From Gallionella sp. (GTDB taxonomy: Bacteria; Pseudomonadota; Gammaproteobacteria; Burkholderiales; Gallionellaceae), in the NCBI GenBank assembly GCA_013044075.1, contig JABEVG010000112.1, positions 1 to 33,566 of the forward strand: a DNA stretch of 33,566 nucleotides, in the 5' to 3' direction. The notes below the pieces were generated by a model, which ran no database searches, was not told where the DNA came from, and worked only from the letters and a program-made list of their open reading frames with translations. Below, piece by piece: positions 1-33,566 of this stretch (its first letter is position 1; each line of letters opens with the position of its first letter). A program made the position numbers and the translations under genes.

Positions 1-1
1 C

Positions 2-271
2 ACACCGGGGTTTTTCCTGGGCTTATCCGGCGCGCTGTGCAGCCTCATCGTGCTGGCCTTCGCGCAACACCTGCCGGCGCGCTGGTTCGGTGCGGTCAGT
101 CAGAGCATCCTCGCCGCCTTCGCGCACATCGCCGGACAGATGGGCGTGGTCTACATATGGCTCATCCCGCACAGCGGCATCGCGTATCTGATCCCCGTCT
201 TCGCCGCCGCCGCGCTGATATTCGGCACCGTGAACGGCTTGATCGCCGCGCGTTTCATGGATAATACGTAG
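2..271 (+). CDS. HepT/Gx-transporter-like membrane protein, 3' end only
   Basis: The window opens inside this gene. The frame from base 2 reads about 89 residues to a TAG stop at 269-271. The segment is hydrophobic, with at least two membrane helices separated by a short loop; it carries GLSGALCSLIVLAF early and ends in a helix followed by ARFMDNT. This resembles the C-terminal part of the Gx transporter / heptaprenyl diphosphate synthase component I family, a small integral membrane family in many Proteobacteria. The N-terminal half is missing, so the family call rests on a short stretch. It could be another small polytopic membrane protein. A REP-like palindrome follows the stop and ubiX starts about 50 bases downstream. 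Confidence 0.55.
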   Translation, partial: TPGFFLGLSGALCSLIVLAFAQHLPARWFGAVSQSILAAFAHIAGQMGVVYIWLIPHSGIAYLIPVFAAAALIFGTVNGLIAARFMDNT

Positions 272-276
272 CAATT

Positions 277-310
277 CCCTCTCCCCCGGGAGAGGGCTAG
301 GGTGGGGGAG
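277..310 (+). repeat. REP-like palindromic repeat, copy A
   Basis: A perfect inverted repeat with 9-base arms (CCCTCTCCC at 277-285 and its complement at 288-296, 2-base loop) is followed by a G-rich tail ending GGGTGGGGGAG at 300-310. This layout, a C/G palindrome plus a GGGTGNGGGAG tail, is that of a widespread class of small proteobacterial intergenic repeats. A related copy lies in mutY at 1491-1531. It could also form a hairpin in the mRNA between the first gene and ubiX. Confidence 0.6.
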
Positions 311-323
311 TTCCTCATCATTG

Positions 324-938
324 ATGGATGAAAAAATGAAAACAATCACGCTCGCCTTCACCGGCGCATCCGGTCTGCCTTACGGGATGCGCCTGCTCGA
401 AACCCTGCTGCACAGCGGATCGCGTGTACATCTGGTCTACACCCAAGCCGCGCAGATCGTCGCCAAACAGGAACTGGACTTCACGCTGCCGAACCGTCCG
501 CGGGATGCGGAACAGCTATTCGCAGAACGCTACGGCACATTCAGCGGCGCATTAAAAGTGTTCGGCATCCAGGACTGGTACGCGCCTATGGCCTCCGGAT
601 CCAATCCCGGCGACGCAATGGTGGTCTGCCCCTGCACCACGGGCATGCTGGGAAAAATTGCGGGCGGCATCAGCGACGATTTGATTGCCCGCGCCGCAGA
701 CGTGATGCTCAAAGAAAAACGCACGCTGATCCTCGCGCCGCGCGAGATGCTCTTCTCCGCCATCCATCTGGAAAACATGCTCAAACTCGCCCACGCGGGA
801 GCCGTCATCATGCCCCCCAATCCGGGCTTCTATCATCATCCGCAAAGCGTGCAGGACATCGTGGATTTTGTCGTGGCACGGATATTGGATCATCTTGGTG
901 TTGCCAACACGCTGCTACCCCGCTGGGGCGAGACGTAA
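324..938 (+). CDS. ubiX: flavin prenyltransferase UbiX
   Basis: UbiX makes prenylated FMN, the cofactor of the UbiD decarboxylase in ubiquinone synthesis; it is a cytoplasmic flavoprotein. The product is about 200 residues, the normal family length. Family hallmarks are the N-terminal GASG loop (FTGASGLPYG) that binds FMN, the central VVCPCTTGMLGKIAGGISDDLIARA segment seen in pieces around residues 95-125, and the late LAPREMLFSAIHLENM segment. ATG codons at 324 and 336 are both possible. The family normally begins just before the first beta strand (KTITLAF), which favours 336, while a G-rich stretch at 304-310 could serve 324. The 3' end overlaps the convergent mutY by 24 bases. Confidence 0.9.
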   Translation: MDEKMKTITLAFTGASGLPYGMRLLETLLHSGSRVHLVYTQAAQIVAKQELDFTLPNRPRDAEQLFAERYGTFSGALKVFGIQDWYAPMASGSNPGDAMVVCPCTTGMLGKIAGGISDDLIARAADVMLKEKRTLILAPREMLFSAIHLENMLKLAHAGAVIMPPNPGFYHHPQSVQDIVDFVVARILDHLGVANTLLPRWGET

Positions 939-2054
939 CGCGGATAGACGACCATTACGATTCATCTGCTCCAGCAAACTGCGCACCGGCACGGGTATCG
1001 CCGCCCGCAAGGCATCCTCCACATCGAGCCACACCCTGCCCGCTTGCTGTACCTGTAGCGGCTTATGCGCCACATACAGCAGCACCGGCGTGATATGTAA
1101 TTTGAAATGCGTGAAGGTGTGAATGAACGCGTCAAGCTCAATTCTTGCATTCACTGTTATGCCCGTGCGCTGCGCATATTCTTCCGGCAATTCGCCACCA
1201 TCATCCAGTTGCGGCAGACACCACAGCCCGCCCCAAATGCCTTGCGGGGCGCGTTTTTCCAGCAGGATGTCACGTCCGGACACGAGCAATAAGAACGTGC
1301 TGTGCCTTTCCGGCACAACTTTGCGCGGACGCGGCGTGGGAAACTCTGCAACGCGATCAGTTTGATGCGCGACGCAATCCTGTTGCACCGGACATTGTGC
1401 GCATTTTGGTTTGCTTCTTGTACACACTGTCGCGCCCATATCCATTTGCGCTTGAATGTAAACAGCGATTGTTGCGTTTGATTTAACGTTCTCTCCCTCA
1501 CCCCAACCGTCCCCCGCAGGGGGCGGGAGCAGTGCCTCGGCCTGTTGCCACAACACCGCTTCGATTTTTTTATCCCCCGTCCATCCTGTCACGCCGCAAT
1601 AGCGGGTCAGCACGCGTTTGACGTTGCCATCCAGAATCGCGCGGCGTTGGTGAAAGGCCAGCGCGCAGATAGCGGCGGCGGTGGAGCGTCCGATGCCGGG
1701 CAGCTCGAGTATCTGTTCTAACTCGCGCGGGAATTCACCCTGATGTTTTTCCACGATGAGTCGCGCGGCGCGGTGCAGATTGCGGCCTCTGGCGTAATAA
1801 CCCAAACCGCTCCAATGCTCCAGCACCTGTTCTTCGGTTGCGGCCGCAAGTGCCGCGATGTCGGGGAAGGATGCGACGAAGCGTTGGTAATAGGGAATGA
1901 CCGTCGCCACCTGTGTCTGCTGCAACATGATCTCGGACAGCCACACACGGTAGGCATCTTCGCCCTGCCAGGGCAAGTCGTGGCGACCATGCGCGCGCTG
2001 CCATGCAACCAGACGCGTGGCAAAAGTCTCCTGAACGACACGGGGTTCACGCAC
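915..2054 (-). CDS. mutY: A/G-specific adenine DNA glycosylase MutY
   Basis: MutY removes adenine mispaired with 8-oxoguanine in base excision repair. Visible are the catalytic Glu41 in SEIMLQQTQV, the helix-hairpin-helix LPGIGRSTAAAI (about 118-129), the catalytic Asp142 in ILDGNVKR, and the 4Fe-4S ligands C211, C218, C221 and C227 with the C-x6-C-x2-C-x5-C spacing. The C-terminal Nudix-like domain, which reads 8-oxoG, begins near residue 250 (RAPQGIWGGLWCLPQ). It starts with GTG at 2054; the stop of the upstream AsmA-like gene overlaps this start by one base (TAGTG), so translation is probably coupled. Odd feature: residues about 177-190 are encoded by a REP-like repeat, inserted just before the YIQAQMDMGATVC segment that follows directly in usual MutY. 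Confidence 0.93.
   Translation of the reverse strand: MREPRVVQETFATRLVAWQRAHGRHDLPWQGEDAYRVWLSEIMLQQTQVATVIPYYQRFVASFPDIAALAAATEEQVLEHWSGLGYYARGRNLHRAARLIVEKHQGEFPRELEQILELPGIGRSTAAAICALAFHQRRAILDGNVKRVLTRYCGVTGWTGDKKIEAVLWQQAEALLPPPAGDGWGEGENVKSNATIAVYIQAQMDMGATVCTRSKPKCAQCPVQQDCVAHQTDRVAEFPTPRPRKVVPERHSTFLLLVSGRDILLEKRAPQGIWGGLWCLPQLDDGGELPEEYAQRTGITVNARIELDAFIHTFTHFKLHITPVLLYVAHKPLQVQQAGRVWLDVEDALRAAIPVPVRSLLEQMNRNGRLSALRLAPAG
1491..1531 (-). repeat. REP-like repeat, copy B, inside mutY
   Basis: On the minus strand this holds a C5/G5 palindrome (plus-strand arms 1511-1515 and 1519-1523, 3-base loop) followed by a tail ending GGGTGAGGGAG, the same architecture as copy A at 277-310. It is read in frame by mutY and encodes the low-complexity segment PPPAGDGWGEGEN. 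Confidence 0.6.
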
Positions 2055-4306
2055 TATTTGAACAGCCCTTTGAGTCCGCTTTTGAACTGCTCCTGCAACT
2101 TCGTTTTCGCTTCTTCTTTTTTCACGTCGACCTGTTGCTTGACGGCAGCCTTTGCTCCCGCCACTTTTTGTCTGGCCGCATCGCTCACCATCGCACCGAA
2201 GTCCAGACCGTATTTCAAATCCGCGAACGGCCCGCTGACGCGCACCGGGACGGTCACACCAGCCACGCTATCCGCGCCGCCTTGTCCCTCCAAGGTCTTG
2301 GCCAGCGTGGCTTTGGCGAGATAGTCTATGCTGTCGGTGCCGATGTTGATGTCACCCGCGCCGCTCAAACGCAGCAGCGGCGACTTCATCGACAAGTCGT
2401 CGTTATGCGCCACTCCATTCACAATCTTGAAGCTGGCCTTGAGTTCGCTGAAGTCGGTCTTCTCGTCTTTGTTCGCGCTTTCGGTTTGCGATTTGGTACC
2501 GAACATGGCTTTGGCATCGCGTATCTTTTTCGCGATGTTGATGCCCCTGATCGCACCGTCTGCGAGGTTGAGTGCGGCATTGCCATTGAGTGCGCGTTTC
2601 AATTCGCTCACTTTATCGCCCTGCATGGTGAGGTTTACGCTCACATTGCCTTTGCCTTCCAACGTGTCGAAATTGGCCGCGTCCTTACCCAGAGCAGCGA
2701 TATCGATTCCCGTCAGACTTTGCTTGATGGCAATGCTGGGCGTGGCTTGCGCGTTGATACTGACGCTGCCGCTGGTGCTGCCCTGGTATAACTTTGCAGA
2801 CAGCGGATTGATATTCACGATGCCTCGATGGGCTTGCACAGCGAGGCGCAATTGCTCGACTTTGACGTTGGCGATTTTTAACGCGCCGATGCTCAGTCTG
2901 CCGTCCAGATTGAGCGTGCGCAGCGCGGACAGATCGAGCGGTTGTTCGGCTTGCGCCGCTTTGGGTGCGTCGGCGGATTTTGTCGGCAGGTAGAGATCGG
3001 CATCGAACTGATCCGCATCCGCATCAAAACGTATCGTCGGTTGGCTAAAGTTATTCACGCCCAATTTGGCTCTCAACTGACTTTGCAACAGCCCGCCCGA
3101 CAGATTCGCCAGCACGCTTTGCTTCTTCAAATCCAGATGCACATTGCCCTTCATCGTGCTGCTCACCGCCTGGTTCGGCAACTTGCCTCCCGTTGCATTC
3201 AGCACGATGTCCAGATTGCTCAGATCGAATTGTTGCGCCTCCATATTGCCCGCGAACGGCGAACCGAGTTTGAGTTTGATGGTTTGCCCGGGCTGCTGTA
3301 TCTGCGCATCCAGCGCGATGTTTTCAATTGTAAACGCCTGTGCCGAACCCGTGATGGCTGGCACGGACAAGACCGCAGCCAGCTTGCCGAAAGCCGCATC
3401 CAGATTGGCATTCAGCACGAGATTAGAACCGGCATAGTGATCTTTGGTCAGGTTCAGATCGGGCGCGGCCAGATCGGCAGAAAAATTTTGCACGCCCTGC
3501 GCACCGCTCATTTTCACCACGAAATTATGGGCTGAAAATTCCTGCGTATTCAAATTGGCACCGGCATCACCGCTGGCTTGCAAGCGCAGCTGGGATACAT
3601 CCAATGCCGCACCGGTCGCGTTCAAATCCAGACCGGCCAACTGGTAGCTTTGTTTGTCGAGATCAAAAGTCAGCGTAGTCTTCAACTCGGCACGGATGTC
3701 CAGCTTGGGTTGATTGGCCTGCACCGCGACCGACAGCGCGATTCTGGCAGGCACGCCGTTGGCAATACGGCCAGTAGTCAGTTGCAGATCCTGCACCGCG
3801 TATCGCACGCCACTGAGTTCATCGATATAGGTGAGACTGGTCTTGGCGATCACCACTTTGGCGATGTCAAATTGCACGGGCGAACTGTCGGGTGTCGGTT
3901 CTGCTTTCTTCTCCAGCAGATCGTCGATATTGCTGGTCCCGTCCTTGTGCTTGATGAGCGTGGCGTGTAGCCCGTTGAAAGTGACCTCGTTGACGATGAT
4001 TTGTTTACTGAGCAATGGCAACAGTGCCAGAGACACGCGCGCGGATTCCATCGCGGCAAACTCTTGCGCACTGTTGAATTCCGACAAGGACACGCGGTTC
4101 AATTTCACGCCGATGTTGGGGAAGAACGACAGACTGATGTCGCCATCCAGATGCAGCGTGCGGTGTTTGCTGTTTTGCACCGCCTGTATGATCTTTTCTT
4201 TGTAGTCGTTGGGATTGAACGTCGCCGCCAGATAAGCAGCCACGGCCACCGCCACGCCTATCACCGCAGCGGTTGAGAACAAACCGACTTTGAGGATTTT
4301 ATTCAT
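2054..4306 (-). CDS. AsmA family protein
   Basis: A 750-residue envelope protein of the AsmA family, whose members are anchored in the inner membrane and have a long beta-rich periplasmic region. They are linked to outer-membrane biogenesis and lipid transport between membranes. The N-terminus is a single membrane helix (about residues 7-28), followed by the typical AsmA opening (FNPNDYKEKIIQAV, then a GDISLSFFPNIGVKL motif). The C-terminal third holds the AsmA_2-like region (GKGNVSVNLTMQG, NLADGAIRGINIAK), and the end is Lys/Ala-rich and probably helical. GGTGGAG lies just upstream of the ATG. The stop overlaps the mutY start by one base, so the two form a transcription unit. I did not assign a specific member such as yhjG or tamB. 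Confidence 0.85.
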   Translation of the reverse strand: MNKILKVGLFSTAAVIGVAVAVAAYLAATFNPNDYKEKIIQAVQNSKHRTLHLDGDISLSFFPNIGVKLNRVSLSEFNSAQEFAAMESARVSLALLPLLSKQIIVNEVTFNGLHATLIKHKDGTSNIDDLLEKKAEPTPDSSPVQFDIAKVVIAKTSLTYIDELSGVRYAVQDLQLTTGRIANGVPARIALSVAVQANQPKLDIRAELKTTLTFDLDKQSYQLAGLDLNATGAALDVSQLRLQASGDAGANLNTQEFSAHNFVVKMSGAQGVQNFSADLAAPDLNLTKDHYAGSNLVLNANLDAAFGKLAAVLSVPAITGSAQAFTIENIALDAQIQQPGQTIKLKLGSPFAGNMEAQQFDLSNLDIVLNATGGKLPNQAVSSTMKGNVHLDLKKQSVLANLSGGLLQSQLRAKLGVNNFSQPTIRFDADADQFDADLYLPTKSADAPKAAQAEQPLDLSALRTLNLDGRLSIGALKIANVKVEQLRLAVQAHRGIVNINPLSAKLYQGSTSGSVSINAQATPSIAIKQSLTGIDIAALGKDAANFDTLEGKGNVSVNLTMQGDKVSELKRALNGNAALNLADGAIRGINIAKKIRDAKAMFGTKSQTESANKDEKTDFSELKASFKIVNGVAHNDDLSMKSPLLRLSGAGDINIGTDSIDYLAKATLAKTLEGQGGADSVAGVTVPVRVSGPFADLKYGLDFGAMVSDAARQKVAGAKAAVKQQVDVKKEEAKTKLQEQFKSGLKGLFK

Positions 4307-4445
4307 GCCAGCTCCACCATAAAGTGCAGGCGAGAATTATAGCGGATGGTGACGCGAGCCAGTCGGGAGTAGGACGGCAATTCTTGCCTCAGTGGGAAGT
4401 GGAGAATGCCACACTGCCTTTAACGTTCTGCTTCCCAGAATCTAT

Positions 4446-5831
4446 CTAGATAACCTTGGAGTATTTGGCATGCTCGGTGCGTGTCCGCAGATATTTGTCG
4501 AACACCATGCAGATGTTGCGGATCAGCATCCGCCCTTTCGGAGTCACGGTCATTCCTTGCGGCGACAGCACCAGCAGCCCTTCGCGTTCATACTCTCGCA
4601 GCTCGGGCATCTCGGTGGCGAAGTATTTTTCGAAGTCGACCAGATACGAGGTATTGAATGGCTCATAGGCCAACTCGAAATGACACATCAACGCCTGGAT
4701 GATTGCACGTCTGAGCAAATCGTCGGCATTCAACTCCAGTCCGCGCATGACGGGCAACTGGTCCCTGTCCAGGGCGTCGTAATAATTTTCCAGGTCGCGA
4801 TAATTCTGGCTGTAGGTCGGGCCGACTTTTCCAATGGCACTCACTCCTAGTGCGATGAGATCGCAATCGGAATGGGTGGAGTAGCCCTGAAAGTTTCGGT
4901 GCAATCTCCCCTGGCGTTGCGCTACAGCCAGCTCGTCTTCAGGCTTGGCAAAGTGATCCATGCCGATGTACACATAACCCGCGTCGGTGAGTTTCTTCAC
5001 TGCCATACCAAGGATGTCCAGCTTGGTTTGCGCCTCGGGCAAATCGCTCTCGTTGATTCGCCGCTGCGGTTTGAACAGGGTGGGCATGTGCGCGTAGTTG
5101 TAGATGGACAAACGATCGGGGTCGGCCGCGATCACTTTGTCCAGCGTCGCGCCGAAACCAGTCAAGGTCTGTTTTGGCAAGCCGTAGATCAGATCGATGC
5201 TTACCGACTTGAATCCGTTGGCGCGTGCCGCTCGAATCACGCGCAGGGTCTCTTCCTCGCTCTGAATGCGGTTCACTGCATGTTGCACTGCGTCATCAAA
5301 ATCCTGCACACCGATACTGATACGGTTAAAACCTGCTGCACCCAGCAAGGCAATGGTTGCATCAGTTACCTTGCGCGGGTCGATCTCTATCGAATACTCG
5401 CCGTTATCTATCAATTTGAAGTTCCGACGTATGGCATCCATCACTTCGCGGATCTCCGCGTCGCTCAGAAACGTCGGTGTGCCACCACCGAAATGCAGTT
5501 GCTCAATGACTTGTCCGCGTCCCAGCAAAGCCGCTTGCATATCCATTTCTTTGATCAGATAGCGCACATAGTCGGCAGCTTTGCTCTTGTCTTTGGTAAT
5601 GACCTTGTTGCATGCGCAATAAAAGCACAAGGTATTGCAAAACGGGATGTGGACATACAAGGAGAGCGGACGACTGACTCCGCCGATTTCGCGCTTCGCT
5701 ACCCATGAACTGTAACTATCCGCATTGAAAGCCTCAACGAAGCGGTCTGCGGTGGGATATGAAGTGTAGCGCGGACCGTTCTTGTCCAGCCTGCGTAGCA
5801 GGTCCAAATCCAAATCCAGAGGTGATGCCAT
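4446..5831 (-). CDS. hemN: oxygen-independent coproporphyrinogen III dehydrogenase HemN
   Basis: A radical-SAM enzyme that oxidatively decarboxylates coproporphyrinogen III to protoporphyrinogen IX, the anaerobic or microaerobic step of haem synthesis. The product from the ATG at 5831 is 461 residues, the usual HemN length. The cluster motif is C65-x3-C69-x2-C72-x-C74 in YVHIPFCNTLCFYCACNK, followed by the GGGTPTFL SAM motif, and the C-terminal HemN domain is complete. The frame stays open upstream to 6107, but 5831 is preferred: it has a GGGAAGG ribosome site and the family begins close to LDLDLLRRLDKNGPRYTSYP. It is divergent from fnr, with an FNR box between them. Haem supply fits the cytochrome-rich neighbourhood. 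Confidence 0.93.
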   Translation of the reverse strand: MASPLDLDLDLLRRLDKNGPRYTSYPTADRFVEAFNADSYSSWVAKREIGGVSRPLSLYVHIPFCNTLCFYCACNKVITKDKSKAADYVRYLIKEMDMQAALLGRGQVIEQLHFGGGTPTFLSDAEIREVMDAIRRNFKLIDNGEYSIEIDPRKVTDATIALLGAAGFNRISIGVQDFDDAVQHAVNRIQSEEETLRVIRAARANGFKSVSIDLIYGLPKQTLTGFGATLDKVIAADPDRLSIYNYAHMPTLFKPQRRINESDLPEAQTKLDILGMAVKKLTDAGYVYIGMDHFAKPEDELAVAQRQGRLHRNFQGYSTHSDCDLIALGVSAIGKVGPTYSQNYRDLENYYDALDRDQLPVMRGLELNADDLLRRAIIQALMCHFELAYEPFNTSYLVDFEKYFATEMPELREYEREGLLVLSPQGMTVTPKGRMLIRNICMVFDKYLRTRTEHAKYSKVI

Positions 5832-5892
5832 GATACCTTCCCGCCATTCTTCAAAGTGAGCCGAACTATGCCAGTTGCATGCATGGAGCGGT

Positions 5893-5906
5893 TTGATATA
5901 TGTCAA
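5893..5906. promoter_or_regulatory. FNR/Anr box between hemN and fnr
   Basis: TTGATATATGTCAA matches the FNR consensus TTGAT-N4-ATCAA at 9 of 10 defined positions, the one mismatch being G for A in the right half. It sits 62 bases before the hemN ATG and about 70 bases before the fnr ATG. That is suitable for oxygen control of hemN and for autoregulation of fnr. It is the only good FNR box I found in the window. Confidence 0.75.
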
Positions 5907-5976
5907 AATGCGCGTCTCTAAATTCGGTGTTTTGAAACCTTTCGGGCTAGCCCGCTCTGCGGTTTCAAGTTTCCAC

Positions 5977-6723
5977 ATGACCAAGGCACTCACCCTCCAG
6001 CAACCCGTCACTCTCACCGCACAACTGCGCTCGCATTGCTCCACCTGCAATTTGCGCGAGCTGTGTATGCCTATAGACCTGAGCCCGAACGACATGCAGC
6101 GCATCAATGCACTGACGATGCTGAAACGTGGTTATTCGCGGGGAGATTATTTGTACCACTGCGGCGATCCATTCCATTCCCTGTATGCGATACGCTCGGG
6201 TTCGTTCAAGACCCAAGTGTTGCACGAGGATGGCCGTGAGCAGGTGACCGGCTTTCAGATGACTGGCGAGATCATCGGCATGGATGCGATCTGCACCGAT
6301 GTGCACACCTGTGATGCGATTGCCATGGAAAGCAGCGAGGTCTGCGCGCTGCCATTCAACCAATTGGAAGCGATGAGTCGGGAGTTACCCAGTTTGCAGC
6401 GACACCTCCACAAAATCATGAGCCGCGAGATCGTGCGCGACCAGGGCATCATGTTGTTACTCGGCTCCATGCGTGCCGAGGAACGGCTGGCGGCGTTCCT
6501 ATTGAATTTTTCGCAACGCCTCGCCGCGCGCGGATTCTCCCCGAGTCAATTCCAGTTGCGTATGTCGCGGCAGGAAATAGGCAGCTATTTGGGATTAAAA
6601 CTGGAAACCGTCAGTCGCGCCTTTTCACACTTTCAGAATGAAGGCATTATCAACGTCAAGGTACGCTCCATCGAGATTCTGGATTTGGCCAGATTGCAAG
6701 CCTGCCTAAAATGCTCAAATTAG
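5977..6723 (+). CDS. fnr: FNR/Anr-type oxygen-sensing transcription regulator
   Basis: A CRP/FNR-family regulator of 248 residues from the ATG at 5977. The oxygen-sensing 4Fe-4S ligands are all present: C21, C24 and C30 (C-x2-C-x5-C in CSTCNLRELC) and C123 in EVCALPF, aligned with C122 of E. coli FNR. The cyclic-nucleotide-binding-like fold spans about 35-150, the dimer helix about 150-185. The helix-turn-helix MSRQEIGSYLGLKLETVSR carries the E-x2-SR recognition signature for TTGAT half-sites. The frame is open back to 5875, but that extension has no family character. There is no strong ribosome site before 5977. An FNR box upstream suggests autoregulation. The betaproteobacterial name could be anr or fnrL. 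Confidence 0.9.
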   Translation: MTKALTLQQPVTLTAQLRSHCSTCNLRELCMPIDLSPNDMQRINALTMLKRGYSRGDYLYHCGDPFHSLYAIRSGSFKTQVLHEDGREQVTGFQMTGEIIGMDAICTDVHTCDAIAMESSEVCALPFNQLEAMSRELPSLQRHLHKIMSREIVRDQGIMLLLGSMRAEERLAAFLLNFSQRLAARGFSPSQFQLRMSRQEIGSYLGLKLETVSRAFSHFQNEGIINVKVRSIEILDLARLQACLKCSN

Positions 6724-6840
6724 TCAGGCTAGTCCGGAAGCCAAGTTGCAGGCTGAACCGGGGTCCATCAGGTCAAAAGCACCCAATGTGCCGGATTAAA
6801 ACTCTCAGAAAAGCAGGTGTAGTTTGTACGGCAATCTGAT

Positions 6841-6893
6841 TTGTTATTTACCACTCTCACATCATTGACAAATAACAACACTACGTGCAACAT
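6841..6893 (+). promoter_or_regulatory. possible promoter with a 9-bp dyad
   Basis: A perfect TTGACA -35 box at 6865-6870 is followed after 17 bases by a weak -10 (CAACAT, 6888-6893). The -35 overlaps a dyad, TTGTTATTT (6841-6849) and its complement (6870-6878), that could be an operator. It lies about 93 bases before the small coiled-coil gene. The rest of the 262-base gap 6724-6985 shows nothing recognisable. Confidence 0.3.
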
Positions 6894-6985
6894 TCGTCCG
6901 CGTTTCGCTGTAACTTCTATCGAAAACTGATGAGCAGCGGGGTCGCACACAGGCCGTTCCAACATTTCGTCACGGGGTAACTATT

Positions 6986-7216
6986 ATGGATCAAAGTACA
7001 GACACCACTCAATTAAGAATCGTGCAACAACAGAAACTGAAAGACTTACAAGCACATCAAAAAAACTTGAAAGAGTTGCAAGCTGAGTTGGAAAAGATCA
7101 ACTTGAGAATCAAGAACCATGAGAAACTTTCTACTGAAGACACTAAGTTCATCAGCGAGCTTGGCTGGCTCAGTGCACTTTCCGTGACAATAGCCAGTAT
7201 AGCGGCCAGCCTTTAA
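6986..7216 (+). CDS. small coiled-coil protein with C-terminal membrane helix
   Basis: A 76-residue protein that I do not recognise. Residues about 8-48 are charged, rich in Gln, Leu and Lys, and have heptad-like leucines (QQQKLKDLQAHQKNLKELQ), so a coiled coil is expected. Residues about 57-75 (LGWLSALSVTIASIAASL) form one hydrophobic helix, possibly a membrane tail anchor. It appears monocistronic: a possible promoter lies upstream, and a strong palindromic terminator starts 32 bases after the stop. The sense strand and composition look like a real gene. The function is unknown. Confidence 0.6.
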   Translation: MDQSTDTTQLRIVQQQKLKDLQAHQKNLKELQAELEKINLRIKNHEKLSTEDTKFISELGWLSALSVTIASIAASL

Positions 7217-7247
7217 GCTGGTTCGTGGTTTGGATGCATAGTTTCGT

Positions 7248-7292
7248 GTAGAAAAACCAAAGGGCGGTCAATCCGCCCTTTGGTTTTTCTAC
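7248..7292. terminator. bidirectional rho-independent terminator
   Basis: A perfect inverted repeat with 20-base arms (7248-7267 and 7273-7292) and a 5-base loop (TCAAT). A GC core (AAAGGGCGG) is flanked by A-run and T-run ends, so it can stop transcription in both directions. It sits between the convergent 76-residue gene and the operon ending at 7294. Confidence 0.9.
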
Positions 7293-7293
7293 G

Positions 7294-7842
7294 TCACTTT
7301 TTTTCGTTCTTGAACCGATCCTTCAGAATCTGCTGAGCGGTGTCGAATTCCACAACCGTTGCGAACTGCCCCTTATGGAACACGAACTGTAGCTGCCGTC
7401 CCGCCCCATCCAAACCGGCAAGTCCAAAGGTCTTGCCGGCGTAATCTGAGTAGTAGCGGAGATTCTTTACCAATTCAATTTGGATGCCATTTTTTTGCAC
7501 CAGCCCCAGACTGTTTTCGTTCACTGTAATGGATACCGGTGCCGATGGCAAAAGCATCAAACGTGTCTTAAAAATACGGTTGAATGCCACAATAAAAAAG
7601 AAACAGGTCAGGAAAAAAAACAAATACCCCATGTTGTGATCGTCTCCGTACCAAAAGCTGGCGGCAATTGATGCGAGTGCCACCACAGTTGGCACATACA
7701 ACAACAAATCCCAAACCACGCCTTTGCGGTCAGACACCAAATCAAATCGTTTCGCTTCCGTCTTATTTGTTTCCAGCATCACCAACCATCCGTTCACTTT
7801 TTTAAGCCGCCACTTCCAAGATATCTGGGCATATGACTTCAC
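7294..7842 (-). CDS. two-TM membrane protein of unknown function
   Basis: A 182-residue product, not recognised. A hydrophilic N-terminal stretch (about 1-45) precedes two membrane helices (about 46-63, PTVVALASIAASFW, and 70-90, MGYLFFFLTCFFFIVAF). A C-terminal domain of about 90 residues follows (ISITVNENSLGLVQ-like strands, ending DRFKNEKK), resembling a small beta-rich PH-like domain as in bacterial membrane DUFs. The ATG overlaps the stop of the upstream thioredoxin-like gene as ATGA, which favours this start; an internal Met at 7779 is the alternative. It is the last gene of the 7294-9419 group, so its role is presumably tied to that haem/thiol module. Confidence 0.75.
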   Translation of the reverse strand: MKSYAQISWKWRLKKVNGWLVMLETNKTEAKRFDLVSDRKGVVWDLLLYVPTVVALASIAASFWYGDDHNMGYLFFFLTCFFFIVAFNRIFKTRLMLLPSAPVSITVNENSLGLVQKNGIQIELVKNLRYYSDYAGKTFGLAGLDGAGRQLQFVFHKGQFATVVEFDTAQQILKDRFKNEKK

Positions 7843-8336
7843 AAAACCTGTTTGATTGCCCCGTCTAATTCGCCAATCAGCATTCTTCCCGCGCGTTCAA
7901 ATCGCACCACACCATTTTTGTCGATGATAAACGTCCATGGATCACCCATCACCCGATAAGCTTTATATGCTTGTGGATTCTCATACTGATCGATATGAAT
8001 GAATATCATCTGTCCGTCATAGATGTCCATGATGGATTTAAACATCTGAAGCTGTTCATCGCAATTCGTACAATGCCCAGGTGTTGCAAATTCCAATACG
8101 ATAGGCTTGCCAGTCAGCAATGCCTTATCGATTGAATATTGGTACATGCGCGCATCAGGCTGGCGATAAGTCGTGACTTTACTGAAGTTCCCCCCGGCAT
8201 CAGCCAGTGTCTTAGTCGGCAAACTGGGTGCACGTTCCCCGACTGAAAAGCCCGCAGATAGATGCTGCTCACAACCTCCTAAAAGCATCAGAAGACAAAT
8301 TCCGCAGCAAGCGGGAAAAAACAACCTCAGGCTCAT
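7839..8336 (-). CDS. thioredoxin-fold lipoprotein
   Basis: A periplasm-facing lipoprotein of 165 residues. The signal peptide ends in the lipobox LLGGC (lipidated Cys22). The mature part has a thioredoxin fold with redox motif C89-T-N-C92 (GHCTNCDEQL) and a later DPWTFIIDKNGVVRF segment bearing the cis-Pro-like loop. It would reduce, exchange or sense thiols, for example apocytochrome CxxCH cysteines or a copper site; the substrate is an inference. ATG at 8336 overlaps the stop of the upstream mini-CcoN gene as ATGA, which supports it over the ATG at 8351. Another ATGA overlap links it to the next gene. Confidence 0.85.
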   Translation of the reverse strand: MSLRLFFPACCGICLLMLLGGCEQHLSAGFSVGERAPSLPTKTLADAGGNFSKVTTYRQPDARMYQYSIDKALLTGKPIVLEFATPGHCTNCDEQLQMFKSIMDIYDGQMIFIHIDQYENPQAYKAYRVMGDPWTFIIDKNGVVRFERAGRMLIGELDGAIKQVL

Positions 8337-8851
8337 TTTTGCTTTTGCCAACCGACTTTAGTTGTCTTGTACAGGTTATATCCCCAAATGATATTTGCGG
8401 ATAAAACAAGCATTCCAAAAAAACCCACGAATGCCATCAAGTGACTCACCAACTTTTCTACATCATCGCTGGTATCCAAGCCGCCTACTAATCCAGCACT
8501 AAGAAAGAACACCAACATTCCTATCAGTCCAAAGTTATGCATCCAGAAATGCACCTTAACCAGCTTCAAGCTGTATATCTGGCGGCGTGAAACGGTAGGA
8601 ACAACATAGTAAAGCGAAGCGAAGATGGCCATCTCAACCCAGCCAAGCAGATTGATGTGCCCATGCGCCAAAGTGATTAATCGCCCGTGCGGGCTATAGT
8701 CAACAAAATGCCGAAATGCCGGCACGCCGCCCATGACCGCGCCCCACGAAAAACCTATGATGCTGTAAATAATGCACGCGTAAACAAACCACAGAATATA
8801 CTTGGTGTATTCACCTGCCTGCGATGGACTATGCTCAATGCTTTGCGTCAT
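8333..8851 (-). CDS. mini-CcoN: stand-alone 4-TM haem-copper-oxidase subunit I fragment
   Basis: A 172-residue protein with four predicted membrane helices (about 20-40, 58-82, 100-120, 135-158). It matches only the region of CcoN around helices IX-XII. The HxH pair (H63 and H65 in LAHGHINLLGWVEM) aligns with AHAHLALLGF of the full CcoN at 23760-25166, and the following YYVVP...IYSLKLVKVHFW pattern aligns as well. In CcoN these two histidines bind haem b3 and haem b. The copper ligands and the cross-linked tyrosine are absent, so catalysis of O2 reduction alone is excluded. It overlaps the upstream cytochrome gene by 17 bases and has AGAGGA before its ATG. A truncated relic is unlikely because its reading frame and translational coupling are intact. 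Confidence 0.8.
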   Translation of the reverse strand: MTQSIEHSPSQAGEYTKYILWFVYACIIYSIIGFSWGAVMGGVPAFRHFVDYSPHGRLITLAHGHINLLGWVEMAIFASLYYVVPTVSRRQIYSLKLVKVHFWMHNFGLIGMLVFFLSAGLVGGLDTSDDVEKLVSHLMAFVGFFGMLVLSANIIWGYNLYKTTKVGWQKQK

Positions 8852-9419
8852 GTTGTTCCTCTGTTGATTTTGTTTTTATCCAATCACGAATATCCTTGTA
8901 CTGGCTTCTCCATCCGTCCGGTGCCCACATGTCAATCATCGAATCGATGAAACTCGACTCACCCTTGGGCGGCTCAAACGACGATGATGATCCTTGGTCA
9001 GATTTCAACTCTGACAAAAATACAGCCATGCTGTGCAAATCTGCGTCAGGAAGGCTTGCAACATATGCCGCATCCTTGGGAGGTGCCCCATGGTCCAAGG
9101 TCCTCGAACCGTAAGTCTGCTCGGGATTTTTAAGGAAGTTATAGAAATAGCTGGTATCGTGCTTCGACCCTAATCCGTCCAAACTCACCCCCATACTCGT
9201 ACCGCTACCGACCGCGCGGTGACAGGAGTAACAATTGCTCTGTTGATATAAGTGATAGCCTTGCAATCCATCAGCGGAAAAATCGAAGTGTGTCAAAACA
9301 GGGAACAGCGGCTTCTCTGAATGCCGCCTAACCGACTCGAGAACAACGAAGTTAACCACCGTAATAATCACCAACAGCGCGACCACCCCAAAGAGTATCT
9401 TTTCTCCTTTTTTCATCAA
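8835..9419 (-). CDS. membrane-anchored mono-haem cytochrome c
   Basis: A 194-residue protein with an uncleaved N-terminal anchor (about 8-28) and one haem-c site C63-Y-S-C66-H67 (NCYSCH), placing the haem domain in the periplasm. Its N-terminus (MMKKGEKILFG) matches that of the cytochrome at 20754-21236 (MKRGEKAVLM), so the two are paralogues. In the usual Met-ligand position (QMPSY in the paralogue) this protein reads GAPPKD, so no axial Met is obvious there. A long hydrophilic tail (about 140-194) follows the haem domain. It overlaps the mini-CcoN start, suggesting that the two form one complex. ATG at 9416 is an alternative start. Confidence 0.85.
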   Translation of the reverse strand: MMKKGEKILFGVVALLVIITVVNFVVLESVRRHSEKPLFPVLTHFDFSADGLQGYHLYQQSNCYSCHRAVGSGTSMGVSLDGLGSKHDTSYFYNFLKNPEQTYGSRTLDHGAPPKDAAYVASLPDADLHSMAVFLSELKSDQGSSSSFEPPKGESSFIDSMIDMWAPDGWRSQYKDIRDWIKTKSTEEQHDAKH

Positions 9420-9570
9420 TTTCCAATCTTCATTCAGCGTGACACTCCAGTTGTTCGACTCAGCTTCGAGAGACTCACAAATAAAAAAACTGATCCATGC
9501 AGACCAGTCTTCGAGAAGACCCCAGCACCAAAATACTAGGCACCGGGATGTTCAAAAAACCAAGCAATAA

Positions 9571-10335
9571 TTATTTAACAATCTTCACGTTCTTCAAAAT
9601 CATCTTATTGTCGATCTCCATGCCGTCGCCTACTGTGCTGTCGGATGCCTGGGACAAGTAAGTCGCTGCATTACGGATATCTTCATCGGTCAGGTTCTTG
9701 GCCACCGCACGCATTTGCCCCATTGGGTCATTTTCACGCGACCCATCGCGCCAATGCGTCAATTGATTGACCAGATATACATACTTCTGCTGAGCAATTT
9801 TTGGGTACACCGGATCTGCACCACGTCCATTAAAGCCATGACAGGACATGCACGCTGGCACCTTGTCAGCCACCCCATAACGAACCAGCAATTGTCCTTT
9901 ATATGACTCACCTATTACCGTGCCATCAGTTTTAAGCGCATTGAGATCAGAAGGTTCAGAATCCCTTGGGAAGCTATTCTCGTAGGCAGCCAAATCGCGC
10001 TTATCCTGAACGCTCAATCCTTTCGCAATGCCATTCATCTGATCCATGGTCAAGTCTTTGCGCTTATCTTCCGCATAATTAGTCAGCTGCTTGACGATGT
10101 ATACATATCCGATATTGGCAAGTCTAGGCGAACCCATCCCGTCATTGCCCATCGCCTTTTCACCATGACATGTTTGACATGCTGGCACCCCCGCATCTGG
10201 CTTGCCATTTTCAAAAATATTCTTTCCATTGGTGACATTCGCTGTAACGGCCTCTCCAGCAAAACTCGCACCCGAAAATGCCAGCATAGCAACAGCCCCG
10301 CAACACACCATAACCAAATTAGATAACTTACGCAT
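9571..10335 (-). CDS. di-haem cytochrome c4-like protein
   Basis: A 254-residue periplasmic electron carrier. A Sec signal peptide (cleavage after SGASFA, about residue 26) precedes two cytochrome-c lobes with haem sites C53-Q-T-C56-H57 and C162-M-S-C165-H166. Each lobe shows the c4 pattern after the haem: a VYIVKQLTNYAEDKRKDL / VYLVNQLTHWRDGSREN helix and then a Met ligand region (MDQMNGIAKGL, MGQMRAVAKNL). c4 cytochromes commonly feed electrons to cbb3 oxidases. A GGGGGAGGG ribosome site precedes the ATG. A 151-base gap separates it from the next gene (9420-9570), where I see nothing clear. Confidence 0.88.
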   Translation of the reverse strand: MRKLSNLVMVCCGAVAMLAFSGASFAGEAVTANVTNGKNIFENGKPDAGVPACQTCHGEKAMGNDGMGSPRLANIGYVYIVKQLTNYAEDKRKDLTMDQMNGIAKGLSVQDKRDLAAYENSFPRDSEPSDLNALKTDGTVIGESYKGQLLVRYGVADKVPACMSCHGFNGRGADPVYPKIAQQKYVYLVNQLTHWRDGSRENDPMGQMRAVAKNLTDEDIRNAATYLSQASDSTVGDGMEIDNKMILKNVKIVK

Positions 10336-10413
10336 GTACCCTCCCCCGTTCTAAAATTTTAATTACCTACACCTAGTACACTTTAGCGAATTCGATTTCT
10401 TCACACCAAAAAA

Positions 10414-10518
10414 TCAGGAATTCTTTTTCATCATAATAAAAGCCAAGCCGAATAAAAACGAGAAAATACAAACGTACATGATAATAACTTCACTGGTTGT
10501 GACATCTGGCTCAAGCAT
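10414..10518 (-). CDS. 34-residue single-TM peptide
   Basis: A short gene starting 52 bases downstream of a tandem repeat region and 107 bases before the cytochrome c4 in the direction of reading... the order on the minus strand is this gene, then c4. The product begins MLEPDVTTSEVIIMYVCIFS and ends FIMMKKNS: a short acidic N-terminus, one membrane helix (about 11-30) and a basic tail, so N-out/C-in is expected. AAGGAG stands 6 bases before the ATG, strong support for a real gene. The size and layout resemble CcoQ/CcoM-type small oxidase subunits, but no sequence motif proves this. Confidence 0.7.
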   Translation of the reverse strand: MLEPDVTTSEVIIMYVCIFSFLFGLAFIMMKKNS

Positions 10519-10625
10519 TTTCGGCTCCTTAGGTTAATGGAATGAAACGACAAAAAATTTCCCTAACAATTTACAATCTATAGGGATAGTGGCAATACTA
10601 GCATCAAGGAATCTACGTGGCAATA

Positions 10626-10651
10626 GTGTTTGAGCTTCGTGTTTGAGCTTC
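10626..10651. repeat. 13-bp perfect tandem duplication
   Basis: GTGTTTGAGCTTC occurs twice head to tail (10626-10638 and 10639-10651) in the 247-base non-coding gap 10519-10765, upstream of the 34-residue peptide gene. It could be a regulator binding site or a chance duplication. The minus-strand sequence beyond it also repeats TATTGCCAC twice. No good promoter was clear in this gap. Confidence 0.55.
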
Positions 10652-10765
10652 ATGTTCGCTCCAAGCAGTAATGTCCGCTGGTGTTACAACGACTTGGTCA
10701 TCAACACAAGATCTTTATTGATGGCCGCATCCAATTACCGCTTGAATTATGAAAACAAAATCCCT

Positions 10766-10966
10766 CTATTTGCGCTTCGAACGGTTTTGAATCACATCCC
10801 ATGCCATATAGGCAGTCACACACACGACGATCAAGCAACCTAAAACGATAAGCTGGTTTTCAACTTCCGGGCTAACCAAACCTCCCACGAACATGTGCAC
10901 CGAGAATCCCGCTATGAAAACGGCACTCATGATTGCAACCAGATAAATTAAAACCTCGACGATCAT
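10766..10966 (-). CDS. 66-residue two-TM membrane protein
   Basis: An unrecognised small protein with two hydrophobic helices (about 3-25, VLIYLVAIMSAVFIAGF, and 36-54, IVLGCLIVVCVTAYMAW) and a basic C-terminus (NRSKRK). ATG at 10966 is chosen because it lies 5 bases after the stop of the upstream large membrane protein gene and has a GGCGAG-type ribosome site; the open frame extends upstream without family character. It is likely co-transcribed with the gene ending at 10971. Confidence 0.65.
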   Translation of the reverse strand: MIVEVLIYLVAIMSAVFIAGFSVHMFVGGLVSPEVENQLIVLGCLIVVCVTAYMAWDVIQNRSKRK

Positions 10967-10970
10967 TTTG

Positions 10971-12416
10971 TTACTCGCCAGCCTTATTAGGCAACGAGCT
11001 CTTAATCTCAACGATTACTCCACCTCGCTGCAGAACGGCGGTCTCAACCTTCCCTGCACCCATGTTAGCGAGGTTATGCGAAAGCGAGCTATTGACAGGG
11101 TTACGCGGATCAAAGATCAAATAATTCACTCCGCGCAACATCGCAAGCAGAGCTTCACCATCCTTGGCAGTTGGCGGCAACGGAAGCGCATCACATCGAC
11201 ATGCCAACATGGTCAACCCCGGCCATTGACTGGCCACACGAATTGTTTTTTTGTCATGAACATCTTGACCTGGTGTTTCATTTAAGAAATTGCCACTGTC
11301 CTCCGCCAATGCCCTGATGATGCTATCGCGCGGCGACAAATCACCACTCATAACCTGTTGATAGCGCCCCTTGTCAACCACCATGAATACTGTAGAAACA
11401 ACCAAGATCAGCAACAAAACCATACCACGCTGCCCCCAAAATCCCGATTCTCGGCTCTCGGGTTTGTACAACAATAATGGCAACCCCCAATACAGGCAAA
11501 TGACCAGAGCAACCATTGCAAAAATTGCATCACTCGTCAAAACACCAATAACCAGCGCAATCAAAAAAATGCGTCCCAAGAAATCTGCCCACAATTCACC
11601 AGCCTGCTTCCAAAGCACCACCAGCAAGACCAACACTGCCCAAACCCCGACAACCCAGCGGAGCACACTAATCTCATCTGCATCAGTTGCACCCAACAAC
11701 ACACTTGAGAGACTCGCGACCGGATTTTCAAACCACCCGACATGAGCCCACCCTGAAGTTAAAGCCAGTGTCAACAAAACTGCAAAGGTAATACCAACAA
11801 TGAAATAACTCCTTTGCCTTTCGTGAAGCGAGCTTTTATACCAAGACCACAACAAAGCCAATGGATATGCCAATCCTATCGGATGAAGCGTGATACTCAC
11901 CATGCACAAGAAAAGTTGCGCAAAATACATCCCACCAAATGCCAGCGGTGTCTCGCCATACATTTTTTCCAACCAAGCACCCAGCACGAATGTAAGGAGT
12001 AAAAATGGTGCCACTGAAATGGTATCGATTTGATCCAGCACCAAAGGGGAAATCAGCAGCAAACCGGTCGCCAACAATCCTCCCTCAGAATCACCTTTGC
12101 TTTTTTTCCATGCATTAAACGCCCATGCCGCCGCCGCCATCACTATAATCGTCGCTATTTTTGCGGCCAGTACATTTCCCGTCCACAAAAACCCCACGGG
12201 AGCTAAAAATATCGCGCGGAAATCCGGGAACCCCAGGGCTACGACGGGACTTGCCACGTTATCCACCACAGACCATACCAGCAATAATGCCTGGGCTGCA
12301 CCCTCATCCACACCATAGGATGCTTTGTGTAGCAACATAAAGACCAGCCCACCCCAAACGAACAGAGCCAGATAAGCCCAATACTTTTCGGGAGTTTTTA
12401 CAAATAACTTGTTCAT
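10971..12416 (-). CDS. large polytopic membrane protein, possibly GT-C-like
   Basis: About 481 residues from ATG at 12416; an in-frame extension to 12503 is possible but unconvincing. There are about 9-11 hydrophobic helices, an early loop with YGVDEGAAQALLL, a segment with ISPLVLDQIDTISVAP, and an extracytoplasmic C-terminal domain of about 130 residues (DKGRYQQVMSGDLSPRD... VNYLIFDPRNPVNSSLSH). The architecture resembles membrane glycosyltransferases of the GT-C type (ArnT/PMT-like), and the early acidic residue fits, but no diagnostic motif is firm. The gene is surrounded by respiratory genes, and I cannot say what it does there. It is divergent from the 36-residue peptide gene. Confidence 0.7.
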   Translation of the reverse strand: MNKLFVKTPEKYWAYLALFVWGGLVFMLLHKASYGVDEGAAQALLLVWSVVDNVASPVVALGFPDFRAIFLAPVGFLWTGNVLAAKIATIIVMAAAAWAFNAWKKSKGDSEGGLLATGLLLISPLVLDQIDTISVAPFLLLTFVLGAWLEKMYGETPLAFGGMYFAQLFLCMVSITLHPIGLAYPLALLWSWYKSSLHERQRSYFIVGITFAVLLTLALTSGWAHVGWFENPVASLSSVLLGATDADEISVLRWVVGVWAVLVLLVVLWKQAGELWADFLGRIFLIALVIGVLTSDAIFAMVALVICLYWGLPLLLYKPESRESGFWGQRGMVLLLILVVSTVFMVVDKGRYQQVMSGDLSPRDSIIRALAEDSGNFLNETPGQDVHDKKTIRVASQWPGLTMLACRCDALPLPPTAKDGEALLAMLRGVNYLIFDPRNPVNSSLSHNLANMGAGKVETAVLQRGGVIVEIKSSLPNKAGE

Positions 12417-12821
12417 TTTATTGAGATAACTTCCAGAGAAATTTAAACCAGATTTGCCAATACCAAACCACAACCACACCGCCTTCAGAGAACTCACTGG
12501 CAACGCCCGAGATTAATAACCTACCGGAAATGTAACATCTGACTTGCGAGGCAGAACTCCCAAACGTCAAAATATTGCGAAGATGAGCGCGGATCGCAAT
12601 CCAAGCTCACTCAAAGCACAGATTCCTGTAACGCTGGGATATTCTATCAGACGGAAAAATCCGGCAGCAAAAATGTTTACTTTTACAATCGTCCGGGCAT
12701 GGCAAAATGAAGTTGCAGGAGCGGTTTGATTACGCTAGACTCGCGCCCTGCGGTTGGGTGAGTTGACTAAACTGCTTTTTCATAAGTCTTCGCGATATAA
12801 CTAATCCATAGGGAGAGTGTC
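12417..12821. other. 405-base divergent intergenic region
   Basis: This lies between the large membrane protein gene (minus) and the 36-residue peptide gene (plus) and must hold promoters for both. TATAAC at 12796-12801 is a good -10 for the plus-strand gene, but no matching -35 sits at 16-18 bases; TTGACT at 12763-12768 is too far away (27 bases). No FNR box or clear dyad was seen. Short open frames here have no ribosome sites and look spurious. Confidence 0.5.
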
Positions 12822-12932
12822 ATGCCAATAGAACTTCTAGTACCAATTACAATTTTTTTGCTGGGTGTCTTCGCTGCCATAAGCTTGGGTAGCATGGGGA
12901 TTGACCGTATCGTGGAAGGCAATAAAAAGTAA
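12822..12932 (+). CDS. 36-residue single-TM peptide with its own terminator
   Basis: A short gene encoding MPIELLVPITIFLLGVFAAI and then a tail ending IVEGNKK: one membrane helix (about 4-25) with a charged, basic C-terminus. GGGAGAG stands 5-6 bases before the ATG, and a rho-independent terminator begins 27 bases after the stop. Real small-gene signals therefore surround it on both sides. It resembles in size and shape the peptides at 10414, 21961 and 25197. A role as an oxidase accessory subunit (CcoQ/CcoM-like) is inferred from location only. Confidence 0.7.
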   Translation: MPIELLVPITIFLLGVFAAISLGSMGIDRIVEGNKK

Positions 12933-12958
12933 GTCTGGCCACGTCCCGACTTGAACCG

Positions 12959-12992
12959 CGCCAGAAGTCGCTCGGCAATTTCTGGCGTTTTT
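12959..12992 (+). terminator. rho-independent terminator after the 36-residue peptide gene
   Basis: Arms CGCCAGAA (12959-12966) and TTCTGGCG (12980-12987) with a 13-base loop, followed by TTTTT (12988-12992). Confidence 0.8.
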
Positions 12993-13085
12993 CATTTATA
13001 GTCAGTCACCGATCCAGCCTATAAACTACTCCGCGCCATCAATTAGCCGCGCGCTGTCAAGCAAACCGTACATAAGCCCCCATCC

Positions 13086-13628
13086 ATGATGAGCAAAGAC
13101 ATTCTGCATCGGCATCTTTTGAAATTTCTCCTGCTTTCGGCTTTCTCGTTTTTTATAGGGACTGTTCACGGCGCACTTCAGGTCATGCCTCCGATTCGCG
13201 CTTGGCTAGATTCAATCGGCAGCCCTTATGGAGGGCCGGGACACATGATCGATCCTCTGGCTCACGCCCACATGAACCTGGTGGGGGGGGTGGTATTGCT
13301 TGCCATGTGTGTCACTTTTTACCTTCTGCCCATTTTCACCGGAAAGAAAATTTATTCTACAAGACTAGTCGATCACACTTTTTGGTGGGTCAGCACAGGA
13401 GTGTATAGTTTTTACGTGATACAAATGGTTTTTGGTATTTGGGAAGGCTTGCTAATGCACTCAGCCCCCGAACAAATATCTGCTGCGCATCGCTTCTATG
13501 GGCCAGTCATGGCTATTTCCGGGTCAACCATGTTGATAGGGTTCTGCACCTTTCTGGCGAATGTTCTTTTGACTATTACGGCATCGCCATCCAGCGATAA
13601 AAACCTGCTTAACTCGGCGTCAGTTTAA
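13086..13628 (+). CDS. second mini-CcoN: 4-TM haem-copper-oxidase subunit I fragment
   Basis: A 180-residue protein with four membrane helices (about 11-33, 55-82, 98-120, 138-165). It corresponds to helices IX-XII of CcoN. H60 and H62 (LAHAHMNLVGG) match the haem-ligand HxH of the full CcoN (VAHAHLALLGF) and of the mini-CcoN at 8333-8851, and IYSTRLVDHTFWW matches IYSLKLVKVHFW of the latter. An extra histidine (H28 in GTVHGALQV) lies in the first helix. The copper-binding histidines of CcoN are absent. A run of eight G (13283-13290) lies in the codons for the VGGV stretch. The 3' end overlaps the convergent FixH-like gene by 20 bases. No strong ribosome site is visible; ATG at 13089 is the alternative start. 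Confidence 0.78.
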   Translation: MMSKDILHRHLLKFLLLSAFSFFIGTVHGALQVMPPIRAWLDSIGSPYGGPGHMIDPLAHAHMNLVGGVVLLAMCVTFYLLPIFTGKKIYSTRLVDHTFWWVSTGVYSFYVIQMVFGIWEGLLMHSAPEQISAAHRFYGPVMAISGSTMLIGFCTFLANVLLTITASPSSDKNLLNSASV

Positions 13629-13998
13629 GCGGAAAAAACAAGACCTTTTGCTCGTTGCCTTTCTGAAGTCTCACCTGCAATTCCACCGCTTCTCCATCTC
13701 CAATATCGACTGCTCGGCGATACACACCAATAAACCCATCCTGAATCGCCTGCACCCAGGGCATAGATTCGTTGCCACGAAGAGAAATGGTCAAATCAGA
13801 TATCGGTCTACCGCGAGGACCGGTGACGATAACAACGATCTCTGACATTCCGGCGATTGGAGGATTCGGGTGAGTCTCGATGCGCACATCCGCAGAATTC
13901 CAATGTTGGACAGGAATCTGATATGCCGCACCGCCATCGTTGCAGGCAGCAAGTCCAGCAACAAGTAATGCGAAAGATGCCGCCAGTAGTTTTCTCAC
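13609..13998 (-). CDS. FixH/CcoH-like lipoprotein
   Basis: A 129-residue lipoprotein with GTG start at 13998, signal peptide and lipobox GLAAC (Cys19), then a beta-sandwich-like domain (RIETHPNPPIAGMSEIVVIV, LTISLRGNESMPWVQAIQDG, FFPLKLTPS). It is similar in outline to the extracytoplasmic part of FixH/CcoH and to YtkA-like proteins, which help to assemble or stabilise cbb3 oxidases. It is the last gene of the ccoG-containing group, where ccoH is usually found next to ccoG. Unlike canonical FixH it is lipid-anchored rather than anchored by a membrane helix. Similarity is at the level of layout, so the call is tentative. Confidence 0.5.
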   Translation of the reverse strand: MRKLLAASFALLVAGLAACNDGGAAYQIPVQHWNSADVRIETHPNPPIAGMSEIVVIVTGPRGRPISDLTISLRGNESMPWVQAIQDGFIGVYRRAVDIGDGEAVELQVRLQKGNEQKVLFFPLKLTPS

Positions 13999-14020
13999 TA
14001 TGTCGCTATAGTGGTTGTAC

Positions 14021-14452
14021 TTACTTTTGCTTTTCGTTTTTATTTTCGGTCTGCCCCATCACGTCAGAATCCAATCTTCCCCCTGCAGAGGATCCGTACA
14101 TGTTCACCATATACCATACGAATGCTCCAGCAAGAGAGATATACACCAACGAACCCAAGAATCCGGGATCTTTCACCCAGTCTGTCCACTTCACTGAAAC
14201 ACCGGGGCGCAACCCCCAGAAAGGGAAACTGAGACCAACACCTACCAGTAGCACAATTACGACCACAGCCCAGAACCAATAAGGAACATTGAGTTGCGAT
14301 TCTGGAATCTTCTCAACCAGCTCCCAGTCTTCCATGCCACGCTTTTCCAAACGTTCTTCGTTTGAAGCGTAGCCGTAATTATCTTGACGATGTTTGCCCC
14401 ATTTTGATTTTTCTTTGGACAACGCCAGTTTATTTTCTTGCTGTTCCATCAT
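14021..14452 (-). CDS. two-TM protein resembling the CcoP N-terminal anchor, no haem site
   Basis: About 143 residues. A polar N-terminal arm (1-55) ends in EDWELVEKIPESQLNVPYWF, and a membrane helix (about 57-76) follows with FPFWGLRPG directly after it. A loop, a second helix (about 98-118) and a polar tail complete it. The arm-helix layout recalls FixP_N, the N-terminal anchor of CcoP (D-G-I-x-E-x-N-x-LP-x-W-W), and FPxWGxRP is shared with the protein at 22139. No CxxCH is present, so it cannot replace the di-haem subunit. ATG at 14452 or 14449 follows GAGGAG. The gene lies directly after ccoG (8-base gap). Confidence 0.6.
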   Translation of the reverse strand: MMEQQENKLALSKEKSKWGKHRQDNYGYASNEERLEKRGMEDWELVEKIPESQLNVPYWFWAVVVIVLLVGVGLSFPFWGLRPGVSVKWTDWVKDPGFLGSLVYISLAGAFVWYMVNMYGSSAGGRLDSDVMGQTENKNEKQK

Positions 14453-14460
14453 AGCTCTCC

Positions 14461-15777
14461 TCATTCGACAAAATGCTGAACATTAAATCGCCCCACCCAG
14501 CCATCATTAGAACGAACCACAACAACAAAAGGGTAGAGTCCACGATGGAGCTTTGGTGACACCGAAAGAATGACCGATGCCCGTCCAACCGATTCCAGAT
14601 TAACCTTAAATCCACTCAGAATAAAATCATTCTGCTTCAACCCTTCAATCGACATACTCAATTCGGTCGGTCGATAACGCTTACTGGAAACTTCAATGCG
14701 GTAATCACGAGCCGACTGATTATGCGCCGTTGCCAAATATCCCACTGCTACGTGATAAGGCTGGTAGGACCATACCCCCCACGCGAACATAACCACACCC
14801 AAAGCCGCGAACGGGACTGTCCACCTAAGTCTCGATAACAACGATATGGAGTTATCGCGTAATTTTCGCACCTTACTCGGTTTACGTTGTCCCAGCTCAA
14901 ACCGCAATAATCCGATGCCGCCCTTTTTGGCCTGCAAATTATTGCAAGCATCAATGCAATCACCACAGTTAATGCAGCTGTCGTAGATTTCTGTTCTGCG
15001 CGGGTCAAGCTCGATAAAACAAGTCGTCACGCAATAATTACATTTTGCGCATTCATTAGTTCGACTGGTATCGTAAACCACATGCAAAGTTTCTTTGGTC
15101 TTAAACGAGTGTTGCCAGACCTTATACACACAAGCGAAACGGCACCAGAAATGCCTAAGCACCGCAATATCCAAGAGGATCATCATCACCCATACCGAAT
15201 AGATCCAGTATAAAGATCCCGCCAATCTGGAGTCCGCCCTAAATGATATAAAAGACCACACCACATCCGGCGGATAAAAATAAAGCAATGGCACTAGCGC
15301 GGCTAACATCGCTGCACCTAAAAAAGCAAGTCCCAGCAGTGACCAATTCAACGCCTTGTTTTTCGCGGCCGACACTTTGGGTGCCTCACCATTCAGACTG
15401 ACCTCAGCGCGTTTCCCGAGTAATTTATGGGTCATGTGGTTCGCCCATTCGGCCAAAGTATTTTGGGGGCACGCCCATCCACAGAACACCGTTCCAGCGA
15501 CCGAGTATAGCCCAACCAGCCCGCAGGCTAGCATAATCCACAAGCCCGAGATCAAAAAGAAATCGGCGAACCATATTTGCCATCCCAGCACCACCAGTGC
15601 GCCATTTTCCGGGTCAATCCGGAACAACCCTGATACTGGAACAAGAACGATCAACACTAAAATTGCGATTTGGAGCGCGCGTCGTTTTAATCGAAAATTT
15701 GTCGCACCTATCCTCGGTTGCGCACGGATCACTTTGATGGGAATACTCGAAAGTGTTTTATTAATATCGTGAGACAT
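14461..15777 (-). CDS. ccoG: cbb3 oxidase assembly protein CcoG (FixG/RdxA family)
   Basis: A 438-residue polyferredoxin-type inner membrane protein that reduces or handles copper during cbb3 oxidase assembly. Visible are five hydrophobic helices, the FCGWACPQNTLAEW motif (about 100-112), a WCRFACVYKVWQ motif, and two ferredoxin clusters: CAKCNYCVTTCFIELDPRR and CINCGDCIDACNN. The C-terminal Ig-like IL-domain (YRIEVSSKRYRPTELSMSIEG...) completes the family architecture. Length is normal for CcoG. The stop is followed within 10 bases by the next gene. A canonical CcoG in this cluster is good evidence that the nearby CcoN/CcoO form a cbb3-type enzyme. Confidence 0.93.
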   Translation of the reverse strand: MSHDINKTLSSIPIKVIRAQPRIGATNFRLKRRALQIAILVLIVLVPVSGLFRIDPENGALVVLGWQIWFADFFLISGLWIMLACGLVGLYSVAGTVFCGWACPQNTLAEWANHMTHKLLGKRAEVSLNGEAPKVSAAKNKALNWSLLGLAFLGAAMLAALVPLLYFYPPDVVWSFISFRADSRLAGSLYWIYSVWVMMILLDIAVLRHFWCRFACVYKVWQHSFKTKETLHVVYDTSRTNECAKCNYCVTTCFIELDPRRTEIYDSCINCGDCIDACNNLQAKKGGIGLLRFELGQRKPSKVRKLRDNSISLLSRLRWTVPFAALGVVMFAWGVWSYQPYHVAVGYLATAHNQSARDYRIEVSSKRYRPTELSMSIEGLKQNDFILSGFKVNLESVGRASVILSVSPKLHRGLYPFVVVVRSNDGWVGRFNVQHFVE

Positions 15778-15812
15778 ATGTACCTTTTTAGTACTGCATT
15801 AGCGACGGCAGG

Positions 15813-18458
15813 CTACGAGGTTACATTCACTTCGCTGTCCAGAGGAGAGAGGGCTAACAGGCGCGAATGGTAACTCTCGGCCGCTTGCGTGTTGCCGGAA
15901 GCCTGCTCCAAATGCCAGAGGGCACGTAATGCACCAACATGATCAGGGTAAACTTTCAAAATTTTCTGCAATGCCTCGCGCTGGCTAAAACCGTGCTGAC
16001 TGGCCTGTGAAAGGGATTGCAGCATGTTATCAGCTAGTGCATTTGCAATCCAGCGATCTCGGGGGTTCGCTTGGTATGCCAGCCAGATAAGTCGGCCCGA
16101 CTTTTCACCATCTCCTTGTATCGATGCAACCCATGCTCGCACGGCAAGCTCCGTTGCCACGTACGCGCGTCCGAACTGGCTCTTGTCAGCCGCATCAACT
16201 CCCAATATGTCGGCAGCCGTATTCGTATCAGGATGTCGATGCAAAAGCCACATCATCATGTTTTCCAAATTTACGTTTCCATCGTAGCGGGCCCGTGGCA
16301 GACTGTATTCGATGTAGGGCATCCACTCATCTTGGATTGGCCCGTCACTCTCAGTGATGGGCCCCCAATACCGGCCGAGCCACGTCCACACACCTTCATT
16401 TCCGGTTGCCAAAGTCCGTGTTTGCATAGCCATCCGATGTAAGTTTTCTATCGTTCCTTGGGCACCGGGCGGGCTATTTTTTGGACCGACCAAAGCCAGA
16501 TGCATTCCGTCCATGAACATCTGTGCGTTGGGAAACACCATGCGAAAACTGCGCAGAACGACCTTGAGTGATTGAATATCAAACTGGTTGAGTGCCAACC
16601 ACTGCACGAATATCCCGTCCACATTCAAATGATTTCTCGCTCGTTGAAATTGTTGCACTGACAATAATGAACCCATCCCGGCTAAATCCGGATGAAACAA
16701 GTCGCCAATAATCACATCGTAATGTAGTGGCGTGCTGCTCAGAAAATGTCGGGCATCGTCTCGTACAATCTGCGCTTGATCCATCACATTATTATTGACT
16801 GGAGAAAACCACTGCGTGGCCGCAAAAATTGAGCCCTGTGATAATTCCACTGCAGTGCGCTGCAATTCAGGAAATGGCTGCGATCCCGCCACGGAGATTC
16901 CGGTTCCCAGCCCGAGAAATAGCACACTGTGTGGCTCCGAATGCAGCAATAGTGCGAGTCGTGCCTGATCTTTCTGTATCTCGACTGCACTGGGTTCGGT
17001 TGATGCATCCATACGCTGTAAATCGCTCAGCAGTATGCGTTGCCCATTCTGTTGTCGCACAACATGTGTCAGCGAAATTGCATCTTCATACAGATATAAG
17101 TCGCTACTATTCGCCTCGATTTTCGGCAACAGCTCATGCACCGGTGGCAAACCACGAACTGCCCAAGCAATCGGAAGCATCGCCAACAATATCAGCCAAG
17201 CCCAACGTGAGTGTGCCCATAACAACCCCAAGCCGACGATTATTAAGCCTGCCAGTGACAACATCGCAGGACTTCCCACCAATGGCATGAACAACAGACT
17301 AGCAAGCACCGCACCCACGCCACCACCCAGGCAATTTGCACCGTACAACCATACACCACTCGAGTCCGTGCTGCCAAAGCGATCAGCCAATAATGGCAAC
17401 CAAGCTCCCAAAGCGAGGGTAACCGGTAGCGTGACCATCACCAACACAATTGCCTGTGACCAAAGTGCGCCAAAGAACGATTGGAACTGACTGTTCTCCA
17501 CCCAAGTGGAAATGCTTGGCAGCAGCCACACGCTCAGCAACACCCCCCCTCCCGTCAACGACGCCAACACCATTGGAAGCCATTTATTGTGCTTGCGCGG
17601 CAGTAGCATACTACCCAACGCGATGCCCAGCAGGAACACTGCCAGTATCACGCCAAGCACGTATTCAGTCCGCAGCATTACCATGCCGTACATACGTATC
17701 CAGCCTATTTCCAGCATGATACTGCCCGCACCTATGCCCGCATATATCATCAAAGTACGCAACACCGGGCGTGACGGTCTATTATTTTCAACCGACCTAA
17801 TCGTGGCGTCACTGGGCTGTGTGAATTTTGACAGCACTAATGCTGCGACACCGACCACAAATCCCAACAGTGCAACTACTCTTACCGAATTTATCCAACC
17901 CAATACCGGCAAGCTCCACAGCGGAAGCAATGCTCCCACGACGCCACCCAGCGTATTAAATCCATAGAGCTTCCCCAATGATAGAGGTGTGCGATCAACG
18001 ACTTTTAGTACCAATGCGAACCCCACACCCATCGCCAATGCAGGTATGAACAGCAGGCATAGCACTTCCGCACCTTGTAATAGATACCATTGTGTTAAAG
18101 AAAACTGAGCTGCGACACCTTCCATCCAACCGCTGATTGCCCGTAACCAATTTGGCAGCATGATTGCGTACATCGCAATTGCAATTTCGAGTACTGCAAA
18201 CAGGGTTAGGGGTGCGTTACATCTGTTGATCCAGCGCGCCCCAGCAAGACTACCCAGCCCCAACCCGAACATGAATGCCGCAACAGTGAGTACTACGCCG
18301 AATATACTGACCCCAAATTGCATCGACAACATACGCGCCCACAAAACCTCGTAAGCAAGACTAGTCACCCCCGACAAGCAATATAGAAAAGCGACCAACC
18401 AGCACCACGATATACCGCTTGAATTCTTGTAATTTAAGCTAAATGTAGGGAGTGGCAT
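15813..18458 (-). CDS. spermidine-synthase-like protein fused to a multi-TM N-terminal domain
   Basis: An 881-residue protein. Residues 1-440 hold about 13 membrane helices of the MFS-like type found in 'fused MFS/spermidine synthase' proteins. Then comes a soluble SpeE-like domain with the SAM/dcSAM-binding loop VLFLGLGTGISVAG and the GDLFHP/YDVIIGD strand-loop (about 500-600). The C-terminus (about 700-881) is helical, with TPR-like spacing. Whether it makes a polyamine is unknown; many such fusions are not proven aminopropyltransferases. The gene is downstream of a 118-base gap with no evident promoter and upstream of ccoG (35-base gap), so it is probably in the same transcript as the oxidase assembly genes. 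Confidence 0.82.
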   Translation of the reverse strand: MPLPTFSLNYKNSSGISWCWLVAFLYCLSGVTSLAYEVLWARMLSMQFGVSIFGVVLTVAAFMFGLGLGSLAGARWINRCNAPLTLFAVLEIAIAMYAIMLPNWLRAISGWMEGVAAQFSLTQWYLLQGAEVLCLLFIPALAMGVGFALVLKVVDRTPLSLGKLYGFNTLGGVVGALLPLWSLPVLGWINSVRVVALLGFVVGVAALVLSKFTQPSDATIRSVENNRPSRPVLRTLMIYAGIGAGSIMLEIGWIRMYGMVMLRTEYVLGVILAVFLLGIALGSMLLPRKHNKWLPMVLASLTGGGVLLSVWLLPSISTWVENSQFQSFFGALWSQAIVLVMVTLPVTLALGAWLPLLADRFGSTDSSGVWLYGANCLGGGVGAVLASLLFMPLVGSPAMLSLAGLIIVGLGLLWAHSRWAWLILLAMLPIAWAVRGLPPVHELLPKIEANSSDLYLYEDAISLTHVVRQQNGQRILLSDLQRMDASTEPSAVEIQKDQARLALLLHSEPHSVLFLGLGTGISVAGSQPFPELQRTAVELSQGSIFAATQWFSPVNNNVMDQAQIVRDDARHFLSSTPLHYDVIIGDLFHPDLAGMGSLLSVQQFQRARNHLNVDGIFVQWLALNQFDIQSLKVVLRSFRMVFPNAQMFMDGMHLALVGPKNSPPGAQGTIENLHRMAMQTRTLATGNEGVWTWLGRYWGPITESDGPIQDEWMPYIEYSLPRARYDGNVNLENMMMWLLHRHPDTNTAADILGVDAADKSQFGRAYVATELAVRAWVASIQGDGEKSGRLIWLAYQANPRDRWIANALADNMLQSLSQASQHGFSQREALQKILKVYPDHVGALRALWHLEQASGNTQAAESYHSRLLALSPLDSEVNVTS

Positions 18459-18576
18459 GAATTAGACGGGCGATAGGACAGCTTGGGATAAAGTATGCCA
18501 CTCTCACTCGATGCGCATACCAGAAAGAAACACGAACCGAGTGTTAGGCAATCCCGGCAGGATGCTACCAAAACCT

Positions 18577-18969
18577 CTAGAACGGATAGAACCAGACAAC
18601 CCCAACAATCGCATGGACTATCGCCATAGTCACGCTTAGAGCGGCAAATACCATGTGTGCGACAAATACCTGTTTACCGTATAGCCCCATGGCAATCCCT
18701 AACCCCCCTGTAATCAAAACAAGGGTTATCAGCACCACCCCCAACAGGAACATGATGCGTTGCTTATCTTTATCGGTTATGGATTTGGCATGCTCAGCTT
18801 CTCTGTGTTGCCGATTGAAAGCTTGCAATATCTGCGCACTATCTCCTTGCTGAATCGTGTCTTCTGCATAGGCTGGTAACACACTCAGCATTCCCATCAG
18901 CCCAGCCAATACAATCGCGGCAAAATGAAGAATCGACATCTTGAAAAGCTTTTTCGTGACTTGCGGCAT
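18577..18969 (-). CDS. small membrane protein with an intramembrane His pair
   Basis: A 130-residue product from ATG at 18969, 8 bases after the stop of the upstream gene. It has a signal-type N-terminus (MPQVTKKLFKMSILHFAAIV... cleavage likely after LPAYA), then a polar stretch with EHAKSITDKDKQ and two helices. The last helix, FVAHMVFAALSVTMAIVHAI, has two histidines 14 residues apart. This is the spacing at which helix B of cytochrome b ligates two haems, although the pairing histidines of a second helix are missing here, so haem binding would need a partner or a dimer. The family is not recognised. The operon position is between two small membrane genes and the spermidine-synthase-like gene. 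Confidence 0.6.
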   Translation of the reverse strand: MPQVTKKLFKMSILHFAAIVLAGLMGMLSVLPAYAEDTIQQGDSAQILQAFNRQHREAEHAKSITDKDKQRIMFLLGVVLITLVLITGGLGIAMGLYGKQVFVAHMVFAALSVTMAIVHAIVGVVWFYPF

Positions 18970-18976
18970 TTTTTCT

Positions 18977-19231
18977 CTACTTCGCAGAAGGATGGTGACT
19001 GGCATCGTCAGATTCCTGAGCAGATTTACGCATAGCATTCCGCCAAGCCAACACAGCCATCAGGACAAAGGGGGCAAATATTCCAACCAATAAGAATATG
19101 AAGATATACCAAGGTGTCGCAATGGTGACGTGTGCGAAACGGTAGCTATCTACGGAGGCTTGCGCTTGCGAAAGTGTCCCAAGCGAACCAACAAGTGACA
19201 AAATCCATCTTGCATGCGTGTATTTCATCAT
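18977..19231 (-). CDS. 84-residue exported membrane protein
   Basis: An unrecognised small protein. An N-terminal signal peptide (about 1-26, cleavage after SQAQA) is followed by a short periplasmic stretch (SVDSYRFAHVTIATPW), a membrane helix (about 43-63, FIFLLVGIFAPFVLMAVLAW) and a charged His/Ser-rich cytoplasmic tail. ATG at 19231 or 19228 follows GAGA; a TTG at 19240 is possible. Tightly placed between the SUMF1 gene (18 bases) and the next gene (8 bases), it clearly belongs to the operon. Confidence 0.6.
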   Translation of the reverse strand: MMKYTHARWILSLVGSLGTLSQAQASVDSYRFAHVTIATPWYIFIFLLVGIFAPFVLMAVLAWRNAMRKSAQESDDASHHPSAK

Positions 19232-19249
19232 TATTCTCAATAAATTCGT

Positions 19250-20311
19250 TTATTTTTCCAGACTGGACGCGCAACGAAATCCATAGAAATCGGAGGCTGA
19301 ATTTGGCCAAGAATAATCTCTGTGATAAGTCGCCGTTGAGAAGGGATCGCCTTTCCACGACCCGCCCCGCAGCACTTTGTACTGCTTATTCACCGGAACT
19401 AGATCGACCACCTTAAGAGCTCGATCATTCGCATCAGTTATTTGCGGCACTTTCCCCTGAAACACATCTGCAGGGGCATCGCTACCTTTATAGGGAAGAA
19501 AGTCGTCTGCCACCCATTCATCCACGTTACCCGCCATGTCAAAGACCCCATACGGGCTAGCTCCATTGGTATAAGTAGTAACATCACTTGCCGAACCAAC
19601 GTTATAGTAAGTATTCAAGCGTGCCGGATCCATGCTATTGCCCCACGGCCAACGTCTACCATCTGTACCCCGTGCGGCCTTTTCCCATTCAGCCTCACTA
19701 GGAAGACGTTTCCCCGCCCATTTTGCATAGGCTGCGGCATCGTACCAATTCACCAGCGTAACCGGATGAAGCAATGTCCCTTGCTGTACTTTGCCGTTCT
19801 TCCAGTCCGATGGAGCGCGATGCCCTGTTGCAGCGATGAACCGGGCATATTGCGCATTCGTCACTAGATATTTATCAATTCGGTATGCGTCCAAATTTCT
19901 GGTATGTTGTGGACGTGATGCTGCGTCAGCATTTTTCAAATCCGTACCCATCAGAAATTTTCCTGCCGGAATCAATACTGTGCTATCTAACTCTTGCCAT
20001 TGCTCCTTTGTCAGCAATGACTCTGCTTCAGCAAGCGTATATCCAGCAGCCGAACTTTTCCGATTTTCGTTTCGCTCGTGTATCGCAATATCTTCTCCAG
20101 CTGCACGAATTCTGGTGGATTCTTCTTTCAGATTGTACGTCGCCAATGCGCGCATCTCTCCCATGCGAATGGAACCCAATTTAACAACATGCATACTCCC
20201 GCCTATCATCACCAAGGCGATACACGTGATAACAGTTGCGCCCAAGAATCGCTTCCTACGAAGACGTTCCGCTGGAGTTTGTGCAATGCGCTTGGACACA
20301 TCTGACATCAT
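19250..20311 (-). CDS. membrane-anchored SUMF1/FGE-domain protein
   Basis: A 353-residue protein with an N-terminal cytoplasmic arm and one membrane helix (about 24-44), then a linker and a C-terminal formylglycine-generating-enzyme-like (SUMF1, C-type-lectin fold) domain from about 110. Hallmarks are IPAGKFLMGTD, LVTNAQYARF, NWYDAAAYAKWAGKRLPSEA, EWEKAARGTDGRRWPWG, DMAGNVDEWVADDF and the closing VLRGGSWKGDP ... FYGFRCA. Canonical aerobic FGE binds copper with two cysteines in the closing GGS region; here that stretch (SWKGDPFSTATYHRDYS) has none, so sulfatase-activating activity is unlikely. The orientation puts the domain outside the cytoplasm. ATGA overlap with the upstream gene shows operon membership. 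The role may be assembly or scaffolding. Confidence 0.8.
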   Translation of the reverse strand: MMSDVSKRIAQTPAERLRRKRFLGATVITCIALVMIGGSMHVVKLGSIRMGEMRALATYNLKEESTRIRAAGEDIAIHERNENRKSSAAGYTLAEAESLLTKEQWQELDSTVLIPAGKFLMGTDLKNADAASRPQHTRNLDAYRIDKYLVTNAQYARFIAATGHRAPSDWKNGKVQQGTLLHPVTLVNWYDAAAYAKWAGKRLPSEAEWEKAARGTDGRRWPWGNSMDPARLNTYYNVGSASDVTTYTNGASPYGVFDMAGNVDEWVADDFLPYKGSDAPADVFQGKVPQITDANDRALKVVDLVPVNKQYKVLRGGSWKGDPFSTATYHRDYSWPNSASDFYGFRCASSLEK

Positions 20312-20757
20312 GCTTTCCCTGTTTTGGCTGCTGATTTCCGGTCTTCAATATCAACATCACCTGACCGACCATATACACTCTTAATCATGACCTCGCCGAG
20401 TATTCCGCCAATCGCTGATGCTTCCATTGCCAAAATGACGTAGAACCCCCACCAACCCAATGGATTCAAATTGCTGCCATGCGGCGTACCTGTATAGTAA
20501 AAAATCTCGGCATAGCTCAAAGTGCGCACAATCAACGGCGGAAAATAAGCCAGCCATCTCGCACCTTTACCAAATATCCATGCCACCACCAGACCGACCA
20601 CAAATGGGACAAAAAAGACATCTAACACCCAAGCGAAGCTAAACGTCGCCAATCCAGAAAAAAGTTCTAACCTGACTCCCAGCAGCCTGTCACCTAGATG
20701 GTTTAATGCCATGCCAATCAGCAACGCGACCAACCCGGACATATTTCGCTGACTCAT
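20308..20757 (-). CDS. four-TM membrane protein of unknown function
   Basis: A 149-residue protein with about four hydrophobic helices (about 7-26, 45-64, 72-88, 103-125) and a polar C-terminus rich in Asp and Lys. It carries a YFPPLIVRTLSYAEIFYYTG loop and GSNLNPLGWWGFY. No family recognised. ATG overlaps the stop of the upstream cytochrome gene (ATGA), and its own stop overlaps the start of the SUMF1 gene in the same way. This tight coupling suggests stoichiometric production with the anchored cytochrome c and the SUMF1 protein. Confidence 0.75.
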   Translation of the reverse strand: MSQRNMSGLVALLIGMALNHLGDRLLGVRLELFSGLATFSFAWVLDVFFVPFVVGLVVAWIFGKGARWLAYFPPLIVRTLSYAEIFYYTGTPHGSNLNPLGWWGFYVILAMEASAIGGILGEVMIKSVYGRSGDVDIEDRKSAAKTGKA

Positions 20758-21236
20758 TTTTTGTACTCCATGCCCGTTAACTTTTCGTATTCAGCCTTTT
20801 TTGTGTCAGCCAAATACCAATCTTTCACTTTTAGGCCTGCCATGTATTGCACCAACACCGCTCTATCAGCGTCAGACATTCTCGCATAGGAAGGCATCTG
20901 ATATTGTTTCTTCAAGCGGGATGGAAGAATGGCTTGAGGATTAGGGGAGGACAAATAATCGCGCAACCACTGTTCCGATCGCAACGAGCCGATGCCGTCC
21001 AACATAGGCGCGGGTACAGATTGTGACATATCTTGCAGCGTCCATAAGCTATGGCAGCTTTTACATCCATTTTCTCGGTAAACGTCCATCGCCCGCCTGG
21101 CCACATCAGCAGTTGCTTCGCTATAGAACGGAATGTCTCTGTCATGCTTTTCTACAACACGTGTAGAGGTCCACACCACACTCGCCAGGAGTACGATGCC
21201 AATCAACATCAGAACAGCTTTTTCTCCACGTTTCAT
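20754..21236 (-). CDS. membrane-anchored mono-haem cytochrome c
   Basis: A 160-residue protein from ATG at 21236, 4 bases after the CcoS-like stop. An N-terminal anchor helix (about 7-24) precedes a periplasmic haem domain with C58-K-S-C61-H62 (NGCKSCHSLWTLQD) and a Met ligand in QYQMPSYARM. The GIGSLRSEQWLRDYLSSPNP and DADRAVLVQYMAGL helices are those of class I c-type cytochromes. It is paralogous to the cytochrome at 8835-9419. Since no CcoP is encoded here, this anchored cytochrome could supply the extra haem in its place (inference). Confidence 0.87.
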   Translation of the reverse strand: MKRGEKAVLMLIGIVLLASVVWTSTRVVEKHDRDIPFYSEATADVARRAMDVYRENGCKSCHSLWTLQDMSQSVPAPMLDGIGSLRSEQWLRDYLSSPNPQAILPSRLKKQYQMPSYARMSDADRAVLVQYMAGLKVKDWYLADTKKAEYEKLTGMEYKK

Positions 21237-21240
21237 GCGG

Positions 21241-21510
21241 TTATTTTTGCTTTTCTGCTTTATCAGCCAGAAATCGATTACGACTTTCAATTTGCGAATT
21301 GATAACTTCACGACTTTTTGCATACTCGGCAGGCGTCATTTTTTCGCGATCTTTTTCATCAAAGATCACGTATTTAATATCTTCATCAAACTGTTCGTTC
21401 TTCGCACCCCAGCGTATCCAGTAAAGTACTGCAACTATGATCATCGCCCCGATAATCAACCACAGGTAGATCGTCCAGCCATCTGGAAGTGTTTCAAAGA
21501 AATTAGCCAT
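21241..21510 (-). CDS. CcoS-like cbb3 maturation protein
   Basis: An 89-residue protein with ATG at 21510 after AGGAAAA. One membrane helix (about 13-30) is followed by YWIRWGAKNEQFDEDIKY and VIFDEKDREKM. This matches the CcoS pattern of a helix, then W-x-(n)-GQFDDL and a short acidic segment. CcoS is needed for haem and copper incorporation in cbb3 oxidases. The present protein has about 35 more C-terminal charged residues (PAEYAKSREVINSQIESRNR) than typical CcoS. The open frame to 21609 is not used as it overlaps the upstream gene and lacks a ribosome site. It could alternatively be a CcoQ-like subunit. Confidence 0.55.
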   Translation of the reverse strand: MANFFETLPDGWTIYLWLIIGAMIIVAVLYWIRWGAKNEQFDEDIKYVIFDEKDREKMTPAEYAKSREVINSQIESRNRFLADKAEKQK

Positions 21511-21532
21511 ATTTTTTCCTACCCGTAAATTA

Positions 21533-21745
21533 TCAGAAAAGGTAACCGCCCAGCATCTGCAACGCACCAAAAACAACTGCAACCACCACACCAAGAATAA
21601 TTGCCGCAAACATCAAACGCTCACCCATTCGGATTTTTTTTGAGCGATTCGAACTGAACAATAGCGCAATGACAATTCCGGAAAAAACCACAATCCCTAT
21701 CAACAAAAACACGAAAACACCCTCACTGAACTGTTGACTACGCAT
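21533..21745 (-). CDS. 70-residue two-TM membrane protein, first gene of its operon
   Basis: A small protein, MRSQQFSEGVFVFLLIGIVV then a second hydrophobic segment AAIILGVVVAVVFGALQML, with a basic loop SSNRSKKIRMGERLM between them. GAAGGG immediately precedes the ATG. It is the first gene after the terminator at 21861-21897 and so opens the group that runs to the FixH-like gene. Family not recognised. Confidence 0.65.
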   Translation of the reverse strand: MRSQQFSEGVFVFLLIGIVVFSGIVIALLFSSNRSKKIRMGERLMFAAIILGVVVAVVFGALQMLGGYLF

Positions 21746-21754
21746 CCCTTCGAT

Positions 21755-21773
21755 GCTTAGGTCCAGCTTAGGT
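21755..21773. repeat. 8-bp direct repeat before the 70-residue gene
   Basis: GCTTAGGT occurs at 21755-21762 and again at 21766-21773, 11 bases apart (about one helical turn). It lies 10 bases before the ATG of the gene read on the minus strand, so it could affect the leader or be chance. Confidence 0.4.
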
Positions 21774-21860
21774 GAAATGTCTGGGGTTGACTGAGAAACG
21801 ACAGGGCGGACAGATTGGGGGGTGGAAATTTGAATCGCTGACTCCAGTTCTTTGAAAGCT

Positions 21861-21897
21861 TAAATAAAAATGCCGCGCCTGTTAGCAGGTGTGGCAT
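21861..21897 (-). terminator. terminator of the ccoN-ccoO operon
   Basis: On the minus strand a 12-base stem (plus-strand arms 21870-21881 and 21886-21897, two G.U pairs, 4-base loop) is followed by a TTTTATTTA tract. It lies after the 35-residue peptide gene and separates the ccoN-ccoO group from the group starting at 21745. Confidence 0.7.
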
Positions 21898-21960
21898 TCA
21901 TGAGCTGCTTGTTCAGCAACAGGGCAACGTGACCGCGCCCCTATGCCATACTACAACCCG

Positions 21961-22068
21961 TTAGTCTTTTTCGTTGCGATCAACAAACAGCGCATACATT
22001 ATAGGTGCCAAAAATGCAATTGCAATAACCAACGACAACGCAACCGGACCATTATCTAATTCAATCAT
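21961..22068 (-). CDS. 35-residue single-TM peptide, CcoQ-like position
   Basis: A short gene whose product begins MIELDNGPVALSLVIAIAFL and ends YALFVDRNEKD: one membrane helix (about 8-27) and a charged tail. GGGAGA stands 8 bases before the ATG, and a terminator follows 64 bases after the stop. It is the last gene of the ccoN operon, after the CcoP-anchor-like gene. Its size and place fit a small cbb3 subunit of the CcoQ/CcoM type; sequence similarity cannot be judged reliably at this length. Confidence 0.7.
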   Translation of the reverse strand: MIELDNGPVALSLVIAIAFLAPIMYALFVDRNEKD

Positions 22069-22138
22069 TCTAATTCTCCCTTAGGTATCAGCATTTGCAA
22101 GCCGGCGTATCAACAATCACCGGCTCGCACCGTGCAAA

Positions 22139-22756
22139 TCAATGTTTATGTCTAGGCTGCCAAGTGGAAGGTGGCAATCTCTTGATCAGGATAGTTACAC
22201 CCAAGAAGAAATAGCTCAGATAGAAAATATCAATCAGATACCCTTTGTCCCACCATGGCTGCTTTCTCTCTGGCGTGCCATCGGCCTTCTTATTACCCTC
22301 GAAGTTAGCCATCACCACACGATCACCCACCACGGTGTATTCCCCCAAATCAACACCTTTGGACATCAAAGCCTCAATCTGGGGTTTGATGATACGCAAA
22401 TCATCCATGCTCAGCGGGTGACGCTCTAACCCGGCATCATTTTCCCCACCCAAATTCATCTGAACGATTTTTTGCATCGCGACTTTATCGTCTTGAATCG
22501 CCATTACTTCGGGGGTACTCATTGCCTTTACATAACCCTCGTAAAGTGCCGCCGTTGGGCGTTGCCCCCACAGCGGGAAAGTCACCGAAAAAGCCGTAAC
22601 CACCGTCAAAACGACTAACAACACCACAGGCATAGGCAGACGATTATTGTCTTCCGTTATGCCACCCAGATCTTCCTTTTCCCACAACGCTTTATCTGCC
22701 TCATTCGTTGCAGTATCGCAAAGACTGCGCAACGGCTTATCAAAATTCCAAGACAT
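22139..22756 (-). CDS. CcoP/FixP_N-like membrane subunit lacking haem domains
   Basis: A 205-residue protein in the position where ccoP follows ccoO. Residues 28-41 (EDLGGITEDNNRLP) and the following helix (about 42-60) match the FixP_N pattern (D-G-I-x-E-x-N-x-LP before the helix), and FPLWGQRP comes next. In place of the two cytochrome-c domains of CcoP is a region of about 105 residues with no CxxCH, then a second helix near 172-190. The same FPxWGxRP motif and two-helix layout recur in the protein at 14021. It is 14 bases downstream of ccoO. It may anchor the complex while the anchored cytochromes supply haem c (inference). Confidence 0.65.
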   Translation of the reverse strand: MSWNFDKPLRSLCDTATNEADKALWEKEDLGGITEDNNRLPMPVVLLVVLTVVTAFSVTFPLWGQRPTAALYEGYVKAMSTPEVMAIQDDKVAMQKIVQMNLGGENDAGLERHPLSMDDLRIIKPQIEALMSKGVDLGEYTVVGDRVVMANFEGNKKADGTPERKQPWWDKGYLIDIFYLSYFFLGVTILIKRLPPSTWQPRHKH

Positions 22757-22770
22757 TTTCCATCCCCCTG

Positions 22771-23727
22771 TTATTTTAGGCTCATCATAAAATCGATCAA
22801 ACTGCGGATTTCCGAATCGCTGGCGTAGCTAGGAACCTCTGGAGGAGTCACTCGCTTGCCTTCGGTGTACTCGCTGTACTCAGCTCTCCATTTCGCGAAG
22901 TCTATCTTTTGGCCTGCAGCATCTTTTTCACCCCACAGATAATCAAAACGCGGCATGATTGAGTGCGGCTGCACTAGGCGTGGATTGAAGAAGTGCATCA
23001 TCATCCATTCTTTGGATGAATTACGGGAACCCACATGCAACAGGTCGGGAGCCTTGCGATCCGAACCAAAGGCCGTTGGTGATTCACCGTTGAAATCCCC
23101 CAGCATCGGCGGAGCACCAAACACTTGCCAATCTTGTGTCTGCTCGGGCAGCAAGGTATGACACCACCAGCAACCCTCGCGTACAAACATGGTTTTACCC
23201 TTGCCCGCGTGCGACACATCTTCATCCTTGGCGACACGCATCACATCTTCAGGAGTCCAACCCTTGGTTGCGGTAAGGTTATCGATATAACTGACTTCCT
23301 TTCCTTGATACAACCCCTTGGCCAAAACAAACACCGCCCCGGCATCTTTGCGTGCGTCAGTTACATGCCCCTGCTGCACGCTCAACTCTTCTATGCCAGC
23401 ACCCAGAATCCGCGGGTGCAGAATCCCCGCCGGGAATGCTGTTCCCGGCTGATATACATACACGGACATACCGCCACTTAAAGGCTGACCAGACTTGGGG
23501 TCAACCTTAAGCGATACGTTAAGAGGCTTATTCTTACCTAACAGAAACGGGTCGTCCAAATTAAAACCCGTTTCATGCCCGATAGACAACTGCTTCGCAA
23601 GTGCAATGTCAGTGGAAGACACTGACGCGATATTGATGCTCGGCATCAGCAGGGTAATACACATCGATCCACCCAGCGCAAGGCCGAACAGTCTCGATCC
23701 GATTTTATATTCTCTAAATCCAGCCAT
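22771..23727 (-). CDS. ccoO: cbb3-type oxidase subunit II CcoO, enlarged form
   Basis: The mono-haem membrane-anchored cytochrome c subunit of cbb3 oxidases. An N-terminal helix (about 12-31) is followed by a haem site C186-W-W-C189-H190 in FVREGCWWCHTLL, then GSDRKAPDLLHVGSRNSSKEW and the Met-ligand region PHSIMPRF, all typical CcoO. Canonical CcoO is about 200 residues with CxxCH near residue 70; this product is 318 residues with about 110 extra residues (about 60-175) between the anchor and the haem site. That segment contains VFVLAKGLYQGKEVSYIDNL. The gene lies 32 bases after ccoN. Confidence 0.9.
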   Translation of the reverse strand: MAGFREYKIGSRLFGLALGGSMCITLLMPSINIASVSSTDIALAKQLSIGHETGFNLDDPFLLGKNKPLNVSLKVDPKSGQPLSGGMSVYVYQPGTAFPAGILHPRILGAGIEELSVQQGHVTDARKDAGAVFVLAKGLYQGKEVSYIDNLTATKGWTPEDVMRVAKDEDVSHAGKGKTMFVREGCWWCHTLLPEQTQDWQVFGAPPMLGDFNGESPTAFGSDRKAPDLLHVGSRNSSKEWMMMHFFNPRLVQPHSIMPRFDYLWGEKDAAGQKIDFAKWRAEYSEYTEGKRVTPPEVPSYASDSEIRSLIDFMMSLK

Positions 23728-23759
23728 CTTTGATCTCCCTAAGTTTTCTCGGCCTAATA

Positions 23760-25166
23760 TTAGCGTTCGTATGCCAACTCATGAGGCATGCGACCCGCTG
23801 GCACCACACTTCCTTTGCGCGCAGTCATCCACATGTTGTACAACCACAACACGTTACCCGTGAACACCATGGTTCCACCCAGCCAACGCGCGATCATGTA
23901 AGGATGCTCTGCAATTACCACGTCGATATAAGGCACCTCATATATCTTGCCCGCGCCCTGAATCAAACCGGCAATCGTCATGGAAATCCAGTAAGTAGTA
24001 AAACCAATCAACAACAACCAAAAGTGCATATTGGCCAAAGTCAAGGAATACAACTTACGCTTCAGGATGGTTTGCAAACCCAGATAAACCGCAGCCGCTT
24101 CCAGGAAAGTCGAGAAACCCAACAAAGCAAGGTGTGCATGCGCAACAATCCAGCCGGTACCGTGAATGTACCAGTTAATGGCTCGAGTCTGCTGGAAACC
24201 ACCCTGCATATTCAGCGGGATCGCCATCAAACAACCGGTGATGGTAAAGCGGATTTCGATATTCTCCACGAACATGTGCCACTTACCCTGCATGGTCAGC
24301 ATGATATTGGACACAAACGCAATCGCAGGCACCAGAATCAAAACACCTTCCACGGAAGCGAATGACTTCAACCACTCAGGCAGAGGAGCAGACATCAGGT
24401 GATGTGCCGCGGGCGTGGAGTAGAACACCACCACCGACCAGAAGTGCAAATGCCCGATACGATGCGAGTACAAGGGATTACCCGTCACCTTCGGAATGGT
24501 GTAGTAAGCAATCGCGGCCGCTACCGGAGTAATCCACAAACCCAACACATTATGCGCAAACCACCATGTCAGATAGGCTTCAGTCAAACCAGTCAAATGG
24601 AAAAATTCAGGCAAATTACCCACCAAGAACACGATAATCACCATAAAAGTGGCGGCAGCAAAAAACCAATTAGTCGTGTAAATCCCTTGGGTACGGCGAT
24701 TGAGAATCGTCATCCAAACATTGACACCCAGCGGGATAAACACAAAGGCAGCCAAATACAAATCTATCGGCCAAGGGAAGTCAGAATATTCACGCCCCGA
24801 AGTGATACCGGCCCACAAAATCGTCAAGCCCAGAGTCAACCCGAGATTCCAGAACAAGCAATTCCACAAACCCAGCTTCTCAGACCATAGCTTCGTATTG
24901 CCGAGCGCAGGCGTGATATACATCATAGCCATCGCAAAGGCCATCGATATCCAGCCAAAAATCACCGCCAAGACATGCACTTGACGCATATGCCCGAAAG
25001 CAAAGTATATGTTACCCGTCACGAAATCAGGGAATGCGAGCTTCGCCGCATTGAAAGATCCCAACCCCGTACCAATAACGAACCAGATGATAGCTGAAAA
25101 CCCAAAGAAAACCGCCGCCGAGCCTTCAGGTATATCTTCATTCTTGGCCAATAAATATTTTAACAT
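23760..25166 (-). CDS. ccoN: cbb3-type (C-family) haem-copper oxidase catalytic subunit CcoN
   Basis: A 468-residue protein with about 12 membrane helices. Conserved ligands are visible: H64 (low-spin haem b, MRQVHVLAVIF), H205 (copper, WWFAHNVLG), H255/H256 (copper, PAAHHLMSA), and H343 and H345 (haems, VAHAHLALLG). Tyr249, six residues before the HH pair, occupies the site of the cross-linked Tyr of cbb3 oxidases (Y251 with H257/H258 in Pseudomonas). That favours an O2 reductase over a NO reductase. Odd: where canonical CcoN has FEGPMM before helix X this has NMQGGF, so the conserved Glu is Gln321. Eight C between the ribosome site (GAGG) and the ATG form a homopolymer leader. Confidence 0.9.
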   Translation of the reverse strand: MLKYLLAKNEDIPEGSAAVFFGFSAIIWFVIGTGLGSFNAAKLAFPDFVTGNIYFAFGHMRQVHVLAVIFGWISMAFAMAMMYITPALGNTKLWSEKLGLWNCLFWNLGLTLGLTILWAGITSGREYSDFPWPIDLYLAAFVFIPLGVNVWMTILNRRTQGIYTTNWFFAAATFMVIIVFLVGNLPEFFHLTGLTEAYLTWWFAHNVLGLWITPVAAAIAYYTIPKVTGNPLYSHRIGHLHFWSVVVFYSTPAAHHLMSAPLPEWLKSFASVEGVLILVPAIAFVSNIMLTMQGKWHMFVENIEIRFTITGCLMAIPLNMQGGFQQTRAINWYIHGTGWIVAHAHLALLGFSTFLEAAAVYLGLQTILKRKLYSLTLANMHFWLLLIGFTTYWISMTIAGLIQGAGKIYEVPYIDVVIAEHPYMIARWLGGTMVFTGNVLWLYNMWMTARKGSVVPAGRMPHELAYER

Positions 25167-25170
25167 TACA

Positions 25171-25178
25171 CCCCCCCC
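25171..25178. repeat. homopolymer of 8 C in the ccoN ribosome-site spacer
   Basis: Eight C on the plus strand, G8 on the coding strand, lie between GAG and TGTAATG of ccoN. A length change would alter the ribosome site or its spacing. A second run of eight G lies in the mini-CcoN gene at 13283-13290. Confidence 0.5.
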
Positions 25179-25196
25179 TCAATTCAAAAAAACACC

Positions 25197-25307
25197 TTAG
25201 TGATGATCAACCCCATTTTTTTTCTCATACGGCATAAGTATATACCACGACAGCAACATACTCGAAAATGCCAACAAAACTCCAAACGATCCCGCGATTA
25301 AGGCCAT
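25197..25307 (-). CDS. 36-residue single-TM peptide just upstream of ccoN
   Basis: A short gene with product MALIAGSFGVLLAFSSMLLS, then WYILMPYEKKNGVDHH: one membrane helix (about 3-25) and a charged tail with two final histidines. GAGGAG stands 8 bases before the ATG. It lies 30 bases before ccoN on the same strand. This is the size and shape of CcoQ/CcoM-type oxidase subunits, although canonical ccoQ follows ccoO. Identity is inferred only from position and shape. Confidence 0.72.
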   Translation of the reverse strand: MALIAGSFGVLLAFSSMLLSWYILMPYEKKNGVDHH

Positions 25308-25355
25308 GGCCACTTCTCCTCAAATAGTGTACGTCAACAAGCAATCCGATTCAGA

Positions 25356-25637
25356 TCAACCCGCCATTTGTTCTAATTTATCATGGCGACTCATTCCAAC
25401 AACTAGAATCACACAAAATGCAAAACCGAATACGATCATCGCCCAATCAATAAACCCAGTAAAGGTCACTGGATCGTAGGCCGTCATGCCAGCACCACCC
25501 CAGTTCGGAAAATTTCCGCGCCCCATCAAACACATTAAAGTTGCGCCGAACACACTTCCATTACCCATCCCCGTCAACATCCCGCTTATCAAGATAAGCC
25601 AAAAGGATCGAGATATCATCGACTTCTTTGTACTCAT
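25356..25637 (-). CDS. 93-residue two-TM membrane protein, first gene of the ccoN operon
   Basis: From ATG at 25637 (GGGGG-type ribosome site; the open frame to 25697 lacks one). It has two hydrophobic helices (about 10-35, SFWLILISGMLTGMGNGSVFGATLM, seen in pieces, and about 64-82, WAMIVFGFAFCVILVVGM), a loop with FPNWGGAGMTAYDPVTFTG and a short basic/acidic tail. Not recognised. The 48-base spacing to the 36-residue peptide gene and the same strand indicate one operon with ccoN and ccoO. Confidence 0.65.
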   Translation of the reverse strand: MSTKKSMISRSFWLILISGMLTGMGNGSVFGATLMCLMGRGNFPNWGGAGMTAYDPVTFTGFIDWAMIVFGFAFCVILVVGMSRHDKLEQMAG

Positions 25638-25775
25638 GTAACCCCCTAAGTTATTAAAATCCCGAACAAACAGACCACACTGGCGATCGAACATCACTTA
25701 GATTTCGCCAATCAAGCACATCCGACACCCCATATTTATCTTATATTTTGGGAGCCAAAAGCGACTGCGGCGAAT

Positions 25776-25803
25776 GTTAAAGAGCATGCCCTCACCTTGT
25801 CAA
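25776..25803 (-). promoter_or_regulatory. possible promoter of the ccoN operon
   Basis: Read on the minus strand: a perfect TTGACA (25798-25803), 16 bases, then TTTAAC (25776-25781), 4 of 6 matches to TATAAT. The start codon at 25637 is about 130 bases away. No FNR box was found in this divergent region (25638-26013), whose remaining sequence shows nothing else I can name. Confidence 0.35.
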
Positions 25804-25940
25804 GGGAATTGTAACAACACCCTCTTTAAATCTCTTGCGCCACGTCTAGAAAAACATGAAGATGACCCTCGTTTGAGTGTACCGCACGGTTTTTTGTCCC
25901 CTTACATGGCAAGACCACCCTGATTCAACCCCCTTTTTTC

Positions 25941-25968
25941 TTGACAGGCATCTTCCAACATTCACTAT
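25941..25968 (+). promoter_or_regulatory. possible promoter of the SCO gene
   Basis: A perfect TTGACA (25941-25946) and, 16 bases on, CACTAT (25963-25968, 3 of 6 matches). The SCO start codon is at 26014. It is divergent from the possible ccoN operon promoter. Confidence 0.35.
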
Positions 25969-26013
25969 GCCAACCTTGCATCTTGAAACAATTCTTTCCC
26001 ACTCTCTAACAAT

Positions 26014-26598
26014 ATGCGCAAAATTTTCCTGCTGTTTCTAACTCTATTACTTAGCGCATGCGGTGACCATGAAGCAACATCGCCCTACCATGCTATAGAT
26101 ATTTCATGGCAGCACGCGCATGCCGATTTTCGACTTACCGATTCGAATCGCGCACCCCGCATGCTTTCTGATTTCAAAGGGAAAGTAGTTGTTTTGTTCT
26201 TTGGATATACTCACTGCCCAGAAGTATGCCCCACTACACTGGCCGATTTAGCGCAAACCATGCGTCTACTTGGCAATGATGCCAACAGAGTACAAGTCTT
26301 ATTTGTCACACTTGATCCGGATCGAGACAAGCCAGAATTACTCACAAATTTCGTGTCATCCTTTAATCCTGCTTTCCTTGCTTTATACGGCGACCCCCAA
26401 TCCACCGCCCAAGCTGCCAGTGCTTTTGGCGTGAACTATACAAAGCGGCCTGACCAACACGGTGGTTACATACTGGACCATACCGACGGTATTTTTTTGT
26501 TAGGCCTTAGAGGTACGCCATTGCTACTTGCACCTTATGGTCAGCCTGCCGAACAAATGGCGCATGACATCAGATTGTTGCTTTCCATTGGTCGGTAG
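26014..26598 (+). CDS. SCO1/SenC copper chaperone lipoprotein
   Basis: A 194-residue periplasm-facing lipoprotein with signal peptide and lipobox LLSAC (Cys16). The thioredoxin-like domain has the copper-binding C68-P-E-V-C72 (GYTHCPEVCPTT) and the distal His in YILDHTDG, which together form the SCO metal site. LFVTLDPDRDKPELL is the family signature. It delivers copper or reduces thiols for haem-copper oxidase assembly. It is divergent from the ccoN operon, so a role in that enzyme's copper site is likely. It is not followed by any operon partner. Confidence 0.92.
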   Translation: MRKIFLLFLTLLLSACGDHEATSPYHAIDISWQHAHADFRLTDSNRAPRMLSDFKGKVVVLFFGYTHCPEVCPTTLADLAQTMRLLGNDANRVQVLFVTLDPDRDKPELLTNFVSSFNPAFLALYGDPQSTAQAASAFGVNYTKRPDQHGGYILDHTDGIFLLGLRGTPLLLAPYGQPAEQMAHDIRLLLSIGR

Positions 26599-26682
26599 CT
26601 TGGCTGCCGCTTTAGCACACAGAAGCCAGCAAATACCAAGAACGGTAGGCACCGTCAGTGATTTAACTGCATACCCGCTCAA

Positions 26683-27438
26683 CTAAAACTCTTTGATTAA
26701 GTGTTGCTGGCGACGACTGATTGGGAGCAGCTCATCAACATCTTTCAGCTTGACCATCCAACCGCTTTCTTTTTCATCTCCACCCTTCTCGAAGCCGACT
26801 ATAGCGTCTTTAGCAACAAGACAATTTCGATGGATGCGCACAAAGCGCACCGCAAATTCTTTTTCCAAGGCGGTTAGCGATTCTTCCGTCAAATACTCCC
26901 GTTCTGCAGTACGCACCGTGATGTACTTCAACTCGGCACGCAAGAACAGCACGCTCTCGACAGGAATCAAATGTATCTTGCCACGCTCTGAGATAGACAA
27001 GTGCTTGCGCGGCTCCGGCAGCAGATCGCGCAGCACTTCCGTTTGGATCGGCACAGCACCACGGGCTCGGCTGAGTGCGTCGAACAAACGACCCAGGCGT
27101 ATCGGCTTGAGCAAATAATCGATCGCACGCAACTCAAACGCTTTGATCGCATAGGCATCGTAAGCGGTGGTAAAAATTATTACGGGCGGTAGATCTAATT
27201 TTTGCAGATGTTGCGCGAGTTCGATGCCATCCATTTGCGGCATGCGTATATCCATCAACACCACGTCAACGGGTATATCAACCAACTTATCCAGTGCTTC
27301 CTGACCATTACCCGCCTCGCCAACAATTTCCAACGCAATCTGATCACTGCAATCATTCAACAGATCTCGCAAGCGGTTGCGGGCCGGCGGCTCGTCATCG
27401 ACAATGAACACACGCAGTGCTAGCTCTATCACAGTCAT
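26683..27438 (-). CDS. algR: LytTR-family response regulator (AlgR-like)
   Basis: A 251-residue regulator from ATG at 27438, which overlaps the kinase stop (ATGA) and is preferred to 27459. The receiver domain has FIVDDEPPARN, the phospho-acceptor Asp in VVLMDIRMPQMDG and the Lys in LLKPIRLGRL. The C-terminal LytTR DNA-binding domain (about 150-250) shows LSISERGKIHLIPVESVLFLRAELKYI and FVRIHRNCLV. It pairs with the kinase gene upstream and with argH, an arrangement also known in Pseudomonas (argH-fimS-algR). The target genes here are unknown. Confidence 0.88.
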   Translation of the reverse strand: MTVIELALRVFIVDDEPPARNRLRDLLNDCSDQIALEIVGEAGNGQEALDKLVDIPVDVVLMDIRMPQMDGIELAQHLQKLDLPPVIIFTTAYDAYAIKAFELRAIDYLLKPIRLGRLFDALSRARGAVPIQTEVLRDLLPEPRKHLSISERGKIHLIPVESVLFLRAELKYITVRTAEREYLTEESLTALEKEFAVRFVRIHRNCLVAKDAIVGFEKGGDEKESGWMVKLKDVDELLPISRRQQHLIKEF

Positions 27439-28478
27439 AGCGTCTCCCTCGTTACACAAGGCAAGGTAATTTCCACACGATAAAATCCACCATTGGCTTC
27501 GACCTGATAACGCGCCTCCGCATCAAACAGGAGTTCAAGCCGCTCGCGTATATTCTGCAAAGCCATTTTATTTCCGGAGTGTCGCTCCGCAACCAAAGTA
27601 GCACAAGGGTTTTCAACCACCAGCCTCAACTCCTGACCCCGGCAATTCACCTGAATTCTAATACGCCCGCCATGTGGCAATGGTTCTATACCGTGGTACA
27701 CCGCATTTTCCAATAAAGGCTGCAATAGCAGGGGCGGGATCAGCGCATTCATCGGCGCGTCATTAAACTCCCAGTCAACACCTAAGCGTTCACCCATGCG
27801 CAATTGTTCCAATGCGAGATATTGCCTGCCCAGTTTAATCTCCTGGCTCAACGACACCAGATCATGAGTCTCGGCCATCGCCATGCGGAACAGATCCGAC
27901 ATATCTTCCAATGCCTTTTCGGCCTGTTTGGGCTGCGCACGCACGATGGAAAGCACCGCATTGATAGTGTTGAACAGGAAATGCGGGCGGATGCGGGCGC
28001 GCAACACCTGCAGGCGAGCATCATGCAAAGCACGGGACAACACCTGCGAACGCAAGCGAAAATACATCAGCAACGTCCAGCATACGATGACGCTGATCAG
28101 CGCGTATTGGAACCAGTCGAAATAATTGTCTGCAATCGCAAACGGTTGATATAGCGAGCCGCCTACGTAATAAACAACCAGCGTGATAGCCACAACCAAT
28201 CCGTTGACCACCATGACTCCGCGCCAATACTCCAATCTCTTCAACCAGGGCTGAGCCAACCACAGTGCAAGCAAGCTGACGAACAAGACCGGGGATAATA
28301 GCGTGGCGATTTGCGTCATGCGAAACAACACATCCCATCCATCGTCCGCATCCACAAAGGCTTTTAACAAGGCCAGCGCATTACTCAACAACAAGATACG
28401 CAAAGTCACACCGAGGTTGCGAAAGTTGGGCAACGAGTCTGGGTAGGCTTTTTGTTTTATACTGCGCGCCTTATTCAT
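27435..28478 (-). CDS. algZ: LytS/AlgZ-type sensor histidine kinase
   Basis: A 347-residue membrane sensor kinase. Roughly the first 160 residues contain about 4-5 helices, then the His_kinase domain with the phospho-acceptor His in RIRPHFLFNTINAVLSIV. The ATPase part shows LLLQPLLENAVYHGIEPLPH and the closing NIRERLELLFD. It forms the cognate pair with the following response regulator by ATGA overlap. The gene is divergent from argH. The sensed signal is unknown. Confidence 0.88.
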   Translation of the reverse strand: MNKARSIKQKAYPDSLPNFRNLGVTLRILLLSNALALLKAFVDADDGWDVLFRMTQIATLLSPVLFVSLLALWLAQPWLKRLEYWRGVMVVNGLVVAITLVVYYVGGSLYQPFAIADNYFDWFQYALISVIVCWTLLMYFRLRSQVLSRALHDARLQVLRARIRPHFLFNTINAVLSIVRAQPKQAEKALEDMSDLFRMAMAETHDLVSLSQEIKLGRQYLALEQLRMGERLGVDWEFNDAPMNALIPPLLLQPLLENAVYHGIEPLPHGGRIRIQVNCRGQELRLVVENPCATLVAERHSGNKMALQNIRERLELLFDAEARYQVEANGGFYRVEITLPCVTRETL

Positions 28479-28553
28479 GGCGAAAAATCCTCGTGTTTTT
28501 TGTCTCGATTTTTACATGGCTTCCGTTTTTTGTAACGGGCAGATTTTGGGCAA

Positions 28554-29951
28554 ATGATGACTAGCATACAAGATAAAAACACCTGGTCGGGTCGATTCGC
28601 GGAACCGGTGGCCGAATTGGTCAAGCGTTACACCGCCTCGATAGGTTTCGACCACAAACTGGCGATGTTCGACATCCAAGGTTCGCTGGCGCACGCGCAA
28701 ATGCTCAGTGCCTGCGGCATCATAGCCGAACAAGACCTGATCGATATTCAACGCGGTCTGGCACAAATCAAAACCGAGATCCTCGCCGGGGAATTCAGCT
28801 GGTCGCTGGATTTTGAAGATGTGCATCTGAATATCGAGAAGCGTCTCACGGCATTGGTCGGTGATGCCGGAAAACGCTTGCACACGGGACGTTCCCGTAA
28901 CGACCAGGTCGCCACCGATGTGCGGTTGTATTTGCGCGACTCGATCGACGAATTGATGAAACTTATTGCGGCATTGCAAAGTGCACTGCTTGATCTCGCG
29001 GAGCACCACACGCTCACCATCATGCCGGGGTTTACCCATTTGCAAGTCGCCCAGCCGATCAGTTTCGCGCACCACCTCATGGCTTATTTCGAGATGCTCA
29101 AACGCGATGCCGAGCGGTTGCGGGATACGCGCCGTCGCGTCAACCGTTTGCCTTTGGGCGCGGCAGCCTTGGCGGGAACCAGCTATCCGATCAAGCGCGA
29201 AATGGTGGCGGAACTGCTGGGCTTCGAGGGCGTATGTGAGAACTCTCTGGATGCCGTTTCGGACCGGGACTTCGCCATCGAATTCACGGCGGCGGGAGCA
29301 CTGATCATGACGCACCTGTCGCGCTTTTCCGAGGAGCTTATCTTGTGGATGAATCCGCGCGTGGGCTTCATCGACATCGCCGACCGCTTCTGCACCGGCT
29401 CGTCCATCATGCCGCAAAAAAAGAATCCCGATGTGCCGGAATTGGTGCGCGGCAAGACCGGTCGCGTGAACGGGCATCTGGTCGCGCTGTTGACACTGAT
29501 GAAGGGTCAACCGCTGGCCTACAACAAAGACAATCAGGAAGACAAAGAACCTTTGTTCGACACCGTCGATACGTTGACGCAGACCTTGCGCATCTACGCG
29601 GACATGATCACCGGTATCCAGGTCAAGCCGGAAACCATGCGTAATGCGGCGTTGCAGGGATATGCCACCGCGACAGACCTGGCTGATTATCTGGTCAAAA
29701 AAGGCGTGCCCTTCCGCGATGCGCATGAGGCGGTGGCTCTGGCGGTGCGTTTTGCCGAACAGCGCGGTTGTGATCTGAGCGAGATCGATCTCGCCGAATT
29801 GCAAAAGTTTTCCCCGCTTATCGCACAGGATGTCTACCAAGTGCTGTCCCTGGAAGGCTCGCTGGCGAGCCGCAATCACATCGGCGGCACCTCACCTAAC
29901 CAAGTCACCGCCGCAATTGGAAGGGGCAGGATGTTTCTGGCCAATCAATAA
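28554..29951 (+). CDS. argH: argininosuccinate lyase
   Basis: The last enzyme of arginine synthesis, cleaving argininosuccinate to arginine and fumarate; a cytoplasmic homotetramer. The 465-residue length is normal. Signatures include [31 protein letters not shown] and the catalytic-loop [15 protein letters not shown] at 28554 and the next one at 28557 are equivalent; no strong ribosome site is seen. The 3' end overlaps the convergent symporter gene by 7 bases. Confidence 0.95.
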
Positions 29952-31492
29952 ATCCCGGTGGGCGGTTTGTGTGCGTGATGCGCATGTTGAGCACGCATGA
30001 AATTGGGCAACAGCGAGCCGGCGACCATACCGAAGACACTCATCAGCAAGCCTATCAGTTGCGGCGGCCAGACTGCCGAGGGCTCGAAGGATTCCATCAA
30101 TATCCAGCTGGATAAACCCATCACGATAGCCGCGAGCGCGCCCTGATTGTTCGCGCGTTTCCAGTACAAGCCGAAGGCGAGTGGCGTAAATGCCGCGACC
30201 AGTGTGATCTTGTAGGCGTTCTCCACCATCTTGAAAATGCTCGCGTTGGAATTGAGCGCGAACGCCAGCACCACCCCGCCAAAACACAACACGGTGATAC
30301 GCATGGTGCGCAAGAACTGCCGATCGCCCATCTGTTTGAACACGAAATGCTTGAGGATGTTCTCGGTGAATGCGACCGAAGGCGCGAGCAGGGTCGCGGA
30401 TGAACAGCTCATGATCGCGGAGAGCAACGCGCCGAAAAATATCACTTGTGCGAACACCGGCGTGTAATTGAGGATGAGCGTCGGCAACACCAGTTGCGAA
30501 TCCCGCGTCAATAGCTCACCGAACACTTTTGGGTCGATCATCGTCGCGGAATAAGCGAGGAACATCGGCACGAATGCGAACACGAAATACAGCGAGCCGC
30601 CCAGCACCGAACCACGCACCGCAATCTTCTCCGTCTTGGCGGAGGTGATGCGCTGGAACACGTCCTGTTGCGGAATCGAACCCAGCATCATGGTCAGCCA
30701 CGCGCCAATGAACGGTATCCATTCGGTGTAATTGCCGTGCGGAAAAAAATCCAGCTTGCCCGCCGCCTGTGCGTGCGACACCACCGCGCCCACGCCGCCC
30801 ACCTTGCCACTCACCAGTACCGCGATGAACAACATCCCCGCCATGATCACCGTCATCTGAACGAAGTCCAGCAACGCCACCGACCACATGCCGCCGAACA
30901 TGGTGTAGGTCAGCACAATCGCCGCACCGATGAACATACCCGCCTGCTGACTCACCTCGCCAGCGGAGATCACATTGAACACCAACCCCAACGCCTTCAC
31001 CTGCGCCGACACCCAGCCGAGATATGAGATCACGATGCAGAGGGTGGTAATGAATTCCACCGTGTGGCTATAGCGCAACCGGTAGTAGTCGCCTATGGTC
31101 AGCAGGTTCATGCGGTACAGCCGATTGGCGAAAAACAGTCCCGCCAGAATCAAGCACAGACTCGCGCCGAACGGATCGGCGACCACGCCGTGCAAGCCTT
31201 CCTTCACGAACGTCGCCGAGATGCCCAGCACCGTCTCAGCACCGAACCAGGTCGCGAATACCGTCGCCGTCACAATGTGCAACGGCAGATGCCGCCCCGC
31301 CACCGCGAAGTCCTTCGCGCTATGCACCCGCGTCGAGGCATACAGACCGATGCCGATGGAGATCAGCAGATAAATCACGACGAACCAGACCAGCATGATG
31401 GGCAAGAAGAAAACGATGGCGCGAATTTTAGCAGGGGCGAGGCGTAGGGCAAGAAAAATACGGAAAGAATCGAATGGTTGAGGTATGGCCAT
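29945..31492 (-). CDS. sodium:solute symporter family transporter
   Basis: A 515-residue inner-membrane transporter of the SSS family with about 13 helices. Visible are the [14 protein letters not shown] segment after the first helix, [19 protein letters not shown], a later [16 protein letters not shown] and a [15 protein letters not shown] segment typical of the family's sodium-coupled core. The substrate (acetate, proline, pantothenate or other) cannot be told. The start is uncertain: ATG at 31492 is the longest, but a start at 31396 ([17 protein letters not shown]) fits the family better, and neither has a clear ribosome site. Confidence 0.88.
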
Positions 31493-31585
31493 GCAGATGG
31501 AAGGTTGTAGCTATAATCCGGTGCTCTAATTTGGATGGCTGGCTATCCTCGACAGTTTTACCTTACACGATAATTTACCAGATTC

Positions 31586-32896
31586 ATGGATACTCTCACC
31601 CAGCTCCGCTGCGGAAAATTGACGGGCATCAAACGTCTTGACCTGTCGTGCGGCTTGACGACTTTTCCGAAGGAGATTTTCCAACTTGCGGACACGCTGG
31701 AGATACTCAATCTTTCGGGTAACGCGTTGTCGTCTTTGCCGGACGATCTGCCGCGCTTGCATAAGTTGCGCGTGATTTTTTGTTCGGACAACCAATTTAC
31801 CGATGTGCCGGAAGTGTTGGGACGGTGTCCTCATCTGAGCATGGTGGGCTTCAGGGCAAACCAGATACGCCGCTTGCCGGCCGCCGCATTGCCCGCGCAA
31901 TTACGCTGGCTGATACTCACCGACAATCGGCTTGAAGAATTGCCGGGCGAGTTGGGGACGTGCGTCAATTTGCAGAAGCTGATGCTGGCCGGGAATCGCT
32001 TGCAAACCTTACCTGCCGAATTGTCAGCGTGTCACAGCTTGGAATTGTTACGCATCGCGGCGAATCGTTTTGAGAAATTACCAGACTGGCTACCCACCTT
32101 GCCGCGCCTGGCTTGGCTGGCGTATTCGGGTAACCCGTTCAGCGATGCGCACGAGGTTGCCGCCGTGTCCGGGCAAGACATTCCTTGCATCAACTGGCAC
32201 GAGTTGGCGTTGCAGCAGCAGTTGGGCGAAGGTGCGTCGGGCGTGATCCATCGGGCCGAGTGGCGGCGTGCGAACGAAGTGCGACCTGTGGCAGTAAAGT
32301 TGTTCAAGGGCACGCTCACCAGCGATGGACATCCAGCGAGTGAAAAAACCACATGCCTAGCCGCCGGGACACATCCCGGACTGATCGCTGCGCAAGGAAA
32401 AATTGCCGGGCATCCATCAGGCGCGTTGGGACTGGTGATGCCGCTCATCGCTGCTGCTCACAAAAATCTCGCCGCGCCGCCCAGCCTGGAATCGTGTACC
32501 CGCGACATCTATCCGGCGGAGCAAAGATTTTCTTTGGGTGTGTTGCTCCGTATCGCGCACGGCATCGCCTCGGCGGTCGCGCATCTGCACACGCGCGGCA
32601 TCCTGCATGGCGATCTGTACGCGCACAACATCTTGTGGAATGAACAGGGCGACGCGCTGTTGGGCGACTTCGGTGCAGCCTCTTTTATGCCGCAGGATGC
32701 CGCGCGTGCAACCGCGTTGCAGCGCATCGAGGTGAGAGCGTTCGCCTGCTTGTTGGAAGAGTTGCTGGAACGTTGCGATGCGCCGCAAGAATCGCTCACT
32801 GCCTTGTGGGCAGTGCACCACCATTGCGCGAACACGCGGGTCGCCGAGCGGCCTTTGTTCGCCGAGCTCGAAAATACCCTGGCGCGGATGTGCTGA
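31586..32896 (+). CDS. leucine-rich-repeat protein kinase
   Basis: A 436-residue protein joining about 8 leucine-rich repeats of about 23 residues (about 12-185; units such as LEILNLSGNALSSLPDDL) to a C-terminal eukaryotic-type kinase domain. The kinase has the glycine loop LGEGASGV, the ATP Lys238 in VAVKLF, the catalytic loop H341-G-D343-L-Y-A-H-N348 and the metal motif D361-F-G. In place of HRD-x-K this loop is HGD-x-Y, so the usual Lys is Tyr. The N-lobe and activation segment are short. There is no signal peptide, so a cytoplasmic role is expected. The substrate is unknown, and nothing in the neighbours suggests it. Confidence 0.88.
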   Translation: MDTLTQLRCGKLTGIKRLDLSCGLTTFPKEIFQLADTLEILNLSGNALSSLPDDLPRLHKLRVIFCSDNQFTDVPEVLGRCPHLSMVGFRANQIRRLPAAALPAQLRWLILTDNRLEELPGELGTCVNLQKLMLAGNRLQTLPAELSACHSLELLRIAANRFEKLPDWLPTLPRLAWLAYSGNPFSDAHEVAAVSGQDIPCINWHELALQQQLGEGASGVIHRAEWRRANEVRPVAVKLFKGTLTSDGHPASEKTTCLAAGTHPGLIAAQGKIAGHPSGALGLVMPLIAAAHKNLAAPPSLESCTRDIYPAEQRFSLGVLLRIAHGIASAVAHLHTRGILHGDLYAHNILWNEQGDALLGDFGAASFMPQDAARATALQRIEVRAFACLLEELLERCDAPQESLTALWAVHHHCANTRVAERPLFAELENTLARMC

Positions 32897-32905
32897 TACG
32901 GAAAC

Positions 32906-32928
32906 AAAAAGGCTCCCGCAGGAGCCTT
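32906..32928 (-). terminator. terminator of the peroxiredoxin gene
   Basis: Arms AAGGCTCC (32909-32916) and GGAGCCTT (32921-32928), 4-base loop. Read on the minus strand the hairpin ends in a T tract. It lies 20 bases after the peroxiredoxin stop and 10 bases after the kinase stop. Confidence 0.75.
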
Positions 32929-32947
32929 GGTTGATGCGCGAAACGGT

Positions 32948-33550
32948 TTACAGTTCTTTGGCGTGTGCAGCCAAATATTTCGCCACGCCTTCTGTCGATG
33001 CGCCCATTCCCGCCTTGCCTTTGCTCCAGCCTGCCGGGCAGACTTCGCCGTGCTCTTCGTGGAATTGCAGCGCGTCAACCATGCGCAGCATTTCGTCGAT
33101 GTTGCGGCCCAGCGGCAGATCATTCACCACCTGATGGCGCACCACACCGGCTGCGTCGATCAGGAACGAGCCACGGAACGCCACGCCGCCTTCGGCTTCC
33201 ACGTCGTAGGCTTTGCATATCTCGTGCTTGATGTCGGCCACCAGCGGGTAGCGCACCTGGCCGATACCACCGTTGTTCACCGGTGTGTTCTTCCATGCCA
33301 GATGAGTGAAGTGCGAGTCGATGGACACGCCGATGACTTCGACGTTGCGCTTCTTGAACTCATCCAGACGGTGATCGAAGGCGATGATTTCTGAAGGGCA
33401 CACAAAAGTGAAATCCAGCGGGTAGAAAAACACCACGGCGGTTTTGGCATTGATGTGTTTTTTCAGATTGAAATTCTCGTTGATCTCGTTGTTGCCCATC
33501 ACGGCAACAGCGGTGAAATCGGGGGCGGCTTTGCCGACTAGAACTGCCAT
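32948..33550 (-). CDS. typical 2-Cys peroxiredoxin (AhpC/Prx1 family)
   Basis: A 200-residue cytoplasmic peroxidase that reduces H2O2 and organic or nitrogen peroxides. The peroxidatic Cys51 lies in FYPLDFTFVCPSE and the resolving Cys171 in GEVCPAGW, both in the standard places for a 2-Cys enzyme of the Prx1 group. AGGAG stands before the ATG, so the gene is complete within the window. The partner reductase (AhpF, thioredoxin) is not seen. It is monocistronic in the visible part, ending at the terminator 32906-32928. Confidence 0.92.
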   Translation of the reverse strand: MAVLVGKAAPDFTAVAVMGNNEINENFNLKKHINAKTAVVFFYPLDFTFVCPSEIIAFDHRLDEFKKRNVEVIGVSIDSHFTHLAWKNTPVNNGGIGQVRYPLVADIKHEICKAYDVEAEGGVAFRGSFLIDAAGVVRHQVVNDLPLGRNIDEMLRMVDALQFHEEHGEVCPAGWSKGKAGMGASTEGVAKYLAAHAKEL

Positions 33551-33566
33551 GTTTATCTCCTAAGGG

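Follow-up and report, generated by a model that had tools for sequence, protein, structure and literature searches.

Gene content of the locus

The window, the whole 33,566-nucleotide stretch of Gallionella sp. DNA that was analysed, carries a conserved block of genes on the reverse strand, in which CcoN-like and CcoO-like oxidase subunits are accompanied by a haem-less protein (P), an anchored mono-haem cytochrome (cytM), several microproteins and membrane proteins, and a second haem-less protein (hl2) (Table 1). Conservation of this arrangement in other genomes, which the first-pass annotation of the sequence had suggested looking for, was found: the gene order from g253 to hl2 was retained in 20/20 neighbour loci, which came from 36 other P-bearing genomes and were picked mainly for long contigs. 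Across 80 named loci, ccoO came after ccoN in 77, and P began no more than 200 bases after ccoO in 79. The start of cytM is probably at 21236 rather than 21323, because the longer open reading frame overlaps the CcoS-like gene.

Table 1 Features of the oxidase gene block and its flanks (counts out of 20 refer to neighbour loci, counts out of 80 to named loci)
Feature	Position	Strand	Observations
g253, small conserved membrane protein, first gene of block	25356..25637	-	No Pfam family over cut-off; 20/20, 74/80; probable start at the ATG that precedes the conserved region
small1, 36-aa one-helix microprotein	25197..25307	-	ORF in 20/20; matched in 74/80
CcoN-like catalytic subunit	23760..25166	-	Pfam COX1 260 bits; 9.8e-63 to P. 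stutzeri CcoN (3mk7)
CcoO-like mono-haem subunit	22771..23727	-	FixO 64 bits, 1.7e-17; one CxxCH in 78/80
P, haem-less CcoP-like protein, two membrane helices	22139..22756	-	205 aa; CxxCH in 0/80; FixP_N 12.8 bits; hhalign 64.6%
small2, 35-aa one-helix microprotein, CcoQ-sized	21961..22068	-	20/20; matched in 78/80
g215, 70-aa two-helix membrane protein	21533..21745	-	20/20, 79/80; helices by hydropathy
CcoS-like protein	21241..21510	-	FixS 17 bits, E 0.005, under 23.1 cut-off; 79/80; start inferred
cytM, anchored mono-haem cytochrome c, candidate electron-entry subunit	20754..21236	-	Cytochrom_C 4.9e-8; after P in 77/80; probable start after CcoS-like stop
Conserved membrane protein, 149 aa	20308..20757	-	No family; 71/80
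FGE-sulfatase-domain protein	19250..20311	-	PF03781 9e-56; 74/80; hydrophobic N-terminal segment seen by eye
Conserved small membrane protein, 153 aa	18577..19038	-	No family; 66/80
Membrane protein with spermidine-synthase-like domain	15813..18458	-	PF01564 24.5 bits, cut-off 22.9; 63/80
CcoG-like polyferredoxin	14461..15777	-	TIGR02745 118.6 bits, under 316.7 cut-off; 59/80
hl2, haem-less two-helix paralogue of P (by profile)	14021..14464	-	hhalign to P 89%; 57/80, CxxCH in 0/57
Small anchored protein in ccoH position	13609..13998	-	No family; 15/20, 55/80; CcoH name positional only
Half-size COX1-like protein, convergent end of block	13086..13628	+	COX1 37.7 bits, model positions 308-415; 17/20
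SCO1/SenC copper chaperone, divergent	26014..26598	+	PF02630 140 bits, 4.8e-41; matched in only 11/80

The divergent SCO gene and the lack of a ccoI copper ATPase within the window, both pointed out in the first-pass annotation, were borne out. The single copper ATPase over the cut-off in the whole genome lies at C111:3792-5600, and its N-terminus, viewed by eye, is presumably not CcoI-like. PF12156, used as the test for ccoI, gave no match in this genome and likewise none in 13/14 control genomes.

The catalytic subunits

CcoN and CcoO, which had been called clear in the first-pass annotation, are clearly related to their namesakes by profile match and yet are not typical of them: the window CcoN scored 229 bits against a cut-off of 583 for the NCBI ccoN equivalog, and CcoO scored 65 bits against a cut-off of 201. 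Identity of the window CcoN to CcoN proteins of CcoP-containing oxidases was 27-31%, and in a CcoN tree a branch of ~2.0 separated 22 P-type CcoN proteins from 19 CcoP-linked ones. All seven catalytic-site residues are retained in the window CcoN. Among 75 aligned CcoN rows, the haem and CuB histidine ligands and the cross-link tyrosine position were kept in 74-75, and the helix VII tyrosine, the counterpart of Tyr251 in P. stutzeri, was kept in every row. Changes were seen (P. stutzeri numbering) at Tyr237 to His, Ser240 to Gly, Ile241 to His and Glu323 to Gln; positions 237 and 240 were His and Gly in 75/75 P-type rows and Tyr and Ser in 19/19 canonical rows, the canonical set being 20 regions with ccoN recovered in 19. 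We take Tyr237 and Ser240 to be K-channel residues, and Glu323 is presumably a residue near haem b3 with a role in the proton path.

In CcoO a long, poorly conserved region precedes the haem domain, and the two loci in which its single CxxCH was not seen are those where the match begins at a contig end. The COX1 fold, the haem and CuB ligands, the helix VII tyrosine and a mono-haem CcoO partner, all features of C-family membership, are present; the dihaem CcoP, scores over the equivalog cut-offs and the Tyr237/Ser240 pair of canonical CcoNOQP are all absent. Judged from these comparisons, the window operon is a divergent C-family (cbb3) oxidase.

The gene in the ccoP position and its paralogue

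The first-pass annotation had described the gene in the ccoP position as lacking CxxCH and as keeping only an anchor helix. The former held throughout the named loci, whereas the protein proved to be more than an anchor: an AlphaFold2 model (mean pLDDT 75) placed membrane helices at residues 42-62 and 172-192 with a helical domain between them. P was present in 37/199 genomes searched, this genome counted, and is a conserved gene; the possibility that it is a chance open reading frame was rejected.

The proposed kinship of P with FixP_N (PF14715) was not recovered by the Pfam profile, whose cut-off of 24.9 bits exceeds the scores of 12.8 for the protein and 15.9 for the genome search, but was recovered by profile-profile comparison with CcoP. 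Here hhalign gave moderate support, with a probability of 64.6% (range 40-65% across comparisons) and a score of 38.8 over 66 columns, for a short stretch that takes in a membrane helix, using a CcoP alignment of 36 rows in which overlapping loci contribute the same gene more than once. This score was higher than those of all 40 block shuffles (mean 16.7, maximum 26.4) and of the reversed profile (21.4). Control pairs in the same run reached at most 4%, except that hl2 matched tm149, a membrane protein unrelated to it, at 30%, which indicates that short helix matches need care. Glu35, found in 50/51 P rows, is matched in the alignment by an acidic CcoP anchor residue; in P. stutzeri CcoP, Glu49 has a role in the K-channel, and in another species the CcoP membrane helices are enough for assembly. 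As to whether P could be a degenerate form of the cytochrome c fold, the structure search proposed in the first-pass annotation matched the P model to no solved structure (best E 1.5). Overall, the profile-profile comparison supports descent of P from the anchor and linker of CcoP, and a haem-free relative of the CcoP anchor appears to occupy the place of the two-haem subunit.

The second haem-less protein after ccoG had also been predicted correctly, with the open reading frame spanning 14021-14464 rather than 14021-14452; hl2 has two hydrophobic helices, the motif FPFWGLRP and no CxxCH. Its alignment to P spans P residues 28-68, and by this profile match hl2 is a paralogue of P. The number of loci with hl2 (Table 1) omits five that cross-match P (L130, L131, L133, L140 and L161). 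A direct relationship between hl2 and CcoP was not supported (hhalign 1-3%), and the structure model of hl2 was poor (pLDDT 67).

Candidate donors of haem c

Mono-haem cytochromes at 20754 and 8835 had been put forward as sources of the missing haem c, and both were confirmed as mono-haem cytochromes, the first fitting this role better than the second. The membrane-anchored cytM lies after P, in the same orientation, in 77/80 loci, with one CxxCH in each, and was matched somewhere in 80/80. In two loci (L130 and L131) a homologue lies upstream on the opposite strand, which shows that the block does not invariably include cytM, and L161, whose contig stops ~1.4 kb past P, showed no cytM following P. 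The 8835 cytochrome was found in at least 41/80 loci, many of the 80 being truncated. The strongest candidate for supplying the missing haem c is cytM. In none of 77 loci (74 followed from ccoN and 3 from ccoO) did the interval up to cytM contain an open reading frame with two or more CxxCH motifs.

Distribution of the operon and of ccoP

A normal ccoP elsewhere in the genome had been named as evidence that would count against a CcoP-free oxidase. None was found in this genome, which is 93% complete in 124 contigs and in which the best TIGR00782 match, at 24 bits, fell short of the cut-off of 180, but 14/37 P-bearing genomes do hold ccoP. The remaining 23 gave no match at E 1e-20, a count in which candidates were scored in part for some genomes (11/28 in G048, for example) and which therefore does not prove absence genome by genome. 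Eight P-bearing genomes of the Nitrotoga genus (g9), each listed as 100% complete, were among those with no ccoP match. One full COX1 gene, that of this operon, was the only full-length haem-copper oxidase found in the window's own genome, and no bd oxidase was found in the 93% recovered.

Among 120 genomes of the family, 14 had both P and ccoP, 21 P only, 72 ccoP only and 13 neither, giving an odds ratio for co-occurrence of 0.12, uncorrected for kinship; G118, for instance, has both, and G056 has ccoP with no P match. The operon is shared by iron- and nitrite-oxidising bacteria; its named carriers include Gallionella, Sideroxydans, Ferrovum, Nitrotoga and Mariprofundaceae, and the Candidatus Nitrotoga fabula genome carries it (L114). 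The suggestion of a distinct, repeatedly conserved subunit arrangement is supported, with no ccoP match in 23 of the P-bearing genomes.

Interpretation and alternative explanations

The reading that best accounts for these observations, favoured with somewhat better than even confidence, is that the C-family cytochrome c:O2 oxidases include a distinct lineage without CcoP, which occurs mainly in lithotrophs whose electron donors have a high potential, the lifestyle of the carriers being taken from names and papers. In such an enzyme CcoN would reduce O2 and CcoO would carry one haem c, as their motifs suggest. P would be a CcoP relative, by profile comparison, in which the anchor helix and the first part of the periplasmic linker are retained and the haem domain is absent, and which has in addition a putative haem-less periplasmic domain and a second helix; it probably still serves, as CcoP does, in assembly and as part of the lining of the proton entrance on the cytoplasmic side. 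Electrons may enter via cytM or straight at CcoO, from a periplasmic donor that could be a dihaem Cyc1-like protein, and the CcoG-like, CcoS-like and other small genes would mature the complex.

The strongest competitor, a substantial possibility though short of even, is that the operon is simply the usual second cbb3 cluster, which already bears the name proximal or distal, with a different subunit set known to specialists and P an unannotated known component. The proximal/distal naming reportedly goes back to Ducluzeau et al. 2008. In the accessible text of the reports concerned, both types are described in Gallionellaceae (PMC10734462) and in Zetaproteobacteria (PMC7029218), and a 20-gene syntenic block of unknown function is common to ES-1 and PV-1 and absent from ES-2 (PMC3770913); the same portions of the proximal/distal literature contain, however, no description of a haem-less FixP_N relative as third subunit. 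It is less likely, indeed rather unlikely, that P and hl2 are non-structural assembly or stability factors and that CcoNO, alone or together with cytM, forms the working enzyme. The maturation-like genes of the block (CcoG-like, CcoS-like and FGE-domain) and the location of hl2 beside ccoG, away from ccoN and ccoO, would agree with such a role, but P directly follows ccoO in 79/80 loci and has an anchor similar to the one in a structural subunit.

Nitric oxide reduction or another haem-copper activity in place of O2 reduction is very improbable. It could be argued from the divergence of CcoN and its altered proton-path residues, but the Tyr251-aligned tyrosine is invariant, the match to NorB is weak (31 bits, compared with 216 for CcoN), no other full-length haem-copper oxidase and no bd oxidase were found in the genome, and the cytochrome c oxidase of operon-carrying Candidatus Nitrotoga fabula is cbb3-type according to the part of its report available (PMC6050957). 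About as improbable is a canonical ccoP merely missing from the assembly. The incomplete, fragmented genome would allow this, but loss through poor assembly was rejected because the g9 relatives listed as fully complete likewise gave no match.

A more specific form of the CcoP-free lineage proposal, to which we give nearly even odds, is a third C-family architecture, in which CcoP minus both haems would be kept as a proton-entrance and assembly subunit, a one-haem anchored cytochrome would serve for electron entry, and two additional histidines and the replacement of Glu by Gln near haem b3 would give CcoN a remodelled proton path, for lithotrophs on high-potential donors. If true, proton pumping and donor specificity could differ from those of every studied cbb3 oxidase. 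The electron route from Fe(II) and nitrite to O2 is poorly known, and the operon offers a proposed subunit set for genes mostly annotated as hypothetical. A natural oxidase without the CcoP haems would reveal the purpose of those haems, and the fixed proton-path changes would make C-family pumping testable by comparison.

Comparison with known systems

The arrangement is not wholly new. The cbb3 oxidase of 'Ferrovum' JA12 is reported to have subunits I and II only, with co-localised c-type cytochromes suggested as substitutes for subunit III (PMC4725956); it resembles the window operon in lacking subunit III, and Ferrovum-labelled loci carry the operon. The accessible part of that report mentions neither a haem-less CcoP relative nor a wider distribution. 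The missing subunit III of Ferrovum, the proximal and distal cbb3 clusters and the syntenic ES-1/PV-1 block are already in print; a haem-less CcoP relative and the CcoN proton-path changes were not found in print. Literature searches for a cbb3 oxidase lacking CcoP listed a paper on the Rhodobacter sphaeroides cbb3 oxidase and an unrelated one. The 20-gene block (PMC3770913) and the proximal and distal cbb3 clusters of ES-1 (PMC8788666), as described in the portions available, concern the same organisms, and their identity with the block described here is inferred. In ES-1 the Cyc1 homologue Slit_2657 lies beside a cbb3 cluster, as does a c4 gene in L044. PV-1 is annotated as ccoNOP (PMC3179512), and this possibly canonical ccoP counts against the CcoP-free reading. 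A possible parallel is complex IV-2 of Ca. Tenderia electrophaga, which is reported to be separate from the canonical ccoNOPQ operon and among the most highly expressed genes, with ccoNOPQ low (PMC5371394).

The operon shares with canonical CcoNOQP (P. stutzeri 3mk7/5djq, R. capsulatus 6xkw) the CcoN ligands, the helix VII tyrosine, a mono-haem CcoO and CcoG-like and CcoS-like genes, but differs in that a haem-less P replaces the dihaem CcoP, CcoN is ~30% identical, and Tyr237, Ser240, Ile241 and Glu323 are changed.

Layout and conservation of the oxidase operon

The oxidase block is a single run of same-strand genes in the order g253 (a small membrane protein), a 36-aa microprotein (small1), ccoN, ccoO, P (the haem-less 205-aa protein in the ccoP position), a 35-aa microprotein (small2), g215 (a further small membrane protein), a ccoS-like gene (S), cytM (an anchored mono-haem cytochrome c), a 149-aa membrane protein (tm), an FGE-domain protein, a 153-aa membrane protein, a spermidine-synthase-like membrane protein, ccoG, hl2 (a second haem-less two-helix protein) and a gene in the ccoH position. 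The conserved, one-helix microproteins flank ccoN-ccoO-P on both sides and fall below the 60-aa threshold of the ORF listing. The genome carrying the window is 2.2 Mb in size and 93% complete.

Features of the oxidase block and of the COX1-like genes beside it
Feature	Position	Strand	Remark
Oxidase block	25637 down to 13609	-	single run of same-strand genes
36-aa microprotein	25197-25307	-	one helix
P	22139-22756	-	ccoP position
35-aa microprotein	21961-22068	-	one helix
cytM	20754-21236	-	mono-haem
FGE-sulfatase-domain protein	19250-20311	-	within operon
Large membrane protein, spermidine-synthase-like domain	15813-18458	-	within operon
hl2	14021-14464	-	haem-less
Half-size COX1 gene	13086-13628	+	convergent, closes block
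Half-size COX1, anchored mono-haem cytochrome, dihaem c4 (Cyc1-like)	8333-10335	-	module
Half-size COX1 gene	8333-8851	-	part of module

Conservation of gene order was examined in 20 neighbour loci, taken from 36 other P-bearing genomes and picked mainly on length of contig. The order g253-N-O-P-g215-S-cytM-tm-FGE-g185-spd-G-hl2 (N, O and G being the CcoN-, CcoO- and CcoG-like genes, g185 the gene of the 153-aa membrane protein and spd that of the spermidine-synthase-like one) was intact in all 20, as were both microproteins. Across 80 named loci, many of them truncated where a contig ends, O, P and cytM had matches in 80, g215 and S in 79, N and small2 in 78, and g253 and small1 in 74. P lies no more than 200 bases downstream of ccoO in 79/80 loci, ccoO follows ccoN in 77/80 and cytM follows P in 77/80; L130 and L131 have their cytM homologue upstream on the opposite strand, and in L161 no cytM was found between P and the contig end. 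The FGE-sulfatase-domain protein and the large spermidine-synthase-like protein were matched in 74/80 and 63/80 loci, respectively.

The half-size COX1-like proteins align to the C-terminal COX1 helices only and retain an H-x-H pair resembling the haem-ligating pair of CcoN; alignments of 42 and 51 rows show them to be conserved. All three genes of the c4 module were matched in 39/80 named loci, many incomplete at contig ends.

Absence of a CcoP haem subunit

The first-pass annotation had proposed that this operon lacks a CcoP haem subunit, and the searches bear this out. P contains no CxxCH in any of the 80 named loci. A single CxxCH is present in CcoO in 78/80 loci (the remaining two matches begin at contig ends) and in cytM in all 77 loci where it is in place after P, and the stretch ending at cytM holds no two-CxxCH ORF in 77/77. 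A ccoP elsewhere would have undermined the proposal; in the window's own genome the best ccoP match reached 24 bits against a 180-bit cut-off, so the proposal stands there, whereas 14 of the 37 P genomes do carry ccoP. A COX1 search of the own genome returned one full gene and two half-size genes, and a search for bd oxidase found none.

P is present in 37/199 genomes searched (own genome counted) and ccoP, at E 1e-20, in 144/199. The 23 P genomes with no ccoP match at E 1e-20 include eight of one genus (g9), every one listed as 100% complete; in some genomes only part of the ccoP candidates was scored (11 of 28 in G048). Among the family's 120 genomes, P and ccoP tend not to occur together (odds ratio 0.12; Fisher's test p = 2.7e-6, with no correction for kinship).

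A contig scan over 84,980 species gave 89 relatives, and the 80 loci were retained. These are labelled Gallionella, Sideroxydans, Ferrovum (including F. myxofaciens P3G), Candidatus Nitrotoga, Chromatiaceae, Ectothiorhodospiraceae and Mariprofundaceae, along with many proteobacterial MAGs without further name. Among named carriers, Gallionella and Sideroxydans MAGs come closest, with a P 78-82% identical to that of the window; over 50 other loci the range is 53-82%. The homologue in G155 (L036, 1501-2115) has one TGA within the match. Of 398 genomes drawn from the phylum, 44 had a P match at E 0.001; besides the own genome these comprise 39 from family f78, three from f98 and one from f111, and some few of the matches are hl2-like or fragmentary only. 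P was found at E 1e-20 in 36/74 genomes of f78, which we take to be Mariprofundaceae since its match in G339 shares coordinates with the L161 record, and was absent from two one-contig genomes of its genus g160. This absence would fit the cbb3 oxidase reported absent in Mariprofundus strains CP-5 and CP-8 (excerpts of PMC5513912), were the two genomes to correspond to these strains.

P as a probable relative of the CcoP anchor

The suggestion that P has a FixP_N-like anchor failed the curated test, as the FixP_N HMM (PF14715) scored P at 12.8-15.9 bits against a cut-off of 24.9, but profile-profile comparison of 81 P rows with 36 CcoP rows (some repeating one gene) gave the kinship moderate support, with a probability of 64.6% across 66 columns that extend from anchor into linker and of 40.5% for the CcoP N-terminus alone. 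The score was 38.8, compared with 21.4 for the reversed profile and a mean of 16.7 (maximum 26.4) for 40 block shuffles. The alignment places GITEDNNRLP of P against NLEEYNNPLP of CcoP, and Glu35 (50/51 P rows) against the second Glu of the CcoP motif, which we take to be the glutamate that in P. stutzeri CcoP lies where protons enter. Residues W25, N37, P41, the PLWGQRP stretch (61-67) and H113 are among those invariant in P.

P had been thought to keep only an anchor helix; its AlphaFold2 model instead predicts membrane helices at 42-62 and 172-192 with a helical domain in between (pLDDT block means 78-93 over residues 61-150, overall 75), and a search of this model against PDB structures gave no match. 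By profile-profile comparison hl2, singled out earlier as a second protein of this kind, is paralogous to P (89% across residues 28-68 of P; score 41.6, shuffle maximum 35.6), and it shows no direct kinship to CcoP. The P profile also matches short hl2-like ORFs elsewhere, with E down to about 1e-6.

CcoN sequence and proposed working

The CcoN of the window shares 27-31% identity with 19 CcoP-linked CcoN, and in a FastTree tree of these with 22 P-type CcoN the branch between the two sets is about 2.0 substitutions per site long. P-type CcoN are mutually conserved (81% between the window and a Mariprofundaceae locus). Ligands H64, H205, H255, H256, H343 and H345, together with Tyr249, are retained in 74-75/75 rows. 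Relative to the canonical set, five positions are altered in 74-75/75 rows: Tyr to His235, Ser to Gly238, Val/Ile to His239, Glu/Asp to Gln321 and Asp to Gly338, the first four aligning with Tyr237, Ser240, Ile241 and Glu323 in P. stutzeri numbering.

Because the CcoN ligands and the tyrosine are conserved, the enzyme is likely an O2 reductase. An outer-membrane iron oxidase or a nitrite oxidoreductase would donate electrons to a periplasmic cytochrome, which would hand them to cytM or CcoO, from where they would reach haem b and then the b3-CuB site. P may stand in for CcoP in the complex, acting as a scaffold without haem and as a subunit at the proton entrance.

Comparison with described oxidases

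The oxidase block is a real, well-conserved variant of the C-family oxidase, in agreement with the distinct subunit arrangement first suggested, and its missing subunit is already partly in print: excerpts on Ferrovum JA12 report subunits I and II as the only ones found and suggest co-localised cytochromes as a replacement for subunit III (PMC4725956). According to further excerpts, ES-1 has proximal and distal clusters with different subunits that respond differently to Fe(II)-citrate and thiosulfate (PMC8788666); a 20-gene block of reportedly unknown function is common to ES-1 and PV-1 and absent in ES-2, with 14 Leptospirillum homologues (PMC3770913); and in Tenderia a complex IV distinct from canonical ccoNOPQ ranks among the most expressed genes (PMC5371394). 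In the portions available of the open-access literature searched, which was without Ducluzeau 2008, no account was found of P as a CcoP relative lacking haem, or of the CcoN changes of the P-type oxidase. As far as we could see, what is new relative to these systems is the identity of the stand-in, P.
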